Assembly: GCA_037481695.1 (NCBI GenBank)
Contig: JBBFLE010000010.1
Coordinates: 62,001-126,000, forward strand
Direction: 5' to 3'
DNA: 64,000 bases
DNA from: a bacterium
Lineage (GTDB): Bacteria > Desulfobacterota > Desulfocorpusculales > Desulfocorpusculum
This document shows positions 1-64,000 of the stretch, in pieces. How positions within the stretch are numbered: the first letter of the stretch is position 1; every line of letters begins with the position of its first letter. The position numbers and the translations under genes are program-made. The notes beneath the pieces are model-generated. The model had not been told where the DNA came from, did no database searches, and saw nothing but the letters and a program-made list of their open reading frames with translations.

Positions 1-264
1 AAGGGGGGATTCCAGCTATCTAGAGCTCCTGAGGAGATAAAAATGCTGGAAATAGTGGAGGCCGTGGAGGGCTCCTTGAGCCTGGTGGAATGCGTGGCCC
101 ATCCCAGGGGGTGTCCCAGGTCCGAAGAGTGTGCCACCAAGGAAGTCTGGGGAAAGGCTGCAGATGCGGTCAGAGAAGTACTGGCTGGAATCACCCTGGC
201 AGACATGATAGGCCTTCATTCCTCAAAAAAGAAAAGGAGGACATCCCCCCATGCGCATCCATGA
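1..264 (+). CDS. Rrf2-family transcriptional regulator (C-terminal part, 5' truncated by window edge)
   Basis: The reading frame is open from the first base and ends at 264, giving about 87 residues. The visible part has the Rrf2 wing ([12 protein letters not shown]) and the [10 protein letters not shown]-like core, followed by three cysteines spaced C-x6-C-x5-C (in [10 protein letters not shown] and RSEECA). In IscR-type members this spacing binds an Fe-S cluster; other Rrf2 proteins sense cysteine metabolites. The helix-turn-helix lies outside the window. The gene overlaps the start of cysteine synthase by 14 bp, so the two are probably co-transcribed and the regulator probably controls sulfur or cysteine metabolism (inference). 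The basic tail after the last conserved segment looks non-conserved. Confidence 0.85.
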
Positions 265-1189
265 AAGCATCGCCCAGACCATAGGTCAAACACCCCTCGT
301 GCGGCTTCGAAGGGTGGCCCGAGATCTTCATGCACAGGTAGTGGCCAAGCTAGAGTCCTTTAATCCTTGTCACAGCGTAAAGGACAGGATAGGGGTCAGC
401 ATGATAGAGGCAGCGGAGAAGGCCGGTAAGCTGGGGCCTGAAACAATCGTGCTTGAGCCCACAAGTGGCAACACCGGTATTGCCTTGGCCATGGCTTGTG
501 CGGCCAAGGGCTATCCATTGGTTCTGACCATGCCCGATTCCATGAGCGTGGAGCGCAGGATTCTGCTTAGGGCTTTGGGGGCCAAACTGGTCCTGACACC
601 TGCTGCCGAAGGCATGAGAGGGGCGGTGCGGAAGGCCGAGGAGATGGCCGCAGAGGATCCCCGGTACTTCATCCCGCAGCAGTTTCAAAATCCGGCCAAT
701 CCTGAGATTCACAGAAGAACCACGGCCGAGGAGATATGGCAGGACACAGAAGGGCGGGTGGATGTGTTGGTCTCAGGGGTAGGCACAGGCGGGACCATAA
801 CCGGTGTTTCGGAGGTGATCAAGGCCAGAAAACCACAGTTTCGGGCTGTGGCCGTGGAGCCTGAGGAATCCCCGGTTCTCTCAGGCGGGAAGCCGGGCCC
901 GCACAAGATACAAGGCATAGGGGCAGGGTTTGTGCCGGAGGTCCTGAACCTTTCGGTGGTGGACGAGATCATTCGGGTGAAGAGCGAAGACGCTGGGAAG
1001 ATGGCCAAGCGGCTGGCCAGGGAAGAGGGGATTCTGGCTGGCATCTCCAGCGGAGCCGCGGCCTGGGCTGCCTTGGAGGTGGCTCGCAGGCCCGAGTCCA
1101 AAGGCAAGCTGATAGTGGTGGTGCTGCCTGATACAGGCGAGAGGTACTTGAGCACCTGGCTTTTTGAGGAGGAAAGAAAAGGGGATTGA
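251..1189 (+). CDS. cysK: Cysteine synthase (O-acetylserine sulfhydrylase)
   Basis: PLP-dependent enzyme of 312 residues that makes L-cysteine from O-acetylserine and sulfide in the cytoplasm. The PLP lysine is K44 in NPCHSVKDR, the substrate loop TSGNTG is at residues 71-76, and the phosphate-binding loop GTGGT is at 178-182. Length is normal for CysK/CysM. The ATG lies inside the end of the Rrf2 gene and is preceded by an AGGAGG-like site near 236. The C-terminus lacks an added CBS domain, so it is not a cystathionine beta-synthase fusion. CysK versus CysM (thiosulfate-using) cannot be settled from motifs alone. It pairs with the downstream DUF39 gene in sulfide incorporation. Confidence 0.93.
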
Positions 1190-1445
1190 CTTGTGGGCTA
1201 TGCCCATCGCCCGATTGCGAGAAGAGTTTGACACCAGGATGAGGCCCAACTAAAATGGTCAGATATTCGGGTTCCCCTGGAACCTGACAGCTTCCAGGAA
1301 AGAGAGGTGATGGCAATGGGATGGATCATGCGCAGCCCCGTACAGGGGCACCCACGGTCTTTGCCCTCGAGGAGGGCAAAAATTTCAAGGCCGGGGGACA
1401 TGCGCGGTCCCATCGGCCCAGATCCTAATATGCCTGGAGGCAAAG
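1190..1445 (+). promoter_or_regulatory. Structured intergenic leader before the DUF39 gene
   Basis: This 256-bp gap has no convincing gene but holds three perfect small hairpins in series: 1270-1284 (GGTTCC, loop CCT), 1335-1349 (GCCCC, loop GTACA) and 1360-1380 (9-bp stem, loop GAG). The last one ends about 65 bp before the ATG at 1446 and is not followed by a T-run. The arrangement resembles a regulated mRNA leader, but I do not recognise a known riboswitch class in it. The functional reading is inference. Confidence 0.4.
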
Positions 1446-2651
1446 ATGGGAAAGACCATTGAAGAGATAAACGAGAGGATTCGAAGCGGCAAGGCCGTGG
1501 TGGTCACGGCCGAGGAGATCATAGATCTGGCCAAGCAAAAGGGGGCCAAGCAGACTGCCCGGGAAGTGGATGTGGTCACCACCGGCACCTTTGCCCCCAT
1601 GTGTTCTTCAGGGGCCTATTTCAACATAGGGCATACAAAGCCGAGGATAAAACTGGGAGGAGGTCAGGTAACCCTAAACGGGATTCCCGCGTACACGGGT
1701 TTCGCAGCTGTTGACATCCTGGTGGGTGCCACGGCCATCCCCGATGATGACCCAAGAAATCAGGTGTACCCGGGTGAATTTCGCTACGGTGGCGGACACC
1801 TTATTCAAGATCTCCTGGCAGGCAAGGCCGTCAGGCTGGAGGCCAGGGCCTATGGCACGGACTGCTATCCCAAGAAAAAACTCCAGATAATGATTCGTCT
1901 GGAGGACATGAACGAGGCTGTTCTTTTCAACCCCAGGAACTGCTATCAAAATTACAACGTTGCCGTTAACCTTTCAGACAGGGTCATCTACACTTACATG
2001 GGCACATTGAGGCCCCAGTGCGGCAATGCCAATTACTGCAGCGCAGGACAGCTTTCGCCCTTACTCAATGATCCCTTGTACAGGACCATAGGCCTGGGCA
2101 CCCGTATCTTCCTGGGTGGAGGCATAGGCTATGTGGCCTGGCACGGCACCCAGCACAACCCAGGGGTTCCACGCACCGAAAAGGGAGTTCCCAAGGTGGG
2201 AGCGGGCACCTTGGCCGTGATAGGGGATCTGAAACAGATGAGCGCAGATTGGATAAGAGGGGTCTCCTTCATAGGGTACGGGGCCAGCATGGCTGTGGGC
2301 ATAGGGATTCCCATTCCAATACTGGATGAGGAGGTATTGGAGCACACCCTGGTTACGGATCAGGACATATATGCCCCTGTGGTGGACTACAGCCAAAATT
2401 ATCCCAACAGGGGCTCTGAGGTCCTGGATTGGGTCACATATGCCCAGCTAAGGAGCGGGAAAATCCATTTGAACGGCAAGGAGATCCCTACAGCCAGCCT
2501 CTCCAGCTACGCCCGGGCCAGGAGCATAGCCCAGACCTTGAAGAGTTGGATTCAGGCTGGTTCCTTTCTTCTCACAGAGCCCGTAGCTCCCATCCCCGGG
2601 CCTGAAAGCGGGTACCAGTTCAAGCCCTGCAAGGAAAAACCGGTGGCCTAA
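1446..2651 (+). CDS. DUF39 homocysteine-biosynthesis protein (aspartate-semialdehyde sulfurtransferase family)
   Basis: Protein of 401 residues of the COG1900/DUF39 family. In methanogens and sulfate reducers this family incorporates sulfide into aspartate semialdehyde, giving homocysteine without O-acylhomoserine. The conserved cysteine is in the MCSSGAYFN segment near residue 53, and the family block GTDCYPKK is near 138. The frequent C-terminal extensions (CBS or NIL-ferredoxin domains) are absent; the protein ends soon after SGYQFKPCKEK, so a ferredoxin partner would be separate. GGAGG sits just before the ATG. Together with CysK it makes a sulfide-to-Cys/Hcy unit, and a strong terminator follows. 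Confidence 0.85.
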   Translation: MGKTIEEINERIRSGKAVVVTAEEIIDLAKQKGAKQTAREVDVVTTGTFAPMCSSGAYFNIGHTKPRIKLGGGQVTLNGIPAYTGFAAVDILVGATAIPDDDPRNQVYPGEFRYGGGHLIQDLLAGKAVRLEARAYGTDCYPKKKLQIMIRLEDMNEAVLFNPRNCYQNYNVAVNLSDRVIYTYMGTLRPQCGNANYCSAGQLSPLLNDPLYRTIGLGTRIFLGGGIGYVAWHGTQHNPGVPRTEKGVPKVGAGTLAVIGDLKQMSADWIRGVSFIGYGASMAVGIGIPIPILDEEVLEHTLVTDQDIYAPVVDYSQNYPNRGSEVLDWVTYAQLRSGKIHLNGKEIPTASLSSYARARSIAQTLKSWIQAGSFLLTEPVAPIPGPESGYQFKPCKEKPVA

Positions 2652-2669
2652 GCACTTACCATCCAATGT

Positions 2670-2710
2670 GCGGCCGGGAGGGGAAAGTGGCTCCCGGCCG
2701 CTTTCTTATT
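2670..2710 (+). terminator. Rho-independent terminator after the DUF39 gene
   Basis: A perfect 11-bp GC-rich stem (GCGGCCGGGAG at 2670-2680 with its complement at 2691-2701, 10-nt loop) is followed by TTTCTTATTT. It closes the Rrf2-CysK-DUF39 transcription unit. Confidence 0.9.
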
Positions 2711-2711
2711 T

Positions 2712-2728
2712 CTGGCACGTCTTGTGCT
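2712..2728 (+). promoter_or_regulatory. Sigma-54-like promoter candidate upstream of the small lipoprotein
   Basis: CTGGCACG followed at the proper distance by GTGC gives the invariant GG and GC doublets 10 nt apart. The -24 box is perfect; the -12 box is GTGC instead of TTGC. It starts directly after the terminator and would give a leader of about 115 nt. The one mismatch makes this tentative. Confidence 0.35.
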
Positions 2729-2778
2729 TAGAAATGGCCTGTGGAAACACTTTGGCCAGTAAAACCAGGGTACCGTGT

Positions 2779-2790
2779 TACAAATTTGTA
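2779..2790. promoter_or_regulatory. 12-bp perfect palindrome TACAAATTTGTA
   Basis: An uninterrupted AT-rich palindrome lies 63 bp before the lipoprotein ATG, typical of a dimeric repressor site. No regulator can be assigned from this window. Confidence 0.35.
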
Positions 2791-2853
2791 CACTGGCCTG
2801 GTTCCATGAGCGCTTCGTGTAACCCATGAGGTTTGGACAAGGGAGGTGAGCCA

Positions 2854-3093
2854 ATGAAGGTGGGCAGAATGATTCGTTTGGTATCGTTGAGCCTGGGTTG
2901 CGCACTTGTCCTGGCAGGTTGTGCAGGCTTGAGTCGTACCGAGCAAAGAGTACTGAGCGGAGGTGCCATAGGAGCAGGGCTGGGCACAGCAGGGGCAATA
3001 GTTCTGGGAGGCCCCCTCATCGTGGGAGCCGCTGTGGGAGCAGGGGCAGGGGCTGTGGGCGGATATGTGGTGGAGGAGCTTAGGTTGTTCTGA
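2854..3093 (+). CDS. Small glycine-zipper lipoprotein
   Basis: Predicted 79-residue lipoprotein. The signal peptide has a basic start, a hydrophobic core and a lipobox LAGC about 26 residues in, so the mature protein would begin at that cysteine and be anchored in a membrane. The mature part is a run of small residues (GGAIGAGLGTAGAIV and GAAVGAGAGAVGGY), the pattern of glycine-zipper/YMGG-type outer-membrane lipoproteins. An upstream TTG at 2833 is open in frame, but the GGGAGGTGAG site places the start at the ATG at 2854. It is a single gene between a terminator and a hairpin. Function is unknown; an envelope-integrity role is family-level inference. Confidence 0.75.
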   Translation: MKVGRMIRLVSLSLGCALVLAGCAGLSRTEQRVLSGGAIGAGLGTAGAIVLGGPLIVGAAVGAGAGAVGGYVVEELRLF

Positions 3094-3133
3094 TATTGCC
3101 CAGATCCCATTGCCAAGAGGTATAGGTTCTGTT

Positions 3134-3158
3134 ACGGGAGGGGTTGAATCCCTCCCGT
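3134..3158 (+). terminator. Hairpin downstream of the lipoprotein gene
   Basis: A perfect 9-bp stem (ACGGGAGGG at 3134-3142, complement 3150-3158, 7-nt loop) sits 40 bp after the stop codon. There is no T-run, so it may be an mRNA-stabilising hairpin instead of an intrinsic terminator. Confidence 0.45.
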
Positions 3159-3593
3159 TGGAATCTGAACCCCGCACCATGGTCTTCCCCATCAGATCCT
3201 TCTTCTCCCCGAGCTTGAAAAAAGGTCAATGCACCTGGGAAGGGCCGGGGCGTAACCCCTGATCAAGCCGCTCATAGAAAGTAATCCAGGTTGATCATGC
3301 ACATGGTGGGTTGGTTGTCCAGGGATTGACCTGAGAGCCTTTCCATAATACCTTTCTTGCCCTGAGGGAGCCTTGTGCCCTGCTGGTTTTCCACTAGAAC
3401 CTGACCAGGATCATTCTGGCGTAAGCAGGTGGCTCTGTGATGGAAGGCTATGAAATCCAGAGCTCCTTGAATTGAGTTCATTGAAGCTCTTCCCCATAAA
3501 GTGGGGAGAAAAAGAGAGTCTTTTCCAACAAAGGCATATGATGGACCCGCACTGGCCGTGAAGGTCAATGATGTGGGTCGGGGAGGCCGCAAG
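3159..3593. other. Intergenic region before the dehydratase-like pair
   Basis: About 435 bp without a supported gene. A 69-codon frame exists on the minus strand (3272-3481) behind a weak GGGGAAGAG site, but it resembles nothing I know and is not counted as a gene. A GTG at 3501 is in frame with the downstream gene but has no ribosome site. Confidence 0.4.
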
Positions 3594-4724
3594 ATGATTA
3601 TGGACCCGTGGAGGCCTTTTCTAGAGGTCATGAGAGATCCTCTGCAATGGGCCAGATCGTGGAAGCACATGACAGGGGGAAAGGTCATAGGTCACCTGCT
3701 CCCAGATGTGCCAGAGGAGATGATCCATGCTGCCGGGGCCCTCCCACTGGCCTTGGAGGGAGCAGCGGTTTCTGTTTCCCAGGCCCAGGCCAGTTTGCCG
3801 GCCTATACCTGTTCACACGCCATGGGGCTCATGGAGATGGGTCTTACCGGGCAACTGGACTTCTTGGACGGGCTCGTGATTCCCTACGTATGCGACACAA
3901 CCCGCAACCTCTATCATACCTGGAGCCACAGGTTTCCAGAGACCAGACACGAATTCCTCAGGCTTCCCAAGAGGCTTCGTCATCCTGGGGCAAGGGTGTA
4001 CCTCAGAAATGAGTTGGAGAGGTTCGGGAGATATCTAGGCAATATCACCGGGTGCTTTCCCACTGCAGAAAGACTCAGCTCCAGCCTGGATCTTTACAGG
4101 AAAAGCCGCTCAAGGCTGGAAGAAGCCTATTCCATGCACAGGAAGAATCCCTCGGTTTGGACATGGGAAAGAGTGCACATGCTCATGGCCTCTGCCATGA
4201 AGACTCCCAGAGAGGAACATCTTTCCTGGATGCAAGAGCTGCCCTGGGAAGGGGACAAGGATGAGAAATCCCAAAGGCCTGTGCCTGTGTACGTGAGGGG
4301 CAAGATCTGGGATCCGCCAGAAATAACAAAAATGCTGGACGAGTTGGGTCTGGTGGTGGTGGGCGATGAGACTGTTTGCGGCTACAGATCCATAGCAAGT
4401 CATTATCAGGAAGGAGATCCTCTTGATTCTATTGTAAACAGGCTCATTTCCCTGCCTCTTTATCCGGGTTATCACGACGAGCCCAGGGGAGTTGTGGAGA
4501 ATTTCCTGGATAGGGTTAAACAGAGCGGAGCAAGGGGTGTGATCTTCCTGAATCCCAAGTTCTGCGAGGCTGCGGGTTTCGATCTCCCGGATCTCCAAAG
4601 AGGCTTGGAAAAGGAAGAGATCCCAAGTCTGGTACTGGAGACCTCCACAAGGGGAGTCTCCCTGGCCCAGATCCAAGTCAGACTGGAGGCCTTTGGGGAG
4701 ATGATAGGAGAGGATCTCCTATGA
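3594..4724 (+). CDS. 2-hydroxyacyl-CoA dehydratase / benzoyl-CoA reductase subunit (HgdB/BcrC-like)
   Basis: Predicted 376-residue subunit of the 2-hydroxyacyl-CoA dehydratase superfamily, whose heterodimers carry one [4Fe-4S] cluster per subunit and act on CoA thioesters after ATP-driven one-electron activation. Three candidate cluster cysteines have family spacing: C73 (YTCSHAMG), C100 (IPYVCDTTRN) and C324 (LNPKFCEAAG). The ATG at 3594 has GGGGAGG seven bases upstream; the longer GTG frame from 3501 lacks a site. The partner is the next gene (4869). The substrate is unknown, and no activator ATPase (HgdC/BcrAD type) lies in the window, so a shared or distant activator is required. Confidence 0.85.
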   Translation: MIMDPWRPFLEVMRDPLQWARSWKHMTGGKVIGHLLPDVPEEMIHAAGALPLALEGAAVSVSQAQASLPAYTCSHAMGLMEMGLTGQLDFLDGLVIPYVCDTTRNLYHTWSHRFPETRHEFLRLPKRLRHPGARVYLRNELERFGRYLGNITGCFPTAERLSSSLDLYRKSRSRLEEAYSMHRKNPSVWTWERVHMLMASAMKTPREEHLSWMQELPWEGDKDEKSQRPVPVYVRGKIWDPPEITKMLDELGLVVVGDETVCGYRSIASHYQEGDPLDSIVNRLISLPLYPGYHDEPRGVVENFLDRVKQSGARGVIFLNPKFCEAAGFDLPDLQRGLEKEEIPSLVLETSTRGVSLAQIQVRLEAFGEMIGEDLL

Positions 4725-4786
4725 GCCGAAAGGGGCCTTGCTTGGAGAAGCTCAGGATCCAGCGATTCAAATGGGGTGAGCCACTA

Positions 4787-4843
4787 CCGGTGTGGAGCCA
4801 GGATCGCCCTGGAGTCTCGATGAAAAACTCAGATCCACACCGG
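4787..4843. repeat. Inverted repeat between the two dehydratase-like subunits
   Basis: CCGGTGTGGA (4787-4796) pairs perfectly with TCCACACCGG (4834-4843) across 37 nt, ending 25 bp before the next ATG. A smaller hairpin (CCAGG, loop, CCTGG) lies in the loop. It could adjust translation or mRNA stability within the operon. Confidence 0.5.
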
Positions 4844-4868
4844 CTGCTTCACCCAGGAGGATGAGCCC

Positions 4869-6080
4869 ATGAATCCTATTTCCAGCTTAAGGGACTTGAA
4901 ACAAATAAACATAGACTATTACACAGCAGCCCACACAGCCAGGCAAAACGGGAAGTTCATAGCCTATGTGAATGCCTTTACCCCTGTGGAGCTTCTCTAT
5001 GCCATGGACTTCATTCCCATATATCCTGAGAACCATGCAGTGATCCTAGGAGCCAGGAGGCTTTCCGAGGAGGTGGCCCCTGCAGCTGAGAAGCTTGGAT
5101 ATTCCATGGATCTTTGCTCTTACGCCCGCTGCGACCTGGGCTCCATCCTGACGGGCAAGAGCCCCACCTTTGGCCTGCCCAAGCCTGATCTTCTCCTGGT
5201 CTCCAACAGCCAGTGCTCCACCCTCACCAAGTGGTTCGAGGTGCTTTCCCGCATGTACGGGGCTCCTATGGTGCTCATAGATGTACCCCATTCGGGAAAC
5301 GGGGAGAAAGATCCCCAGGCCGAGCTCTATGTCAGGGGGCAGCTAGAGGAGCTCCAAGGGATCTTGGAGCATATCACAGGTCGCAAACTGGAAGGGGATA
5401 GACTGAGGGAAAGCATCCGACTCTCCAGGCAAGCATCGGAGCTGTGGACGCGCATTTTGCTTTGCGGTTCCCAAAGACCATCTCCCATAACTGTTTTCGA
5501 CCAATTCATAGCCATGGCCCCTATTGTGGCACAGAGGGGCACCCAGGTTGCGGTGCAATTCTACCAGAGGCTTCTGGAAGAACTGGAGGAAAGGGTCATA
5601 AGAGGGGTTGGGGCGCTGAGCAATGAACGCTTCAGGCTCTTCTGGGACAATCTTCCCATCTGGCCTGAGCTTAGGCGTCTTTCTGAGTTTTTGGATCAAA
5701 GGGGTGCGGCCCTTGTCACATCCCTTTACACCTGGGCCTGGGCCACCCTCTCTGTGGGAGAGGAAGACCCTTTCCAGGATTGGGCAGAACAATACCTTTA
5801 TACAGCCAATCTCCACCTCCAAAGAAGAATTCAGACCTATGTGGAATATGCCAGACAGTATGAGCTGGACGGTTTTCTCTATCACTCCAATAGAAGCTGC
5901 AAGATGGTCTCTCAAGACATTCCTGAGTTGCGCCGTGCAGTGGCCGAGAAAACAGGAATCCCAGGGGTGATCCTGGAGGCGGACCACAATGACCCCAGGC
6001 TTTACTCCATCGAGAGCATCGAAAGCCAGATACAAAGCTTTCTGGAGATGTTGGATTCCAGGAAAAGAAAGGCCGGCTGA
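4869..6080 (+). CDS. 2-hydroxyacyl-CoA dehydratase / benzoyl-CoA reductase subunit (HgdA/BcrB-like)
   Basis: Protein of 403 residues, the second superfamily subunit. Candidate cluster cysteines are C83 (MDLCSYARC), C116 (SNSQCSTLT) and C344 (NRSCKMVSQD), with an extra C88. The AYVNAFTPVELLYAMDFIPIYPE segment near 32-54 matches the N-terminal block of BcrB/BzdO-type subunits. An AGGAGG site precedes the ATG. It very likely forms a heterodimer with the 3594-4724 product. The pair could be a dehydratase of a 2-hydroxyacyl-CoA or an aromatic-ring reductase; motifs do not decide. No other genes of benzoyl-CoA or amino-acid fermentation pathways are adjacent. Confidence 0.87.
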   Translation: MNPISSLRDLKQINIDYYTAAHTARQNGKFIAYVNAFTPVELLYAMDFIPIYPENHAVILGARRLSEEVAPAAEKLGYSMDLCSYARCDLGSILTGKSPTFGLPKPDLLLVSNSQCSTLTKWFEVLSRMYGAPMVLIDVPHSGNGEKDPQAELYVRGQLEELQGILEHITGRKLEGDRLRESIRLSRQASELWTRILLCGSQRPSPITVFDQFIAMAPIVAQRGTQVAVQFYQRLLEELEERVIRGVGALSNERFRLFWDNLPIWPELRRLSEFLDQRGAALVTSLYTWAWATLSVGEEDPFQDWAEQYLYTANLHLQRRIQTYVEYARQYELDGFLYHSNRSCKMVSQDIPELRRAVAEKTGIPGVILEADHNDPRLYSIESIESQIQSFLEMLDSRKRKAG

Positions 6081-6111
6081 GCTTGGAGATTAACTGAGCC
6101 CAGGATCTGAT

Positions 6112-6882
6112 GTGGCCCATTTCTCCCCTTTTTCGCCAGAGGGATCTGGGCAATTCATGCCAGAGCCCTGGCCGTTGGGGAAAGCCGGGCTCAGCCAAGG
6201 CCTGGGGATTCAAAAACACTTGCTTGTTCTGAAAGCTAGGGGCTTCTCCATGTACATCCAAAGATTTCTCAGGGAGCAGGGCTGGAAGCACAAAGGGGCC
6301 ATACCAATGCTCGAGGCAGACCTCTGGGAGCTGGGAGAGAGCCTGTGGCAAATGCGGGATGAGCTGGAACTCTCCTGGGAAGCCAAGGCGGCCTGCTTGC
6401 CCCTGGGGCTTAAGCAGGCCTTGTGTCTCAAAGGCTATGTGGCCCTGGAAGAGCTTCTATACATTTACTTCACGATTCGTGACAAGCTTGGATGGGAAGC
6501 TCGCCTTGAGCTAGAAAGGCTTTTAATGGGAGTGCATGATGCGTACGTAACCAGTAGAAATCATCAGCCCTCGGGCCAGGAGGTTCTATTCCCAGGACAG
6601 TCGGAGAACCCAGCCACAGGGAGTTGCCGCCAGTGCGGAAGCTGTTGCATGGGGCCGGCTTCGGGGCCTCTTAGCAGCAGCCCGGCTGATCTGGCCCTCT
6701 GGGAGAAACTGGGCAGGGAAGACCTTCTCTATCACACCCTCAAGGGAGTCTGGAAACCTTGGGAAAAGCCCCAACCAGAGTGGGCGGCCTGCCCATTTCT
6801 GAGATTCTCAAAGCAGGGAGCTGGTGTGTGTCTGGTCCACCCGATCAAACCCCTTGTGTGCCGGGAGTTCTTTTGTGTCTAG
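6112..6882 (+). CDS. YkgJ-family CxxCxxCC cysteine-cluster protein
   Basis: The C-terminal 90 residues carry CRQCGSCC, a further CPF, and the closing KPLVCREFFC: the zinc/iron-chelating YkgJ/Fli-B pattern (PF03692), thought to bind a metal or Fe-S cluster. The N-terminal 170 residues are alpha-helical and unassigned. The start is uncertain: GTG at 6112 gives 256 residues, while ATG at 6157 or 6250 would give a shorter protein. It follows the dehydratase-like pair by 31 bp on the same strand, so an accessory role (metal or cluster handling) is possible but unproven. Confidence 0.7.
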   Translation: MAHFSPFSPEGSGQFMPEPWPLGKAGLSQGLGIQKHLLVLKARGFSMYIQRFLREQGWKHKGAIPMLEADLWELGESLWQMRDELELSWEAKAACLPLGLKQALCLKGYVALEELLYIYFTIRDKLGWEARLELERLLMGVHDAYVTSRNHQPSGQEVLFPGQSENPATGSCRQCGSCCMGPASGPLSSSPADLALWEKLGREDLLYHTLKGVWKPWEKPQPEWAACPFLRFSKQGAGVCLVHPIKPLVCREFFCV

Positions 6883-6932
6883 GCAAAAGCCCCTGAATTA
6901 CTTGATGTGTGCGCTTCCAGCTTAGACTGGGT

Positions 6933-7583
6933 TTAGCCCTCGGAGCTCAGTTTCCGAGCAAACTCCCTGAGATCCATCACCGAATGCTCTTTTCTTTCCC
7001 GGCCTGATCTGTCAAGCAAGTATGCCCTTATGCCGGCTTGGCTGGGTGCCCGGTAGTCGAATTCAGGGTGATCCCCCACATGAATGACTCTAGAGGGATC
7101 CAGCTCCAGCTGCCTGCAGACCTGCTCATAAAAGGAACTGGTTTTCTTGACTTGGCCGAACTCAGAGGTGGCTGACACCACGTGCAAGAAGGGAAAAGAA
7201 TCCAGTGCGCTTTGGGAAAGCTCCTCTTCTATAAAAGGCCGGCTGGCATTGGAAAGAATGATGAAATCATAGTGGGGCATCAGCTCCTGCAAAACTTCCT
7301 TCACCTCAGGAAAGAGCCTGATCAGGTGCCGATGCTCTTCCAGACTTCGGCGCCAGGCTCCATCCAGGCCGAATCTGCGATACCAGTAGGCCAGGTCATA
7401 CCACTCCAGGGATCCTTCGCCCACAAGATCATACTGTGTGTACACCCATTTCTTGGCTTGCTCCAGAGAAAGCCCTTTTTCCCGGGCCACCAAAGCAGGG
7501 ACGGCCTCGCGCCAGACAGCCGTGCTGAAACCTTCTTCCACAAGGGTTCCATCCAGGTCAAAAGATATGATCTGACGGGCCAT
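6933..7583 (-). CDS. HAD-superfamily hydrolase (phosphatase-like)
   Basis: Protein of 216 residues with all four HAD motifs: DLDGT near residues 9-13 (nucleophile aspartate), SNAS in the second, a lysine in QVKKTSSFYE, and HVGDHPEFD as the fourth. The helical cap between motifs I and II (about residues 18-95) fits subclass I phosphatases of the phosphoglycolate phosphatase/YjjG type. AGGAAAAG lies just before the ATG. It is transcribed opposite to its neighbours. The substrate cannot be deduced. Confidence 0.85.
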   Translation of the reverse strand: MARQIISFDLDGTLVEEGFSTAVWREAVPALVAREKGLSLEQAKKWVYTQYDLVGEGSLEWYDLAYWYRRFGLDGAWRRSLEEHRHLIRLFPEVKEVLQELMPHYDFIILSNASRPFIEEELSQSALDSFPFLHVVSATSEFGQVKKTSSFYEQVCRQLELDPSRVIHVGDHPEFDYRAPSQAGIRAYLLDRSGRERKEHSVMDLREFARKLSSEG

Positions 7584-7893
7584 GGCTTTTCCTGTTTGAG
7601 AGATTTTTCTTAAAAAATAAGGATTCCGTCAGATTCCAAAAGCCCAGGGCAAAGATCCCTAATTTTTTAGTATAGCCCTGATCCGAATTCTTCACAAAGG
7701 CATTGGAGAGTCCCGCCACGGCATTACTCCATGGCCCTTTTTTCCCATTTTTCCCGAGCCTGCCCCAAGGCTTGCCCCTTGGGGCTAGGGCCTGGGTTCC
7801 CGCAGGATACTCCTTCGGGGCTTAAAAGAAGGCCATGAGCCCGGGTTCCATCCTGGACATGGGTTCTCAGGTTCAGATAGAATAAGACTCATT
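7584..7893. other. Divergent intergenic region
   Basis: Region of 310 bp between the HAD gene and the next plus-strand gene. It contains a perfect 9-bp inverted repeat (GCCCCAAGG at 7762-7770, CCTTGGGGC at 7777-7785) about 110 bp before the downstream ATG. Two divergent promoters must lie here, but none is clear enough to place. Confidence 0.4.
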
Positions 7894-8325
7894 ATGGAGG
7901 AATTTGCCAACCCATATGAGCAGGGACATCTTTTTGTGGCGGCCATAAGGCTTTTTGTTCACAAGAACCGAAGGCCCCCATCGGTAAAAGACGTATCCCA
8001 GATGCTGGATATTTCCACGGAGATGGGCCATTATCTTTGCAACCGCCTGGCCAAGCTGGAGGTTCTGGAGGTGGTGGAGGGGGCTTTTCAAGAAAGGATC
8101 TATCTCAAGGATCATCTCAGGCTGGAAGAGCTCCCCAGGCAGGAAAAGGCCTCCAATCTGGAGGCAGAGGTGCTCAGGTTAAAGCAGGAGAGGGAGAAGC
8201 GCCAGCAGGAGATAGAGAAGCTCCAAGCCTCTCAGGGAGACAAGAAAAAGGAGCTTTTCAGCGATCTGGAACGCCAGCTAAAAGAAGGTCTCAAGAAGAA
8301 AAAAAACCCCCTGGACGAACTCTGA
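7894..8325 (+). CDS. Small winged-helix plus coiled-coil protein (function unknown)
   Basis: Protein of 143 residues. Residues about 10-80 look like a winged helix-turn-helix (RRPPSVKDVSQMLDISTEMGHYLCNRLAKLEVLEVVEG); residues about 85-140 are highly charged, heptad-like and probably a coiled coil (LEAEVLRLKQEREKRQQEIEKL), ending in a lysine-rich tail. It could be a DNA-binding or scaffold protein. I do not recognise a characterised family. The ribosome site before the ATG is weak, so the start is only likely. Confidence 0.6.
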   Translation: MEEFANPYEQGHLFVAAIRLFVHKNRRPPSVKDVSQMLDISTEMGHYLCNRLAKLEVLEVVEGAFQERIYLKDHLRLEELPRQEKASNLEAEVLRLKQEREKRQQEIEKLQASQGDKKKELFSDLERQLKEGLKKKKNPLDEL

Positions 8326-8989
8326 TGCCCCTCCTTGGAGCTTAACTTCCTGACTTGGATTGCCTTATTGCCTCTGGGCCAGGAGCTTTCATTGGGTATC
8401 CCGGCCTCTCAAGGACCGATTTAAGAGCGCCAGGCGAACGAGCCGTTTTTTTCATCCGCCGCAGCTGTTGCAAAAAATGCAACAACTGAATTGGGATCCA
8501 ACTCCTCCTCTCTGAAGATGTTTCGCAACTGCCTCGAAATGAACGATTTGTGGGGCTCCGAGAGCGAGGCCATGAGGCTATCTGGTTGGGATCAAGCCAA
8601 AGGATCCCCTGCTCCAGCCGCAACGTGAAACCCGGAGCTCGTAGGGCACCAACTGGCTGCCCGGGCCGCCGCAAGGAGCTGCAGGCCAAAAGATCGTTTT
8701 TTTAGGTTGTCATTGTGGTCTTTGTCTGGCCATCGGACCCTTGCTCATGGGATGGGACCACGGTATTAAATATAGGGCTGCGGCAGCCAGGGAAAAAGAC
8801 GAAGAACCCTTCTAGAAGAAGATGCGCCGCCGACGGCTCAATACTGCGCACTGCAGGCCTAAACCGCGCGGCCGGATGCGGACATTGATGCGAATCTCAA
8901 GGAGTTGGGCTTTTAAATGCTGCATTGATTATGGGAGCATTTGTTGTCCATAATAAACGTACTGTTTATCATAAATCAGGACATTCACC
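8326..8989. other. Gene-poor 5' flank of the Fic island
   Basis: About 660 bp with no supported gene. It contains a hairpin (8462-8472 with 8478-8488, one mismatch, A-rich loop), two runs of seven T, and toward its right end CG-rich sequence unlike the native AGG/GGG-rich DNA. Translations in several frames give cysteine-rich or arginine-rich scraps that I cannot assign. It may be decayed foreign DNA. Confidence 0.4.
8950..8972. promoter_or_regulatory. Operator-like palindrome upstream of the Fic gene
   Basis: ATAATAAAC, a 5-nt spacer, then GTTTATCAT: 9-bp arms with one mismatch, ending 17 bp before the ATG. The position would overlap a promoter or ribosome-loading region. Because the Fic protein has its own C-terminal winged helix, autoregulation here is a reasonable inference. 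Confidence 0.5.
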
Positions 8990-10168
8990 ATGATCAACGC
9001 AAGTGAAAACAAAGCCAACCACGCCGGGCGCTACGTTCTTCAACCCACCGGCTACCGCGCTTTTATCCCTGTACCGCTGCCGCCCAGTCCACCCCTCAAT
9101 CTTGCCGGGCCCTTGCGTGAGAAGCTTTCAGCCGCCGATTATGCGCTGGGCCGACTCGACGGTGCAGTGCTGACGCTGCCCAACCCCGATTTGTTCGTCT
9201 TCATGTATGTGCGAAAGGAGGCCGTGCTTTCCAGCCAGATTGAGGGTACCCAGTCGTCGCTGCAAAACCTTCTGGCTGCCGAAGCACGACTCTTCGATCC
9301 CGACACGCCCCATGATGTGAATGAAGTGGTTAACTATGTCAGAGCCATGAACTACGGCCTGGCGCGGCTGGCGGAGTTGCCAGTCTCGGTGCGTCTGATC
9401 CGGGAAATCCATAGAGAGCTCATGCGGGGCGTGCGTGGCAGTCGCCTGCAGCCGGGACAGCTACGCACAAGCCAGAACTGGATCGGCCCGGGTGGTTGCA
9501 CACTGGCGACCGCGACCTTCGTGCCACCGCCGCCCCACGAGGTGCCGCAGGCGTTATCAGACCTAGAAAGGTTTATCCACGATGGCGGCGGCCTGCCACC
9601 AATGGTGCAGGTGGGCCTGGTCCACGCCCAGTTCGAGACCATTCACCCGTTTCTGGACGGCAACGGCCGCATCGGACGTTTGCTCATCGCCTTCCTGCTT
9701 ACCGAAAAACGGCTTCTCTCCAAGCCGGTTCTTTACCTCTCACACTATTTCAAGCAACATCGCAGCGAATATTACGAACGGCTGCAAGCGGTGCGTGACG
9801 CCGGCGACTGGGAGGGCTGGCTTTCCTTCTTTCTCAATGGGGTGATCGAGGTCAGCAACCAGGCAACGCACACGGCCGCCGCAATCCTGCGCATGCGCGA
9901 AGAATACCGCGCCCGTATCACGGACCACCTAGGCCGTGCGGCTGCCAATGGTCAACGAGTGATGGACCGCCTTTTCGACCACCCCATCGTCACAGTCGCC
10001 AAAGTCCGCGAATGGCTGGACATTACTCCAGCCGGGGCAAACCAGATCGTGGCACGGCTGGAAGGCATCGGCTTGTTGCGCGAGATCACCGGCTATGCCC
10101 GCAACCGGCGCTTTCGCTTCGACCCATATTTGCGTTTGTTCGAGGAAGGAGGAGAAGAGGCGATATGA
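8990..10168 (+). CDS. Fic-domain protein with C-terminal winged helix (probable AMPylator)
   Basis: Protein of 392 residues with an intact Fic active-site motif HPFLDGNGRIGR near residues 222-233, including the catalytic histidine; such enzymes usually transfer AMP to target hydroxyls. The N-terminal SSQIEGT near 77-83 matches the (S/T)xxxE(G/N) inhibitory helix, so this is a self-inhibited class II-like Fic, not a toxin needing a separate antitoxin. Residues about 310-385 look like a winged helix. Codon use (CGC/CGT arginine, C-ending codons) differs from the AGG/AGA-rich neighbours, which points to transfer. A RAYT remnant follows downstream. Confidence 0.88.
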   Translation: MINASENKANHAGRYVLQPTGYRAFIPVPLPPSPPLNLAGPLREKLSAADYALGRLDGAVLTLPNPDLFVFMYVRKEAVLSSQIEGTQSSLQNLLAAEARLFDPDTPHDVNEVVNYVRAMNYGLARLAELPVSVRLIREIHRELMRGVRGSRLQPGQLRTSQNWIGPGGCTLATATFVPPPPHEVPQALSDLERFIHDGGGLPPMVQVGLVHAQFETIHPFLDGNGRIGRLLIAFLLTEKRLLSKPVLYLSHYFKQHRSEYYERLQAVRDAGDWEGWLSFFLNGVIEVSNQATHTAAAILRMREEYRARITDHLGRAAANGQRVMDRLFDHPIVTVAKVREWLDITPAGANQIVARLEGIGLLREITGYARNRRFRFDPYLRLFEEGGEEAI

Positions 10169-10241
10169 GTGGAGGCAAGAGGTGTATGAGGGCGCTTATA
10201 ATTTGGAGCAACGTTCATATTTATTAACGCCGACCATAACC

Positions 10242-10389
10242 ATGCCGCAGCATTCGCCTCAGGGGATACGATTACACGCAACCTGGCGCCTATTTTGTCA
10301 CCTTCTGCACGCAGGATCGGGCCTTCCTGTTTTGCGAGGTGGTGGATGGGGGAATGCGGTTGAATGATAGCCCGTCCCCCTTGTGCTAG
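10242..10389 (+). pseudogene. Remnant of a REP-associated tyrosine transposase (RAYT, Y1_Tnp family)
   Basis: From 10255 one frame reads RLRGYDYTQPGAYFVTFC followed by TQDRAFLFCEVVDGGMRLND, the characteristic N-terminal segment of RAYT transposases. The ATG at 10242 (MPQH) is out of frame with it, so a frameshift separates start and body. The similarity stops at about 10371 and the frame ends at 10389, well before the HUH and catalytic tyrosine region. It is a dead 5' fragment of about 45 codons, directly downstream of the foreign-looking Fic gene. Confidence 0.8.
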
Positions 10390-10990
10390 AAAAACCCCCT
10401 CCGATCAAAGGGAGAAGAGATGATGATGGAGAAGAATCTCGCAGCCGGGTTGTGAGGGAAGCCGGCTCAGAAGGGGAACGTAGCCAAGCTAAGGAGCCGG
10501 CTTGGATGAGCCGGGGGCGAGCCGGGCGGCTTGTGCGGATGAGGGGACAATGGCCATTCTGGAGCTGGTCTTTGGTAAGGCCACGGTTTTGCAGATATGC
10601 GGGGCCTTCAGGGTGTGGACTCGGGCCTGTTACCGGATCAGGCACAACCCGGCTGACTGCAGGGCCAAGAACCTGAGTCCTGAAGTGAAGATCTGGCAAC
10701 TTGGTGCAACAGGAGAGATCTTCCATCAGAAAAATTGTCTCCACAAAAGGCATACAGCGCAGGGCCAGTTTGACGATCTCCTCAGTTGACCCCGTTTGTG
10801 CTCATGTGCAACCTGGTTACCCCATCGAGTCCTTGCCTGGTTCGGGCCCGAGAACAGGTAAACATGCTTGGCCCCAATAACACCGAGCCTGGCAAGAGAC
10901 CCAGGTTAGAGTACACGAAGCCAGGTGAAGCGGTTTCTTTTTCATGTTATGGTGAGTGGGAACATGCGTACGTGTGGAGGTACCTAGAGC
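10390..10990. other. Gene-poor 3' flank of the Fic island
   Basis: About 600 bp with no recognisable gene. The hexamer AGCCGG recurs five times between 10443 and 10525, including the arms of the inverted repeat listed separately. Frames of about 90 codons exist on both strands but look like translated non-coding sequence. GGAGG at about 10977 belongs to the downstream kinase gene. Confidence 0.4.
10459..10503. repeat. REP-like inverted repeat near the RAYT remnant
   Basis: AAGCCGGCTC (10459-10468) and GAGCCGGCTT (10494-10503) are perfect 10-bp complements around a 25-nt loop. RAYT genes are typically flanked by short GC-rich palindromes, so this may be a surviving REP element; only one clear copy is present. 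Confidence 0.45.
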
Positions 10991-12409
10991 ATGGGCAATG
11001 TGATCAGGGTGCTTTTTCTTGGCTGGAACGATGCTGCCAGGTGCCTTAAGGAGGCATGGTCTCGCAATCCCGAGGCCCCCCGTCTTGTGGGAGTATTTGT
11101 GCAGGATGGAGATTCCATGGATTTGCCACAGGGTGTTGCGGCAGAGCTGGTGCTAAAGGATCTGGCTGCCATGGAGGCTTCCCAAGTGCCGGAGCTGGCC
11201 CTTGAGTTCAGAGAAAGCGTTTCCACAAGACCAAAAGAACTTCCCCCAGGGGTGCAATGGGTGCCTGCAAGGGTCACGGCCTTGCTGGAGGGGCTTTGTT
11301 TGGGAAGCGAGGAGGGGTTTCGTTACAAGAGCGTGGTAGAGACAGCAAGGGACGCAGTGGTAACCATAGACGAGTCCCACAGGATAGTTTTCTTCAACAA
11401 GGCGGCCGAGGCCATGTTCGGATTCTCCAAAGAAGAGGTCCTTGGGGAGGACCTGAGCATAATCATCCCGCCTCCCCACAAGCAGGTCCACAGGCAGTAT
11501 GTGCAAAGGTACGTGGAGACCCGCAGGGGCCGATTCATTGATCACACCGTGGACCTCACTGCCCAGCGTCGTTCAGGGGAGGAGTTTCCCATCAGCATAT
11601 CCTTTTCAGTGGCCGAGCTGGGAGGTCGTCTTCTCATGACCGCCATGATGCGGGACATGAGCGAGATGAAGGAGATGGAGCGCCGCCTCATCCAGAACGA
11701 AAGACTGGCTTCCATAGGCCGAGCCCTATCTTTTGTTACCCATGAAGTGAAAAATCCCCTGGTGGTCATAGGGGGGTTTGCCAGAGCCTTGTTGAGAAAG
11801 GCTGAAGTGCCTCAAGAAGTAAGGGAAAAGCTGGAGATAATCAGATCCGAAGTCCAGAGGCTGGAGGGGCTGCTCCAGGAGATACAGGACTTCTCCAAGC
11901 CCTTTAGACTCCAGAGGGAGCGCTTTGCCTTGGTGCCTTTGCTGCAAGAGACCCTGGCCATGTTCAGGGATTCTGCTGATTGCTCAGGTGTGGAGTTTCT
12001 GCTGGAGGCAGAGGGGCAGATTTGGTTGAGTGCAGATCCGGATCGTCTAAGACAGGTCCTCATCAACCTCATAAAGAACTCCATGGAGGCCATGGGAGGC
12101 AAGGGCAGGTTGGTCCTGCGAGCAAAGGAGATTTCCCAGGACATGGTGGAAATAAGTGTGGAAGATACCGGGGAGGGCATAATCCCGGAGCGCTCAGAGG
12201 AGCTGTTCCAGCCCTTTGTGACCAGTAAGCCGGGTGGAACGGGGTTGGGCCTTCCTCTTTGTCGCAAGATAGTGCGGGACCACGGAGGGGAGATCAAACT
12301 CCAGGGCATGCCCTCCGGAGGTGCAAGGGCCGTGATCTATCTGCCCACCAAAGAGGACCCTGGAAATGAATGGGGCTCCTCGGACGATTTACAGAAGAAA
12401 GACCGCTGA
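10991..12409 (+). CDS. Cytoplasmic PAS-domain sensor histidine kinase
   Basis: Protein of 472 residues without membrane segments. An unassigned N-terminal domain (1-110) starting IRVLFLGWNDAARCLKEA is Rossmann-like in its beta-alpha opening. It is followed by a PAS domain (about 112-230), a HisKA box with phospho-accepting histidine in FVTHEVKNPL, and an HATPase with N box (INLIKNSMEA), DTGEGI and GTGLGL. No receiver or partner response regulator is adjacent. The MFS gene follows by 24 bp and may be co-transcribed. GGAGG lies 10 nt before the ATG. The signal is unknown; the soluble PAS suggests an intracellular cue. Confidence 0.88.
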   Translation: MGNVIRVLFLGWNDAARCLKEAWSRNPEAPRLVGVFVQDGDSMDLPQGVAAELVLKDLAAMEASQVPELALEFRESVSTRPKELPPGVQWVPARVTALLEGLCLGSEEGFRYKSVVETARDAVVTIDESHRIVFFNKAAEAMFGFSKEEVLGEDLSIIIPPPHKQVHRQYVQRYVETRRGRFIDHTVDLTAQRRSGEEFPISISFSVAELGGRLLMTAMMRDMSEMKEMERRLIQNERLASIGRALSFVTHEVKNPLVVIGGFARALLRKAEVPQEVREKLEIIRSEVQRLEGLLQEIQDFSKPFRLQRERFALVPLLQETLAMFRDSADCSGVEFLLEAEGQIWLSADPDRLRQVLINLIKNSMEAMGGKGRLVLRAKEISQDMVEISVEDTGEGIIPERSEELFQPFVTSKPGGTGLGLPLCRKIVRDHGGEIKLQGMPSGGARAVIYLPTKEDPGNEWGSSDDLQKKDR

Positions 12410-12433
12410 GTTGGGCTTTTACAGGACTTCCCT

Positions 12434-13732
12434 TTGAGAAAGGGCGTGACAGTGAAGTCCCCCCGGATCTTCTACGGATGGTGGATCGTAGCCGCTGGTA
12501 CAGTGACTTATGCCTTGGGATACGGCGCCAGGTACGGCTTTGCGGTGATCTTCCCCTCCCTGGTGGAGGAGTTCGGCTGGTCCAGGGACACCACCGCCAC
12601 CGTGCTCTCATCCCACATGCTGGTCTATGGATTGGTGGCCCCAGTGGTGGGGGCAGTGGTGGATAGGCTGGGGCCCAGGTTCACCATGGGTCTGGGGGCC
12701 TTGATACTCAGCTCAGGGCTGGCCTTCTCGGCCTTGGGTCAGAGCCCACTGCACTTCTGGCTCAGCTTCGGGCTTCTCTTTGGGGCGGGTCTTTGCCTGG
12801 TGGGGGCCGTGCCCTTTGCCATGGTCCTCAGGAACTGGTTCGAAAAGAGAAGGGGCCTGGCTTTTTCCATGCTCTACCTGGGATCCGGAGGATCTTATGC
12901 CTGGTATCCGGCCGTGGCCTGGGCTGTTGAGGACTGGGGCTGGCGAAGGGCTTTTTTGGGGCAGGGAATACTCCTGGGCTGTGTGCTGTTGCCCCTCCTG
13001 GTAATGGTGGTGAGGCAAAGACCCGAGGAGCGTGGCCTACACAGAGATGGGATTCCCCCTCTGACCCCACGAGAAGTTGCTTTGCTTCTGTCCCAAAGGG
13101 AAACTTTTCCCGGGTCCCCGGGAAGCCTTTCGGGCTGGACCCTGAGCCGAGCAATGAAAAGCAGCAGTTTCTGGCTCATGTGTCTGGCTGTTTTCTCCCT
13201 GTGGGGCCTGATGCAGCACATTCTCATGGCGCACAACGTGGCCTTTGCCGTGGATCTGGGCATCCCAAGGATGAGGGTTTCTGGGATCCTCTCTTTGGTG
13301 GGGGTGGCCTACCTGGGAGGAGCCCTTCTGGCTCCCATCTCGGACAGGATAGGCAGAGAGGCCACCATCACCCTGGCGGCCCTGGTGGGTTCCACAGGGA
13401 TCTTGGCTTTGGTATTGATGAGGGAAGCCTCCCAGGAATGGCTCCTTTATTTCCATGCCCTGGCCTTTGGTCTCGGCAATGGTTTGGGCTCCCCCACCAT
13501 AGCTGCAGCGGTCACAGACATCTTCCAGGGGCCCAGGGTGGGTCCGGTCATAGGTTCCATCTGGCTTTGCTTTGCCCTGGGAGGCTGTCTGGGCCCCTGG
13601 CTGGGGGGCTGGGTGTTCGAGGTCACAGGGGACTACAGATGGGCCTTTCTGATGTCCATGGCCTGGTACGGGATAGCCTGCCTGGCTGTCTGGGGTGCAG
13701 CCCCCAGACGGGCCCGGCAGACTAAGATCTGA
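12434..13732 (+). CDS. Major facilitator superfamily transporter (oxalate/formate-antiporter-like)
   Basis: Inner-membrane carrier of up to 432 residues with 12 predicted helices in two halves separated by a loop near residue 205-235 (RQRPEERGLHRDG). The opening YGWWIVAAGTVTYALGYGARYGFAVIFP and the motif DRLGPRFTMG match the monocarboxylate/OFA branch of the MFS, which carries small carboxylates. The start is either TTG 12434 (AGGA seven bases upstream) or GTG 12452 (GAAAGGG seven bases upstream). The substrate cannot be determined; the adjacent kinase may regulate it. Confidence 0.82.
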   Translation: MRKGVTVKSPRIFYGWWIVAAGTVTYALGYGARYGFAVIFPSLVEEFGWSRDTTATVLSSHMLVYGLVAPVVGAVVDRLGPRFTMGLGALILSSGLAFSALGQSPLHFWLSFGLLFGAGLCLVGAVPFAMVLRNWFEKRRGLAFSMLYLGSGGSYAWYPAVAWAVEDWGWRRAFLGQGILLGCVLLPLLVMVVRQRPEERGLHRDGIPPLTPREVALLLSQRETFPGSPGSLSGWTLSRAMKSSSFWLMCLAVFSLWGLMQHILMAHNVAFAVDLGIPRMRVSGILSLVGVAYLGGALLAPISDRIGREATITLAALVGSTGILALVLMREASQEWLLYFHALAFGLGNGLGSPTIAAAVTDIFQGPRVGPVIGSIWLCFALGGCLGPWLGGWVFEVTGDYRWAFLMSMAWYGIACLAVWGAAPRRARQTKI

Positions 13733-13795
13733 GGAAGAGTCTTCATCCTGATGCTGTAATCAGTGAGTATTGAACCTCTGGCCAGGAGAATCTCC

Positions 13796-16072
13796 TCACA
13801 ACTCTACTCCCAAACGTTTCCATACAGACTCGCCATCGCCTATTTCCTGGGCCTTCAGATGAGGATAGGTCTTCAGTAGAAACCAGGTCAAAGGCAGGAC
13901 CCCCAAGAGAATTATGGTAAGATCCGGGATGACCCTCAGAGTTCCCAGCAGAAGCACAGGCCCCCTCTCGAAGAACCCTGCGTCCCTTGCTGCCCACAAT
14001 CCTTCCTGATAGGCGGTCCAGGTCTGCATCACCCCCACGGGGAAGAGGGTGCCCAGTGTTAAGAGCAAGAGTCCACCATTGAACCCCCAGAAGCAGAGTT
14101 TTAGAAGCCGGTCGTTCCAATGCTCTTTGCGCACCAGGCCCCTCCAGGAAAAAAGGAGCAGACCTATGGAAAGCAGACCGTACACTCCAAACAGAGCCCC
14201 GTGCCCATGGTTCATGGTCAGGTACGTGCCATGCTCATAGTAGTTGACAATGGGCAGATTGATCAGGAATCCGAAAACAGCAGCCCCCAGGAAGTTCCAG
14301 AAGGAGGAGGCCACCAGGAAGTATAGGGGCCACCTGTAAGGGAACTGCCTGCCCTGTTTGGTGACGCTTCTGTACTCCAGGATGGCCCTTACTACCAATC
14401 CGAACATGGGTACGGGCTCCATGGAAGAGAACACGGATCCCAAAGAGAGCCAAAAGGAGGGCCCGCCATACCAGAAATAGTGATGAGCGGTTCCTATTAT
14501 CCCGCTAAGGAAGACTATGGCCGCCGTAAAGTAGGCCACCATGAGAGCGGCTCTGGCAGTGGCCAGGCCCAGGCTGACCAAAATGAGGGAGACCACTCCG
14601 ACTCCAAAAAACTCAAAGATGGACTCAACCCAGATGTGCACCACAAACCATCTCCAGTAATCTGCCAGGGTCAGATGGGAGCCCCTGCCGTAAAGAAGCC
14701 CAAAGCCGAAGAAGGCCACGACCAACACGGCGCTAAACAAGTAGAACATGATCAGGGAGCTGTAATCGTCCTTGTGCCCCAGTTTCTGGTGGTAGTACAC
14801 GGCCCTGTAAACCACAAGCAACCAGGCTATGAGCCCCACGAAAAGCAGTATCTGCCAAATTCTTCCCAGCTCCAAAAACTCCCAGCCCTGATGCCCCAGC
14901 CAGAACCACCACTCTCCCAGAAGCCCCTTGATTCCCGCCACCTCCCCCAGGAGACTCCCTGCGGCCACAAGCAGAATTGCCACAAACAGAATCTGCACCA
15001 GTGTGGCCTGTCTTCTGGGCTCGACCCCACCTATTATGGGTGCCAGGTAGATGGCCGTGCCCACCCACGTGGTGGCTATCCAGAAAATGGCCAGCTGTAA
15101 GTGCCAGCTCTTGGCCCAGCTGTACGGGATCAGATCTGCTATCCACTGAAAGTAGAAACTGGCAGGATGAATGGTGTAATGGGCCAGAAGTCCGCCAAAG
15201 TTGGTCTGTACCAGAAAAAGCAGAGCCACCACCAGAAAAAATTTGGCGGCTTTGAACTGACTGGGGGTCAGGGGCATGTCCACCAGCTTTTCTGCAAGGG
15301 GGACTCCCTTGGTAGGTCCGTACCAGAGCCCGTAGTGGTGGACAAAGAACACAAATATGCCCAGCACTATGAGCAGTCCCAGTATTCCTCCCAGACTCCA
15401 AAGATATGTAGCGGTGGTTGGGACATTGCCCACGCTTCTGTCAGCAGGCCAGTTGTTGGTGTAAGTGTGGTCCTGGCCGGGTCTCAAGGTGGATGCGGCC
15501 CAGGCAGTCCAGAAAAAGAATCTGGAAAGCTGAAGCCTCTGTTCTGGGCTCTTTACGGTCTGGGGTAAGATTCCGTAACGGTTTTCCCCATCTCTGAAAA
15601 CTCTCTCCCAGTGGGCCTGTATTTCTCCCAGGGCCTTCACCTGGGAGGCTGTCAAAACAAGCTTGTCCCCGGCTTTGTCGTATCTGTTGGTTTTTATCTC
15701 CCTTATGGCCCTCAGATCGGCCACCTCTTTTTGGGACTCATCCAGGTCTCCATAGGCCTTGTGGAATTCGGCTTTTGCCAGATGCTCTCTCACAATGGTG
15801 CTCATGATGTGAAGGCTGGCCGCTGAAAACTCTGGCCCCCTCTGGGATCCATGACCCCATATGCTTCCGTGGTCCATGAGGCCGTGGCTTTGGTATACAT
15901 CCTGACCCGCCAGAATGTCCTGCTTTGTGAAAAGCACCTTTCCATCTGGATCCAAGACCCTGCCTGGATATGGAGGCATATGCTCCACCGCAAAGTAGCC
16001 TCCTCCCAAAAGCACTGCCATGGATACCAGGAAACTAATGATAGCCGCCCACTTAAGCCTCCCCATGCTCAT
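13796..16072 (-). CDS. norZ: Quinol-dependent nitric oxide reductase (qNOR)
   Basis: Integral membrane enzyme of 758 residues from the ATG at 16072, preceded by GGAGGTG; upstream in-frame ATGs reach 16186 but lack a site. The N-terminal part (about 1-230) holds one membrane helix and the periplasmic NorC-like domain lacking heme ligands, as in single-subunit qNOR. The NorB part retains the FeB/heme ligands and glutamates: HIWVESIFEFF, GTAHHYFWYGG, SSMEPVP and NHGHGALFGVYG, so it is not a nitric oxide dismutase by those residues. In the quinol-site segment AHYTIHPASFY a histidine occupies the place where characterised qNOR has glutamate. It reduces NO to N2O, probably for detoxification, since no other denitrification gene is near. 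Confidence 0.92.
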   Translation of the reverse strand: MSMGRLKWAAIISFLVSMAVLLGGGYFAVEHMPPYPGRVLDPDGKVLFTKQDILAGQDVYQSHGLMDHGSIWGHGSQRGPEFSAASLHIMSTIVREHLAKAEFHKAYGDLDESQKEVADLRAIREIKTNRYDKAGDKLVLTASQVKALGEIQAHWERVFRDGENRYGILPQTVKSPEQRLQLSRFFFWTAWAASTLRPGQDHTYTNNWPADRSVGNVPTTATYLWSLGGILGLLIVLGIFVFFVHHYGLWYGPTKGVPLAEKLVDMPLTPSQFKAAKFFLVVALLFLVQTNFGGLLAHYTIHPASFYFQWIADLIPYSWAKSWHLQLAIFWIATTWVGTAIYLAPIIGGVEPRRQATLVQILFVAILLVAAGSLLGEVAGIKGLLGEWWFWLGHQGWEFLELGRIWQILLFVGLIAWLLVVYRAVYYHQKLGHKDDYSSLIMFYLFSAVLVVAFFGFGLLYGRGSHLTLADYWRWFVVHIWVESIFEFFGVGVVSLILVSLGLATARAALMVAYFTAAIVFLSGIIGTAHHYFWYGGPSFWLSLGSVFSSMEPVPMFGLVVRAILEYRSVTKQGRQFPYRWPLYFLVASSFWNFLGAAVFGFLINLPIVNYYEHGTYLTMNHGHGALFGVYGLLSIGLLLFSWRGLVRKEHWNDRLLKLCFWGFNGGLLLLTLGTLFPVGVMQTWTAYQEGLWAARDAGFFERGPVLLLGTLRVIPDLTIILLGVLPLTWFLLKTYPHLKAQEIGDGESVWKRLGVEL

Positions 16073-16320
16073 GGCCACCTCCATGATAGTGTAGGCGTTA
16101 GCTCTTGTTCCTGCTTGGTTTTGAAACCCAAAGATAGCACCAAAAGGAAAAGAGGTAAACCCCTTCTGGGTGCAACCAAGATCCATTCTTTCCCCGGATG
16201 TGGATGGGTTTGCCCAAGCACAGGGCGGATCCCCACCCCCTAGGCTCAGGTGCCAATGTACCAGAGCCCCGGAATGCCCCGTTTCTTCACCAACCCCTCC
16301 AGCTCTGTCCGGGTGATTCC

Positions 16321-16366
16321 TTGATCCAGTGAGCCAGCCTTGGTATTATGTGAATATTCCTTCACA
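16321..16366 (+). promoter_or_regulatory. Promoter and overlapping operator of the TetR gene
   Basis: TTGATC (16321-16326), 17 bp, then TATTAT (16344-16349) form a good sigma-70-type promoter. The palindrome TGTGAATATTCCTTCACA (16349-16366, perfect 6-bp arms) overlaps its start region, the classic arrangement for TetR autorepression. The ATG follows 12 bp later. Confidence 0.65.
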
Positions 16367-16378
16367 AGGATGTTTCAT

Positions 16379-16996
16379 ATGACCCAGAAGCGATTTCACC
16401 GGGAGGTCAGAAGGGAGCAGATAGCCGAGGCAGCGCTTCGTCTGGTGGGGGATCAGGGCATCAAAGGCCTTAGCATAGCTGCCTTGGCCAGGAGAGTGGG
16501 GATAGTCCCATCGGCCATCTACAGGCACTTCCAGGGCAAGGAGGAGCTTCTGGATGCAATATTGGAGCTCTTCCAAAAAAAGGTCATGGCCAATGTGCAT
16601 GCGGTAAAGCAGGAAACCCGGGACCCTCTGGAGCAGATGCGGGGACTCCTCATGCGCCATGTGGAACTCATTCGTGAGAACGAGGCACTGCCTCGCATAA
16701 TCTTTTCCGAAGACGTCCACCACAGAAGCACCTCCAGAAGGTCCAAGCTGCTGGCCATAATAAAGGGCCTTCTGGGAGAGGTGGAGTCCATGTTGAGAGA
16801 AGGGCAGAAGGCCGGTGTCATAAGAAAAGATCTGGATCCTTCCACCCTGGCCTTGGTTTTCCTGGGGCTTTTCCAACCAGCGGCTGTTCTTTGGCACCTG
16901 AGTCAGGGGGAATTCGATGTGACCCGCCATGCCAGACGGGCCTGGGAAGTCTTTAGAAGGGGAGTGGAAGCAGCTGGAGTGGACAGGGTGCCGTGA
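16379..16996 (+). CDS. TetR-family regulator of the downstream efflux operon
   Basis: Predicted 205-residue repressor. The helix-turn-helix is at the N-terminus (IAEAALRLVGDQGIKGLSIA followed by ALARRVGIVPSAIYRHFQGKEELL); the rest is the helical ligand domain. The frame extends to a TTG at 16340, but that would start inside the promoter; AAGG nine bases before the ATG at 16379 supports the shorter form. It is 27 bp upstream of the HlyD gene, so it leads the operon. By arrangement it resembles CecR (YbiH), which controls ybhGFSR in E. coli. The inducer is unknown. Confidence 0.85.
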   Translation: MTQKRFHREVRREQIAEAALRLVGDQGIKGLSIAALARRVGIVPSAIYRHFQGKEELLDAILELFQKKVMANVHAVKQETRDPLEQMRGLLMRHVELIRENEALPRIIFSEDVHHRSTSRRSKLLAIIKGLLGEVESMLREGQKAGVIRKDLDPSTLALVFLGLFQPAAVLWHLSQGEFDVTRHARRAWEVFRRGVEAAGVDRVP

Positions 16997-17023
16997 ATAA
17001 AGATTCACTTGTGAGGTGATTTC

Positions 17024-18181
17024 ATGGGCAGGGAAATGGTTGTTCTTCTGGCCCTGGGAGGAATGCTTTTGGGGGCTGCCTTGGGCTACACCCACCTGGG
17101 ATCCAGAGGTGCTCCGAAAATAAAGGGCTTCATCAGGGTATCGGGTAACTTCGAGGTGACAGACGCGGAGGTGAGTTTCAAGATTCCGGGCCGTGTGGAG
17201 CAGAGGTTTGTGGAGGAGGGGGAAGGTGTTGAGGCCGGTCAACCCATAGCTAGGTTAGAAAACAAGGACATCCTGCAGGAGGTGGCCTTGAGAAAGGCTG
17301 AGGTGGCTCAGGCCCAGGCCCAGCTCCTGGAGCTGGAACGCGGGGCCAGACCCCAAGAGATCGCTCAGGCAGAGGCAGCAGTTCAAAGGGCCTCGGCTTT
17401 TCTCTCTGAGCTGCTGGCAGGTTCCAGACCCCAGGAGATAAAAGCAGCAGAGGCGGCTCTCTCTAGGGCCAGGGCCGAGCTACAGCGGTGGAGGACCGAT
17501 CATGAAAGACAACGTCAGCTCTTCCAAAGAGGGGTGATCTCGGCCAGGGAGTATGAGGCGGTGCTGGCTGCCTATCAGACGGCCCAGGCCCAGGTGCAGG
17601 AGGCAGAAGAAAAATTCAGACTGGTGAAGGAAGGGCCGAGGCCAGAGCAGATAGCCCAGGCCAAGGCTGCCGTGAGGGAAGCCAGGGAGAGGTGGGCTCT
17701 TGTGATGGAAGGTCCCAGAAAGGAGACCATAGAGGCTGCCAGGGCTCGTCTGGAGCAGGCCAAAGCCCTTCTTGCTGCAGCCGAGACCAGGCTGGACTAC
17801 ACCCTGGTGGTGTCCCCCATCAAGGGCGTGGTGCTCTCCAAGAACGTGGAGCCAGGAGAGTACGTGGCTCCTGGGACCCCGGTGGTGACAGTGGGGGACC
17901 TGGAGCACATCTGGCTCAGGGCTTACATAGACGAGCCTGACCTCGGAAGGGTCAAGTTGGGACAAAAGGTGCGGGTCAGCACCGACACATATCCCGGAAA
18001 GATCTATGAGGGAAAGATTTCATTCATTTCCTCCCAGGCAGAATTCACCCCCAAGAACGTTCAGACAGAGAAAGAGAGGGTCAAGCTGGTCTATAGGGTG
18101 AAGATAGATGTTGCCAACCCTCAAATGGAGTTGAAGCCCGGGATGCCAGGTGATGCCGAGATTCTGCTGGATGGGCAATGA
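17024..18181 (+). CDS. HlyD-family membrane fusion protein (YbhG-like)
   Basis: Periplasmic adaptor of 385 residues with an N-terminal membrane anchor (about 5-22). The first half of the lipoyl domain (about 35-75, FKIPGRVEQRFVEEGEGVEAGQPIARLE) is followed by an extended alpha-hairpin (about 80-255) with repeated RPQEI/RPEQI units, then the second lipoyl half (VVSPIKGVVLSKNVEPGEYV) and a beta-barrel. It would link the inner-membrane ABC permeases to an outer-membrane channel; no TolC-like gene is in the window. AGGTGA before the ATG supports the start. Its stop overlaps an alternative ATG of the next gene. Confidence 0.9.
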   Translation: MGREMVVLLALGGMLLGAALGYTHLGSRGAPKIKGFIRVSGNFEVTDAEVSFKIPGRVEQRFVEEGEGVEAGQPIARLENKDILQEVALRKAEVAQAQAQLLELERGARPQEIAQAEAAVQRASAFLSELLAGSRPQEIKAAEAALSRARAELQRWRTDHERQRQLFQRGVISAREYEAVLAAYQTAQAQVQEAEEKFRLVKEGPRPEQIAQAKAAVREARERWALVMEGPRKETIEAARARLEQAKALLAAAETRLDYTLVVSPIKGVVLSKNVEPGEYVAPGTPVVTVGDLEHIWLRAYIDEPDLGRVKLGQKVRVSTDTYPGKIYEGKISFISSQAEFTPKNVQTEKERVKLVYRVKIDVANPQMELKPGMPGDAEILLDGQ

Positions 18182-18222
18182 GGGGTTTATTTCCGCAAAG
18201 TGCAAAAGATAGAGGCCTTTCA

Positions 18223-19170
18223 ATGACCGAGAGTATCCGTGGGCAGAAGCTCACCAAGCGCTTCGGCTCTCTGACCGCAGTGGAAGATCTCACCTTTTCC
18301 GTGGGGCAGGGTGAGATCTTTGGTCTTGTGGGACCAGACGGAGCCGGCAAGACCACCACCATGAGGCTTCTGACAGCCATACTGGAGCCCACCTCAGGGG
18401 AAGCTTGGGTGGCAGGCCACCATATAGTGAAAGAGGCCGAGGCCATAAAAGAGAAAATAGGGTACATGAGCCAGAGGTTTGCCCTCTACCCAGATCTCAC
18501 GGTCATGGAGAACATCCATTTTTATGCAGACATATACGGGGTGGGCCGCAAAGGAAGGCAGGAGAAGATAGATCGCCTTCTTGCCTTCAGCAACCTCACA
18601 CCTTTCAAGAGGCGCAGGGCAGGGAACCTCTCAGGCGGAATGAAACAAAAACTGGGCCTGGCCTGTGCCCTGATCCACACCCCGCAGGTACTTTTCCTGG
18701 ATGAGCCCACAAACGGCGTGGATCCCGTATCCAGAAGGGATTTCTGGCGCATCCTCTACCAGCTGCTCAGAGAGAAGGTGACCATATTTCTTTCCACCGC
18801 TTACCTGGATGAGGCCGAGCGGTGCAATAGACTGGGTCTCATCCACAGGGGCAGGTTTCTGGCCCTGGGCACCCCGGATGAGATCAAGACACTGATGGTG
18901 GGGACCATCCTGGAGTTAAGAGTAGAGCACACCAGGCAAGCAGCCCGAGCCCTGAGAGAGGCCCTCGGGAGCCAATCAATGGGGATCTTCGGGGACCGCA
19001 TCCATGTGGTCACCCAGCATCCGGAGCAGACCGCCTGGGAGTTGAGGAAGATCCTTTCAGTACAAGGGATCCCCTTTGGGGAGATCAGGGCCGTGGAGCC
19101 CAGTCTGGAAGATGTTTTCGTCTCTGTGCTGGCAAGGCGCAGGCTGGAGGAGAACGCCCTGGATGGTTGA
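18223..19170 (+). CDS. ABC transporter ATP-binding protein (first half of a YbhF-type pair)
   Basis: Cytoplasmic ATPase of about 315 residues. Walker A is GPDGAGKTTT, the signature is LSGGMKQKL, Walker B is VLFLDEPTNG, and the switch region is FLSTAYLDEAE, with A-Y in place of the usual histidine of T-H-Y/F-M-D-E-A. Without that H-loop histidine this half may be hydrolytically weak. An alternative start at 18178 overlaps the previous stop (ATGA); the AGG before 18223 favours the shorter form. E. coli YbhF carries two such domains in one chain; here they are separate, overlapping genes. Confidence 0.88.
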   Translation: MTESIRGQKLTKRFGSLTAVEDLTFSVGQGEIFGLVGPDGAGKTTTMRLLTAILEPTSGEAWVAGHHIVKEAEAIKEKIGYMSQRFALYPDLTVMENIHFYADIYGVGRKGRQEKIDRLLAFSNLTPFKRRRAGNLSGGMKQKLGLACALIHTPQVLFLDEPTNGVDPVSRRDFWRILYQLLREKVTIFLSTAYLDEAERCNRLGLIHRGRFLALGTPDEIKTLMVGTILELRVEHTRQAARALREALGSQSMGIFGDRIHVVTQHPEQTAWELRKILSVQGIPFGEIRAVEPSLEDVFVSVLARRRLEENALDG

Positions 19171-20137
19171 GGAGAGTCAGGACAAGGCGGTGGTGGTCAG
19201 GGATCTGGAGAAGCGCTTTGGCAGCTTCGTAGCAGTAAAGCGGGTCAGCTTTCATGTTTCCAAGGGGGAGATCTTCGGTTTCCTGGGCCCCAACGGGGCG
19301 GGCAAATCCACTACCATCCGCATGCTCTGCGGCATCCTGAGTCCCAGTGCAGGCTTTGGCACGGTGGCTGGCTTCGATATCCGCAAGGAAGCGGAAAAGA
19401 TCAAGTCGCACATAGGTTACATGAGCCAGAAGTTCTCTCTGTATGAGGACCTCACCGTTGAGCAGAACATTGATTTCTATAGCGGCATCTACGGGATTGC
19501 TCCGCAAAAGAAAAAGGAGCGAAAAGAATGGGTCCTGGAGATGGCAGGGCTCAAAGAACACAGGAATTCCCGCACAGCCATACTCTCAGGAGGATGGAAG
19601 CAGAGGCTTTCCCTGGGCTGCGCCATCATGCACCAACCCCCACTGGTTTTCCTGGACGAGCCCACCTCGGGAGTGGATCCCATAAGCAGGAGGCAGTTTT
19701 GGGATCTCATCTACGGGCTTTCAGAAGGGGGGATCACTGTCTTTGTGACAACGCATTACATGGACGAGGCCGAATACTGCGATCGCCTGGCTCTGATTTA
19801 CAGGGGGGAACTCATAGCAGTAGGAAGCCCAAGGGAGCTCAAGACCCATCACATGAAAGAGCAAGTGCTGGAGGTGGCCTGCGAAAGGCCCCAGGACGCC
19901 TTAGGGGAACTGGAGGGCATCTCTGGGGTCAAAGAGGCGGCTCTCTTTGGCAGGGGACTGCATCTGGTGGTGAGCGACTGGCAGGAAACCAGAAGGGATG
20001 TGAAGAGTTTTCTGCAGAGCAGGGGCTATAAGGTGGATCGGGTGGAGAGGATTGCGGCTTCTCTGGAAGATGTCTTTGTATCCTTGATAGAGGCCAAAGA
20101 CAAATCCGAAGCACCTCAGCAGGAGGTCCACAGGTGA
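19163..20137 (+). CDS. ABC transporter ATP-binding protein (second half of a YbhF-type pair)
   Basis: Protein of 324 residues, starting at ATG 19163 inside the end of the preceding gene (8-bp overlap); the longer frame from 19076 is only read-through of that overlap. Walker A is GPNGAGKSTT, the signature is LSGGWKQRL, Walker B is LVFLDEPTSG, and the H-loop is FVTTHYMDEAE with the canonical histidine. This half therefore looks fully active, unlike its neighbour. It should heterodimerise with the 18223-19170 product to drive the two permeases. Confidence 0.9.
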   Translation: MVEESQDKAVVVRDLEKRFGSFVAVKRVSFHVSKGEIFGFLGPNGAGKSTTIRMLCGILSPSAGFGTVAGFDIRKEAEKIKSHIGYMSQKFSLYEDLTVEQNIDFYSGIYGIAPQKKKERKEWVLEMAGLKEHRNSRTAILSGGWKQRLSLGCAIMHQPPLVFLDEPTSGVDPISRRQFWDLIYGLSEGGITVFVTTHYMDEAEYCDRLALIYRGELIAVGSPRELKTHHMKEQVLEVACERPQDALGELEGISGVKEAALFGRGLHLVVSDWQETRRDVKSFLQSRGYKVDRVERIAASLEDVFVSLIEAKDKSEAPQQEVHR

Positions 20138-21264
20138 AATTGCTTAGGACATGGGCGGTTGCCCGCAAGGAGTTTCTCCATATCCTCAGGGATCCCCGAA
20201 GCCTGGCCATGGCCATAGCTCTGCCCATGCTCCAGATGGTGCTTTTCGGTTATGCCCTCACCCTGGATGTGGACAGGGTGCCCCTGGGAATATGGGACCA
20301 GGACCAGAGTCCTGCCAGCAGGGAACTTCTGAGTCGTTTTTTGGGCTCCGGGTATTTCTCCATGGTTTTGGTGGCAGAGTCCTACCATGAAATGGAGAAG
20401 GCCATAGATACAGGTAAGGTGCTGGCAGGCCTTGTAGTGCCTGTGGGTTTCTCTGCCAGGGTGGAAAGCGGCAAGGATGTCTATGTGCAGTTTCTGGTGG
20501 ATGGCTCGGATTCCAACACAGCCACCCTGGCCCTGGGTTATGCGGAAGCTTTGGTGTCAGGCTACTCCAGGGAGCTTGTGATTCATGAGATCCGCAAGGC
20601 TGGCATCAAGCCTCCCAGGGAGCCCCTGATCCTTCATTCCAGAGCCTGGTTCAACGAGGAACTCCAGTCGCGAAATTACATAATTCCTGGGCTCATAGCC
20701 GTGATCATGAACGTGATAGCAGCGCTTCTGACATCTCTGAGTGTTGCCAGGGAATGGGAAAACGGCACCATGGAGCAGCTCATATCCACGCCCATCAAAG
20801 GGCCTGAGCTGCTCTTGGGAAAGCTTTTCCCTTACTTCTGCGTGGGAATGCTGGATGTGCTTCTGGCGGTGATCATGGGACATTATGTGTTCGGAGTGCC
20901 CCTTAGGGGAAGCCCGGCTCTTCTTTTCCTCATGGCAGGGATCTTCCTTCTGGGGGTGCTTTCCATAGGAATGTTCTTGAGCGTCCTGACCAAGAGCCAA
21001 TTGCTCTCCAGTCAGGCTGCCATGGTAATCACATATCTGCCTGCGCTTCTTCTGTCAGGTTACATCTTTGCCATCCAGAACATGCCTCCTGCCCTGCAAG
21101 TCATCTCCAGAGTGGTTCCGGCCAGGTATTTCGTGAAGCTCATCAGAGCCATATACCTCAAGGGCCTGGGCTTGGAGGTGCTGGCCTTTGAGGCCGGGTT
21201 GTTGGTGCTCTTCGCTGCTGGAGTGGCCATGCTTACCAACCTGGTCTTCAAGAAGAGGATGTGA
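20134..21264 (+). CDS. ABC-2 type permease (YbhS-like)
   Basis: Inner-membrane permease of 376 residues, starting at a GTG that overlaps the previous stop (GTGA). It has one N-terminal helix (about 25-45), a large extracytoplasmic domain (about 50-175, with the FLVDGSDSNTATLALGYAEAL block) and a C-terminal group of five helices from about residue 180, the ABC2_membrane_3 layout. The segment NGTMEQLISTPI is the family coupling motif. It pairs with the next gene product. Confidence 0.9.
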   Translation: MKLLRTWAVARKEFLHILRDPRSLAMAIALPMLQMVLFGYALTLDVDRVPLGIWDQDQSPASRELLSRFLGSGYFSMVLVAESYHEMEKAIDTGKVLAGLVVPVGFSARVESGKDVYVQFLVDGSDSNTATLALGYAEALVSGYSRELVIHEIRKAGIKPPREPLILHSRAWFNEELQSRNYIIPGLIAVIMNVIAALLTSLSVAREWENGTMEQLISTPIKGPELLLGKLFPYFCVGMLDVLLAVIMGHYVFGVPLRGSPALLFLMAGIFLLGVLSIGMFLSVLTKSQLLSSQAAMVITYLPALLLSGYIFAIQNMPPALQVISRVVPARYFVKLIRAIYLKGLGLEVLAFEAGLLVLFAAGVAMLTNLVFKKRM

Positions 21265-22406
21265 GGGTTAGGCCCATGGTGGAGAGGATATGGAGAATGG
21301 TGGTAAAGGAATTCATACAGGTCTTCCAGGACAGGAGGACCAGGGGGGTGATCTTTGGCACACCTGTCATCCAGCTCATAGTATTCGGGTACGCGGTCAC
21401 AACCGATGTGCGAAACATCTCCTTGGGGGTCCAAGACCGCGACCGTACGGTGCTAAGCAGGGAGCTTACGGACCGCTTCGTGCAATCCGGGTACTTCCAT
21501 TTTACAAGGCTGATTCGGGAGGAGAGGGAGTTCCAGCACCTGCTGGACAAGGGGGAGCTTCAGGCAGTGCTCAGGATCCCCGAAGGCTTCCAGGGCAGGG
21601 TGGACTCTGGCCGCAGCGCAGAGATCCAGCTCATAGTGGACGGCTCTGACTCCAACACAGCCAGCATAGTACTTCAGTACGCCCACAGAATAGTATCCTC
21701 ATTTTCCCAAGAGCTTCTCCTGGATCGCTTTGAGCGTTCCAAGGGAGCCATGCGTTTCCCTGGGCAGGTTAGCCTTGAGACCCGGGCCTGGTTCAATGAG
21801 AACCTGGAGAGTCGAAACTTCTTCGTGCCTGGGGTGATAGCCACCATTGTCACCATAGTGACTCTCATGCTCACCAGCATGGCCGTGGTGAGGGAGAAAG
21901 AGGTGGGCACCATGGAGCAGTTAATAGTCACTCCCATCACCCCCTGGGAGTTCATCCTGGGGAAGACCCTTCCCTTTGCCATTATCTCCATGATTGACGT
22001 GGTTCTGGTCACAACCGTGGGAGTGCTTTGGTTTCAGGTGCCCATAAGGGGGAATTTGCTTCTGTTGCTGGTGTCAACCGCAGTCTATCTGCTCACTGCC
22101 CTGGGAGTGGGTCTGTTTATCTCCACTGCCAGCAAAACTCAACAGCAGGCCATGATGAGCACATTTTTTTTCTTCATGCCAGCCATCCTTCTCTCTGGGC
22201 TCATGTTTCCCATCCAGAACATGCCCGAATCCATCCAATGGCTCACCTATCTCAATCCCATGCGTTACTACCTGGTCATAATTCGCGGGATCTTCCTAAA
22301 GGGAGTGGGGTTGCAGGTGCTGTGGCCCCAGATGGCTGCCCTGGCTCTCATGGGATGTTGTACCCTGTGGATGGCATCCCGCAGATTCCGCAAGACCCTG
22401 GCCTGA
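21261..22406 (+). CDS. ABC-2 type permease (YbhR-like)
   Basis: Permease of 381 residues homologous to its upstream neighbour, with the same layout: one N-terminal helix, a large external domain containing LIVDGSDSNTASIVLQYAH, then five helices and the coupling motif VGTMEQLIVTPI. The start overlaps the previous stop by four bases. It is the last gene of the TetR-HlyD-ATPase-ATPase-permease-permease operon. The substrate is not predictable; the E. coli relatives affect resistance to some antibiotics and cation export. Confidence 0.9.
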   Translation: MRVRPMVERIWRMVVKEFIQVFQDRRTRGVIFGTPVIQLIVFGYAVTTDVRNISLGVQDRDRTVLSRELTDRFVQSGYFHFTRLIREEREFQHLLDKGELQAVLRIPEGFQGRVDSGRSAEIQLIVDGSDSNTASIVLQYAHRIVSSFSQELLLDRFERSKGAMRFPGQVSLETRAWFNENLESRNFFVPGVIATIVTIVTLMLTSMAVVREKEVGTMEQLIVTPITPWEFILGKTLPFAIISMIDVVLVTTVGVLWFQVPIRGNLLLLLVSTAVYLLTALGVGLFISTASKTQQQAMMSTFFFFMPAILLSGLMFPIQNMPESIQWLTYLNPMRYYLVIIRGIFLKGVGLQVLWPQMAALALMGCCTLWMASRRFRKTLA

Positions 22407-22431
22407 TCCCTCCTGGGCAAAGGTGTGAGCC

Positions 22432-23292
22432 TTACAGGGGGTCCATTGAAATCCTTTCATCATTTCCCAGGGTCTCATTCATGCTGCCCGACCTGTAGCC
22501 CTCAAGATCCAGGGCCACATATTTGTAACCAAGAGACTTCAATGCCCTGACTATGCCCGGGGCCAGGGACTCCTTCCAAATTCTTTGCATTTCCTGGTCT
22601 CCCAGCTCGATCCTGGCCACAGCCCCGTGGTGCCGTACCCTGAAGACCCTCATCCCCAGGCTCCAAAGAAAGGCCTCGGCTTCTTCTACCTGGTGCAAGG
22701 CCTCTTGGGTGATCTTGGCGCCATAAGGGAATCTGCTTGCCAGACAGGCGAAAGAAGGCCTGTCCCAGTTGGGAAGCCCAAGCAGACGTGCAAGGGCTCT
22801 CACCTCGGGTTTTTTGAGCCCGGCTTCCTCCAGAGGGCTTCTCACTGCAGACTCTCTGGCAGCCTTTCTGCCGGGCCTGTAATCCCCTACGTCCTGTGCG
22901 TTGCTGCCATCAAATATGACCTGGATGCCTTCAGCCGACGCAATCCTCTTCATTTGCCCAAAGAGCTCTTTCTTGCAAAGATAGCATCTCTCGGGAGGAT
23001 TATCTTTGAAGCCCGGCAACTGAAGTTCATGGGTTTGAATCACCAGGTGTCTGCAACCTATTTTTTGAGCCATCTGGCGGGCAGCCTCCAACTCCCTTTG
23101 GGGAAAGCTCTCGGAGCTGGCCGTTATGGCCATTACAGAAGGGCCCAGCAGATCATGGGCGACCTTCAGGAGCAGGCTGCTGTCCACCCCTCCGGAGAAG
23201 GCCACCACAGCCTTTCCTGCCTGAGCCACGATGGATTTAAGCCTCTCATACTTGTGCTGAAGATCCTCAAAGGATGTTTCCAAGCTTTCCAT
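22432..23292 (-). CDS. larE: ATP-dependent sacrificial sulfur transferase LarE
   Basis: Protein of 286 residues of the PP-loop pyrophosphatase family. The N-terminal AFSGGVDSSLL (about 31-41) is the ATP-binding PP-loop. LarE adenylates a pyridinium carboxylate and inserts sulfur on the way to the nickel-pincer nucleotide cofactor of lactate racemase-type enzymes. Cysteines occur in CYLCKKELF (near 103) and in FACLASRFPYG (near 183), the site that supplies sulfur in characterised LarE. No LarA, LarB or LarC gene lies in the window, so the client enzyme is elsewhere. AGAGGG precedes the ATG. It is convergent with the efflux operon, 25 bp apart. Confidence 0.9.
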   Translation of the reverse strand: MESLETSFEDLQHKYERLKSIVAQAGKAVVAFSGGVDSSLLLKVAHDLLGPSVMAITASSESFPQRELEAARQMAQKIGCRHLVIQTHELQLPGFKDNPPERCYLCKKELFGQMKRIASAEGIQVIFDGSNAQDVGDYRPGRKAARESAVRSPLEEAGLKKPEVRALARLLGLPNWDRPSFACLASRFPYGAKITQEALHQVEEAEAFLWSLGMRVFRVRHHGAVARIELGDQEMQRIWKESLAPGIVRALKSLGYKYVALDLEGYRSGSMNETLGNDERISMDPL

Positions 23293-23751
23293 GGATGCCC
23301 TCTGGATGAGAAATTCCTACAATGTGATACAAGAGATTGTACAACCTGAATCGGGCCATATCAACGTACCTTGGCTGGACAACCGGCCTGGATCCATGGA
23401 TCTTGGGCCACTGCATCCAACCTCACCTGTGCCCGGGGCAAAATTTCCCCTTAAGGCCTGGGGGCAAGGTCCTTTGTTTTTATAACACAGAGACTCCCAA
23501 AGTGTAGGCTAGAACTGCTATATTTATTGGCCCGAGAGTCATTGCCCGGGGGCTTCCTGTGGAGCCTGGATATGGATATCCTGTGACCGGGTGTGTATAC
23601 AAAAAAGGGGATTTTGGGTTCCCTCACAAGAAGCTAGTTTCCGGGATTTGGATATTTGATGGTGTGGCGATTTTGCCAGGAGGCACAGAGGCCTTGGGAA
23701 TGAATGAAATCTTGGGCGTGAAGGCCGGGCCCAGGCGCATATGGAGGGGAG
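23293..23751. other. Intergenic region before the cyclase gene
   Basis: About 460 bp between divergent genes. It contains a short palindrome (GGATAT, GG, ATATCC at 23568-23581) and AT-rich patches near 23500-23525 that could hold a promoter, but no pair of boxes is convincing. A 75-codon plus-strand frame (23559-23786) overlaps the cyclase start and is not recognisable. Confidence 0.35.
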
Positions 23752-24948
23752 ATGGCCAGGAGAACAGCCACGGACAAGTTCTATAAGGAGCGTTTTGAGG
23801 CTCAGAAGAGGTTGGCGGAGCGCATGGCCACCTCCATGGAGGTGAATGAGATCCTGGAGAGGTTGAGGGAGGAGGCAAGGGCCCTGGTGCCCCAGGCCAT
23901 GGAGTCCTGCATTCTTCTGCTTGACGAAGACGCTCCCAAGTACACCAGGCCCTTACAGTGTGCCCTTTATGACAGACCCATAAATTGCCAATCCTGCAAA
24001 CGGGATAGAATGGCCGTGCAAAAGGCCATCAACAGAAAGAAGATAGTGCTTGTACCCCACAGCCAGCCCATAGTGAGGCCGGATGGGACCGTGGTGCCCA
24101 TAGGGCCCGAGATAGCCATTCCGGTGTTCTTGGGCCAGGAACTCATGGCCGCGGTGAGCGTGGTCTTGCGGCCAGAGGCCAAGATGACCCGCAAGGAGTT
24201 CTATCTTTTAAAGGATCTGGCCGAAAGCGTGGGCCATGTGATCTTGAGGGCCAAGAAGCACTGGGAGGTAACCCAGGAGAAGATACGCATAAGCCAGGTG
24301 TTAAGTCATCTGTCCCCTTTTGTGCCTCTTTCTGTGCGCAGCATAGTCGAGAAAAACCCCGAGATGGCCAACCTGGAAAAGGAAAAGAGGGCAGTGACAG
24401 TATTGTTTCTTGACCTGGAGGATTACACGCGCCTGAGCGCCAGCCGTCCGGACACAGAGGTGAACCGACTGGTGGAGGAGCTCTTTTCCACCTTTGTAGA
24501 TCCCATCCAGAGATCCCATGGAGACATAGTGGAGACAGCAGGCGACGGCCTGATGATAGTTTTCAAGGATCATGATGCACGCACCAATGCAGTAAACGCA
24601 GTGAAGGCAGCCTTTGACATCCATGGGCTAACCAGTGAGCACAACGCCCGCCTCAAAGAAGGAGTTGAACCCGTGAGGGTCAATATGGGGCTGAATTCGG
24701 GAGTGGCTCTTGTGGGAATGACCCGTTTCAAGGGCTCCCTGGGCACACGCATGACCTACACGGCCAGCGGTCCTGTGACAAACCTGGCCGCGCGCCTGGC
24801 AGCCCATGCCAAAGGAGGGGAAATCCTCATAGGCGAAGAGACTGCCAGGCTAATACAAGGGCTTTGGCCCGTGTATGACAGGGGCCTGGTGAGCCTAAAA
24901 GGCATAGACGAGCCTGTCAGGGTCTTCTCCCTGCTGGAGGGAGCATGA
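23752..24948 (+). CDS. GAF-domain class III nucleotidyl (adenylate/guanylate) cyclase
   Basis: Cytoplasmic protein of 398 residues. Residues about 25-170 form a GAF-like sensor containing C53, C70, C79 and C82 (the last two in NCQSCKRDR), which might bind a metal, an Fe-S cluster or act as a redox switch (inference). Residues about 205-398 form a class III catalytic domain with the metal-binding aspartates D221 (LFLDLEDYTRL) and D265 (ETAGDGLMIVF) and a typical YTASGPVTNLAARL segment. The product (cAMP or cGMP) cannot be fixed from what I can align by eye. A purine-rich GGAGGGGAG abuts the ATG. Confidence 0.85.
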   Translation: MARRTATDKFYKERFEAQKRLAERMATSMEVNEILERLREEARALVPQAMESCILLLDEDAPKYTRPLQCALYDRPINCQSCKRDRMAVQKAINRKKIVLVPHSQPIVRPDGTVVPIGPEIAIPVFLGQELMAAVSVVLRPEAKMTRKEFYLLKDLAESVGHVILRAKKHWEVTQEKIRISQVLSHLSPFVPLSVRSIVEKNPEMANLEKEKRAVTVLFLDLEDYTRLSASRPDTEVNRLVEELFSTFVDPIQRSHGDIVETAGDGLMIVFKDHDARTNAVNAVKAAFDIHGLTSEHNARLKEGVEPVRVNMGLNSGVALVGMTRFKGSLGTRMTYTASGPVTNLAARLAAHAKGGEILIGEETARLIQGLWPVYDRGLVSLKGIDEPVRVFSLLEGA

Positions 24949-25128
24949 ATACCCTTTTTTGAGCATATCTGATTTCAAGGCTAGCACCAGGAGGGATTTC
25001 AGGCCTGCAGAGGCCAAGCAGCCCACAGGGAAGATCATGCTGCATTTGAGCAGAGATGAGTTCTTCCCCGGGCATTCTGAGCCTGGAACGCATGGTGCAC
25101 TGATTGTGAGTGAGAGAGGCCAGAGGGC

Positions 25129-25326
25129 TCAGCGGATCAGATAAGGGAAGAGTAGCTCAATGCAATCCACAGGGCACTCGGCCTGACAAACCCCGCAGTA
25201 CCAGCAATCCTCCGGATATCTTTCCAGGGGAAATCCTTGCTCATCCAGATACAGCACGTCTCCGGGGCAGTGCTCCACGCAGGCACCACATCTGATACAG
25301 ATCTCTTTATCTATTCTCAGGTTCAC
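25129..25326 (-). CDS. 2x[4Fe-4S] ferredoxin-type subunit
   Basis: Protein of 65 residues with two complete cluster motifs: CIRCGACVEHCPG (residues 10-22) and CWYCGVCQAECPVDC (41-55). It starts at GTG 25326, overlapping the stop of the flavoprotein gene (GTGA), and is the last gene of the tctCBA-flavoprotein operon. Its form resembles the AprB-like partners of AprA/fumarate-reductase-like flavoproteins, so it most likely passes electrons to or from the FAD subunit in the cytoplasm. Confidence 0.92.
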   Translation of the reverse strand: MNLRIDKEICIRCGACVEHCPGDVLYLDEQGFPLERYPEDCWYCGVCQAECPVDCIELLFPYLIR

Positions 25327-26981
25327 GGCCTCTCCTTCCTGGCCACAGGAGCCTTGGGCCCTGGAGAGAGAATCACCCTGGTTTTCCAGTTCAGGTCATC
25401 TTTTTGAGGGAAGTCCAGCCTCTGATGGTAAAGCCCGAAGCGGCTTTCTGTCCTGTAGAGGGAGGCCAGGGCAGCCATGCGGGCCGAGAAGAGCCCTGCC
25501 TTGGCCTCCATGAGCTTCATGATCTCGTGGGGCTGCCTGGCTGGAAGATCCTCCTGATCCAGCAACATGCCCTCGGTCTCCCTCAGAAATCTTGTAAGCT
25601 TGAGCTGTGACTTGGGAGGCGCCACGTACTCATTGACAAGCCTCCTGAACTTGTACTCGAATTCTCTGACAGAAACCCCAAGTTTCCCCTCATGGTGCCT
25701 GGCCAGAGTTTCCTGCAAACGATCCAGGGTTTCCTTCAGGCCCGGGTTTTGGGGCCTGTCCTCTCTCAAGAAGGCAACCCTTTGGGCCGCAGCCTCTCCC
25801 ATGACCATTGCCCCTACAAGAAACCCGTAGGGATTGGCCAGACAGTCCCCGGCAGCATAGAGCCCCTTTACGGTTGTTTCTCCAAAATCATCTGCTACGA
25901 AGCCCGCAAGTCCATGCCCTCCGCACAAGTAAACCTCGCTCATGACCACTTCCACGGGATCACGCCTCAGATCCAGACCCTTTTTCTTGAAATAGTCCCT
26001 CATGGTGGGCCTTTCTGTCTCGAAGATACCATCCTCTATGAGGCGGATGGTCTCTTCAGGCAGGTGTGCGCAGGAAAAACCTATGGGTCCTCTGCCACAG
26101 CGGATCTCCTCCAGCATGGCCTTAGCCCTAAGCCCTGCAGGAGCCCTCTCCATCCCCACGGGGTCGTATCTCTCCATGAAACGCTCGCCCAGCCCGTTGA
26201 CCAGCCAGGCCCCGTGTCTTATAAAGGTGGATTGGCCCGGGCCGTTGAAATCCTTGGTCATGGAGGATGTGGCCGTGTACTCGAAGCCTGTGAGCTCTGC
26301 CCCTGCTTCAAACCCCATCTTCCAGGCCTCTCCATTGCACCATGGGCAGTCAAAGGTGCCGTGCAGGTACCCGGTATTGGGCAGGCCTATGCGGGCTGCC
26401 CCTCCCATGGCCAGTAGCACGGCCGGGGCCAAGAAGGCCCTCAGCACCCCTTGCCTCAGATCCAGTGCCACGGCCCCGGCAGCATGCTCCCCCTCCTTGA
26501 TGAGAGCCAATGCCACGTGCCGGTTATAGACTCTGGTGCTGGTGGCCTCCACCTTCTTGGCCAGGATTTTCTTCAGGTCCCCTCTCATCTCCACCAAGAA
26601 GCGACCCTTGGGGTGGAAAGACCCCACTATGTACTGGCCCTTGGAATCCCTGGGAAACTCGCAGCCCCAATCCTCAAGTTTCCTCAATAGATCAAAAGAT
26701 CTCTCTGCTATGACCTGGCTTATGGTGGGATCCAGAATACCCTCTGTTACCATCTGGATGGCCTCGATGTATTCCTCCACCGTGGCAACACCCGGGACCA
26801 CCACATTGTTCAGGGCGTCCATGCCCCTGCCCGCTGCCCCAGACCTTGATATCTCTGCCTTTTCCAACAAGACCACATCCAGGGCAGGCACAGCCTCAGC
26901 TGCCTTTATGGCTGCCATGCACCCTGCAGCCCCTCCTCCCAGGATAAGAAAATCCGCTGTCAAGACCTCGACTTCATTCAT
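25323..26981 (-). CDS. FAD-dependent fumarate reductase/AprA-like flavoprotein subunit
   Basis: Protein of 552 residues. The N-terminal dinucleotide fold (FLILGGGAAGCMAAIKAAEA), the SRSGAAGRGMDALNNV segment and the C-terminal VKGLYAAGDCLANPYGF block define the succinate dehydrogenase/fumarate reductase/APS reductase flavoprotein superfamily; the tail ESRFGLYHQRLDFPQKDD is also typical. It lacks a signal peptide, so it acts in the cytoplasm. Similarity by eye is closest to AprA-like proteins, but it is about 100 residues shorter and not the sulfate-reduction enzyme itself. Its place between TctA and a ferredoxin suggests it reduces or oxidises the imported carboxylate (inference). Confidence 0.85.
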   Translation of the reverse strand: MNEVEVLTADFLILGGGAAGCMAAIKAAEAVPALDVVLLEKAEISRSGAAGRGMDALNNVVVPGVATVEEYIEAIQMVTEGILDPTISQVIAERSFDLLRKLEDWGCEFPRDSKGQYIVGSFHPKGRFLVEMRGDLKKILAKKVEATSTRVYNRHVALALIKEGEHAAGAVALDLRQGVLRAFLAPAVLLAMGGAARIGLPNTGYLHGTFDCPWCNGEAWKMGFEAGAELTGFEYTATSSMTKDFNGPGQSTFIRHGAWLVNGLGERFMERYDPVGMERAPAGLRAKAMLEEIRCGRGPIGFSCAHLPEETIRLIEDGIFETERPTMRDYFKKKGLDLRRDPVEVVMSEVYLCGGHGLAGFVADDFGETTVKGLYAAGDCLANPYGFLVGAMVMGEAAAQRVAFLREDRPQNPGLKETLDRLQETLARHHEGKLGVSVREFEYKFRRLVNEYVAPPKSQLKLTRFLRETEGMLLDQEDLPARQPHEIMKLMEAKAGLFSARMAALASLYRTESRFGLYHQRLDFPQKDDLNWKTRVILSPGPKAPVARKERP

Positions 26982-27018
26982 GAGAACCCCTTTTCCATGG
27001 ATGCTCTACCCCCAGAAT

Positions 27019-28536
27019 TCAAAGCCCTTTCTCCTCATCGGCTTCAAAGGCCTGCTGCCTGCCTTTGCGGATCGCCGGCAATGCCATGAGCAAGAGCAAG
27101 AGGGCGGCCGAGATCAAGAAGGCCAGAGACATGGGCCTTGTGAGCAGGATCAAGGGATCCCCTCTGGAGATGAGCATGGCCCTTCTTAGGTTTTCCTCCA
27201 TCATGGGACCCAGTACAAAGCCCAAGATCAGGGGAGCTGGCTCGCACTCCAGGCGCAGGAAAATATATCCCAGAAGACCCAGCAGGGCCGTAAGTCCCAC
27301 ATCGAAGCTGTTGTTGTTCACCGCGTAGATCCCCACCGAGCAGAAAAGCAGTATGGCAGGGTAAAGCAGCCTGTAAGGCACGGAAAGCACCCTGACCCAA
27401 ATACCGATCAAGGGCAGGTTCAAGACCAGAAGCATCAGGTTTCCCACCCACATGGACACAATAACGCCCCAAAAAAGGGCCGGATTGGAGCTTATGACCC
27501 TTGGGCCCGGCTGGATTCCGTGGATCATCATGGCTCCGGCCATCATGGCCAGGACCACGTTGGGAGGTATGCCAAGGGTCAGAAGAGGCACAAAAGAAGT
27601 CTGGGCCGCAGCATTGTTGGCCGACTCAGGCGCAGCAACTCCTCTAATGTTTCCCCTGCCGAAGCTCTCGGGCTCCTTGGAGCTTTTCTTTTCCAGCATA
27701 TAGGCACTGAAAGAACTTAGGATGGCACCCCCTCCCGGCAAAATACCCAGAAGGGAGCCACAAAGGGTTCCCCTCAGGACTGCTGGAAAAGCTTCTCTTA
27801 TGTCCTTCCAGGTCAACCAGAAGCCTGCCAGCCTCTGCTTCAAGAGCTCCCTTTTTTCTTCTTTCTCCAGGGCTGCCAGGATCTGTGAGATCCCGAAAAG
27901 CCCCATGGCCAGGGAAACAAAACCGATTCCATCGGTCAGCTCCGGCACACCAAAACAGAATCTCTGGATGCCGCTTGTGACATCTGTGCCCACCATGCCC
28001 AAAAGCAGACCCAAGAGAATCATGCCCACTGCTTTCAAGACCGATCCTGAGGCCAACACAACCGATCCCAGAAGCCCAAAGACCATGAGAGAGAAGTACT
28101 CTGCCGGGCCGAAGCCCAGGGCCAGCTCGGCAAGGGGAACTGCCATAAAGGCCAGCACAAGCGTTGCAAAACAACCTGCCAGAAAAGAGCCCCATGCTGA
28201 TATTGCCAGGGCCGTCCCTGCCCTGCCCTGCCTGGCCATTTGATAGCCGTCCAGGCAGGTCACCACTGAGGAGGCTTCTCCCGGTAAGTTGACCAGGATG
28301 GAGGTGGTGGAACCCCCGTACTGGGCTCCGTAGTATATCCCTGCCAGCATGATGAGGGCCGAAACCGGTGGAAGAGTAAACGTTGTGGGAAGCAAGATGG
28401 CCAGTGTCTGCACCGGTCCTATGCCAGGCAAGACTCCGATAAGGGTTCCTATGAGGGCTCCCAGAAAACAGTAGAACAGGTTCTGGGGGGAGGCCACGGT
28501 CTGGAAACCCAGGGCTAAGTTGGCCAGAAGCTCCAA
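27019..28536 (-). CDS. tctA: Tripartite tricarboxylate transporter, large permease TctA
   Basis: Membrane protein of 505 residues with 11-12 predicted helices. Family blocks include GALIGTLIGVLPGIGPVQTL at the N-terminus, YYGAQYGGSTTSILVNLPGE, and the internal repeat PGGGAILSSFSAY/ESANNAAAQTSFVPLLTLGIP. I place the start at TTG 28536, which follows GGAGGAAAGG and lies 10 bp after the TctB stop; the longer frame to 28608 would overlap tctB. It forms the channel of a sodium- or proton-driven secondary importer with TctB and the binding protein TctC. Confidence 0.92.
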   Translation of the reverse strand: MELLANLALGFQTVASPQNLFYCFLGALIGTLIGVLPGIGPVQTLAILLPTTFTLPPVSALIMLAGIYYGAQYGGSTTSILVNLPGEASSVVTCLDGYQMARQGRAGTALAISAWGSFLAGCFATLVLAFMAVPLAELALGFGPAEYFSLMVFGLLGSVVLASGSVLKAVGMILLGLLLGMVGTDVTSGIQRFCFGVPELTDGIGFVSLAMGLFGISQILAALEKEEKRELLKQRLAGFWLTWKDIREAFPAVLRGTLCGSLLGILPGGGAILSSFSAYMLEKKSSKEPESFGRGNIRGVAAPESANNAAAQTSFVPLLTLGIPPNVVLAMMAGAMMIHGIQPGPRVISSNPALFWGVIVSMWVGNLMLLVLNLPLIGIWVRVLSVPYRLLYPAILLFCSVGIYAVNNNSFDVGLTALLGLLGYIFLRLECEPAPLILGFVLGPMMEENLRRAMLISRGDPLILLTRPMSLAFLISAALLLLLMALPAIRKGRQQAFEADEEKGL

Positions 28537-28546
28537 GCCTTTCCTC

Positions 28547-29023
28547 CTATCCTGTGTTTCCCAAAAAATGCGGCCACACACCCAGGGGCATGCCCAGGCC
28601 ATAGACAAAAAGGGCTGTCACCAGGATGGCAAGCACCGCGGCATTGAGCAAAGACTCCAAGAGACTCCACTTTGGGTGGGCCATGCTGGAGACAAGAACC
28701 AGAAGAAAGCTCGAAAGCAAAAGGCCCAGGGGCCTTAGGGCAAGGCCAAAGAAGAACACGGTCCCCAAGACCAAAAGCAGGGGGCGGCATTGAATTGCCT
28801 GTGCATCCTGGATCTGGGCAGAGTCTCTCCTCAAGGAGCGAAGACATACAACCACGCCTATCCCCAACAGGCAAAGGCTCACCATGAATGGGAAATACCC
28901 GGGACCCATTCGGGCCGCGGTTCCCATGGGGTAACCAAGGGAAAGCAGAAGCCCGGCCAGTGCGAACCCAATGAAGAGCAAACCTGAAAAGAGCTCTTTT
29001 CTGTGTTGGATCTTGATCTTCAC
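28547..29023 (-). CDS. tctB: Tripartite tricarboxylate transporter, small permease TctB
   Basis: Membrane protein of 158 residues with four hydrophobic helices (about 10-30, 40-58, 80-108, 122-150) and the TctB opening LFSGLLFIGFALAGLLLSLGYPMGTAARMGPGYFPF. It starts at GTG behind a GGAG site, 33 bp after tctC, and is followed closely by tctA. This is the normal C-B-A order of TTT systems. Confidence 0.9.
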   Translation of the reverse strand: MKIKIQHRKELFSGLLFIGFALAGLLLSLGYPMGTAARMGPGYFPFMVSLCLLGIGVVVCLRSLRRDSAQIQDAQAIQCRPLLLVLGTVFFFGLALRPLGLLLSSFLLVLVSSMAHPKWSLLESLLNAAVLAILVTALFVYGLGMPLGVWPHFLGNTG

Positions 29024-29056
29024 ACGTGAGTTGCTCCAGTTGCCCGGGAAATCCTG

Positions 29057-30037
29057 TTACTCAGGCTTGAATCCAGAGGCCTGGATAACAGGCACCCAGC
29101 GTTTTCTGTCCTCTTGGATTATTCTGGCAAACTCCTCTGGTGTTGTGCCCGTGGGATCCACCCCCAGCTCCTTGATCTTGGAGACCACATCCGGGCTCTT
29201 CATGGCTTCCATCACTGCCTTGCTCAGGCGATCCACCGTGTCTTTGGGGGTCTTGGCAGGCACCACCAGCCCGTTCCAGCCCACTCCCTGGATTTCGGGA
29301 AAACCCAGCTCCAGAAAGGTGGGGATCTGCGGATGCTTCCTGCTGGTGCCGGCTGTGGCCAGGATTCTTATCTTCTCGGGATGGTGGGGAGACTGGGCCT
29401 CGTAGGTGTCTATGCCCATGGGAATCTGGCCCCCCATCAAGGCAGTAACCAGAGGGGCTGAGCCATTATATGGCACGTGCACCAGTTCCACCCCGGCATA
29501 CTTGCTCACCATGAGGCCGAAAAAGTGGGGAAGGCTTCCAGCAGCAGGAGAGCCGAAATTGGCCTCTTTGGGATGCTCCTTGATCCAATTTAAGAGCCCT
29601 TTGAAGTCCTTGACCGGTGAGGAAGCTGGAACCGAAAGCACGAACTGGTAAATGGTGATCTGAGATAGGGGCTGGAAGTCCTTGTCAGGATCATAGCCCA
29701 GCTTGCTATAAACCGCTGGGTTTACGACAAAGAGGGCGGGGTTCACCACAAGCATGGAGCTTCCATCAGCAGGAAGCCCCTTGGCGTACTCGGTGCCCAC
29801 CCGTCCTCCGGCCCCGGGCTTGTTCTCCACAATCACTGGTCTGCCCAAAGAAGTCTTGAGCTTCTCGGCCAGGATCCTGGCCACCACATCCGAGCCTCCT
29901 CCAGCTGGATAAGGCACCACGATCTTGATGGTATCCCCGGAACCCTGGGCCCAGGAGCCAGAGGCTGGTACAAAAGCGAGGGCCCCGGCCATAAACCCAA
30001 TGCTCCAAAAAAGTAATTTTCTTGAGAGCTTCTTCAT
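29057..30037 (-). CDS. tctC: Tripartite tricarboxylate transporter solute-binding protein TctC
   Basis: Periplasmic binding protein of 326 residues of the Bug family. The Sec signal peptide covers about residues 1-31 (MKKLSRKLLFWSIGFM, with a cleavable SWAQ end). The body contains the family blocks IVVPYPAGGGSDVVARILAEKL, IVENKPGAGGRVGTEYAKG and ELGFPEIQGVGWNGLVVPAKTP. GAGGTGAGG before the ATG at 30037 fixes the start over the longer frame to 30142. It is the first gene of the operon. Ligands of this family are varied carboxylates, and this one is unknown. Confidence 0.93.
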   Translation of the reverse strand: MKKLSRKLLFWSIGFMAGALAFVPASGSWAQGSGDTIKIVVPYPAGGGSDVVARILAEKLKTSLGRPVIVENKPGAGGRVGTEYAKGLPADGSSMLVVNPALFVVNPAVYSKLGYDPDKDFQPLSQITIYQFVLSVPASSPVKDFKGLLNWIKEHPKEANFGSPAAGSLPHFFGLMVSKYAGVELVHVPYNGSAPLVTALMGGQIPMGIDTYEAQSPHHPEKIRILATAGTSRKHPQIPTFLELGFPEIQGVGWNGLVVPAKTPKDTVDRLSKAVMEAMKSPDVVSKIKELGVDPTGTTPEEFARIIQEDRKRWVPVIQASGFKPE

Positions 30038-30309
30038 GATCCTCACCTCCAGCTGGTTTTGTGAGCCTGGTCTTGCAGAAGGCGCAAAAGTAACTCTTGC
30101 ACCCAGAGGATGGTAGACACGGCCTGTTCGGGTGTCAAGCAAAAGGCTTGTGCACTTGGGGGAAAACAGTTTGGCTGAAGGTGAACCTGAAAAAAATTTC
30201 TTGTGGTGCTCTTGACCTGTTTTATGAGCCTTTTAATCTGGTAATCAAAAGGGTTTCTAAAGAGTCCCTGCTCCTAGGCAGGGCAAAGCATTAAAAGGGG
30301 GTGGTGGAC

Positions 30310-30612
30310 ATGGCAGCCGATAGAAAGAGGGTGGTTGTACCCATGGTCAACATCATGCACGACGAAGACGACAGCGGATTTCGCATCGAGGTGGACCTGG
30401 CAGGGGCATCCAAAGACAGCGTGGAGCTGGACATGGGCACTGCCGGATTTTGTGTCAGGGCCGAAGCAGACTCCTTAAGGTATGAAAGTTGTTTCATGTT
30501 GGCCCATGAGGTGAAGCCCCAAGAGGCCAAGGCCAAGTTTGAATCAGGGCTTTTGACAGTGACGGTGCCCTTCAGGGAAACCATCCATGGTCACAAGGTA
30601 ACCATCGAATGA
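30310..30612 (+). CDS. Small Hsp20/alpha-crystallin-like protein
   Basis: Predicted protein of 100 residues covering a minimal alpha-crystallin domain: FRIEVDLAGASKDSVELDM at the start and AKFESGLLTVTVPF at the end, matching the A-x-x-x-n-G-v-L signature of small heat-shock proteins. The N-terminal arm and C-terminal I-x-I tail of classical sHsps are very short or absent, so oligomerisation may be limited. GGGGGTGGTG upstream places the start at ATG 30310; two GTG codons before it are also in frame. It is a monocistronic unit closed by a terminator. Chaperone function is family inference. Confidence 0.7.
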   Translation: MAADRKRVVVPMVNIMHDEDDSGFRIEVDLAGASKDSVELDMGTAGFCVRAEADSLRYESCFMLAHEVKPQEAKAKFESGLLTVTVPFRETIHGHKVTIE

Positions 30613-30634
30613 GTTTCTTTGCCATTCTTGAAGA

Positions 30635-30673
30635 GGGGCCCTAGCTGACAAGGGCCCCGTTTCTTCTCTTCCC
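30635..30673 (+). terminator. Rho-independent terminator after the Hsp20-like gene
   Basis: GGGGCCCT (30635-30642) pairs with AGGGCCCC (30651-30658) across an 8-nt loop and is followed by GTTTCTTCTCTTCC. Confidence 0.8.
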
Positions 30674-30821
30674 TGCATCTTAGTGCAAAGCAAAGCCCAG
30701 CGCCTGGAAGATACCCCTGGCTCAGCCGTTATCTTGTTCCTGCAGGGGGCCGGATTTCTTATGCCATTGGTACTTGGAGTGGCCCGAGCGTGGTATACTT
30801 GCCTCACCAAGGAGGTATGCC

Positions 30822-32510
30822 ATGCTGGCCAGGATCGATCCCACCAGCACCCAGAGCTGGAGCAGGTTGAAGCAGCACTTCCAAGAGGTCAAGGATCTCC
30901 ACATGAGGGATCTTTTTCTGAAAGATCCAGAGAGATTCCAGAGGTTCTCCCTCTGGTTGGGAGATGAGATCCTGGTGGATTTCTCCAAGAACAGGTTGAC
31001 CCAAAGGACTCTGGAGCTTCTGATGGATCTGGCCAGGGAGTGCAGATTGGAGATGGCCATAAGAAGCATGTTTTCTGCAGAGACCATCAATGAGACAGAG
31101 GGCAGGGCCGTGCTCCATGTGGCCCTCAGGAATCTCTCCGGAGAATCAGTCTTGCTGGAGGGCCGAGACGTGATGCCTGAGGTGCGCTCGGTTTGGGAGA
31201 AGATGAAAGTCTTCTGCCAGGATGTGCGCTCGGGCAGGTGGTTGGGATACACGGGAAAACCCATCCGGGACATCGTAAACATAGGAATCGGGGGCTCTGA
31301 CCTGGGGCCGCGCATGGCAGCCCAGTGTTTGAGACCTTACGGCCACCCAGGGCTTTCTTTGCACTTTGTCTCCAACGTGGATGGGGCCCAGATCGTCCAG
31401 ACCCTGGAAGGCTTGGACCCAGAGGCTACTCTGTTCATGATCTCCTCCAAGAGCTTTACCACCCAGGAGACCATGACCAATGCCCATACGGCAAGGCAAT
31501 GGTTCCTCCACAGGGCCAAAGATCCGGCTCATGTGGCCCGGCACTTCGTGGCCATATCCACCCAAGCCGACAGGGTCAAGGCTTTCGGAATAGATCCTGC
31601 CAACATGTTCCAGTTTTGGGATTGGGTGGGGGGGAGGTTCTCCCTTTGGTCAGCCATAGGTCTGTCTTTGGCATGCTACATAGGCTTCGAGAGGTTCCAG
31701 GAGCTTCTCCAGGGAGCCCACGAGATGGATCTACATTTCAAAAACACCCCTCTGGAGAAAAACATCCCTGTCATTCTGGCCCTCATATCCATCTGGTACA
31801 ACAATTTTTTTGGCACCCATACAGAGGCCGTGATCCCCTATGACCAGTCCATGGAGAAGTTTCCCGCCTATCTCCAGCAGGCCAGCATGGAGAGTAATGG
31901 TAAGGCCCTGGACAGGGCGGGCCGCCGGGTCTCTTACGAGACAGCTCCCATCCTCTGGGGACAACCTGGAACAGACGGGCAGCATGCTTTCTTCCAGCTT
32001 CTTCACCAGGGCACAAGGCTGGTGCCTGCGGATTTTCTAGCCCCTGCCTTGAGCCATCATCAGGTGGGGCCCCATCATGACATCCTGCTTTCCAATTTTC
32101 TGGCCCAGACAGAGGCCCTCATGATGGGAAAGAGCCTCCAAGAGGTCCAGGAGGAGATGGCCTCCCAGGGTTTCTCTTCCCAGGAAATAGAAAGACTGGC
32201 CCCTTACAGAAGCTTCGAGGGAAACCGTCCTTCCAACACCATTCTTTTCCCAAAGCTCACCCCCAAGGTGCTGGGAAGCCTCATTGCCCTCTACGAGCAC
32301 AAGATCTTCGTGCAGGGGGTCATATGGAACATCTTCAGTTTTGACCAGTGGGGCGTGGAGCTGGGTAAGCAACTGGCAGGCAGGATCCTCAAGGAGTTGC
32401 AGGGGGCCCCGGCTCAAGGCAAACATGACGCATCCACCCTGGGACTCATGAGTGCCTTGCGCCTGATGAGAGAGAGGCAAGCCACTGCCAAGGACAGCCA
32501 GCCTCTGTAG
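30822..32510 (+). CDS. pgi: Glucose-6-phosphate isomerase
   Basis: Cytoplasmic glycolytic enzyme of 562 residues converting glucose-6-phosphate and fructose-6-phosphate. It has the long Pgi form with [14 protein letters not shown] (sugar-phosphate site), [14 protein letters not shown], the catalytic [10 protein letters not shown] segment with its glutamate, and the C-terminal catalytic lysine in GLMSALRL-adjacent sequence ([10 protein letters not shown] to the end). The ATG at 30822 follows AAGGAGGT; the frame to 30774 is over-extended. A TATACT box at 30794-30799 could be its -10 element. The neighbouring pfk-pyk pair and MalQ-GH13 fusion make a sugar-utilisation block. Confidence 0.93.
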
Positions 32511-32631
32511 TTCACCAGGAGTCAATGATGGAAGCCAAGTTTACCCTGAGCCCCGAGCTCAAGGGCTTGGCCAATGATTGGGGGTTGGTCTTTGATCGCT
32601 CCTGCAGGAAGGAATCTCCCTGGTTGCTTTA

Positions 32632-34056
32632 TCAGGCCGTTTCCAATATCTCCACCCTGTGGTTGGCCTGGGGATGGAGGGAAGAAGGACCCTCAGTCAG
32701 AATCACCAGCCCATGGGGGATCCCCTTTTGCTCCAGCCACTTGCGTATGTAATTCTTCCAGTCTTCTGGATGCTTTGGTTCCCAAACAGGGTGGATCCCT
32801 CTGCTTAGGCAAAGAGCTTCAAAGGTCTCATGACTGGAACTCACTGCCACAACCCATGGCAGGGGCCTGAATGCGGCTATGCTTCGGGCCGTGGCCCCTG
32901 TTTTGGTGGGCACAAAGATGGCCACAGGCTGGGTCCTCTCCAGGATGGCTCCCACGGCAGCTGCCAGCAGATCCCTGGGCTCAAGGGGCCCTTTCTTTTC
33001 CCAGTAATCTTGCCGGATCCAGGACTGGCTGGCCTCCACTTCCCGGGCTATGCGCTCCAGGGTCTCGACTGCCTCCAGAGGATAGCGCCCGGCTGCGGAT
33101 TCTGCCGAGAGCATGACACAGTCGGTTCCGTCCAGGATGGCATTGGCCACGTCTGTGGCCTCGGCACGGGTTGGTCTGGGGTGCTCTGTCATGGATTCCA
33201 GCATCTGGGTGGCTGTGATCACAGGCTTGCCAAGGATGTTACACTTCTTGATTATTTCCTTCTGGATGAGGGGGACCTGTTCTATGGGCATCTCCACACC
33301 CAGATCCCCCCTGGCGATCATTATTCCATCTGCCTCTTCGAGGATTTCATCCAGATTCTCCAGGGCCCTGCCACGCTCTATCTTGGCCAGAAGGAAAATC
33401 TCCTTGCCCAGCTCTCTGGCGGCCCCACGCACCTTTTTCAGGTCCATGGCGCTTTGCACAAAAGACTGGCTCAGGACATGGAGGCCGTTTTTGAGAGCAA
33501 ATTCCAGCCACTTCCTGTCCTGGGGTGTAAAGGCCTCTATGCCCAGGTCCACCCCGGGCAGGTTGAGACCCTTGTGGGACCTGAGCTCTCCTCCTGAGGT
33601 AACCACACAACGGATCTCATCCCCCCTGATCTCAATTACCTCCAGACCTATGATGCCGTCGTTTAGAAACACCTTGTTGCCAGGCCTCAGCTTCCTGGGA
33701 AGGTTCGGCAGTTCCACGCTGAAACCATGCTTGTCTCCCAGCAAGGGGGCTGTGGTTATTGTCAGCTCTCCACCCTTTTCCAGCCAAATGGGTTCAACGG
33801 CCAGCCTGCCTATGCGGATCTTGGGGCCTGGCAGATCCCCCAGAAGGGTGATGTGTGTGCCACAGCGCTCAGAGGCTCTTCTGAGTTGGGCCACCACCTC
33901 TTCATGCCACTTCTCGTCCCCGTGGGAGAAGTTGAGGCGGGCCACATCCATGCCTGCACGGATAAGGCCCTGCATGACACTCTGATCCTGGGAGGCCGGG
34001 CCTATGGTGCAAATTATCTTGGTCTTGCGGCCCCTGAGGGATTCTTTTCCCAACAT
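32632..34056 (-). CDS. pyk: Pyruvate kinase
   Basis: Enzyme of 474 residues converting phosphoenolpyruvate and ADP to pyruvate and ATP. N-terminal TKIICTIGPAS, the substrate and metal segment IMIARGDLGVEMPIEQVPLIQK, and KPVITATQMLESM are all intact. The C-terminal domain (about 345-474) is shortened at the FBP-site end compared with E. coli PykF. The ATG shares one base with the phosphofructokinase stop (TGATG), so the two are translationally coupled. It is convergent with pgi. It commits sugar carbon to pyruvate. Confidence 0.94.
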   Translation of the reverse strand: MLGKESLRGRKTKIICTIGPASQDQSVMQGLIRAGMDVARLNFSHGDEKWHEEVVAQLRRASERCGTHITLLGDLPGPKIRIGRLAVEPIWLEKGGELTITTAPLLGDKHGFSVELPNLPRKLRPGNKVFLNDGIIGLEVIEIRGDEIRCVVTSGGELRSHKGLNLPGVDLGIEAFTPQDRKWLEFALKNGLHVLSQSFVQSAMDLKKVRGAARELGKEIFLLAKIERGRALENLDEILEEADGIMIARGDLGVEMPIEQVPLIQKEIIKKCNILGKPVITATQMLESMTEHPRPTRAEATDVANAILDGTDCVMLSAESAAGRYPLEAVETLERIAREVEASQSWIRQDYWEKKGPLEPRDLLAAAVGAILERTQPVAIFVPTKTGATARSIAAFRPLPWVVAVSSSHETFEALCLSRGIHPVWEPKHPEDWKNYIRKWLEQKGIPHGLVILTEGPSSLHPQANHRVEILETA

Positions 34057-35342
34057 CACAGCTCCCTGGGCTGCCCCGTGACCGCCAGCACGCTTTCCCA
34101 TAGGTGCCCCCCCGGGTCTATGCGTTTCCTGGAGGAGACGGCCAGGGGGATGGGCACATGTGTGAAGTGTCCTTTCCAGTAACCCACCACCATGTCGGTT
34201 CTTCCGCTCATGGCAGCGTGCACTGCATGATGCCCCAGAAGAAGGCAGAAGGCTGCGTCTTGGGCATTGGGAAGGCCGCTTCTGATGGTGTAGCTAGGAT
34301 CGATGTATTTGAGATCTATGCGCATCCCTTTTTCCCTGAAATATGCCCTTATCCTGTCTTTCAAGAACAAGCCTATGTCCCCAAGCCTGGGATTGCCCGA
34401 GGCATCCCTCTCAGGGGATCCTCCCATGAGTTCCTGGCCCGCTCCTTCGGCCACCACCACAACCGCGTGTGCTCTTTTTTTCATGCGCTCTTCCAGGGCC
34501 CTGAGAAAACCCTCCAGTGTAAAAGGCACCTCTGGCACCAGGCAGAAGTTCACGTCATTGTCAGCCAGCACCGTGAAAGCTGCTATGAACCCGGATTCCC
34601 TGCCCATGAGTTTCACGAGCCCGATACCGTTTCTTGCGCTTACAGCCTCTGTATGGGCCGATTGGGTGACTCTTCTGGCCTTTGCCACGGCTGTTTCGAA
34701 CCCGAAGGAGCGCTCGATGAAGGAGATGTCGTTGTCTATGGTCTTGGGAACTCCTATCACGGATATGGCCAGATTCCTCTTCTTTATCTCCTGGGCCAGA
34801 GCATGGGCGCCCCTCAAGGTTCCATCCCCTCCTATGGTGAAGAGCACCTGCACGCCCAATTTTTCCAAGGTGTCCACCATGAGAGGAACTTCCTGTGGCC
34901 CCCTGGAAGAGCCCAGCATGGTGCCGCCCAGCTGGTGTATCCTGTCCACCACCTGAGGAGAAAGCTCCTCCACGGGGTGGCCCAAACCTGGATTCAATCC
35001 CTCGTAACCGTACCTGAAGCCCAGCACAGGGGATATGCCGTAGTGGTAATGAAGGCAAAGCACTATGGCCCGTATAACGTCATTAATGCCTGGGCAGAGC
35101 CCCCCGCAGGTGACTATGGCGCAGCGGGTCTTGCCAGGCTCGAAAAAAAGAAGTCTTCTGGGGCCCGCTGCCTCCATGGAAGGAGGACTCTGACCCTGTT
35201 CCATGCACTCTATTATCTGATCCGGCCGGGAATGGAACAGTATCCTGTGGGTGTCCTCCACGAATCGAACCCCGCTCATGGAAGACTCAAACCTGCCATG
35301 TCCCAGCCTCTCCACCTTGAAATCCAGCTGGAGTGTTTGCAC
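34056..35342 (-). CDS. pfkA: ATP-dependent-type 6-phosphofructokinase (long, plant/trypanosome-like group)
   Basis: Protein of 428 residues, longer than the 320-residue PfkA because of N-terminal (about 1-70) and internal additions. The nucleotide motif is GGDGT (171-175) and the catalytic motif PKTIDND (199-205). Glycine in GGDGT favours ATP, while the lysine in PKTIDND is usual in PPi enzymes; this mixed pattern is typical of group III/long ATP-PFKs, so ATP use is predicted but not certain. The start is GTG 35342 with GGAGGT five bases upstream. It is co-transcribed with pyk and divergent from the MalQ-GH13 gene. Confidence 0.88.
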   Translation of the reverse strand: MQTLQLDFKVERLGHGRFESSMSGVRFVEDTHRILFHSRPDQIIECMEQGQSPPSMEAAGPRRLLFFEPGKTRCAIVTCGGLCPGINDVIRAIVLCLHYHYGISPVLGFRYGYEGLNPGLGHPVEELSPQVVDRIHQLGGTMLGSSRGPQEVPLMVDTLEKLGVQVLFTIGGDGTLRGAHALAQEIKKRNLAISVIGVPKTIDNDISFIERSFGFETAVAKARRVTQSAHTEAVSARNGIGLVKLMGRESGFIAAFTVLADNDVNFCLVPEVPFTLEGFLRALEERMKKRAHAVVVVAEGAGQELMGGSPERDASGNPRLGDIGLFLKDRIRAYFREKGMRIDLKYIDPSYTIRSGLPNAQDAAFCLLLGHHAVHAAMSGRTDMVVGYWKGHFTHVPIPLAVSSRKRIDPGGHLWESVLAVTGQPREL

Positions 35343-35496
35343 CTGAGACCTCCGCGCAAGAGTCCTTTTTCATGCCACAACAGGTTACCCTCGAATCCCG
35401 GTTTCCCACAAGATCTGAGGGAGTGGGTTCTTGGGGCTTGCTCCTGTTTTCAGGCTGCCTTAGAGTGTGAGCCATTGGGACGTGGGAGGTTGCCAC

Positions 35497-38400
35497 ATGG
35501 CCAGAAGATCAGGCGGGGTTTTGCTGCATATCACTTCTTTACCTTCGGATTTTGGTATCGGGGATTTGGGGCCCTGGGCTTACAGTTTTGCGGACCTGCT
35601 GGCTCAGGCAGGCCTGAGCTGCTGGCAGGTCTTGCCCGTGCATCCCACGGATCCCTTAAGTGGAAACTCTCCGTACAGCACCATTTCCTCCATGGCAGGC
35701 AATCCTTGTTTGGTCAGCCCCGAGGTGCTTGCAGCCTGGGGGTTGCTGAGCCAGGAAGACATGGCCCGGATCCCAGAGTTTCCTGTGGAAACATGCGCTT
35801 ACCAGGAGGTGATCCCATATAAGAAGGGGCTGCTCTGGAAGGCCTCGGAGAGCTTTGGTCCATCACACAGGCTGTGGACCCAGTACAGAGCCTTTTGCCA
35901 GAGGGAGAAGGACTGGCTGGAAGACTACGTGCTTTTCATCTGCCTCAAGGCCGCACAGGGAGGAAGGGCTTGGGTGAGCTGGCCCCAGGAGCTCAAATGG
36001 AGGGAGCCTGGGGCACTGGAGAAGGCCCGTGGAGAGTTGGCTCCAGATCTGGAGAGGGAGAGGATCTTACAGTTTTTCTTTTTCCGCCAGTGGGAAGATC
36101 TAAGAGAGCACTGTGGCCGAAAGGGTATAAGGCTCATAGGGGATGTGCCCATTTACGTCAACCATGACAGCGCCGATGTGTGGGCATCCCCTGAGCTCTT
36201 TTACCTGGATGAGGATGGAAACCCAGAGGTGGTGGCAGGCGTGCCTCCTGATTACTTCAGTACCACGGGCCAGAGGTGGGGTAACCCCATCTACAGGTGG
36301 GATCTCCTGGAGAAGAGGGGTTTCCATTGGTGGCTCAAGAGAATAGGGCAGAATCTCAAGTGGTTCCATCAGATCCGCATAGACCATTTCCGGGGGCTCT
36401 TGGGTTACTGGGAGATTCCAGCCTCAGAGCCCACGGCCGTCAAGGGCAGATGGGTGAAGGCGCCAGGGGAGGCCCTTCTTGAGAAGATCCTCTGCATGTT
36501 TCCCAGGGAATCCTTGATAGCCGAGGACCTGGGCATCATAACTTCCGATGTCAGAGATGTCATGGATCGTTTGGGCATACCTGGCATGAGGGTCTTGCAA
36601 TTTGCCTTTTCAGGGGATTTCCCCCAAAACTTCTATCTTCCGCATAATCATGTGCCCAACTGTGTTGTTTACACTGGCACCCACGACAACAATACCATGA
36701 GGGGCTGGTTTGAAAAGGAAGCCACTGTTGAGGAGAAAAGAAACCTTTTCCTTTACCTGGGAAAGGAAGTATCCCCGCAGGAGCTGCCCAGGGAAATGAT
36801 CAGGCTGGCCATGATGTCCGTGGCAGAAACCGTGATTGTGCCAATGCAGGACATCCTGGGCCTTGGGGAAGAGGCCCGCATGAACCGACCCTCCACCACT
36901 GAAGGAAATTGGAGCTGGAGACTAAACCCGAAACTCCTGGGGCCGGGCATCCTTGAATGGCTCTCCCGGCTAACCTGGGTGTACGGGAGGAATCCCCATG
37001 CTCCATGGGAGAAAGAAGGGCAAGAGTCCCCCAGATTAGATTCGGCTTTGGATGTTGAGAGGGCCTGGAGGAGATGTGATGTTTCTGGTCCCTGGCCCAG
37101 AGAGCCCCTCTTGTATGAGATCCACACCTGGGCCTGGCTGGAGGAGTTGAGCAGCAAAGAGGGGAAGCATGTGGATTTGGCCTGTGTGCCAGAGAAGGAG
37201 TGGGACAGACTGGCACAGCAGGGCCTGGATGGAGTCTGGCTCATGGGGGTCTGGGAAAGAAGCCCTGCTTCGGCCAGGATGGCATGGGAGGATCAGGGCC
37301 TGCGGGCTCAGATGGAAAAGGAGTTCGGAAACCTGGAAAGGAAATGGGTGGTGGGGTCACCCTATTCGGTCAGAAGGTACGTGGTAGACAAGAGACTGGG
37401 AGGACCCCAAGGCCTGGCCATTGCCAGGGAAATGCTGGCCAGAAGAGGCCTTCGCCTGATCCTGGATTATGTGCCCAATCATGTGGCCCTGGATCATCCA
37501 TGGGTGGAGCAACATCCCGAGTACCTGCTGGAGGCAAACCAGGAGGACCTGGACCAAGAGCCCCAGAGTTTCGTGAATCTGGGCGGGCGCATATTTGCTC
37601 ATGGAAGAGATCCCTTCTTTCCCCCATGGAGGGATACCCTCCAGGTGAATGTCTTCAACCCCGGGTTTAGGCAAGCCTCTTTGGAAGTTCTGCGTTCCAT
37701 TGCTGATCAGTGCGACGGGCTTCGCTGCGACATGGCCATGCTGCTTTTGGACAAGGTCTTCAAGATGACCTGGGCAGAAAGAGCAGGGGAGTCCCTTTCT
37801 GAGGAGTTCTGGACCCAGATGATCCGGGGCCTGCGCCAGAGTCATCCCCATTTGCTGCTTTTGGCAGAAGTTTACTGGGGCCTGGAAGAGGAGCTTCTCA
37901 AGCTGGGCTTTGATCTTTGTTATGACAAGGTCTTTTATGACCGACTCATCCATGACAAGGCTCAAAGCCTGCTGGATCACCTGGAGAGGAGCTCAGGCTT
38001 TCAAGAAAGAGTCCTTCGCTTCCTGGAAAACCATGACGAGCCCAGGGCTGCAGGGATTCTGACACCAGAGAAACACAGGGCTGCTGCTTTGATCCTGGCC
38101 ACAGTGCCCGGGGCCAAGCTTTTTTATCACGGACAGTGGGAAGGAAAACAAAAGAGACTTCCAATCCAGATGGGACTTGCCCCGCCTGAGCCCAGCAATG
38201 ATCAGATAAAAGAGATTTACAAATTGATTTCCCGGTTGTATCGCCGGGTGTTGCCTCCCTCAGGGTTCTGGAAAATTTGCCTGGTGGCTGGCTGGCCAGA
38301 CAACCATAGCTTCCAGAACCTGCTGGCCTGGGCCTGGGAAAAACAGGCGGAGAGGTTCGCCTTTGTCTTGAACTTCAGCGGGAGCCCTTCACAAGGGCTC

Positions 38401-38562
38401 CTGAGACTTCCCTGGGAAGATCTGGGTGTGGGCCACTGGATTTTGCAAGACCTGGTAGGTGGTGAGACATACAGAAGAGAAGGCTCAAAGATGCTCCAGG
38501 AGGGGCTCTTCGTGGATCTGGCCCCGTGGCAGGCCCATCTGTTCCTCTTGAGCAAGGCCTGA
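35497..38562 (+). CDS. Fusion of 4-alpha-glucanotransferase (GH77, MalQ) and GH13 alpha-amylase-family domain
   Basis: Cytoplasmic protein of 1021 residues without a signal peptide. Residues 1-490 are a full amylomaltase: nucleophile D296 (IRIDHFRG), acid/base E343 (IAEDLG), stabiliser D397 (GTHDNNT). Residues about 535-1021 are a GH13 domain with nucleophile D745 (GLRCDMAM), acid/base E791 (LLAEVYWG) and D847 (LENHDEPR), plus LDYVPNHVALDHPW. Both active sites look complete. The fusion would disproportionate and hydrolyse or transfer maltodextrins from glycogen, feeding Pgi and PFK. GGGAGGT places the start at ATG 35497. The GH13 specificity (amylase or transferase) is not clear. Confidence 0.92.
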   Translation: MARRSGGVLLHITSLPSDFGIGDLGPWAYSFADLLAQAGLSCWQVLPVHPTDPLSGNSPYSTISSMAGNPCLVSPEVLAAWGLLSQEDMARIPEFPVETCAYQEVIPYKKGLLWKASESFGPSHRLWTQYRAFCQREKDWLEDYVLFICLKAAQGGRAWVSWPQELKWREPGALEKARGELAPDLERERILQFFFFRQWEDLREHCGRKGIRLIGDVPIYVNHDSADVWASPELFYLDEDGNPEVVAGVPPDYFSTTGQRWGNPIYRWDLLEKRGFHWWLKRIGQNLKWFHQIRIDHFRGLLGYWEIPASEPTAVKGRWVKAPGEALLEKILCMFPRESLIAEDLGIITSDVRDVMDRLGIPGMRVLQFAFSGDFPQNFYLPHNHVPNCVVYTGTHDNNTMRGWFEKEATVEEKRNLFLYLGKEVSPQELPREMIRLAMMSVAETVIVPMQDILGLGEEARMNRPSTTEGNWSWRLNPKLLGPGILEWLSRLTWVYGRNPHAPWEKEGQESPRLDSALDVERAWRRCDVSGPWPREPLLYEIHTWAWLEELSSKEGKHVDLACVPEKEWDRLAQQGLDGVWLMGVWERSPASARMAWEDQGLRAQMEKEFGNLERKWVVGSPYSVRRYVVDKRLGGPQGLAIAREMLARRGLRLILDYVPNHVALDHPWVEQHPEYLLEANQEDLDQEPQSFVNLGGRIFAHGRDPFFPPWRDTLQVNVFNPGFRQASLEVLRSIADQCDGLRCDMAMLLLDKVFKMTWAERAGESLSEEFWTQMIRGLRQSHPHLLLLAEVYWGLEEELLKLGFDLCYDKVFYDRLIHDKAQSLLDHLERSSGFQERVLRFLENHDEPRAAGILTPEKHRAAALILATVPGAKLFYHGQWEGKQKRLPIQMGLAPPEPSNDQIKEIYKLISRLYRRVLPPSGFWKICLVAGWPDNHSFQNLLAWAWEKQAERFAFVLNFSGSPSQGLLRLPWEDLGVGHWILQDLVGGETYRREGSKMLQEGLFVDLAPWQAHLFLLSKA

Positions 38563-38847
38563 GTCTGATCATCTGGGATTCCAAGAGGCATGCACACCAT
38601 GAAATTTTTTTCCCAGATGTGCCAATTTTTGTCATGCGGGAGCCTCCAAATCTTGGACTCAGAGATTTTTATTTGAAAGATTTCTGCCTGGGGTCCTTTT
38701 GGGTCTGGAATGGGGGAACCGTTTGAAACAGGAAACAGGACCTTTGGGTCATGGAAGAGTTTATTGCAGGATATCAATGTCTTAACATCCGACACCCGGG
38801 TCTTCTGAAATTTGCTGGCCGAGATCTTCTGTGGCTGGCCAGATACT
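38563..38847. other. Intergenic region upstream of the sigma-54 unit
   Basis: About 285 bp with no supported gene and no clear terminator after the MalQ-GH13 gene. It has several T-rich patches (38605-38690). The functional sites to its right are listed separately. Confidence 0.35.
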
Positions 38848-38865
38848 CGATTCAGGCATGAATCG
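38848..38865. promoter_or_regulatory. Palindrome upstream of the sigma-54 promoter (possible activator site)
   Basis: CGATTCAGGCATGAATCG has perfect 7-bp arms around a 4-nt centre. Its midpoint lies about 74 bp upstream of the predicted transcription start, a suitable place for a bacterial enhancer-binding protein. The activator is unknown. Confidence 0.5.
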
Positions 38866-38902
38866 GCCCGGGCTACAAGGGGGAAAACTTGATTCATTGA
38901 TC

Positions 38903-38918
38903 CTGGCACTATTGTTGC
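38903..38918 (+). promoter_or_regulatory. Sigma-54 promoter of the secreted-protein gene
   Basis: CTGGCAC, five bases, TTGC: both the -24 (TGGCAC) and -12 (TTGC) elements match the consensus with exact spacing. Transcription would start near 38930, giving a leader of about 44 nt before the ATG at 38974. Confidence 0.75.
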
Positions 38919-38973
38919 AAACAAAGAATAATGCCACCAGGGGTGGAAAGATTTGATTCAAGGAGGGAAAGCC

Positions 38974-39696
38974 ATGAGAAAGAGTGTGGGGATATTTGTT
39001 GCGGTTTCACTTGTTCTGGTTTTGGCCTTGGCAGGAGATGGCCTTGCTGCAAAACCGGATCCAACTGCTCAGTGCCAGTCCAAAAAGGTCAATGCTGCCA
39101 GTATCTTCGTGAAAAAGCTCTTCTATGGTGAGGCTTCGGAGCTCAAAAATGAGGATTTTGATCTGGACGCCTTTGTTTTAGAGGCCGAGAGCCAGTTTGA
39201 AGACAGGTGGACTGCGGCCGAGAATTCTGACAATTGCGATTTTCCCTTCGGGCTGGATATAAGCGTATCCGATGGAACCGTCAACTTCGTAAATCTGGGC
39301 GAACTCATCGCCTGGATCGAGGGGCGGGTCGGAGATATTGTGTACTTGGTCTTGGACGGCGTGGATGATACCGAAAAGAATTCCGTAAACCTCGGGGCAG
39401 AGCTCTTGAGGGCTGCCGGGCAAAAGGCCTTCAGCCTGCTTAAGGCAGAGGCCCAAAACCTGCAGAAGCCCAATGACGCCAAAAGGAACCGGGCCAGGGA
39501 AAGGGCCATGAACAAGTTTGGAAGCACATATGAAAAGAGGGTTCAGAAAGCCCAGGGGAAAGGGGTTGATGTAACTGACTTCACAGACGACGCAGATTCA
39601 AATGGAACCTGGGATATTTTGGAACAAATGGAAGCTGAGATCGACTTGTTGGTTGAGGACATCTTGACTGTGTTCACGGCCCAACCCAGCACCTAA
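38974..39696 (+). CDS. Secreted protein of unknown function under sigma-54 control
   Basis: Protein of 240 residues. Residues 1-26 are a Sec signal peptide (MRKSVGIFVAVSLVLVLALA, then GDGLAA before AKPD). The mature part is acidic, with two cysteines (AQCQSK near the start and NCDFPFG) that could form a disulfide. A central segment FGLDISVSDGTVNFVNLGEL is beta-rich, the rest helical, and DDADSNGTWD resembles a short calcium-binding loop. AAGGAGG sits before the ATG; an upstream TTG at 38953 is in frame but lies in the ribosome site. I recognise no family. It stands alone between a sigma-54 promoter and a terminator. Confidence 0.8.
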   Translation: MRKSVGIFVAVSLVLVLALAGDGLAAKPDPTAQCQSKKVNAASIFVKKLFYGEASELKNEDFDLDAFVLEAESQFEDRWTAAENSDNCDFPFGLDISVSDGTVNFVNLGELIAWIEGRVGDIVYLVLDGVDDTEKNSVNLGAELLRAAGQKAFSLLKAEAQNLQKPNDAKRNRARERAMNKFGSTYEKRVQKAQGKGVDVTDFTDDADSNGTWDILEQMEAEIDLLVEDILTVFTAQPST

Positions 39697-39718
39697 CAGG
39701 CCTTGTTTTTGACCTTGT

Positions 39719-39760
39719 GGGGGAGGGGCCAAGCCCCTCCCTCTAGTATTTTGATTTTGC
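39719..39760 (+). terminator. Rho-independent terminator after the secreted-protein gene
   Basis: GGGAGGGGC (39721-39729) pairs perfectly with GCCCCTCCC (39733-39741) over a 3-nt loop, followed by TCTAGTATTTTGATTTT. Confidence 0.88.
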
Positions 39761-39862
39761 AACCGCCCATGGAAAACCCCTCCAGCCGGAAACAAACAAC
39801 ATTCTTGGGTCACATGAGCTCCTGGTAAACCTGCCCCTGAGCTATATCGGCCTTAGGCAAGC

Positions 39863-40912
39863 TCAATATTGCCAAAGCTGCCTTCTTATGAGGGCCAGGT
39901 CCTCGGGCTCTGGCTGGAAAGGGAAACTCCTTATGTCCTCACCTGGTGCGCAGTCTCCATAAGGCCTGGTGCAAACTGCCTTGCCATCAGGCCCGGGGCA
40001 GCCGCTTGTCATGAAGGGAAGCCCAGAGGCGATTACCCTTTCCAGTTCCACCGGGCTCAATCCAAAGGAGACTATCTGCCCCTTCTCGTTGAATGAGAAA
40101 TCCCTGGCCTCTGCCAGGTCCTGGTCTATGAGATACCTGGCCAGCTGGCACCTTCGATACTGTCCCGCAGGGGGCTGAGGATGCTCCTTTAGTTGGGATC
40201 CTGGCTCGGGGAAAAAGCTGAATAGATGGGTGGAGCCTCCTTGTTTGCGGATCCTGTCCATGAGCCTTATCATCTGTTCTTCTGTCTCTCCCAGCCCAAC
40301 TATGAGATGGATTCCCACATGGTCTTGGCCGAAGATCTCCAAGGCCTCCTGGAAGAGCTCCCAGTACTTCTCCCATCTGTGCGGACCCCTGACCCCCTTG
40401 CCCCTGAACTTGTCGAAGATCTCGGGGGTGGCCCCATCCACTGCTATGCCAAGCCTGTCCACGGGGATGGCCCTGTATCTTTCCAGGTGCTCACGCCTGA
40501 GAAGCGTGGGTGTACAGAGAAGAGAAAGGGGAATCCCAGGAAGTTCCTGATGAAGCCTCTGCAGTATGATTTCAGAGTCTTTGACCGCCTTTCCATTGGT
40601 TATCATGGAAAGGCAGATGCGCTTCACCTGGGGGTTGGTCTTGCTCCTGGAGATGATCTCCTCCAAGGAGACCACTGGCCAGTCCACCCGGATGAAGCTC
40701 TTCTTGTCGTAGGTGCCCTGCCTTGCCCTCTGAAGGCCGCAGTAGGCACAATTGGCCGCACAGCCCTCTCCATAGGTCATGAGCAGGTTTATACACTCCA
40801 GCCTGGCGTTTCTGTAAAAACTGCCTGTTTTCATGCCCAGGGTCATGGCAGCAGCCAGACTTATACGCAGGAATTCAGGACTCTCAGATGATTGCGCAGA
40901 CACTTCTCCCAT
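39863..40912 (-). CDS. Radical SAM protein of a LipS1/LipS2-type lipoate synthase
   Basis: Protein of 349 residues with the radical SAM cluster motif CAANCAYC (C-x3-C-x2-C) near residue 52-59 and biotin-synthase-like neighbours. A C-terminal set of cysteines (SGCPGPDGKAVCTRPYGDC) could hold an auxiliary [4Fe-4S] cluster that serves as sulfur donor, as in lipoate synthase. The ATG at 40912 follows GAGGAGG; the frame to 40975 overlaps the previous gene. With the next three upstream genes it matches the LipS1/LipS2 lipoate assembly cluster described in archaea and many bacteria, in which two radical SAM proteins each insert one sulfur into octanoyl-protein. Which of the two it is cannot be said by eye. 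Confidence 0.8.
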   Translation of the reverse strand: MGEVSAQSSESPEFLRISLAAAMTLGMKTGSFYRNARLECINLLMTYGEGCAANCAYCGLQRARQGTYDKKSFIRVDWPVVSLEEIISRSKTNPQVKRICLSMITNGKAVKDSEIILQRLHQELPGIPLSLLCTPTLLRREHLERYRAIPVDRLGIAVDGATPEIFDKFRGKGVRGPHRWEKYWELFQEALEIFGQDHVGIHLIVGLGETEEQMIRLMDRIRKQGGSTHLFSFFPEPGSQLKEHPQPPAGQYRRCQLARYLIDQDLAEARDFSFNEKGQIVSFGLSPVELERVIASGLPFMTSGCPGPDGKAVCTRPYGDCAPGEDIRSFPFQPEPEDLALIRRQLWQY

Positions 40913-40928
40913 TTCCTCCTCGGATTTT

Positions 40929-41909
40929 TTACTGGGCCCTTTCAGATGTGTCCTGACCCATGGAAAAACCCGCAAGCTCCCCAGGCACCGAACAGCATGT
41001 GGGCAGAAACTCCACCTCTAACCCCAGCTCTCGGGCTGCCTTGAGCGTCTCTTCGCTGTAAAGGGCTATTCGCTGCACCCCTGCCTCCAGGGCCAATCTT
41101 TCCAGCTCCAGTCTCTGTTTGCCCCTGGGCCTGGCGCAACCAAGGGTTATGAACGCCTCGGGAAACATGAGACGGCTTTCTGCTATGAGTCTGGCCACTT
41201 CCACCGGGCTGGCCGATGCGGCCTGCCCAAGAGGCGTGCCTCTTAGGGGCATGAAGGCCACCCATACCAGCAGCTCCACAGGATAGCGCCTCAGGATTTC
41301 CAGCCCCTTTCTCTCCCCCACTATCTGCCCGGCGTGAACACCTGCCACAATGTGAGGAGCCACCCTAAGCCCGCAGCCATAAAGCGCATCCAGAGTCTCT
41401 TCCAGAAGCTCCAGGCCCTGTTCCAGATGCATGATGGAGGCCCATGTCTCTCGGGCCCCCACCACTTCCACCAGCACCTGGTCCACCCCCGCTTCCTTCA
41501 AGGCCCTGGCAGTGGGCCCATCCACCATGCCCGAGTGCACTGAAACGTGAAGACCTGTGGATGCCTTCACCTTTTCCAGCCCCTCCAGGAATCCTCTCCA
41601 TGGAAGCCTTCCCTGGGTGTCGCTGCCGCCCGTGACCAGGCAGCCCAAGGATCCCTCTGCCTCCAGCCTGAGACACAACTCCAGCAGCTCCCTGGAGTCC
41701 TGGACGCTGTGCATGGGCTCCAGGATCTTCCCCCGGCAATGCTCACAGCCCAGGCTGCACCTGCTTCCTGTTATGGAGATGGCCGGGTAAAGCCCTGTTT
41801 TCCCGTCCACTATGAACATGCCCGGAAGGCAAAGGGTTATCTTGTTTCCGAATCGCTCCCTGGAGATGGCCCTGGCCTTTCTCAGGAGTTCCTGGAGGGG
41901 CTCTGCCAT
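40929..41909 (-). CDS. Radical SAM protein of a LipS1/LipS2-type lipoate synthase (partner)
   Basis: Protein of 326 residues of the COG1856-type radical SAM group. The cluster motif is CSLGCEHC (C-x3-C-x2-C) in YPAISITGSRCSLGCEHC, and the C-terminus ends in FLPTCCSVPGE, whose cysteines, with LGCARPRGK further upstream, may ligate a second cluster. The ATG at 41909 is preceded by GGGGGAGG and begins 5 bp after the FAD protein gene; a GTG at 41930 is an alternative. The assignment as a lipoate-synthase partner rests mainly on the neighbouring ligase and on the paired radical SAM gene. Confidence 0.8.
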   Translation of the reverse strand: MAEPLQELLRKARAISRERFGNKITLCLPGMFIVDGKTGLYPAISITGSRCSLGCEHCRGKILEPMHSVQDSRELLELCLRLEAEGSLGCLVTGGSDTQGRLPWRGFLEGLEKVKASTGLHVSVHSGMVDGPTARALKEAGVDQVLVEVVGARETWASIMHLEQGLELLEETLDALYGCGLRVAPHIVAGVHAGQIVGERKGLEILRRYPVELLVWVAFMPLRGTPLGQAASASPVEVARLIAESRLMFPEAFITLGCARPRGKQRLELERLALEAGVQRIALYSEETLKAARELGLEVEFLPTCCSVPGELAGFSMGQDTSERAQ

Positions 41910-41914
41910 CTTGT

Positions 41915-42997
41915 TCAGTTCCTCCCCCACAAGAAATACTCCCTGAAGGCCACCCAGTGGGAACGCACCAGGGCCTCAAAGGAGCCCTTGAGCCAGTCCT
42001 GCTCCATGCTCTTTCTGTGGAGCACTGCCCGCTCAAGGCCAGGTAGAAGCAAGTCCCTCCACCTCTGCTCATATTCCCCCAGTCTTTGTGCATTTCCTGA
42101 GCAGAGGGCCTCCCGGGCCGCCAGGCCCGCCATCTCCCCGCAGATGAGGGCATTGGGGATGCCTCCTCCTGTGACAGGATCAGTATGTCCCGCGGCGTCT
42201 CCGGCCAACAATATGGTACCCGAGGCCGTGATGGAATGAGGGCCTCCCACTGGAACAAGGCCTCCTGTGGCAGGACCCTCCAGCCTGCCCACCAATCCTT
42301 TTTGCCTGAGCTTTTCCAGGAACCAGCTAAGAAGCTGGGATATTCTTCCGGCCTGAGATCTGTCCACCCCCAGCCCCACATTGGCCCAGTCCCCTTTTGG
42401 GAAAAGCCATGCGTATCCCCCTTGGAAGGCAGGCCAGAAATGGACCTGGGTGCAGGAAAGGGGGGTCTTCAATTCTGCTCTCACCTGCAAAGCGTAAAGA
42501 AAGGCCTTGTGCCTGAGGCCCAGGGCCTGGGCGGCCCTGGAAAGGGGGCCGTCTGCCCCTATGAACAAAGGAGCCTCAAGCTCCAGGAATTGGCCCTGCA
42601 CAAAGAGGCTCACCCTCCCATTTTCCACTTTTTGAACCCTGGCCCCTTTGATGAGGCGAGCCCCGGCCTCCTGGGCCTCAAGGGCCAGCTTTTGGTCCAG
42701 TCTGTTCCTGTGCATTACAACACCCGGCCAGTGGTTCTCTGCCAGGAGCCTGTCCTGCAGGTATGTGTGCATGCCCTCCACCTCTTGTGCCCAGCAGGTT
42801 CGGGGAAACCTGAGGGCCACGGCCATGGGCACGTACTCGGCGCACTGCACGGGCTCGCCCACCACCTTGCGGCGCTCCAGTACAAGGGTCCTTAGGCCGC
42901 CCAAGGCCGCCTGCCTTGCCGCCGAGCAACCGGCCGGGCCCCCCCCTATGACAACCAGGTCCCACTTCCCGGCGCATATGGGCTCCTCCATGCTCAT
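41915..42997 (-). CDS. Geranylgeranyl-reductase-family FAD oxidoreductase (LipT-like)
   Basis: Flavoprotein of 360 residues: dinucleotide fold LVVIGGGPAGCSAARQAALG at the N-terminus, the VGEPVQCAEYVP block with a conserved cysteine, and ILLAGDAAGHTDPVTGGGI near 270. It belongs to the geranylgeranyl reductase-like group. The ATG at 42997 overlaps the stop of the ligase gene (ATGA) behind GGAGG; the frame to 43336 is false extension. In reported LipS1/LipS2 clusters a flavoprotein named LipT occupies this place and is proposed to supply electrons to the radical SAM enzymes; the same role is inferred here. Confidence 0.82.
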   Translation of the reverse strand: MSMEEPICAGKWDLVVIGGGPAGCSAARQAALGGLRTLVLERRKVVGEPVQCAEYVPMAVALRFPRTCWAQEVEGMHTYLQDRLLAENHWPGVVMHRNRLDQKLALEAQEAGARLIKGARVQKVENGRVSLFVQGQFLELEAPLFIGADGPLSRAAQALGLRHKAFLYALQVRAELKTPLSCTQVHFWPAFQGGYAWLFPKGDWANVGLGVDRSQAGRISQLLSWFLEKLRQKGLVGRLEGPATGGLVPVGGPHSITASGTILLAGDAAGHTDPVTGGGIPNALICGEMAGLAAREALCSGNAQRLGEYEQRWRDLLLPGLERAVLHRKSMEQDWLKGSFEALVRSHWVAFREYFLWGRN

Positions 42998-44580
42998 GCT
43001 GCCCTCCGGGCCAGAGACAATACCTTTTTCAGGAGCCTCAGGTTTATGTGGGTCTGGTGTTCGAAGCCACCCTGGTATGCGTCGCGAGCCTTGCCCAGGT
43101 CGTAACAGGTGGTGCTGTCCATGCCCACAAGCACCCCTGGCACACCGGCCTGCTCGAACTCCTGGGCATGTTTCACATAGAAGCCTTCGCAACAGCAGCC
43201 CAGAAAGCCTCTGGCCCCTTGCGTCTTCAACTTCTCCAGATTTTCCATGAGATTCTCGAAGCTGGTCACGGTCACGGGCTTGAGACCATATTGCCTTGCC
43301 AGGGCATAGCCTTCTCCTATGGAGCAAAGCCCGCATTCATAACAGCCGTCCGAGTGGCGAAGCTCGCAGGTCAGATCCTTGGAACAGTAGGGCAGCAAGA
43401 ACCAGTCCATTCCGCGGCTCAAGACCTGGGGAAGGCTCCCCCCCACAGGGAAAAGCTCATGGGTCTCGTGAAAAGAGAATCCCAACTCCAGATATGGAAG
43501 TTTGCCCAAAGCCTTGGCAAAGGCCTCAAAAAAATCCCTCATACCCAGGGAGGGGAAAGGGCTGGGGACCTGGGAGAAAAAGTTGCTTAGGATCTTTTCC
43601 ACCTCCTCCATTTTGGCCGGCACGTCCTTGAACCTGCTTTCCAGGTCATAAACAGCCCTTGCCGGAAAGGCGAAGAAATCTCCTGAGATCACAGCAGAGC
43701 GGATCCTCTTCCTGGCAGGATCCAGGTCCAGAAGAAGCCTTATGAGTCCTCCCTCTCCCTTGTGAAGGGCCTTCATGAAGCTTCTACCTTGGGAGACATG
43801 GCTTCGCCTGTCCACCCAGGAGGGTGAAGAGAACCTGGGCAGAAGGGCCTCAAGCCTCTCCTGCTCCCAGGCAGTCAGGCCGGATCTTGTGAACTCCACA
43901 TCAAGACCCCTGGCAAAGCCCCTGATCAAAGCTTCCTTTATGTGGGCTGCCTGGGGCAGGTAACCCAGCTCCCTTTTCATGGTGGTCACCCTTTCCATGA
44001 GGGAGTCCACCTCGTGGGCCTTGAGCTTTTCCATGGGAACTCTAAGGGCCCTCAGCATCTGCCATATGTCCAGATCCACCAGAAGGGTGCCTTGAAAAAG
44101 AAACGCCTCACCCTCGGCAGTGCCTCCTGTGCCCGATATCTTTCGGCCTCTTATCTCTATGTCGTTTCTGGGCCTGAAGCACAGGGGAAGCCCGAAAGCC
44201 TCTTGCAGGGCGCCACAGAAGATCTCTGAGAGCTTGCGGGCCACCTGCTCGGGGGAACCCCCCAGGACAGGGTCTTCTCTATGGGCTATGATCTCCCAGC
44301 CTATGTGGCTGGGCTCGAAGAGGATGGCACCTCCGCCAGTGATGCGGCGGTTGACCTCTATGCCCTGCCTCTGGCAAAAATCAAGCCTGAGTTCCTGGTC
44401 CAACTGCTGATGGTAGCCAACCAGGGCAGAGGGTCTTGAGAACTGCAGGAAACGAAGCGTGTCCGGACCAAGACCACGAGCCCTGGACTCCAGAAGAACC
44501 TGATCCAGGGCCATGTTCTGGGCGGCATTTCTAAAGCCTGTGTCCAGCAGTCTCCAGATCCTCTTGGAGCTCATGCTCAT
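42994..44580 (-). CDS. Lipoate-protein ligase fused to a DUF116 domain
   Basis: Protein of 528 residues with three parts. Residues 1-245 are an LplA-type ligase: NRRITGGGAILFEP at 77-90, and the catalytic lysine K147 in NDIEIRGRKISG. Residues about 262-350 resemble the accessory LplB domain (GGLIRLLLDLDPARKRIRSAVISGDF region). Residues about 390-500 form a DUF116 domain with cysteines in LPYCSKDLTC, GCYECGLCSIG and GCCCEGF, probably metal- or cluster-binding. It would attach octanoate or lipoate to carrier proteins and hand them to the radical SAM pair. ATG 44580 is favoured over the longer frame to 44679. Confidence 0.85.
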   Translation of the reverse strand: MSMSSKRIWRLLDTGFRNAAQNMALDQVLLESRARGLGPDTLRFLQFSRPSALVGYHQQLDQELRLDFCQRQGIEVNRRITGGGAILFEPSHIGWEIIAHREDPVLGGSPEQVARKLSEIFCGALQEAFGLPLCFRPRNDIEIRGRKISGTGGTAEGEAFLFQGTLLVDLDIWQMLRALRVPMEKLKAHEVDSLMERVTTMKRELGYLPQAAHIKEALIRGFARGLDVEFTRSGLTAWEQERLEALLPRFSSPSWVDRRSHVSQGRSFMKALHKGEGGLIRLLLDLDPARKRIRSAVISGDFFAFPARAVYDLESRFKDVPAKMEEVEKILSNFFSQVPSPFPSLGMRDFFEAFAKALGKLPYLELGFSFHETHELFPVGGSLPQVLSRGMDWFLLPYCSKDLTCELRHSDGCYECGLCSIGEGYALARQYGLKPVTVTSFENLMENLEKLKTQGARGFLGCCCEGFYVKHAQEFEQAGVPGVLVGMDSTTCYDLGKARDAYQGGFEHQTHINLRLLKKVLSLARRAA

Positions 44581-44791
44581 GACTCTGTTTGGCCTTTTTT
44601 TCTCACGAGGATCTGGCCCATCGGGAGGGGATCCTCGATTCCCCTGAAAGAGAATTTGCCCTAGTCTCTCGGGGAGCAAAGAGCCTGGCCCCTTTCCCCG
44701 GGGTCTTGTCTATTTTTGCATGTTATGGGGCGGGGATAAACCCCGGGGCCTGGAAGCCCAGGAGCATTTGGGCTTGGGTGTGGCAGCCCGC

Positions 44792-47272
44792 TCAGGCTTG
44801 ATCCAGTGCCTGCCTTACCTTGTTGGCCAGGTCTTGGCGGTTGAAGGGCTTCTGTATGAAGCACGCCCCCTGCTCCAGCACTCCATGATGGGATATGGTG
44901 TTGGTGGTATAGCCGGACATGAAGAGGCTCTTGACCGAGGGCCTCATGGCCCGGATTCTCTGGGAGAGCTCCTTACCGTTCATCAGGGGCATGACCACGT
45001 CCGTGAGAAGCAGATGGATCTCCCCATGGTGTTTTTCACAGATGGTCAAGGCCTCTCCTGGGCTGGAAGCTTCAATCACCTTGTAACCCAGATGCTCCAG
45101 CATGGTCTTTGCCAACTTCCTGACGCTCTCTTCATCTTCCACCAATAGAACCGTCTCAGAACCTCTTGGCTCATGCAGAGGGGCCTTGGGCACGGCTTGC
45201 ACCTCTTGTTCCTGGCCCCCATGGCGGGGAAAGTAAAGCTTCACTGTGGTGCCTAGGCCTGGCTCGCTGTAGAGCTGGATGAGACCTTTGTTCTGCTTCA
45301 TTATGCCATACACAGTTGAAAGCCCCAGGCCTGTTCCCTTGCCCTCCTCCTTGGTGGTGAAAAAGGGCTCGAAGGCTTTTTCCATTGTCTCCCGGTCCAT
45401 TCCACAGCCTGTGTCCGTCACGGCCAGAAGCACATACTCCCCTGCAGAAGAGCCCGGATGGCTTTGGCAGTATTTTTCATCCAGCAAGACGTTTTGGGTC
45501 TCAAGCAATAATTTGCCGCCTGAGGGCATGGCATCTCTGCTATTGACCACCAGGTTGGCCAAGGCCTGGTCCAGTTGGGCCGGGTCCATGAACACAGGCC
45601 ACAGGCCCTCCTGTGGAGTTATCTGGAGCAGGATATCCTCGCCCACGATTCTTCGAAGCATCTTCTCCATTCCCAAGAGCTGCTCATTTATGTCCAGGCT
45701 CCTGGGTGAGATGATCTGCTTTCTGGAAAAAGCCAGTAACTGCCTTGTAAGCTCGCTGGATCTTCCTGCTGCATTCAAGATCTCACGGATATCCTGGTAC
45801 AGGGGATCTGCTGGGCTTAGCCTCTGAAGACAGATTTCCGCATAGCCCTGTATGATGGTTAGCATGTTGTTGAAGTCATGAGCCACGCCTCCTGCAAGTC
45901 TGCCCACAGCTTCCATCTTCTGGGCCTGGCGAAGCTGTGCTTCCAATTTTTCCCTCTCCTCTGTGGACTTCACATATTCTGTTATGTCCACCCAGGCCCC
46001 GATGGCCTCCACAGGCTCTGCCCTTTCATCCCGCAGGATTCTGATCTCGTCTCGCACCCACATGTAACTGCCGTCTTTTCTGCGGAACCTGTATCTTTGG
46101 GTCAAGGTTTTCCCAACCCGGCTCCACATGGTGTTTTTGAGCTCCAGGGCCCGATCCATATCCTCGGGGTGCAGGTTGTCCTCCCACCAGCCAGGCTCCA
46201 TGGCTTCCTTCACGCTGTAACCGGTTATTTCTGTGATGTTGTCGCTTATCCATATGGTTCTGGTTTGTCCCTCTCTAGGGGCCAGGATATAGGTCACTAT
46301 GGGGCTCGTGGAGAGCACGTGGGCCAGGAGGCTGTAGGTGTCCCTCAACTCCTGTTCTAGCTTTAGCTTCTCTGTGATGTCCATACCTGTGCCAAGGATG
46401 TACGGAGCTTCTCCTTCAGGGGAGGGAAGGGGAGAGCATCTCCACTCTATCATTCGTTCCAGGCCCTCTTTGGTGCGCCAGGGATTGAGGTGTGGGAGCC
46501 TTAGGCTTGGATCATGTGGGTTGGAGAAGCGGGCCTTAACTGTTGGGTGCCACTCTTGGGGCACCAGCAGCTCCAGGAAGTCTTGTCCCAATACCTCTTG
46601 CTTTTTGAAACCCGTCAGCTCCTCGCAGGCCCTGTTGAAAAGAACTATCTTTCCCTGTGGGTCTGCCATGACGATGAGGACCTCTGCGGTCTCCAAAAGG
46701 GCTTCCAATTGCTTTAAGGATCTCTCCAGTCTTTCGGCATACCTTTTCTCTTGGGTTATGTCCTTGGCAGCCCCGTAAATCCTCACTACCCTTTCATGGT
46801 TCTTGTCCCAAACCGGTATGGCGTGATCCCTGATCCAGCGTATATCCCCAGAGCGGGCCACAAACCTTGTTTCTATGACATCCACCTGGCCGCAAGCCAC
46901 TTTCCGGGCATGTTGGAGCATGCCAGGGAGATCCTCTGGATAAACCATGCTTTGCCAGCCGCCCCTGGCATCCACTTCTTCCAGTGTGAAACCGAATACC
47001 CTCACGAAGGAGTCCGAGACCCACTCGCCTTCCAGGGAACCATCCTCCTTGACCTTGAATGAGTAAAGGTAATCCGATACCACCGCACAGATGGACCTGA
47101 AGCGTTCCTCGCTTTCCTCCAGGGCCTCTTGGACTTCCAGGGATCTTATGATGAAGGGGCATTTCTCCCCGAAAACGAGGTCCACCTCGCCCCTACGGAG
47201 GGCCTCCATGGTCTCTTCCAGCTGGGCCAGACGAGCCTCCAACTCCTGGTATGTTGGTTTTTGTTTGGTCAT
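44792..47272 (-). CDS. PAS-rich hybrid sensor histidine kinase with receiver domain (Kai operon output)
   Basis: Cytoplasmic protein of 826 residues, no membrane segments. A short coiled coil (1-35) precedes three PAS/PAC domains (about 55-185, 190-310, 315-445; each PAC ends in ...DITE/DITQ). Then comes a HisKA box [17 protein letters not shown], an HATPase with [17 protein letters not shown] and GTGLGL, and a C-terminal receiver (about 705-826) with phospho-aspartate in LLLTDVVMP. The ATG at 47272 follows GGAGGGGG and overlaps the end of kaiB closely. Its position after kaiC and kaiB suggests it reads the Kai state or an added signal. Confidence 0.9.
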
Positions 47273-47274
47273 GT

Positions 47275-47583
47275 TCAATCCCCCTCCCGCTGGATCCCCA
47301 GGAGCTTGAGGAGCCTGGAAGGATCGCTCAAGCCACCCACGATACGGATCTGGGCAGAGGGCTCATAGATCACCAAGGTAGGCGCCACCAGCACGTTTTC
47401 CTCCAAGGCTATCCTGAAATCCTCAAGCACATCCACCACCTCCAGACTGTAACGCCCTTGCAGGTAATCCCTGCAAACTCTTTCAATGGTAGCCTTGGCC
47501 ACACGGGAGTTGGGTTGGTCTCCTGCCACAAAAAGCCTCATCCTCAGTGGAGGCCCCTTTTTCTCATCACCATGGTGCTCCAT
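47275..47583 (-). CDS. kaiB: KaiB-family protein
   Basis: Protein of 102 residues with the thioredoxin-like KaiB pattern: MRLFVAGDQPNSRVAKATIE, the GRYSLEVVDVLEDF segment, NVLVAPTLVIYEPSAQIRIVGGL, then SDPSRLLKLL. In cyanobacteria KaiB switches fold and binds the KaiC CI ring. GAGGAG nine bases before ATG 47583 fixes the start; longer frames reach into kaiC. It lies 13 bp after kaiC and directly before the hybrid kinase. No KaiA gene is present, as in most non-cyanobacterial Kai systems. Confidence 0.9.
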   Translation of the reverse strand: MEHHGDEKKGPPLRMRLFVAGDQPNSRVAKATIERVCRDYLQGRYSLEVVDVLEDFRIALEENVLVAPTLVIYEPSAQIRIVGGLSDPSRLLKLLGIQREGD

Positions 47584-47596
47584 GCCCGGCATCTCC

Positions 47597-49333
47597 TCAC
47601 TCGCCCTTGGACGCAAACAGTTGTGATGGGATTCCCTCTTCCCTCAGGCTCAACCTCTCTGCAGTTTCCTTGCTGGCCCTCTCTTTTTCTGCAATGAGTC
47701 TCTCCAGCTCCCATCTGGCCTGCTGGATCTGGGCTTGGAGTCTTGCCTGCTCCGCCTCCAAGGCAGCCTCCAGGCGCTCCAGATCCATCTTTCTGAGCCT
47801 GATCTCCGCCTCCATGCGGCGAACCTCTTGAGCATCTCTGGCTTCCTGGAGCTTTCTGGCTGTGCCTGTGAGGACCCCTCCTGGGCCGCTGTAAGCATCC
47901 ATGATCTTGATGCCCTCATCTGTTATCACGCACTCCCTGAGCTGGTTGGAGTGGGCCGAACCCCTGCTCTTGAGCACCTGCAAGACCCTGTTGGTCTCCC
48001 CGTCGCCGTGCACATAAGAAAAGAAGACCACAGTGTCTATCATGGAGGAAATTCCATTACCGGATATTTCCAGGTGGGCCTTGCTGCCCGAGGTCTGGTT
48101 CACAAGAAAGATGGTTGTTCCCCTCTGCTTGAGGAAGTTGAGTAGCCTGAAGAGAAAGTCGAAGGCAGCCTGCTGTCCTCCCATGCGCTGGCAGGCTGAG
48201 ATGGCATCCACCACCACATGGTGGGGTTGGAACTCCTCCACCTGATCCACCACTGCCATGAGATGTTCCTCGGCCCCCCTGCTCTCTGGCATGGGAGTAA
48301 GGAATCTCAGAAGTCCTTTTTCCCTAAGGGGAGCCAATTGAATCCCAGCGCTGGTGACGTTGCTCACCAGTGCCTCCTCGGACTCCTCGAAGCTCACGTA
48401 CAGCGCGCGCTCACCCCTGTGGCAAGCCTTCTCCACGAAGCTGCAGGCCAAAAGTGTCTTGCCGGTGCCTGGCTCTCCTGCCAGAAGCACGCAGGAGCCC
48501 CTGAAAAAACCACCTCCCAGAAGCCCGTCCAATCTCTCCACCCCCGAGGGAAGCCTCTCCCCAAAGGCTTTGTGAAGGAGCTGGAAGGCGGTGATGGGAA
48601 GAGTCTTTATGCCCGAAGATGTTATGGAGAAGGGATACTCGTTCCTGCCAAAGTCTGAGCCCCTGTACTTGACCACCCTGAGTCTTCTGGTGCTTACCTG
48701 ATTCATTACCCTGGCATCCAGGGCCAGCACGCAGTCGCTCATGGAATAGAAAAAGTCCCGCAAATCCTTACTCGGTCCTGTTTCGCGGGGCTTCAGGGTC
48801 ATGATGGTTGTAAGCCCAGAGTCAGAGAGCCAATCAGCCAGAAGATGCAGCTCCGCTCTTACCCTGGAGGGCCCTTTCATGAGTCCCAAAAGCACATCCA
48901 GAGCATCCAGCATCACTCTTTTGGCCCCCATCTCCTGGGCCTTACCCGAGATGATAGCCATCATGGGCTCCAAACCGAAATCCCCTTCCACATCCCCCCT
49001 GATGCTTGTCTTGCCTTCCATGAGCAAGAGCTTCCCCTGTGCTTCCAAAGCGGGCAAGTCAAAACCCAGTGTCAAGGCATTTTGGCGAAGCGCCTGGGGA
49101 GTCTCCTCCAGGCTTAGCATTATTCCGGCATCCCCGTTTAAAGCCGCCCTGTAAAGGATCTCAAGACCCATAACCGTCTTGCCAGAGCCCGGCTCTCCGC
49201 AGATCAAGGTAGTGCGGCCCTGGGGGATTCCGCCGCAGAGGATCTGGTCAAGACCCTCTATGTAGGTGGGCAGTTTGGGAAGGGCCACGGCCTGGGTCTC
49301 TCTTTGCTGCTTATCAGTGGTAGGTCCTGCCAT
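47597..49333 (-). CDS. kaiC: KaiC-family double-domain ATPase with C-terminal coiled coil
   Basis: Protein of 578 residues with two RecA-like halves. CI: Walker A GEPGSGKT (46-53), catalytic glutamates E76-E77. CII: Walker A GEPGTGKT (286-293), E316-E317. The CII phosphorylation site reads S429-S430 in NGISSMIDT, where cyanobacterial KaiC has Ser-Thr, so both positions keep hydroxyls. After residue 490 a long charged coiled coil (about 492-565) replaces the cyanobacterial A-loop tail, consistent with lack of KaiA. GGGAG precedes the ATG. Predicted autokinase, autophosphatase and ATPase; whether it keeps time is unknown. Confidence 0.92.
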   Translation of the reverse strand: MAGPTTDKQQRETQAVALPKLPTYIEGLDQILCGGIPQGRTTLICGEPGSGKTVMGLEILYRAALNGDAGIMLSLEETPQALRQNALTLGFDLPALEAQGKLLLMEGKTSIRGDVEGDFGLEPMMAIISGKAQEMGAKRVMLDALDVLLGLMKGPSRVRAELHLLADWLSDSGLTTIMTLKPRETGPSKDLRDFFYSMSDCVLALDARVMNQVSTRRLRVVKYRGSDFGRNEYPFSITSSGIKTLPITAFQLLHKAFGERLPSGVERLDGLLGGGFFRGSCVLLAGEPGTGKTLLACSFVEKACHRGERALYVSFEESEEALVSNVTSAGIQLAPLREKGLLRFLTPMPESRGAEEHLMAVVDQVEEFQPHHVVVDAISACQRMGGQQAAFDFLFRLLNFLKQRGTTIFLVNQTSGSKAHLEISGNGISSMIDTVVFFSYVHGDGETNRVLQVLKSRGSAHSNQLRECVITDEGIKIMDAYSGPGGVLTGTARKLQEARDAQEVRRMEAEIRLRKMDLERLEAALEAEQARLQAQIQQARWELERLIAEKERASKETAERLSLREEGIPSQLFASKGE

Positions 49334-49399
49334 GTGATCTCCCTTTCCTTAGAATTGGTTTCGAGGAGGAGAAGAGGGCCTTGGGTTCAAAATGGACCT

Positions 49400-49428
49400 A
49401 TTATATCAAACCTTGAGCTCGTGCAATC
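49400..49428 (-). promoter_or_regulatory. Probable promoter of the kaiC-kaiB-kinase operon
   Basis: On the minus strand a perfect TATAAT (49405-49400) lies 17 bp downstream of GATTGC (49428-49423). Transcription would begin near 49393, about 60 nt before the kaiC ATG. The -35 box is poor. Confidence 0.5.
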
Positions 49429-49543
49429 AGGTTCAGGCAGGCCCCCAGGCCGGCTTTTTTGAGTCTGGTTTTTTTGGACAGGCCTTCCCCCGGGCACAAA
49501 GAGGAGTCGTGCTGGGCCCTCGATGTGAAACCTTGGCCTTGGG

Positions 49544-50794
49544 CTAAGGGCCCGGGGAATATGCTTGCAAGTCCCATTTGTCCATGGCCTTGCTTTGCAG
49601 GAGAACCTGGAAGCCTCCCTGGGGAGGCTGGGGTGTAAGGAGCTTTCTTAAGGCCAGTTTCTCTGCCCAGAAGGAGGCAGGACTCATCTTGTCTCGCCTG
49701 GCCTCCAGCATTTCCATTTCCCCGAGCAGACCCATTTTCCACAAAAACCTGTCTTGGGGTATTAGATGCACCAGGGAGAGTCCCTTTTTCTCGCCCGCCC
49801 AGATCAAAGCCTGGAAATTCACATGGGAGCAAATGTCCTGGCCACCCGGAAGCCTGTAAGGATCAGGGCTGGCCAGATGGCCCCTGTAGGCCATGAGGGT
49901 GCCTGCGGGCCTAAGAGGATGAAAGGCTTCCTGGCCGCTGTATCCGAAATCCACGGTCATCACAAATCCCCTCTCCAGGCTTTCCGCCACCTTCTCCATC
50001 CACTCCAAGGCGGCCAGCCCCACCTCCACCCGCTGTCCCTCAATAAGCTTTGCACCCAGGCTCTGGAGCAACTCCAGGATGCGCTCATCTGTGGGAGGGG
50101 CCAGGACCTCTTTTATCCCCTCCCTGCTTACATCCACCAGAACCTCCTGGAGCTTCCCCGAGCGCATCTCCACCAGATGCACGGGCATGGCATCCACCAG
50201 CTCATTGGAGACAATACAACCCACCATGGGTGGCAGACCTTGGAATTCCTCCACGCCCATGTAATTCACTGTTTCCTGCTCCCCCAAGGTTTCCTCCTGC
50301 ATCTTAAGGAGCCGGTGGCTTCTGTCCACCAGGATCACCTGGGAGCCCTTGAAAAAAGAGGGCGCTTTTTCTCGGATGAGATCCAGCATGTGGTGGCAAA
50401 GAAGCCCTTTTCCTCCTCCCATTTCCACCAGGGTGAAACCAGGGGGCTCTCCCATGAGCCTCCAGATCTGAACCACCTGTCTTCCCATGAGCCTTCCAAA
50501 GGCTGGGTGCACAGAAGGATAGGTCAGGTAATCCCCGTGTCTTCCCATGGGCGGAGGACCGGCTGTGTAGTAACCCAGCTGCGGGTGATACAGACAGAGC
50601 TCCATGTAAAGGGCAAAGGGAATGGGTCCCTGGACCAGGCAAAGCTCCACCAGATGCTCCCTGAGCTTCTTTAGCCTTTGCTGCTCCGAAATCCCTGTGC
50701 CGGCCTGGCCAGTACTTATGCCCAGCGATTCCAAAGCCCTCTCTCCCCAAAAGCTTTCTTGCCCAGTATACAAAACAGCCCCCAAAACTGCCAT
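49544..50794 (-). CDS. MidA/NDUFAF7-family SAM-dependent methyltransferase
   Basis: Protein of about 416 residues of COG1565. Family blocks are visible: PIPFALYMELCLYHPQLGYY, the SAM-binding FTLVEMGGGKGLLCHHML, and IVSNELVDAMPVHLVEM. The mitochondrial relative methylates an arginine of a complex I subunit; the bacterial target is generally unknown. The start is uncertain: ATG 50794 and GTG 50824 are in frame, neither with a strong ribosome site, and homologs begin near the ISEQQRLKKLREHL segment, so the true start may be later. It is a single gene, upstream-adjacent to the Kai operon but separated from it by about 210 bp. Confidence 0.8.
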   Translation of the reverse strand: MAVLGAVLYTGQESFWGERALESLGISTGQAGTGISEQQRLKKLREHLVELCLVQGPIPFALYMELCLYHPQLGYYTAGPPPMGRHGDYLTYPSVHPAFGRLMGRQVVQIWRLMGEPPGFTLVEMGGGKGLLCHHMLDLIREKAPSFFKGSQVILVDRSHRLLKMQEETLGEQETVNYMGVEEFQGLPPMVGCIVSNELVDAMPVHLVEMRSGKLQEVLVDVSREGIKEVLAPPTDERILELLQSLGAKLIEGQRVEVGLAALEWMEKVAESLERGFVMTVDFGYSGQEAFHPLRPAGTLMAYRGHLASPDPYRLPGGQDICSHVNFQALIWAGEKKGLSLVHLIPQDRFLWKMGLLGEMEMLEARRDKMSPASFWAEKLALRKLLTPQPPQGGFQVLLQSKAMDKWDLQAYSPGP

Positions 50795-51047
50795 TGTCGC
50801 AGACCATGCTTTTGGCAAGAGCACCCAGATGGGCTAAGATCCCTCAAGGATTTCTTTGCCCGGGGCTCTTCACCCTTCACAGCTCTTGTTTTTCGATGTA
50901 TTAGATAGGGTAGAGAATCCCGCAGCTTCATGCACAAGGAAGAGGGGTTTTCTTCCCGGGGGCAGAAACCACCTCAGAGAGGGGTGGAATTTCCAGTTTT
51001 TCAGGCATTGTCCACAATAGATCCAAGGAGGAAAGGAGGAGTCAAAG

Positions 51048-52184
51048 ATGGGGATCTGCAAGAGATCATGGAAGCTCATATGGGTTTTTTTCCTGGTTGC
51101 CTCCCTCGGCCTGTGGCCGCAGGTTTCAGAGGCGGCCAAGCAGGTGGTTAAGGTGGGGCTTTCGGCTCCCCTTACCGGGGATTGGGCCGAGTACGGCAAT
51201 GATTTCAAAAGGGCTGTCCAGATGGTCTTTGACAAGGTGAACAAGGAGGGGGGCATCAACTCCACCAGGCTGGAGCTGGTGGTTCTGGACAGCCGCGGAG
51301 ATCCCAAGGAGGCCGTGCTCATAGCAGAGAAACTGGTGGCCGACCCTGAGGTCATAGCCGAGATAGGGGACTTCAGCAGTTCTTGTAGCATGGCAGCCGC
51401 CCCCATCTACGAGGCTGCCAAGATGGTGCAGCTCTCTCCCACCACATCCCACCAGGACTGGACCAAGAAGGGGGAATACATGTTCAGGGTGGTGGCCACC
51501 CAGGGCTTCGAGGGGCCCTACAATGCCAGGTGGGCGGTCCAGGAGCTGAAAAAGAGAAAGATTGCCACCATCTACATCAACAATGACTGGGGTGTAGACG
51601 CCAACAAATACTTCGTCATGGAGGCCAAGAGGCTGGGGGCCGAGGTGCTGGCCGAGGAAGCCTTCACCCCGGGCGAGAAAGACTTCACCGCCATTCTCAC
51701 CAAGATCAAGAGGTTGAACCCTGAGCTGGTATATCTGCCAACCTTTTACGCGGATGCAGCTGCCATCCTGAACCAGGCCAAGCGCATGCACTTCAAGCCC
51801 GTGGTTTTGGCCAACAGCTCTTTGTTTTCCCAGAAGACCATAGAGTTGGGAGGGGATGCGGTGGAGGGGATCCTCATACCCGCCAACTATTTCAGCACTG
51901 ATCCCAGGCCTGGCGCCCAGAGATTCACCAAGGAGTACAGGGAGCTTTACGGCACGGATCCCAACCAGTTCGCGGCCCTTGCCTATGATGCGGCTGGTCT
52001 TTTGGTGGAGGCCCTGAAAAGGGTTGGGGTGGATGATCGCTCCAAGGTGCGCCAGGGGCTTCTGGAGATCAGGGGCTTCGAGGGGGCCACAGGACCCATC
52101 ACATATGAGCATGGCCGGGACCCAGCCAAGGAGCTGGTGAAGATTACCATCAAACAAGGCAAGTGGGTACTTTATCAACCTTGA
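51048..52184 (+). CDS. livK: Branched-chain amino acid-type ABC transporter substrate-binding protein
   Basis: Protein of 378 residues with a signal peptide (about 1-29, SEAA end) and the Peripla_BP_6 fold: VKVGLSAPLTGDWAEYGNDFKRAVQM at the start, EIGDFSSSCSMAAAPIYEAAKMVQLSPTTS, and a conserved FGLAYDA-like LAYDAAGLLVEAL. AAAGGAGG precedes the ATG. It leads a complete liv operon (K-H-M-G-F). Such systems import leucine/isoleucine/valine but also aromatic acids and amides; the ligand here is not determined. Confidence 0.9.
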   Translation: MGICKRSWKLIWVFFLVASLGLWPQVSEAAKQVVKVGLSAPLTGDWAEYGNDFKRAVQMVFDKVNKEGGINSTRLELVVLDSRGDPKEAVLIAEKLVADPEVIAEIGDFSSSCSMAAAPIYEAAKMVQLSPTTSHQDWTKKGEYMFRVVATQGFEGPYNARWAVQELKKRKIATIYINNDWGVDANKYFVMEAKRLGAEVLAEEAFTPGEKDFTAILTKIKRLNPELVYLPTFYADAAAILNQAKRMHFKPVVLANSSLFSQKTIELGGDAVEGILIPANYFSTDPRPGAQRFTKEYRELYGTDPNQFAALAYDAAGLLVEALKRVGVDDRSKVRQGLLEIRGFEGATGPITYEHGRDPAKELVKITIKQGKWVLYQP

Positions 52185-52250
52185 TGAAGGCTAAGTCCGG
52201 GAGGGGATCTTGGGTCTCCCCTCCTCAATGCTCCACGGAGAGGCTTTGAA

Positions 52251-53144
52251 GTGATACTGGAGCAGCTTGTCAACGGGCTCACCCAGGGAGCGGTATATGC
52301 ACTGCTGGCCCTGGGCTTTACCATGATCTTCGGGACCCTAAGGATGGTCACCTTTGCCCACGGGGAGGTTTACATGATAGGGGCCTATGTGGGCTTCGAG
52401 GTGATCCGGCTGATATCACCCAATTTTTTCCTGGCCTTGGCAGCGGCTCTGGCAGCCACCGCCTTGCTGGGTATAATCATCGAGATCCTGGCCTTTCATT
52501 TCCTCAGGGATGCCCCCCACTCCACCTCCCTGCTTGTGACCATAGGTGTGTCCATTGTCTTGGTGAATGCCACCCAGCTTCTCTGGGGGCCTGAGACCCT
52601 GGCCCTGCCCCATGCGCTTCTGGATCGCATGGATTACGGAGAGGTGGAGATAGGGGGTGTGTACATCACCTACTTCCAGGTCCTGGTCATGGGGGTCACC
52701 GTGCTGCTCATGCTCATTCTCTACTTCTTCATAAACCGGACCAGGCTGGGCATGGTGATCAGGGCCACGGCCCAGGACTACGAGGCTGCGTACGCCATGG
52801 GCGTGAATGTTGACCTGGTCTTCATGGTGGCCTTTGCCGTGGGCTCCATGCTGGGGGGAGTGGCCGGTGTCTTGGTGGGGGTCTACTACAACCTGTTTTA
52901 TCCCACCATGGGAGGTCTATACGGCTTGAAGGCCTTCAGCGCAGCCGTGGTAGGGGGGCTAACCAGTCTGCCTGGAGCAGTGGTCTCAGGCCTCATGATA
53001 GGGGTGGTGGAGACCTTCACTGTGGAGCTGGGCACCTCCAGTCTCAGACACATGGTGTCTTTCCTCTTGATGATCCTGATCCTGATCTTCAGGCCCTCAG
53101 GCCTCTTCAGAGGAAAAGAACTGGTGAGAGTGCGGGGGGATTGA
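52251..53144 (+). CDS. livH: Branched-chain-type ABC transporter permease LivH
   Basis: Membrane protein of 297 residues with eight predicted helices. The opening LVNGLTQGAVYALLALGFTMIFGTLRMVTFAHGE and the EAA-like segment RLGMVIRATAQDYEAAYAMGVNVD are typical LivH features, as is YGLKAFSAAVVGGLTSLPGAVVSGL. It starts at GTG 52251 behind GGAG and shares its last base with the start of livM. Confidence 0.93.
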   Translation: MILEQLVNGLTQGAVYALLALGFTMIFGTLRMVTFAHGEVYMIGAYVGFEVIRLISPNFFLALAAALAATALLGIIIEILAFHFLRDAPHSTSLLVTIGVSIVLVNATQLLWGPETLALPHALLDRMDYGEVEIGGVYITYFQVLVMGVTVLLMLILYFFINRTRLGMVIRATAQDYEAAYAMGVNVDLVFMVAFAVGSMLGGVAGVLVGVYYNLFYPTMGGLYGLKAFSAAVVGGLTSLPGAVVSGLMIGVVETFTVELGTSSLRHMVSFLLMILILIFRPSGLFRGKELVRVRGD

Positions 53145-54175
53145 TGCCCAAGCCAGTCAGAGAGCTTCTGGCCAATTCCCCCTGTCTTGCCATCCTCATA
53201 GGGCTGATTCTGGTCCCGCAGATTGTGAGCAACCTCTACGTGCTCCAGGTGATGAGCTTCATGGGGATCTATGTGATGCTGGCCCTCAGCCTGAACCTCC
53301 TCAACGGGTACCTGGGCCTTCTCTCCATAGGACATGCGGCGTTTTACGGCATCGGAGCTTACAGCTCGGCCAAGCTGGTCATGGAAGCGGGATTTCCTTT
53401 CCTGGCCGCCATGCTGGGTGCAGGGGCCGTATCGGGCTTCTTCGGCTATTTCATAGCCAGGCCCACCTTGCGCCTCTCAGGGATCTACATGACCCTGGCC
53501 ACCCTGGGCTTCAACATGGTGCTGTTCCTGGTGCTTCAGAACTGGATGAGCTTTACCAACGGCCCCCTGGGCATAATGAACATACCCGGGCCGGTGATCT
53601 TGGGCTGGAAGGTGGATTCCAGGGCCGATTACTACTACCTCATGATCATCCTGGTGGTGCTCACTCTTGTGAGCATGCGACGTCTCATGAACTCCAGATT
53701 CGGCCGCGCCCTCGTGGCCATAAGGGAAAACGAGCTGGCTGCCGAGGCTGCCGGGGTGCACACCACCCGATACAAGGTGCAGGCCTTTGTGCTCTCTAGC
53801 TTTTACGCCGGTGTGGCGGGAAGCTTCTATGCCCACTTCGTCAAGTTCATAAGCCCCGACAGCTTCTACATATATGAGTCTTTTGTGCTACTGGCCATGC
53901 TGGCCCTGGGAGGACAGGGCAATCTCATAGGGCCTGTGGTGGGGGCATGTTGTCTCATAGTGATTCCAGAGGTCTTCAGATTCCTACAGGAATACAGGAT
54001 GTTCGTGTACGGCGGGATCCTGGTGGTCATGATGCTCTTCAGAAGGCAGGGAATACTGGGAGGCAGGGATTACAGCCTCCGACTGCCCTGGTTCCAGGAG
54101 AAACCCAGGCAGGTTTACCTAAGGGGCGACAAGTTCCTGCCCGAGGAAGAGCAGACCCCTTCCTTGGGGGGCTAG
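53144..54175 (+). CDS. livM: Branched-chain-type ABC transporter permease LivM
   Basis: Membrane protein of 343 residues with about nine helices. YVMLALSLNLLNGYLGLLSIGHAAFYGIGAY and RFGRALVAIRENELAAEAAGV are the standard LivM blocks. The ATG overlaps the livH stop by one base (TGATG). It forms the membrane heterodimer with LivH. Confidence 0.93.
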   Translation: MPKPVRELLANSPCLAILIGLILVPQIVSNLYVLQVMSFMGIYVMLALSLNLLNGYLGLLSIGHAAFYGIGAYSSAKLVMEAGFPFLAAMLGAGAVSGFFGYFIARPTLRLSGIYMTLATLGFNMVLFLVLQNWMSFTNGPLGIMNIPGPVILGWKVDSRADYYYLMIILVVLTLVSMRRLMNSRFGRALVAIRENELAAEAAGVHTTRYKVQAFVLSSFYAGVAGSFYAHFVKFISPDSFYIYESFVLLAMLALGGQGNLIGPVVGACCLIVIPEVFRFLQEYRMFVYGGILVVMMLFRRQGILGGRDYSLRLPWFQEKPRQVYLRGDKFLPEEEQTPSLGG

Positions 54176-54179
54176 CAGT

Positions 54180-54986
54180 ATGGAAACAAAAGAAAACTCC
54201 AGGCCCTTGCTGGAGGTGGAGCGGGTAACCAAGCTCTTTGGGGGTCTGGCGGCTCTCAAAGAGGTCTCCTTCAAGGTGCAGGAAAAAGAAATAGTGAGCC
54301 TCATAGGCCCCAACGGTGCAGGCAAGACCACCCTTTTCAACTGCATCACAGGCACCAATCCGCCCAGCTCTGGCAGCGTGCGTTTCCTGGGGGAGGATCT
54401 TACGGGTCTTGCTCCCCACGAGGTGGCCAGAAAGGGTATTGCCAGAACCTTCCAACACATACGTATCTTCGGCCGCATGAGCGTCTTGGACAATGTGAAG
54501 GTGGGCAACGACCATCTAGGACGCACCGGAGTCTTGAGCGCTCTTCTTAGGCCTCCGTGGGTCCGCAGAGAGGAAGAGGCCACCACCCAAAGGTGCATGG
54601 AGGTGCTTGCCCTCTTTGGAGAGAGGCTGCTTCCCAGGCTGGATCATTATGCTCACACCCTCTCCTATGCCAACAGGCGGCGCCTGGAGGTGGCCAGAGC
54701 CCTGGTCTCGGATCCCAAGCTGCTGCTGCTGGACGAGCCCACTGCCGGAATGAACCCCAGGGAGACCCAGGAAGTGGTTGACCTCATAAGACTGATCAGG
54801 GACCGCGGGCACACGGTGCTCGTGATAGAGCACAAGATGAAGGTCGTCATGAAGGTCTCAGACCGGATAGTTGTCTTGGATCACGGAGAGAAGATCGCCG
54901 AGGGGACCCCAGATGAGGTGATGGCAAACCAGGAGGTGATCAAGGCATACATGGGAGGGCGTAGAGCAGGTGCTGAAACTCATTGA
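54180..54986 (+). CDS. livG: Branched-chain-type ABC transporter ATPase LivG
   Basis: ATPase of 268 residues. Walker A GPNGAGKTT, Walker B LLLLDEPTAGMN and H-loop LVIEHKMKVVM are intact. At the signature position it reads LSYANRRRLEVARAL, the LivG form of the ABC signature (LSYGxQRRLE). It starts 4 bp after livM and overlaps livF by 17 bp. Confidence 0.93.
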   Translation: METKENSRPLLEVERVTKLFGGLAALKEVSFKVQEKEIVSLIGPNGAGKTTLFNCITGTNPPSSGSVRFLGEDLTGLAPHEVARKGIARTFQHIRIFGRMSVLDNVKVGNDHLGRTGVLSALLRPPWVRREEEATTQRCMEVLALFGERLLPRLDHYAHTLSYANRRRLEVARALVSDPKLLLLDEPTAGMNPRETQEVVDLIRLIRDRGHTVLVIEHKMKVVMKVSDRIVVLDHGEKIAEGTPDEVMANQEVIKAYMGGRRAGAETH

Positions 54987-55680
54987 AGTGGACACTTTTT
55001 ATGGACCCATCCATGCCCTCAAAGGGGTCTCACTCCAGGTAGAGGAAAAGGAGGTGGTCTGCCTTCTGGGCGGGAATGCCTCGGGCAAATCCACCACCAT
55101 GAAGACCATCTTGGGGCTAGTGAGACCAAGGAGGGGGGTGGTGGAGTACCGTGGGTCACGCATAGATGGGAGACCCCCGTCAGAGATAGTCAAGGCAGGG
55201 ATCTCACCTGTGCTTGAGGGCAGACGGCTGTTTCCTTATCTCACGGTGCAGGAAAACCTACTCATGGGGGCCTACACCCGCAAAGATAAATCAGATGTGC
55301 GGCAGGACATGGAAAAACTCCAGGAGTTGTTTCCCATCCTGGCTCAGCGAAGCCAGCAGCTGGCCTCTACCCTGAGCGGGGGCGAGCAGCAGATGGTGGC
55401 CATGGCCAGGGCGCTCATGGCCAAGCCAAGGCTACTCATAATGGATGAGCCCTCCATGGGCCTTTCCCCCTTTTTCGTGGAAAAGGTTTTTGAGATCATC
55501 CAGAGCATAAACCAGAGGCAAGGAGTGGCCATCTTGCTTGTGGAACAAAACGCCAACATGGCCCTCTCTGTGGCCAGCAGGGGATATGTGCTCCAGACAG
55601 GGGAAATAGTTCTGGCAGACACTGCTTCCAATCTGCTTAACAATCCCCTGATGCAAAAGGCCTACCTGGGCGTGGCCTGA
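54970..55680 (+). CDS. livF: Branched-chain-type ABC transporter ATPase LivF
   Basis: ATPase of 236 residues. Walker A is GGNASGKSTT, the signature LSGGEQQMVAMARAL, Walker B LLIMDEPSMGLSP and H-loop LLVEQNANMAL. It starts at GTG inside the end of livG. Typical LivF length and features; last gene of the importer. Confidence 0.93.
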   Translation: MLKLIEVDTFYGPIHALKGVSLQVEEKEVVCLLGGNASGKSTTMKTILGLVRPRRGVVEYRGSRIDGRPPSEIVKAGISPVLEGRRLFPYLTVQENLLMGAYTRKDKSDVRQDMEKLQELFPILAQRSQQLASTLSGGEQQMVAMARALMAKPRLLIMDEPSMGLSPFFVEKVFEIIQSINQRQGVAILLVEQNANMALSVASRGYVLQTGEIVLADTASNLLNNPLMQKAYLGVA

Positions 55681-55720
55681 AACAGTCAATTCCTGTGGTG
55701 AGAAAGCAAAGGGGGGAAAA

Positions 55721-56653
55721 ATGAACAAGAAGGAACTGGTGGAGAGGGTGCTTGCGGGAGAGGCTGTGGAAAGGCCGCCTGTGTCCCTCTGGTATCATTT
55801 CGGGATTCAACATGAAAGTGGAGAGCGCTTTGCCCAGACCAGCCTGGCCTTCTTCAGGTATTATGATCTGGATTTCCTGAAGGTCATGAACGACTACTAT
55901 TATCCTCCTCCCCAGGGGTTGGAAGAGGTACGCACCAGAGCCCACCTGGAACGCATAGAGCCCCTGGATGTGGAAAAAACGGTATGGAAAGAGCAGTTCA
56001 AGGCCCTGGAGATCATATCAAGGGAACTCAGGGACAAGGCCTTTTTCCTGGATACGGTTTTTGACCCCTGGCAGACCTTGAAGCGCAACATGGCCGGGGA
56101 GAACATGGATCGCCTCATGGAAGAGGAGCCTGAGGCCCTCATGAAGGCCTTGGAGATAATAACAGGGAACCTCATAGCCTACTGCAGACGCTCTCTGGAG
56201 ATAGGCTCTGCAGGCATATTTCTGTCAATAGCAGGAGGAAGAGAGATACTGAGCCGCCAGAATTTTCTCAGGTTTGTGAAACCCTTTAGCCTTAGGCTTC
56301 TTTCTGCTGTGGAGCCCCTCGGAAAGATGAACACGGCCCACATCCACGGAGAGGATCTTTTCTTTGAAGACGTCCTGGACCTGCCCGTGCAGGTCCTGAG
56401 CTGGTGGGACAGAGGGCCCAAGGGCCCTTCCTTGGCCCAGGTCAAGGAGAGGTTCAAGGGTTGTGTCATGGGGGGAATAGACCAGACCCTGGTCAGCAGG
56501 AGCAGCCCGGCCTTTCTCAGAAGGCATGTGATGGAAGGACTCAGTTTGGGGGGTAGAGAGAGGTTTTTTCTGGCCAATGGATGCAGCATAGACACCTGGG
56601 TTTATCCCGGCTCTGTGAAGGCCATCCTGGAGGCTGCCAGGACAGGCTGCTGA
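55721..56653 (+). CDS. Uroporphyrinogen decarboxylase-family protein (methyltransferase-like, not HemE)
   Basis: Protein of 310 residues of the URO-D fold. It lacks the RQAGRY N-terminus of HemE. MNTAHIHGEDLFF (near 205-217) with a later cysteine in LANGCSIDTW fits the H-x-H/C...C metal site of MtaA/CmuA-type methyltransferases that act with corrinoids, though the match is loose. Family blocks VMGGIDQTLVSRSSP and GSVKAILEAAR are present. GGGGGG-rich sequence precedes the ATG, 40 bp after livF. A corrinoid-linked demethylation of an imported compound is possible but speculative. Confidence 0.75.
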   Translation: MNKKELVERVLAGEAVERPPVSLWYHFGIQHESGERFAQTSLAFFRYYDLDFLKVMNDYYYPPPQGLEEVRTRAHLERIEPLDVEKTVWKEQFKALEIISRELRDKAFFLDTVFDPWQTLKRNMAGENMDRLMEEEPEALMKALEIITGNLIAYCRRSLEIGSAGIFLSIAGGREILSRQNFLRFVKPFSLRLLSAVEPLGKMNTAHIHGEDLFFEDVLDLPVQVLSWWDRGPKGPSLAQVKERFKGCVMGGIDQTLVSRSSPAFLRRHVMEGLSLGGRERFFLANGCSIDTWVYPGSVKAILEAARTGC

Positions 56654-56683
56654 ATCCATAAGCCACGGGAGGTGAAACCTATC

Positions 56684-57157
56684 ATGGATCCCAACGCCAA
56701 GGAGATGATAGAGAAGCTCAGGGCTGCCATAAGAGACAGGGCTATTTGGTTCGCCCTTCTTTACAGGAGCTTCCAAGAGGCTCTTCCTGATGAGGATGTG
56801 GAGAGATTGGCCCGAAAGGCCATTCGAGAATTCGGAAGGATGAAAGCCCTCAAGGATCCCAAGGATTTCAGCCCTGCGCTTTGGGTCCGAAGGCATGTGG
56901 AGAAAGGCTCCAGCCTGGTTTTTGACTCGGAGGTAAAGGCCGCAGAGGGCCGTGCTCTTCAAATGATGAGACACTGCCCCCTGGTGGAGGCCTGGAGGGA
57001 GATGGGTTGTACAGAGGAGGAAATAAGGCTCTTCTGTGACATAGCCATGGAAGGCGACCGTGGAAGGGCCGAGGCCCATGGGGTGAGAATGGATCTTAAA
57101 GAAAGGATAGCCTTCGGGGATTCATGCTGCCACTTGGAGATCTCAGAGGAACTGTGA
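56684..57157 (+). CDS. L-2-amino-thiazoline-4-carboxylate hydrolase-like protein
   Basis: Predicted protein of 157 residues. The pattern of helices followed by a C-terminal LFCDIAMEGDRGRAEAHGVRM and RIAFGDSCCHLEI resembles PF14196 (ATC hydrolase family), where the paired cysteines near the end are conserved. In characterised Pseudomonas members the enzyme opens thiazoline rings, but most family members are uncharacterised. A GTG at 56672 is in frame within the ribosome site; the ATG at 56684 is preferred. It lies 30 bp after the URO-D-like gene and 10 bp before the shikimate kinase. Confidence 0.65.
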   Translation: MDPNAKEMIEKLRAAIRDRAIWFALLYRSFQEALPDEDVERLARKAIREFGRMKALKDPKDFSPALWVRRHVEKGSSLVFDSEVKAAEGRALQMMRHCPLVEAWREMGCTEEEIRLFCDIAMEGDRGRAEAHGVRMDLKERIAFGDSCCHLEISEEL

Positions 57158-57167
57158 GGTATGAGGC

Positions 57168-57686
57168 TTGAACGTTTACCTTTGCGGGATGATAGGCTCG
57201 GGCAAGACAACCCTGGGCAGGCTCCTGGCCCGGGAATTGGGCATGGATTTCTTTGATCTGGATGAGGAGATGGACAAGGCCCTGGGTTACTCCTTCCACC
57301 GCCTGGTGAAGGAAAAGGGCTGGCTGGCTTTCAGGGAACTCGAGTATTCCATATGCAAACGCTTCGCTGGCATGCAGCACGCCGTGGTGGCCCTGGGTGG
57401 AGGCACAGTGCGCTATGAATGGAACCTGGATGTGCTAAGACCCACTGGCATTTTCATCCTTCTTCATGCTTCTCTGGAGACCCTGGCCTCCAGGGTCAGG
57501 CTTGCGGACCGCCCCAGGGTCAACCCCGGGGCTTCCCTGGAAGAGGACCTAAGAGCCATCTGGGAGACAGCTTCGGAAAAATACCTGGGATGTGCCCAAC
57601 TCGTTTACCGGACCGACCAGAAAAGCCTGGAAGAGTCTGTGAATGAGCTGAGGGAGTGGATCCGAAATCACTTGGGGCTGGCTTGA
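57168..57686 (+). CDS. aroK: Shikimate kinase
   Basis: Enzyme of 172 residues phosphorylating shikimate in aromatic amino-acid synthesis. Walker A GMIGSGKTTLG (7-17), the shikimate-binding DLDEEMD (30-36), FRELEYSIC with its conserved arginine, and VALGGGTV (73-80) are intact; the lid arginine is in RLADRPRV. It starts at TTG behind GAGGTATGAGG. Its operon with a URO-D-like and an ATC-hydrolase-like gene is unusual for aroK; no other shikimate-pathway gene is present. Confidence 0.88.
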   Translation: MNVYLCGMIGSGKTTLGRLLARELGMDFFDLDEEMDKALGYSFHRLVKEKGWLAFRELEYSICKRFAGMQHAVVALGGGTVRYEWNLDVLRPTGIFILLHASLETLASRVRLADRPRVNPGASLEEDLRAIWETASEKYLGCAQLVYRTDQKSLEESVNELREWIRNHLGLA

Positions 57687-57861
57687 GCTTCCAGAAAGCG
57701 GGGGGGTGTCTTGGAGGGTCTTGTAACCAGTGCCAGATGCCTGGAAAAGCAAAAGCTTCAGGGAGGAGGCCTCCCCTCCCCAGAAAAAAAGGTTGGTGGG
57801 CCCAGTTCATGTGCTGTGGGGCTTTGGCTTGCAGGCGCCGGGCCATAGTCCTGCCTTTGGG

Positions 57862-59877
57862 CTATTGCCCGTGCTCTGCCCTTACATCCACCTTGTTATC
57901 GTAGAAGGTGCTTCCTCCACCTCTGTCCGTCAGCCTCTGGGATGTGAGGGCGTTGACGGATCGAGGGCCCGGACAATGGGCCAGCCACCATACCCCTTCT
58001 GCCACCACCACGCCTCTGGGCACCTTGCTGGATACCTGGAGGATGAAAGGGACCTCACCCAGCTCATTGAAGGCCACGACCCTCTGGCCCTGTGAGAGCC
58101 TTTTTTCAGAGGCGTCGGTGGGGTTCATGATGAGGAACATACCCTTTTCTAGCCTCAGCAGCCTTTGCTGTTCCCTGAAGGAGGAGTTGAGGCCGTAGAG
58201 GCTTGGGGCTGTCATGAGCCTAAACTCCCCGGGCCCATCGTAAGGAGGCAAATACTGGGGAAGGGAAAGCGGCTCCCTGGGATTAAGGATCTCTATCTTG
58301 CCTGAAGGAGTATCAAAAGGCCTGGCAGGGTCTCTCTTGATCCTGAGCTCCACTGGCTTGCCTTCCCACAGGCTTTTCTCGTCTATGCCCTGGCGAAGGG
58401 GACTGGGGATGGACAGCAGTACCTGGATAAGCTCCTGATCTGTCTTTCTGAAGAAGGGTTCCTCAAAACCCATGGCCTGGGCCAGAAGCCCGAAGACCTC
58501 CAGGTTGGACTTGCTCTGCCCCACAGGGGGGATCACCGCTTCGGCCTTTTGTATGCAGTAATGACCGTAGGAGCGGTACAGGTCGCTATGCTCCAGGGAT
58601 GAGGTTGCAGGAAGAACCACATCCGCATAGAGGGCCGTGTCGGTCATGAACCTCTCATGCACCACGGTAAAGAGGTCCTCCCGTGACAGGCCTTGGATTA
58701 CCTGGTTCTGATCCGGAGCTACTGCCGCGGGGTTGGAATGATACACGTAAAGCCCCATCACCGGAGGATCCTTGATCTGGTTGAGGGCCGTGCCCAACTG
58801 GTTCATGTTGATCCTTCGGGTCTCTTGGGTCATGAAGTCCTCCCTCAGAATCTGGCTCATGTCAAAAGCCTTGCCTGTGGAGGTGGAAGCCAGACACCCG
58901 CCCCCGGGCCTTGCATAGGCCCCTACCAAAGCTGGCAAACACACAATGGAACGCACGCTCATGGCCCCGTTGGCATACCTGGAAAGTCCGCTTCCAAGAC
59001 GGATGAAGGGGCATCGGGCGCGGCCGAAAGCCCTGGCCATCTCTTCCAGGGTGCTTTCATCCAGGCCGGTCAACTCCTTTACCCTGTTGGGTTTGAATTG
59101 GGGGAGCACCTGAGAACTCAATTCCTCGAAGCCCACAACGTGGGAATTCAAGAAATTCCTGTCCAGAAGTCCTTCTCTTACCAAGAGATGCATGAGGCCC
59201 AGGGCCAAGGCTCCGTCGCTGCCTGGCTTCACCAGGAAGACCCTGTCTGCCTCCGAAGATGTGCGCGTCCTGTAAGTTTCCACCAGCCAGACCTGGGCCC
59301 CTCTCCTTTTGGCTTCTCTGACTACTTGGAGGAAGTGGATGTTTGTGGCAAGAGCATTGATGCCCCAGAGGATGACCAGGTCGCTCTTGGCCGCATCCCA
59401 CGGGTCGGGCCCTGGAGTATTTCCCATTACCGCGGCCCAGCCTGCCTCCTTGGCCGGGGAGCAGATGGTCCTGTCCAGCCGGGATGCCCCCAGCCTGTGG
59501 AAAAAGGGGTGGCCGGCGTTTCTTTGGATCAGGCCCATGGTGCCTGCATAGGAATAGGGCAGAATGGCCTCGGCTCCGAACTCTTGGATTATGGAATTCC
59601 ACTTGGAGGCAATTCTATCTATGGCCTCTTGCCAGCTCACTGCGCGGAAATCCCCTGAGCCCTTGGGCCCGTTTCTGACAAGGGGGGTTTTGAGCCTCAG
59701 GGGGGAGTGCACGGTGTCCTGGTATCTGGTCATCTTGGGGCAGAGCGTGCCCCTGGTGAAGGGGTGCTCGGGGTCCCCCTTGACCCTGACCACGTGGCCG
59801 TTTTTGACCTCCACCAGGAGGCCGCAGGTATCCGGGCAGTCATAAGGGCAGACAGAACGTTTCATGACCTTGCTCAT
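57862..59877 (-). CDS. Cytoplasmic molybdopterin (DMSO-reductase family) oxidoreductase
   Basis: Protein of 671 residues starting at ATG 59877 behind GGGAGG. The N-terminal [4Fe-4S] motif is CPYDCPDTC with a fourth cysteine in GTLCPKM. DRTICSPAKEAG near 130-140 may provide the molybdenum ligand. The Mo-bis-MGD binding blocks follow: LVILWGINALATNIHF, VVHERFMTDTALYADVVLPATSSLEHSD, and the C-terminal RGVVVAEGVWW. No Tat signal is present, so it works in the cytoplasm. It is monocistronic with no subunit beside it. The substrate is unknown. Confidence 0.87.
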   Translation of the reverse strand: MSKVMKRSVCPYDCPDTCGLLVEVKNGHVVRVKGDPEHPFTRGTLCPKMTRYQDTVHSPLRLKTPLVRNGPKGSGDFRAVSWQEAIDRIASKWNSIIQEFGAEAILPYSYAGTMGLIQRNAGHPFFHRLGASRLDRTICSPAKEAGWAAVMGNTPGPDPWDAAKSDLVILWGINALATNIHFLQVVREAKRRGAQVWLVETYRTRTSSEADRVFLVKPGSDGALALGLMHLLVREGLLDRNFLNSHVVGFEELSSQVLPQFKPNRVKELTGLDESTLEEMARAFGRARCPFIRLGSGLSRYANGAMSVRSIVCLPALVGAYARPGGGCLASTSTGKAFDMSQILREDFMTQETRRINMNQLGTALNQIKDPPVMGLYVYHSNPAAVAPDQNQVIQGLSREDLFTVVHERFMTDTALYADVVLPATSSLEHSDLYRSYGHYCIQKAEAVIPPVGQSKSNLEVFGLLAQAMGFEEPFFRKTDQELIQVLLSIPSPLRQGIDEKSLWEGKPVELRIKRDPARPFDTPSGKIEILNPREPLSLPQYLPPYDGPGEFRLMTAPSLYGLNSSFREQQRLLRLEKGMFLIMNPTDASEKRLSQGQRVVAFNELGEVPFILQVSSKVPRGVVVAEGVWWLAHCPGPRSVNALTSQRLTDRGGGSTFYDNKVDVRAEHGQ

Positions 59878-60044
59878 CACTGACCTCCCCACGGCTCTTT
59901 TGCATGACCCATCTCTGGGCTCAGGACCGCACAAGACCCTTCCATGGTTCCCACCAATACTTTACCAGGAATTGGCACTCATGGCGTCAGGAATTTTCTA
60001 TGGCAACCCTCAGAAGATGAAGGGTGCAGCAACACTTCAAGCTT

Positions 60045-60142
60045 TTTTTACCCAAATCAGCTCAAAGCAATTTTGGGTAAATTTTGGGAAAGGGAGGGCC
60101 ATTTTTACCCAAATCAGCTCAAAGCACTTTTGGGTAAAATTT
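60045..60142. repeat. Tandem pair of 40-bp hairpin repeats
   Basis: Two near-identical copies (60045-60084 and 60102-60142, period 57 bp) differ by one substitution and one added A. Each carries inverted arms, TTTACCCAAA and TTTGGGTAAA (11 bp with one more pair in copy 2), around a 14-15 nt loop with GCTCAAAGC. The 17-nt spacer is too short for a CRISPR spacer. They lie in the 338-bp gap (59878-60215) between two minus-strand genes, downstream of the FG-GAP gene. The gap holds no other supported feature. Confidence 0.85.
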
Positions 60143-60215
60143 AGGCTTTCCCATTTGGATTCCAAGGCAGGTTCATATGGGGAGGGCTACCCTGTGCCCC
60201 TTGAAGGGCTTGGTA

Positions 60216-63200
60216 CTATTGTGATGGGGGAGTTCCATCTCCCAAGGCCCCCACAGCCACTCGCACTCCAGCTCGAGCTGGTTGACATTCGACCCGGAAC
60301 CCGCTTAGCAATGAACCATCTCCTTTGAAGAACAGCAAATTGTTCCCGCCAGCCCTTGGGCTAGGGCCTTGACCCGCTACAATCTCTGCGCAACCGTCTC
60401 CGTCCACGTCTCCCCCAGCAACGAATACTCCCCGGCCCTCGGGAAAGGCCAAGAAGGGTTCATTATCTTCTTCCTGAGACTCAGCTCGAATCACCGCCAC
60501 CTGGCCCATGGCCCTGGGGCTTCTGGGAGCACCAACGATGATCTCATCGCGACCGTCGCAGTCCAGATCCGCTGCCGCCACATTTGCGCCGTAGCCCACC
60601 CAAGTGCCTTGGGAGGAGGTGAAATTCACCTCCCATTCGGCCTTGAGGGAACCCACTTCCCATTGCATGGGCTCAGGGGTCTCCACCTGGAAGACTCTAA
60701 CCAGGGCAGGGGCCATGGGTGCAGAGCCTGGGGCGGCAATAAGCTCAGGCCTACCGTCTCCATCTATGTCCCCTACTGCCAGGTTGGGCGCCCTCCAAGC
60801 CCACGGCTCCGGAAAGGGAACAAATCTGAGGCCCGTCTCCACAAGGCGTCCCTCCAGTAACTTGTATGCCTTGACCACTGTGCTGCCTTTAACAGGCCGC
60901 CACCAAGCCTGGTCATCCAAGTCCCCCAGGGATTCCTCCAGGCTGCTTATACCCACAATTATCTCCTCTTTCCAATCACCGTCCAAATCCCCTATGGCCA
61001 CGCTGGGAGGATGAAGCAAGCCACGGTGATCAACAGAAGCCTCTGAAAGCACTCCACCATCTCTTCCTAGAACCCTTATCTTGGCCTGCGAGAAAATTCC
61101 CTTTCTAGTGGTTGCTACTACAAGCTCATCCAAGCCGTCTCCGTCCAAGTCTCCACTTGCCAGGCTCACTACCCCAGCCTTGGATGAGGCCTTGTAGTCC
61201 TTTATCCAATCCCCTTCCGGGGTGAAACTCTTGATGATGGGCCGTCCCCTGCGGTCCCTAAAGCAGGAGGTCAAGATACTCGGGGATAATGCCGGGTTGA
61301 TCTCTACTGTAAGTTTCCCCTGGGCACCGTGGGAGGCAGTTCTGCCACGGGCTGTGACCTCGAAGTAGTAATCTCCCGGGAGAACCCACTTGGAGGTAAA
61401 AACTTCCAGAGTCACTTCCTGCCCCACTGCTGCCTGGGAGGTGGAAAGCTGTGCTTTCACACCCTCGGGAATTCCACTCAGGGAGAATCTCACAGGCCCG
61501 TCAAAACCTCCCAAAGGATTTGTTTTGATGGTGAAGGTGGCTTTATCGAGTTGTTTTACACTTTCGGCAAAAGGTGTGATGGAAACAGAGAAGTCCGCTA
61601 CTTCCAAGGTCACCTGAATGCTGCTTTGATTCCCGCCCGAGGAAGCCATGAGTGAAAGCGAATAGACCCCAGCAGCACTCTGAGAGGTGGTGATCACCTT
61701 CAGGGTTGCCTGGGCAGCAAGCCCGCCGGAGAGCTGCACTAAGTCGGGGGTCACAACCAGGGCACAGTTGGGGACCGATCCGGTCACACTCAGGGCTACC
61801 TCTCCCTCAAAACCCGAGGCGGGATTGACTGTAATCACCCATGAGGCTGTTTCCCCTGCCTCCACTTTTATAGAAGGTGTCTCGGTGAAAAGGGTGAAAA
61901 ACGGTTCCTGCTGAGAAATGCTAAGGGTGAAGGTCTTCTCGGAAACAGGGCTTTTTCCCGCCACCTGTTGTTGCAGCACATAAGTCCCTAACGGAAGTCC
62001 TCCTGGGATGGGCCAGTTTACCTCCAGGGACAGCTCGGATGCTGAGGCAATGTTGAAAACCGTAGTCTGTGAGAAGACCTCTGCTCCGGCCTGGTTCCTT
62101 ACAATGGTCTCCAGGGAAAGCCCCTCCAGGGGAAGGGTTGCAAAATTGAAGATTCTTGTAACTATCTGCATTGTCTCGCCTGGGTAGTAGGTTCCCCTCT
62201 CTGTGTCAGTCAGAATTGATACTTCTGGGAGCGTGATGGTGAGCCTTGCCTCATTGTTCTCCTTTTGGAACTCTTCCACCTGGGCCTGCGGATCTGCCTT
62301 GAGTACAAAGGTCCTCGGACCTGGGGAGCCTGTGAGCTGGATTTGGTGGGAAAAGCTTTGGATCTGCCCTGGGGCAAGGGGAGCAACTTCAAAACTTGCC
62401 AAGAGCCTGGCCTCAGCTTCCTCATAGAGGGCCAGGGTGGTGGCAGGGGCATTCTCTCTACCCTGGTTTCGGATTTCCATTAAAAGGGCAGCCTGTGGCG
62501 GGTGACCGACCTCCAGGTTACCCATGAGTTCTACACTCAGATCAGGCAATCGGGTTCCGTACAGGAAGGATGTTTCCTTGAAACTTGTAAGTCCTTCCAC
62601 TTCCAGGACGGCCCTGACTTTGTGTGACCCCGCAGATGTGTTGGGAATGGTGAACCTGGCGTTGCTTGTACCTCCATGGAGTGTGACAGGCATCATTCCC
62701 TGTGAAACTCCGTCCACCAGGATTTCCAGGGTGCCTTCTCCCTCCCCCAAAAAACTCGCCTCCACTTGGACCGGCTCCGTATTGGTTGGATACTCGACCT
62801 TCTCCGTCCTCACCCCCAAGAGCAAGGCACTTCCTACATCGAAAGCCTCTGACCCAGAGCAAAGAAGCATATCCCCCAAAGATATAGCGTAAGCCAGCCT
62901 GTGGATGCCCAGCACGGTTGTGGTGAAAGGAAAAGAAAGTCTTGCCGGCACAGGTTCTGCATTCGTAAGAGTCACCCCAATCTGGCCTGCCTCGGAGTAT
63001 TCTCCCTGGGGGTCCATGATCCACGTGCGTATAATGGCCTCTAGCGACTCATTGCTTTCCATCCAAAGGGAGAGGTTGATTGTATCGGCCGAGCCGTATC
63101 GAGGCTTATCCAAAGCGGCCTCCCTCACCTTCACCCTGATGCCTGCCACATCAAAGGTTTGGGATGCTGTTATTAGCTGAGAGTCCGCAGTCCTGAGTCG

Positions 63201-64000
63201 GGCTGAGACCTCATACGTACCGGCTGTCATGACAGAGGGAAGCACAAGGCTGCGGGAAGTAAAGCCGGTGAAAGAAAAACTCTCGGAGTATCCCCCTGGT
63301 CCGCTGAGAGTCATGTTGCCGACTGCCTGCCCCTCCACTGTCACCACTACCGTGTCCCCAGCCCGGTATATGTGCCTATCGGTGGAAAGATGAATCAGCT
63401 CTTCTGTCTTTTTTATGGAAATGGCATTGAGGTAAATGGATCTGCCCGATTCGTGGTAGATGCCGAAGAAAAGCTTCTCGCCTGTGATCTTGGGGAGAGG
63501 TATCTCGAAGATCAGGCTCTGGGAGCCAGCCAACATGAAAGGCCTGTTCTCTTCGAAGCCATTGTAGTTGACCTGTGCCATCAGAGGTAACGCAGTTGCA
63601 GCGGAGGTCTGCACGTGAAGGGTCAACCTGGCTGTGTCGCCTTCCCCGTAGCTGGATTTGTCCAAAGATGGGGTCACTTGGAGAGCCAGGCCAGCCGTTG
63701 CAAATCTCACGATCCCCTTTTCCAGTGGCCCGGATGAGGAAAGCTCCCAGGTTCCCCAATGGTCCCTCTGATCCAGATCCTCCGGAAGCAAAGTGCCAAA
63801 GAATACTTCCTTTTCCTCACCTGCCCCTAGCCAGCCCTGTTCAGAGGAGTCCAGCAAGTCTTCCACTTGGACTCTGAGATTGAAACTTGAGCCCTGGTCT
63901 CCGGAGTTTTTCAACCAGAACCTGAAGATTGCTTCCTGGCCGGGTTGAAAGGTTTGATACGTGGGAGACTGGATCATCTGAATCAAAGCCGGCTTTACGG
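60216..64000 (-). CDS. Very large FG-GAP/VCBS-repeat surface-type protein (5' end beyond the window)
   Basis: The minus-strand frame is open to the right edge, so the N-terminus, presumably with a signal peptide, is missing; at least 1260 residues are seen. The visible N-terminal two-thirds is a series of immunoglobulin-like, CARDB-like and SdrD-like beta domains (such as HPPQAALLMEIRNQGRENAP and ITVNPASGFEGEVALSVTG). The C-terminal 330 residues hold at least five FG-GAP/VCBS repeats with calcium-loop sequences: GDLDGDGLDELVVA, GDLDGDWKEEIIVG, GDIDGDGRPELIAA, ADLDCDGRDEIIVG and GDVDGDGCAEIVAG, a likely beta-propeller. It is probably secreted or surface-bound, with an adhesive or carbohydrate-related role (inference). 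Confidence 0.85.
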   Translation of the reverse strand, partial: VKPALIQMIQSPTYQTFQPGQEAIFRFWLKNSGDQGSSFNLRVQVEDLLDSSEQGWLGAGEEKEVFFGTLLPEDLDQRDHWGTWELSSSGPLEKGIVRFATAGLALQVTPSLDKSSYGEGDTARLTLHVQTSAATALPLMAQVNYNGFEENRPFMLAGSQSLIFEIPLPKITGEKLFFGIYHESGRSIYLNAISIKKTEELIHLSTDRHIYRAGDTVVVTVEGQAVGNMTLSGPGGYSESFSFTGFTSRSLVLPSVMTAGTYEVSARLRTADSQLITASQTFDVAGIRVKVREAALDKPRYGSADTINLSLWMESNESLEAIIRTWIMDPQGEYSEAGQIGVTLTNAEPVPARLSFPFTTTVLGIHRLAYAISLGDMLLCSGSEAFDVGSALLLGVRTEKVEYPTNTEPVQVEASFLGEGEGTLEILVDGVSQGMMPVTLHGGTSNARFTIPNTSAGSHKVRAVLEVEGLTSFKETSFLYGTRLPDLSVELMGNLEVGHPPQAALLMEIRNQGRENAPATTLALYEEAEARLLASFEVAPLAPGQIQSFSHQIQLTGSPGPRTFVLKADPQAQVEEFQKENNEARLTITLPEVSILTDTERGTYYPGETMQIVTRIFNFATLPLEGLSLETIVRNQAGAEVFSQTTVFNIASASELSLEVNWPIPGGLPLGTYVLQQQVAGKSPVSEKTFTLSISQQEPFFTLFTETPSIKVEAGETASWVITVNPASGFEGEVALSVTGSVPNCALVVTPDLVQLSGGLAAQATLKVITTSQSAAGVYSLSLMASSGGNQSSIQVTLEVADFSVSITPFAESVKQLDKATFTIKTNPLGGFDGPVRFSLSGIPEGVKAQLSTSQAAVGQEVTLEVFTSKWVLPGDYYFEVTARGRTASHGAQGKLTVEINPALSPSILTSCFRDRRGRPIIKSFTPEGDWIKDYKASSKAGVVSLASGDLDGDGLDELVVATTRKGIFSQAKIRVLGRDGGVLSEASVDHRGLLHPPSVAIGDLDGDWKEEIIVGISSLEESLGDLDDQAWWRPVKGSTVVKAYKLLEGRLVETGLRFVPFPEPWAWRAPNLAVGDIDGDGRPELIAAPGSAPMAPALVRVFQVETPEPMQWEVGSLKAEWEVNFTSSQGTWVGYGANVAAADLDCDGRDEIIVGAPRSPRAMGQVAVIRAESQEEDNEPFLAFPEGRGVFVAGGDVDGDGCAEIVAGQGPSPRAGGNNLLFFKGDGSLLSGFRVECQPARAGVRVAVGALGDGTPPSQ

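Follow-up and report, generated by a model that had tools for sequence, protein, structure and literature searches.

The locus

The window (the whole 64,000-nucleotide stretch of bacterial DNA analysed here) carries a gene for an acidic 240-aa protein (mature pI 4.37) with two cysteines and, as judged by eye, a signal-peptide-like N-terminus (Table 1). The length and the acidity are those given by an earlier, sequence-only reading of this DNA. The same reading called the protein secreted; the N-terminus agrees with that description, and from it we infer export itself. Ahead of the gene is a 411-bp intergenic stretch, located 3' of a gene whose single 1031-aa ORF (35467-38562) joins a GH77 4-alpha-glucanotransferase to an alpha-amylase-like domain. 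Because the next gene is on the opposite strand, the 240-aa gene stands alone, as the sequence-only reading had proposed. The convergent genes (39863-44679) probably form a lipoate assembly cluster: a radical-SAM pair that matches the LipS2/LipS1 lipoyl synthases, though below the NCBIfam cut-offs, is accompanied by genes for a geranylgeranyl-reductase-family protein and for a lipoate-protein ligase that carries a DUF116 tail.

The hairpin behind the gene was previously described as a strong terminator. This is an overstatement, given the poor T-tract, the fold z-score of -1.87, and a number of terminator-like matches no higher than in shuffled sequences (2 vs 2.1). An Rfam search of 38500-39900 gave no match.

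Table 1. Features in and around the 240-aa gene, in window coordinates.
Feature	Position	Strand	Basis or remark
IHF consensus match, WATCAANNNNTTR	38772..38784	+	perfect; overlaps left half of TGTC element
Candidate enhancer TGTC-N9-GACA, TGTCTTAACATCCGACA	38778..38794	+	centre about -144; inferred from class enrichment and match to C10:4603
Palindrome CGATTCA-GGCA-TGAATCG	38848..38865	.	centre about -74; 7-bp arms; role uncertain
GATTCA copy	38891..38896	+	just 5' of -24 box
Sigma-54 -24/-12 promoter, TGGCACTATTGTTGCA	38904..38919	+	perfect consensus; 11 vs 1 sites; RpoN and activators in genome
GATTCA copy	38955..38960	+	just 5' of ribosome-binding site
Ribosome-binding site GGAGG	38962..38966	+	sequence
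Gene for 240-aa acidic protein, probably exported, two homologous helical repeats	38974..39696	+	stand-alone module
Hairpin (11 bp), probable terminator	39719..39743	+	weak T-tract; pair count, fold z-score

The sigma-54 promoter and its genomic setting

A perfect -24/-12 site (TGGCACTATTGTTGCA) lies on the forward strand of the intergenic stretch, 54 nt ahead of the ATG at 38974. The GG and GC dinucleotides of its two boxes are correctly spaced, and this spacing predicts a +1 near 38930. It is the only perfect match to TGGCACN5TTGCW in the window. Across the 4.10-Mb genome, the pattern has 11 perfect matches, compared with 1 for a reversed-pattern control, and the looser TGGCAYN5TTGC has 38 matches, compared with 4 for its control. 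The genome encodes one RpoN DNA-binding domain, and a search for sigma-54 activator domains gave 33 matches, of which 30 are strong. Given a single rpoN, 30 strong activators, and 11 perfect sites against 1 in the reversed control, the promoter is very probably real. The same machinery and site enrichment, together with the right geometry, also make sigma-54 control of this single, putatively exported protein well supported; on both the perfect boxes and the mode of control, the sequence-only reading holds. A search for an activator gene found none inside the window and only one on the same contig, approximately 97 kb away.

We took 10 proteins from behind the remaining perfect sigma-54 sites and compared them with Pfam. 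Three have prepilin methylation motifs, and the others include FliL, a methyl-viologen hydrogenase delta subunit (FlpD), a thioredoxin-like [2Fe-2S] ferredoxin protein, a sensor kinase, and a protein that resembles MoeA weakly; Pfam recognised nothing in the remaining two. Two of the prepilin sites are directly 3' of an activator gene, and the third is within approximately 1.6 kb of one. At one sigma-54 prepilin promoter, the adjoining activator is PrsR-like (TIGR02915, 409.6 bits, below the cut-off of 502.6). A region of the genome at G000:C1:240000-249000 (L137) contains genes for a PEP-CTERM-type ATPase and PrsT-, PrsK-, and PrsR-like proteins (the last at C1:243894-245285), none of which reaches its NCBIfam cut-off; after these genes comes a string of prepilin-like ones, preceded by a sigma-54 site with TGTCGGCAATCCGACA. 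Pilin and flagellar genes are the usual surface-structure targets of RpoN in Geobacter, according to the part of that work drawn on here (PMC2725144).

Candidate activator sites

The palindrome centred at about -74 has the 7-bp arms noted earlier. A genome search for CGATTCA-N4-TGAATCG, which the sequence-only reading had suggested, returned this one copy and nothing else with fewer than two mismatches. Because similar inverted repeats are common in random stretches (7-bp arms with a spacer of up to 10 bp are present in 205 of 2000 stretches of 120 bp, and in 326 of 2000 stretches of 200 bp, drawn at random from the window), the palindrome alone is weak evidence. The hexamer GATTCA occurs four times in the 128 bp ahead of the gene start. 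Some hexamer is that frequent in 3 of 1000 shuffles and, among real stretches of 128 bp, in 54 of 3000; when all 411 bp of the intergenic stretch are shuffled, four copies of a hexamer are reached in 476 of 1000 cases. Inverted pairs of GATTCA are present in only five places in the genome: the palindrome, three places inside ORFs (C1, C6, and C10:2214), and one 3' of both flanking ORFs (C14). We therefore rejected the palindrome as a genome-wide regulator site. The sequence GATTCAGGATTGATGAATC is found at L129:1501-1519 with a further GATTCA nearby; it is intergenic, 3' of both flanking ORFs, and has no promoter context.

It is unlikely, if not strikingly so, that the palindrome and the GATTCA copies at 38891 and 38955 constitute a true operator of a dedicated activator or repressor. 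Such an operator would fit the perfect and genomically unique arms, the rarity of the fourfold hexamer in shuffles, and the restriction of the GATTCA cluster to this promoter among the 32 sigma-54 sites examined of the 38 known. Against it stand the frequencies of such repeats and hexamers in random and real stretches, the lack of a further good copy in the genome, the location of the four other GATTCA pairs within ORFs or downstream of them, and the position itself, as -74 is close for an enhancer site.

A different element is found further upstream. In the 220 bp upstream of all 38 sigma-54 sites, we counted inverted repeats of every tetramer whose two copies are 7-10 bp apart. TGTC ranked first of the 256 tetramers, with 5 sites (the next two had 4 each; the mean was 0.61). 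The TGTC class is present in 5 of the 38 sigma-54 upstream stretches and in 4 of 380 displaced control stretches (Fisher test; P = 0.0005, or 0.003 minus one site located inside a coding gene). Because the TGTC form was spotted before the ranking was run, the ranking is the fairer figure. Besides the element inside a coding gene, another of the five is unusually distant, at -190 from the box.

The element upstream of the 240-aa gene (TGTCTTAACATCCGACA) is identical at 13 of 17 positions to TGTCGAGACATTCGACA at C10:4603, the best match among the 37 upstream stretches compared; across the 36 other sites and the 380 controls, the maximum was 12. The C10:4603 element is part of the sigma-54 promoter that precedes a gene for a GcvH-like 307-aa protein on the same contig, a little 3' of genes for a sensor kinase and an AtoC-like activator (C10:2583-3935); the region (L136:865-5690, G000:C10) also encodes a putative metalloprotease (assigned by eye). 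Overlapping the left half of our element is a perfect match, the sole one in the window, to the IHF consensus. It is a candidate competing or accessory site, and its coverage of the same place argues against the TGTC element as an enhancer. We tentatively name TGTC-N9-GACA as the main activator site, at somewhat less than an even chance. The sequence-only reading had made the palindrome the key upstream element; the TGTC class, common to other sigma-54 promoters, is the better enhancer candidate.

The two-element pattern TGTCNNNACATNCGACA, with up to two mismatches, is rarer in the genome than its reversed control (31 vs 68) and hence not enriched, which implies a regulon of at most two sites, that is, a tiny one. 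In the part of the Desulfovibrio vulgaris study used here, most activator regulons are tiny, with one to four operons, and several Desulfovibrio activator motifs consist of TGT and ACA half-sites 9, 11, or 12 bp apart (PMC4641369); the element described here has the same form, as TGT-N11-ACA. We rejected an operator shared with the PrsR-like-linked pilin promoter: a search for shared words found only ATCCGACA in common with the upstream stretch of the 240-aa gene, and a full local alignment was not significant (equalled in 176 of 1000 shuffles).

The protein and its relatives

Pfam and NCBIfam searches gave no match above cut-off for the 240-aa protein. CsgF (PF10614) was rejected, at 13.6 bits against a Pfam cut-off of 25.8 (E = 0.079), as was a PEP-CTERM protein, since there is no NCBIfam match and the C-terminus, which ends in LVEDILTVFTAQPST, shows by eye neither a PEP motif nor the membrane helix and basic tail that should follow it. 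There is a single close relative, 50 per cent identical over residues 103-237, in a genome of the same family (G002; the contig is from Thermodesulfobacteriota bacterium isolate RSWS15). Its gene is cut off by the contig start, and the N-terminal half was not found in the other G002 contigs. Neither the third genome of the family nor the viral contigs and plasmids searched yielded a relative, and two scans of a wider contig collection gave nothing new, the second finding only the contig of the known close relative.

Profile searches extended this picture. Of the 395 genomes of the phylum that were searched, a two-row profile of the protein and its close relative matched 7 at E <= 0.01, the genomes of those two included, with matches to exported multi-domain proteins of other families down to E = 3.5e-13. 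A 14-row profile matched 9 of 395 genomes at E <= 1e-4 (8 besides the genome of the window), a count that is partly circular because the profile was built from matches of the earlier search; some of its weaker matches are confined to a single half of the module. Eight copies are present in one genome, G131. The module directly follows the signal peptide in pectinacetylesterase-like (PF03283), GSDH-type, and other hydrolase-like proteins, whereas in other relatives it is C-terminal, after TSP_3, RCC1, Lcl_C/Ig-like, or weak fn3 domains. The relatives share the blocks KF..W.KAE and LLKAAG..C.SLLKAES, and within the module one half is homologous to the other (hhalign; P = 3.4e-16). It is thus well supported that the 240-aa protein consists of a single free-standing two-repeat helical module, of a kind that has no Pfam or NCBIfam name. 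Of the earlier description as an orphan of no recognised family, the lack of a database family stands and the orphan status does not. A literature search for the hydrolase-fused module returned nothing relevant, which does not show that the module is unpublished.

Among 21 genes for module relatives, the upstream DNA of one contains a perfect sigma-54 site; sigma-54 control is therefore not general to the module. The gene in question, from G131, encodes a 289-aa fn3-like-plus-module protein and has the site 73 nt ahead of its ATG, a co-occurrence that, with 21 genes tested, is no more than suggestive. Another perfect sigma-54 site of G131 (L176:3363) is approximately 150 bp 3' of a module gene and points away from it.

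Structure prediction, also proposed in the sequence-only reading, gave an AlphaFold2 model from the two-row alignment with a pLDDT of 77.5 and a pTM of 0.78 (two of five models were above 70). The model is helical except for a short hairpin, with three main helices in each half. Foldseek found no match to it at E <= 0.001, a second fold search gave generic helical bundles only, and a sequence search of solved structures found none that was credible. The top-ranking structural matches are to PhoU-like chains (2iiu; Z = 8.1, rmsd 5.6, 166 aligned). These matches and the two halves of three main helices would suit a helical bundle of the periplasm that binds a ligand or a metal and is arranged like PhoU or ferritin, rather than a surface structural module. 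We consider that reading improbable: for helical bundles, a Z below about 13, such as this one, may reflect mere arrangement, Foldseek offers no match at its threshold, and in the relatives the module is part of exported proteins of the hydrolase-like or repeat type.

Proposed mechanism and significance

On balance, we lean towards a single-gene, activator-dependent sigma-54 unit that makes an extracellular or surface structural module. RpoN-RNA polymerase would bind the -24/-12 site, and the promoter would be opened upon a signal by an AAA+ enhancer-binding protein, whose most likely binding site is TGTC-N9-GACA. The product would then be exported via its signal peptide and would most likely serve extracellularly, for structure or attachment (in a surface layer, a matrix, or an appendage-associated structure), being produced along with further surface structures whose expression is conditional. 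It is very unlikely that a sigma-70-type promoter instead reads the gene and that the -24/-12 match is due to chance: by the reversed control, approximately one in 11 perfect sites may be a chance match, and one sigma-70-like pair (9/12) is present at 38903-38932, but shuffled sequences yield about as many such pairs (0.9 against 1), this one overlaps the sigma-54 site, and that site is intergenic, correctly oriented, and suitably placed before the ATG.

The promoter is an ordinary, textbook sigma-54 switch; the mildly interesting part is the module family without a Pfam or NCBIfam name. More speculatively, and with a rather low probability in our view, the two-repeat unit could be an unrecognised extracellular attachment module of the phylum that, fused at either terminus, holds unrelated hydrolases and surface repeat proteins on the cell surface or matrix, the stand-alone form being its sigma-54-switched partner or competitor. 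If so, the stand-alone module would set how much of this surface is available. Its small size makes this copy a handy form for structural and binding tests, and solving the structure or binding of the module would annotate many larger exported proteins at once.

Comparison with known systems

The closest kind of system, within the parts of the literature drawn on here, is that of the sigma-54-controlled, single-gene PEP-CTERM proteins with PrsK/PrsR (Haft 2006, PMC1569441), including pepA of Aquincola (PMC9850573). In both cases, an exported protein (putatively so here) is encoded alone behind a long intergenic region, with the -24/-12 boxes tens of bases before the start codon and an activator motif, here a candidate, upstream. 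The present gene differs in that its product lacks a PEP-CTERM tail, in that there is no adjacent PrsR, and in that a helical module makes up the whole protein.

With the RpoN regulons of Geobacter and Desulfovibrio, as described in the portions of those studies used here (PMC2725144, PMC4641369), the present system shares the promoter consensus, targets among pilin and flagellar genes, activators whose regulons are very small, and the TGT/ACA half-sites; the difference is that the family of the 240-aa protein is not named in those portions. Finally, the PF03283-like and TSP3-, RCC1-, Lcl_C-, or fn3-containing exported proteins of the phylum have a homologous two-repeat module with the same shared blocks, but in the protein described here the module is the whole protein, and only two cysteines are left.

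Follow-up and report, generated by a model that had tools for sequence, protein, structure and literature searches.

A KaiA-less kaiC–kaiB–hybrid histidine kinase operon and a kaiBC-associated N-terminal element on its kinase

How a KaiC–KaiB pair passes its state on to the cell is an open question for non-cyanobacterial systems because both SasA and KaiA are absent from them. A locus in the window (the whole stretch of 64,000 nucleotides that was analysed) encodes such a pair together with a histidine kinase, all on the minus strand and in one copy each in the genome, where the only KaiB hit is this kaiB and the only two-domain KaiC is this KaiC. The locus is laid out as follows:

49334..49543, minus strand: gap upstream of kaiC, reaching to where the preceding gene on this strand ends and presumed to contain the operon promoter (from the gene layout)
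47597..49333, minus strand: kaiC, an open reading frame of 578 residues with two RecA/KaiC ATPase domains (CI and CII) and a C-terminal helical extension
47275..47583, minus strand: kaiB, a single divergent KaiB of 102 residues (PF07689, 51 bits, cut-off 27)
44792..47272, minus strand: hybrid histidine kinase of 826 residues (Pfam and catalytic boxes)

The ATG of kaiB (47583) lies 13 bp beyond the kaiC stop, the spacing given in the original prediction, with alternative in-frame starts possible at 47592 and 47616. The kinase ATG (47272) follows the kaiB stop after 2 bp, not the 3 bp originally read, and use of a TTG at 47278 instead would make the two frames overlap. No sigma-70-type site was found on the minus strand of the upstream gap. 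The predicted three-PAS hybrid architecture of the kinase holds: an N-terminal element is followed by PAS-PAS-PAS, HisKA (with His465), HATPase_c and a receiver (with Asp758). Pfam finds no KaiB-like thioredoxin domain at its N-terminus, so the kinase is not of the SasA type. The expected absence of KaiA is borne out as well, since PF07688 has no match in the genome (the S. elongatus control was detected) and the KaiABC oscillator set is therefore incomplete. Describing the host as an anaerobe is doubtful: the genome carries dsrA, yet it also carries a cbb3-type-like oxidase subunit and heme-copper NO-reductase-like proteins. An amber codon seemingly within dsrA was dismissed when the profile match was found to extend upstream across the previous stop.

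The KaiC protein matches PF06745 over two stretches (322 bits, Pfam) and the KaiC equivalog PRK09302 with 516 bits (cut-off 408). Its best solved relative is the KaiC of R. sphaeroides (PDB id: 8dba, E 1.3e-115). Both KaiC ATPase domains, both Walker A motifs and both catalytic glutamate pairs (residues 76–77 and 316–317) are present as had been predicted, which places the protein in the two-domain KaiC family. Its functional segments are:

49175..49198, minus strand: CI Walker A, GEPGSGKT, KaiC residues 46–53 (from the sequence)
48455..48478, minus strand: CII Walker A, GEPGTGKT, KaiC residues 286–293 (from the sequence)
48044..48049, minus strand: predicted phosphorylation pair Ser429-Ser430 in ISGNGISSMID (from alignments)
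47600..47851, minus strand: charged helical C-terminal tail, KaiC residues 495–578, after the conserved LTGTARK segment (from an alignment)

Several traits thought to set this KaiC apart turn out to be shared. The Ser-Ser pair is present, aligned with S413/S414 of the R. sphaeroides KaiC, but it is not distinctive: the same pair is published for R. sphaeroides and is frequent in both KaiC clades described below (85/88 in clade A, 23/27 in clade B). The tail does not replace the A-loop but comes after a conserved segment of the A-loop region, GPGGVLTGTARK. Nor is the extension new, having been published for R. sphaeroides. The 84-residue tail aligns with the coiled-coil extension of that KaiC (8DBA) and contains 70 residues without proline or glycine. 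Its helical character thus stands, while its heptad signal is modest (p about 0.02 for L/I/V/M periodicity; p 0.38, not significant, with Ala counted as hydrophobic) in a test that is weak either way, the R. sphaeroides tail itself giving p 0.07 with the same L/I/V/M residues. Helical extensions of about 50 residues or more are found in 85/88 clade A KaiCs versus only 12/27 of clade B.

In the iqtree2 phylogeny, the window KaiC lies outside the R. sphaeroides clade (clade A, UFBoot 100) and belongs to its sister lineage, clade B (UFBoot 88; 100 for the inner node that holds the window KaiC), a lineage with one divergent KaiB. FastTree supports the placement with 0.956/0.997. The R. sphaeroides-type clade is also characterised by a dodecamer held together by a 12-helix bundle. 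The nearest relative in the tree belongs to a locus (L104) whose third gene encodes a GGDEF-EAL protein. KaiCs near-identical to that of the window occur in genomes of the same phylum and of named Syntrophaceae, and suggest the phylum Thermodesulfobacteriota (Desulfobacterota) for the host.

The KaiB protein does not reach the circadian KaiB equivalog TIGR02654 (53.3 bits, cut-off 145.3). It keeps P58 and P65 (R. sphaeroides numbering) and has Ala in place of P67, one of three prolines that govern the slow switching of KaiB by their isomerisation, so the three-proline signature of fold switching is incomplete. All three prolines occur in 13/25 KaiBs of clade B and in 142/144 of clade A. The AlphaFold2 model is thioredoxin-like and resembles fold-switched KaiBs, and the protein is probably already in the binding fold. 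The sister lineage, in which the one KaiB is often missing a switch proline, bears on the origin of KaiB fold switching.

The order kaiC–kaiB–signalling gene, for which the original prediction had proposed a survey, is kept across dozens of loci and families and many phyla. An unconserved kinase gene would have spoken against a functional module; instead, the kinase gene beside kaiCB is retained in dozens of families of many phyla, and a conserved functional module is thereby supported. The arrangement had already been tabulated in 2011 for kinase and GGDEF/EAL genes following kaiC-kaiB (PMC3164672), and operon PAS kinases are published for R. sphaeroides and R. palustris, so the kinase in the same operon is not a distinguishing trait either. 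An apparent KaiB–kinase fusion (L080) extends across a stretch of unknown bases and was put down to an assembly gap. The operon in the window is real and, as bacterial KaiC–KaiB–histidine kinase operons go, rather ordinary.

The less ordinary part is the segment that heads the kinase:

47084..47266, minus strand: KaiBC-associated N-terminal element, kinase residues 3–63, best-conserved core about residues 8–42 (HMM and alignment)

Pfam and NCBIfam contain no model for this element. It includes a conserved GEVD turn and an invariant Asp, residue 31 of the window kinase. In the AlphaFold2 model it folds as two helices with a short hairpin between them, the second helix continuing into PAS1; a Foldseek search with the element plus PAS1 returns PAS/LOV sensors, in which the PAS fold dominates and the element itself is not identified. 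The element heads third genes that otherwise encode HisKA, HisKA_3 or HWE kinases, GGDEF/EAL or GGDEF-HD proteins and sigma-54 activators, and in one locus (L070) a protein with no PAS domain. It is the sole match of its profile in the genome of the window (E 1.9e-19), a sign of consistency but not an independent test as the window kinase is one row of the HMM. At kaiC loci it is present in 71/86 cases in clade A and 23/28 in clade B, and in 0/90 of the other PAS/HATPase reading frames of the same loci, counts for which whole-genome scans are the fairer test because third genes made up the training set of the model. The 395 genomes scanned within the phylum contain 41 profile matches, 38 of which adjoin kaiC or kaiB, and the element is found in 30/31 genomes with a KaiC2-type kaiC versus 3/364 without one (Fisher p 2e-40, uncorrected for kinship). 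The 40 genomes scanned from other phyla typically have one match each, and all 30 examined adjoin kaiB. Element-bearing kaiBC-linked proteins occur in bacteria and archaea.

Exceptions run both ways. Two clear matches lie away from kai genes; the genome of one (L197) has other kaiBC operons, and that of the other (L198) has no KaiC2-type kaiC. The kaiC-kaiB loci that lack the element include L106, L107, L151 and L161 and three with Crp-type third genes (L146, L147 and L178). A weak internal match in genome G283 (E 4e-5) was rejected as being at chance level. The element is nonetheless nearly exclusive to kaiBC-linked proteins and conserved across unrelated effectors. It also diverges along with KaiC and KaiB, which the kinase domain does not: pairwise distances correlate with those of KaiC at r=0.78 for the element (only r=0.40 within clade A alone), r=0.80 for KaiB and r=-0.12 for the kinase ATPase, the last value being due in part to the mixing of kinase families.

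The reading we favour, with somewhat better than even confidence, is that a KaiA-less KaiBC switch is wired to a dedicated output protein via the N-terminal element. KaiC would form an ATP-dependent ring that autophosphorylates at Ser429/Ser430 when ATP is plentiful, and KaiB would bind the ADP-state CI ring and return KaiC to its dephosphorylated state, both by analogy with R. sphaeroides. The third gene product would dock to KaiC or to the KaiB-KaiC complex through residues ~3–63, and docking would gate the kinase, with phosphotransfer from His465 to the fused receiver Asp758 and on to a further partner. The physical docking, the signalling direction and the downstream partner are inferred. 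An evenly balanced case can be made for a wider role in which the element is a dedicated KaiBC docking adaptor that places interchangeable effectors under a common energy-state switch in bacteria and archaea, a non-SasA counterpart of clock output. Such an adaptor may be previously undescribed, as far as the open-licence PMC literature shows. Short, conserved, independent of the effector and found almost only beside kaiBC, the element is a concrete and minimal candidate for where KaiBC contacts its output.

The signal could also run the other way, with the PAS domains sensing redox or another signal, the kinase acting on KaiBC and the element bringing it to KaiC. The distribution of the element is compatible with either direction and hence with this one, and the operon kinase of R. 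sphaeroides has been suggested to have a redox-input role (PMC5520375). Fusion of the element to output-type modules (sigma-54 activators and GGDEF/EAL enzymes) and its presence on the PAS-less L070 product make an input role improbable. Slightly less probable still is that the element merely caps a coiled coil or PAS domain for dimerisation and that the shared operon reflects co-regulation without physical contact. The predicted helices leading into PAS1 and the PAS/LOV matches suit a cap, whereas the element is missing from other PAS kinases of the same genomes, L070 has it without a PAS domain, and its divergence tracks that of KaiC and KaiB. It may likewise simply travel with the operon as a helix for dimerisation or signal transmission.

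A true clock or daily hourglass is an outside prospect, and such a role is less likely than energy-state sensing. KaiBC of R. sphaeroides does act as an ATP:ADP-driven hourglass (PMC10076222), but the genome of the window has no KaiA, its single KaiB lacks the P67 involved in slow switching, and several clade B relatives come from metagenome-assembled genomes whose titles, the sole basis of this judgement, suggest dark or non-phototrophic settings. Decay of the operon is very improbable. The divergent KaiB and a relative with a mere KaiC remnant beside an element-bearing kinase (L200) would fit it; on the other side, none of the Walker, catalytic, phospho-acceptor or receiver residues is lost, and the frames are tightly spaced.

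Among known systems, the cyanobacterial KaiABC–SasA pathway resembles the proposed KaiBC–kinase coupling in that a histidine kinase is linked, by its N-terminal part, to a KaiC/KaiB core. Unlike it, the window system has no KaiA, no KaiB-like domain at the kinase N-terminus, and SS rather than ST phosphosites. The idea of a KaiC-dedicated kinase N-terminus is shared with the Nt_HK group of Ramlibacter, in which the gene after kaiC encodes a kinase whose N-terminus has been proposed to be KaiB/SasA-like (PMC3164672); that group, set apart here by its description, has no kaiB and a KaiB/SasA/receiver-like N-terminus. The proto-circadian kaiC-B-PAS/HK system of Rhodopseudomonas palustris is also a three-gene operon without kaiA (PMC4794148), a likeness of operon description and not of sequence, but its host is a phototroph with a tested rhythm phenotype. 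The KaiBC–HWE kinase operon of Rhodobacter (Cereibacter) sphaeroides (PDB ids: 8DBA, 8FWI, 8FWJ) has the same kaiC-kaiB-kinase order, SS phosphosites, C-terminal extension and lack of KaiA. It differs in that the window KaiC belongs to the sister clade, the window KaiB is more divergent and without P67, and the window kinase is a HisKA hybrid with a fused receiver instead of an HWE kinase. The R. sphaeroides kinase carries the element as well (E 2e-18), and since structures of its KaiC and KaiB exist, the candidate contact can be tested there.

The kaiC, kaiB and kinase genes of the window are intact and narrowly spaced ORFs on the minus strand, and the originally predicted three-gene operon is real.

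47597–49333, minus strand: kaiC
47275–47583, minus strand: kaiB
44792–47272, minus strand: hybrid histidine kinase
39863–44679, minus strand: lipoate cluster, directly downstream of the kai operon

As predicted, KaiC (578 aa) is made up of two KaiC ATPase domains with two Walker A motifs and two catalytic glutamate pairs, and it carries Ser429-Ser430. KaiB (102 aa, start ATG at 47583) scores 51 bits against Pfam KaiB and misses the circadian KaiB equivalog cut-off (53 bits vs 145 bits required). The kinase (826 aa) has HisKA, HATPase_c and a receiver after its three PAS domains, and its His and Asp are where they should be. The genome contains one KaiB-domain match and one two-domain KaiC, and a search of it found no KaiA match, which upholds the proposed absence of KaiA. 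The lipoate cluster comprises LipS2-like and LipS1-like lipoyl synthases (scores slightly below NCBIfam cut-offs), a geranylgeranyl-reductase-like flavoprotein and a lipoate ligase–DUF116 fusion.

In trees of ~120 loci from 395 same-phylum genomes and public genomes, the window KaiC belongs to clade B, the sister of the R. sphaeroides-type clade A (ultrafast bootstrap 100 for clade A, 88 for clade B and 100 for the inner B node with the window; FastTree supports in the same comparison, 0.956 and 0.997). The usual layout in both clades is kaiC–kaiB(–kaiB)–signalling gene, so the argument raised against a functional module, a kinase gene not conserved beside kaiCB, does not hold. The effectors differ: they are kinases of the HisKA, HisKA_3, HWE and HisKA_2 types, some with and some lacking a receiver, as well as GGDEF/EAL enzymes and sigma-54 activators. 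A Crp-like regulator replaces the signalling gene in some Acidobacteria; in three Vicinamibacterales loci (L146, L147, L178), a Crp-like cNMP-binding/HTH regulator without the element follows kaiC–kaiB–kaiB.

Nearly all third genes open with a common stretch, the element, ahead of any recognised domain. Its approximate clade A consensus is RLEEAEETLxAIRxGEVDALVV..G..VFTLKGADxPYR, clade B has a rough consensus of its own, and one Asp is invariant in a 59-row alignment. The window kinase carries the element, and AlphaFold2 predicts two helices there (8–26 and 44–65) separated by a short hairpin, the second helix running to PAS1 (mean pLDDT 90.6 overall, ~70–76 near the hairpin). The element has no credible match in Pfam or NCBIfam.

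A profile built from third genes has matches in 71 of 86 clade A loci and 23 of 28 clade B loci; the 90 other PAS/HATPase ORFs in these loci give none. Since third genes were also its training set, scanning whole genomes tests its specificity more fairly. Scoring the best 15 candidates in each of the 395 genomes gave at least 41 matches; 38 of these 41 adjoin kaiC or kaiB, and the other three are an orphan whose genome has kaiBC operons elsewhere, a second orphan whose genome lacks KaiC2-type kaiC, and a chance-level match. On the same best-15 basis, the element occurs in 30/31 genomes with a KaiC2-type kaiC vs 3/364 others (Fisher p 2e-40, kinship ignored). In 40 genomes of other phyla, some of them Nannocystis genomes of 12–13 Mb, exactly one match per genome is usual, and each of the 30 matches examined is a neighbour of kaiB. 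The R. sphaeroides operon kinase has the element (E 2e-18); it is absent from an Aquisphaera kinase adjoining a KaiC1/3-type kaiBC, and three Ignavibacteria/Chlorobiaceae-labelled genomes with a kaiC locus lacking kaiB gave no match. The orphan hybrid kinase L198 (G102:C216, 7233–9665; E 6e-10), in whose genome no KaiC2-type kaiC was found, is the sole clear match of its kind in the phylum scan. At L200 (G037:C20:32000-48000, 6680–11456), a 168-aa KaiC remnant directly precedes a 1437-aa element-bearing hybrid kinase with no kaiB detected, possibly a decaying kai operon.

Because the element is kept while effectors change, it probably acts as an adaptor connecting KaiBC to output. In L104, the nearest KaiC relative of the window in the tree, it sits on a GGDEF-EAL protein, and in L070 on a sigma-54 activator without a PAS domain. 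Pairwise distances of the element correlate with those of KaiC (r 0.78) and KaiB (r 0.73), close to the KaiB–KaiC value of 0.80; the ATPase domain of the same kinases, with families mixed, gives r -0.12 against KaiC. Within clade A alone, the element gives 0.40 and the ATPase domain -0.09 against KaiC. The first PAS also tracks (0.70). On the R. sphaeroides model, the ATP:ADP state would be sensed by KaiC, with KaiB binding the KaiC ring in its ADP state; the resulting complex would then act on the element to gate the kinase and phosphorelay. Docking of the element, the direction of signalling and the downstream partner are what we infer.

The residues immediately before the phosphosites are Ser-Gly in clade B and usually Thr/Ser-Asp/Glu in clade A, and a C-terminal tail is found in 12/27 clade B vs 85/88 clade A KaiCs. 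L129, L135 and L142 are clade A loci with a full tail, no adjoining kaiB detected and no element genome-wide. In clade B the operon holds just one kaiB, of divergent sequence, and in clade A usually two; in L076, L090, L115 and L122 (clade A), a tandem pair of two distinct sequence classes lies between kaiC and the effector gene. In the Chloroflexi MAG locus L108, two nearby kaiC genes each have their own signalling gene: the one of the window's clade comes with kaiB and an element kinase, the other is of a different type and lacks kaiB.

Isomerisation of three prolines limits KaiB fold switching (PMC11551320). All three are kept in 142/144 clade A vs 13/25 clade B KaiBs, and the window KaiB lacks P67. 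Its AlphaFold2 model (clade B alignment) is thioredoxin-like (mean pLDDT 78), with fold-switched or constitutively thioredoxin-like KaiBs as best PDB matches. These observations suggest that this KaiB may need no fold switch. Loss of P67 could also have the opposite effect, since P58A or P65A alone abolished the switched state (PMC11551320).

None of these findings supports a daily clock. That the host is an anaerobe is likewise unproven, because its genome combines dsrA with a cbb3-type-like oxidase subunit and two heme-copper proteins resembling quinol-dependent NO reductases, one of them in the window.

13796–16186, minus strand: heme-copper oxidase family protein, 796 aa (second copy, G000:C17:46786-48012)

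This protein, which has no NCBIfam match at E 1e-20, is by length and sequence probably a quinol-dependent nitric oxide reductase. Together with dsrA and the cbb3-like subunit, it points to a possibly facultative host instead of a strictly anaerobic one.

The closest solved relative of the window KaiC is that of R. sphaeroides (8DBA, E 1e-115), which has Ser413/Ser414 sites, does not need KaiA and carries a C-terminal extension whose coiled coil links two hexamers (PMC10076222). Contrary to what had been proposed, the tail does not replace the A-loop region: the segment GPGGVLTGTARK of that region is present in both proteins, ahead of the tail. R. sphaeroides kaiC sits in a kaiC–kaiB–kinase operon, as in the window; the same operon is reported for R. 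palustris (PMC4794148), and a table from 2011 lists loci in which a kinase or GGDEF/EAL gene comes after kaiC–kaiB (PMC3164672). Given these precedents, the Ser-Ser site, the coiled-coil tail and the operon kinase, originally considered distinct, are known features of such systems.
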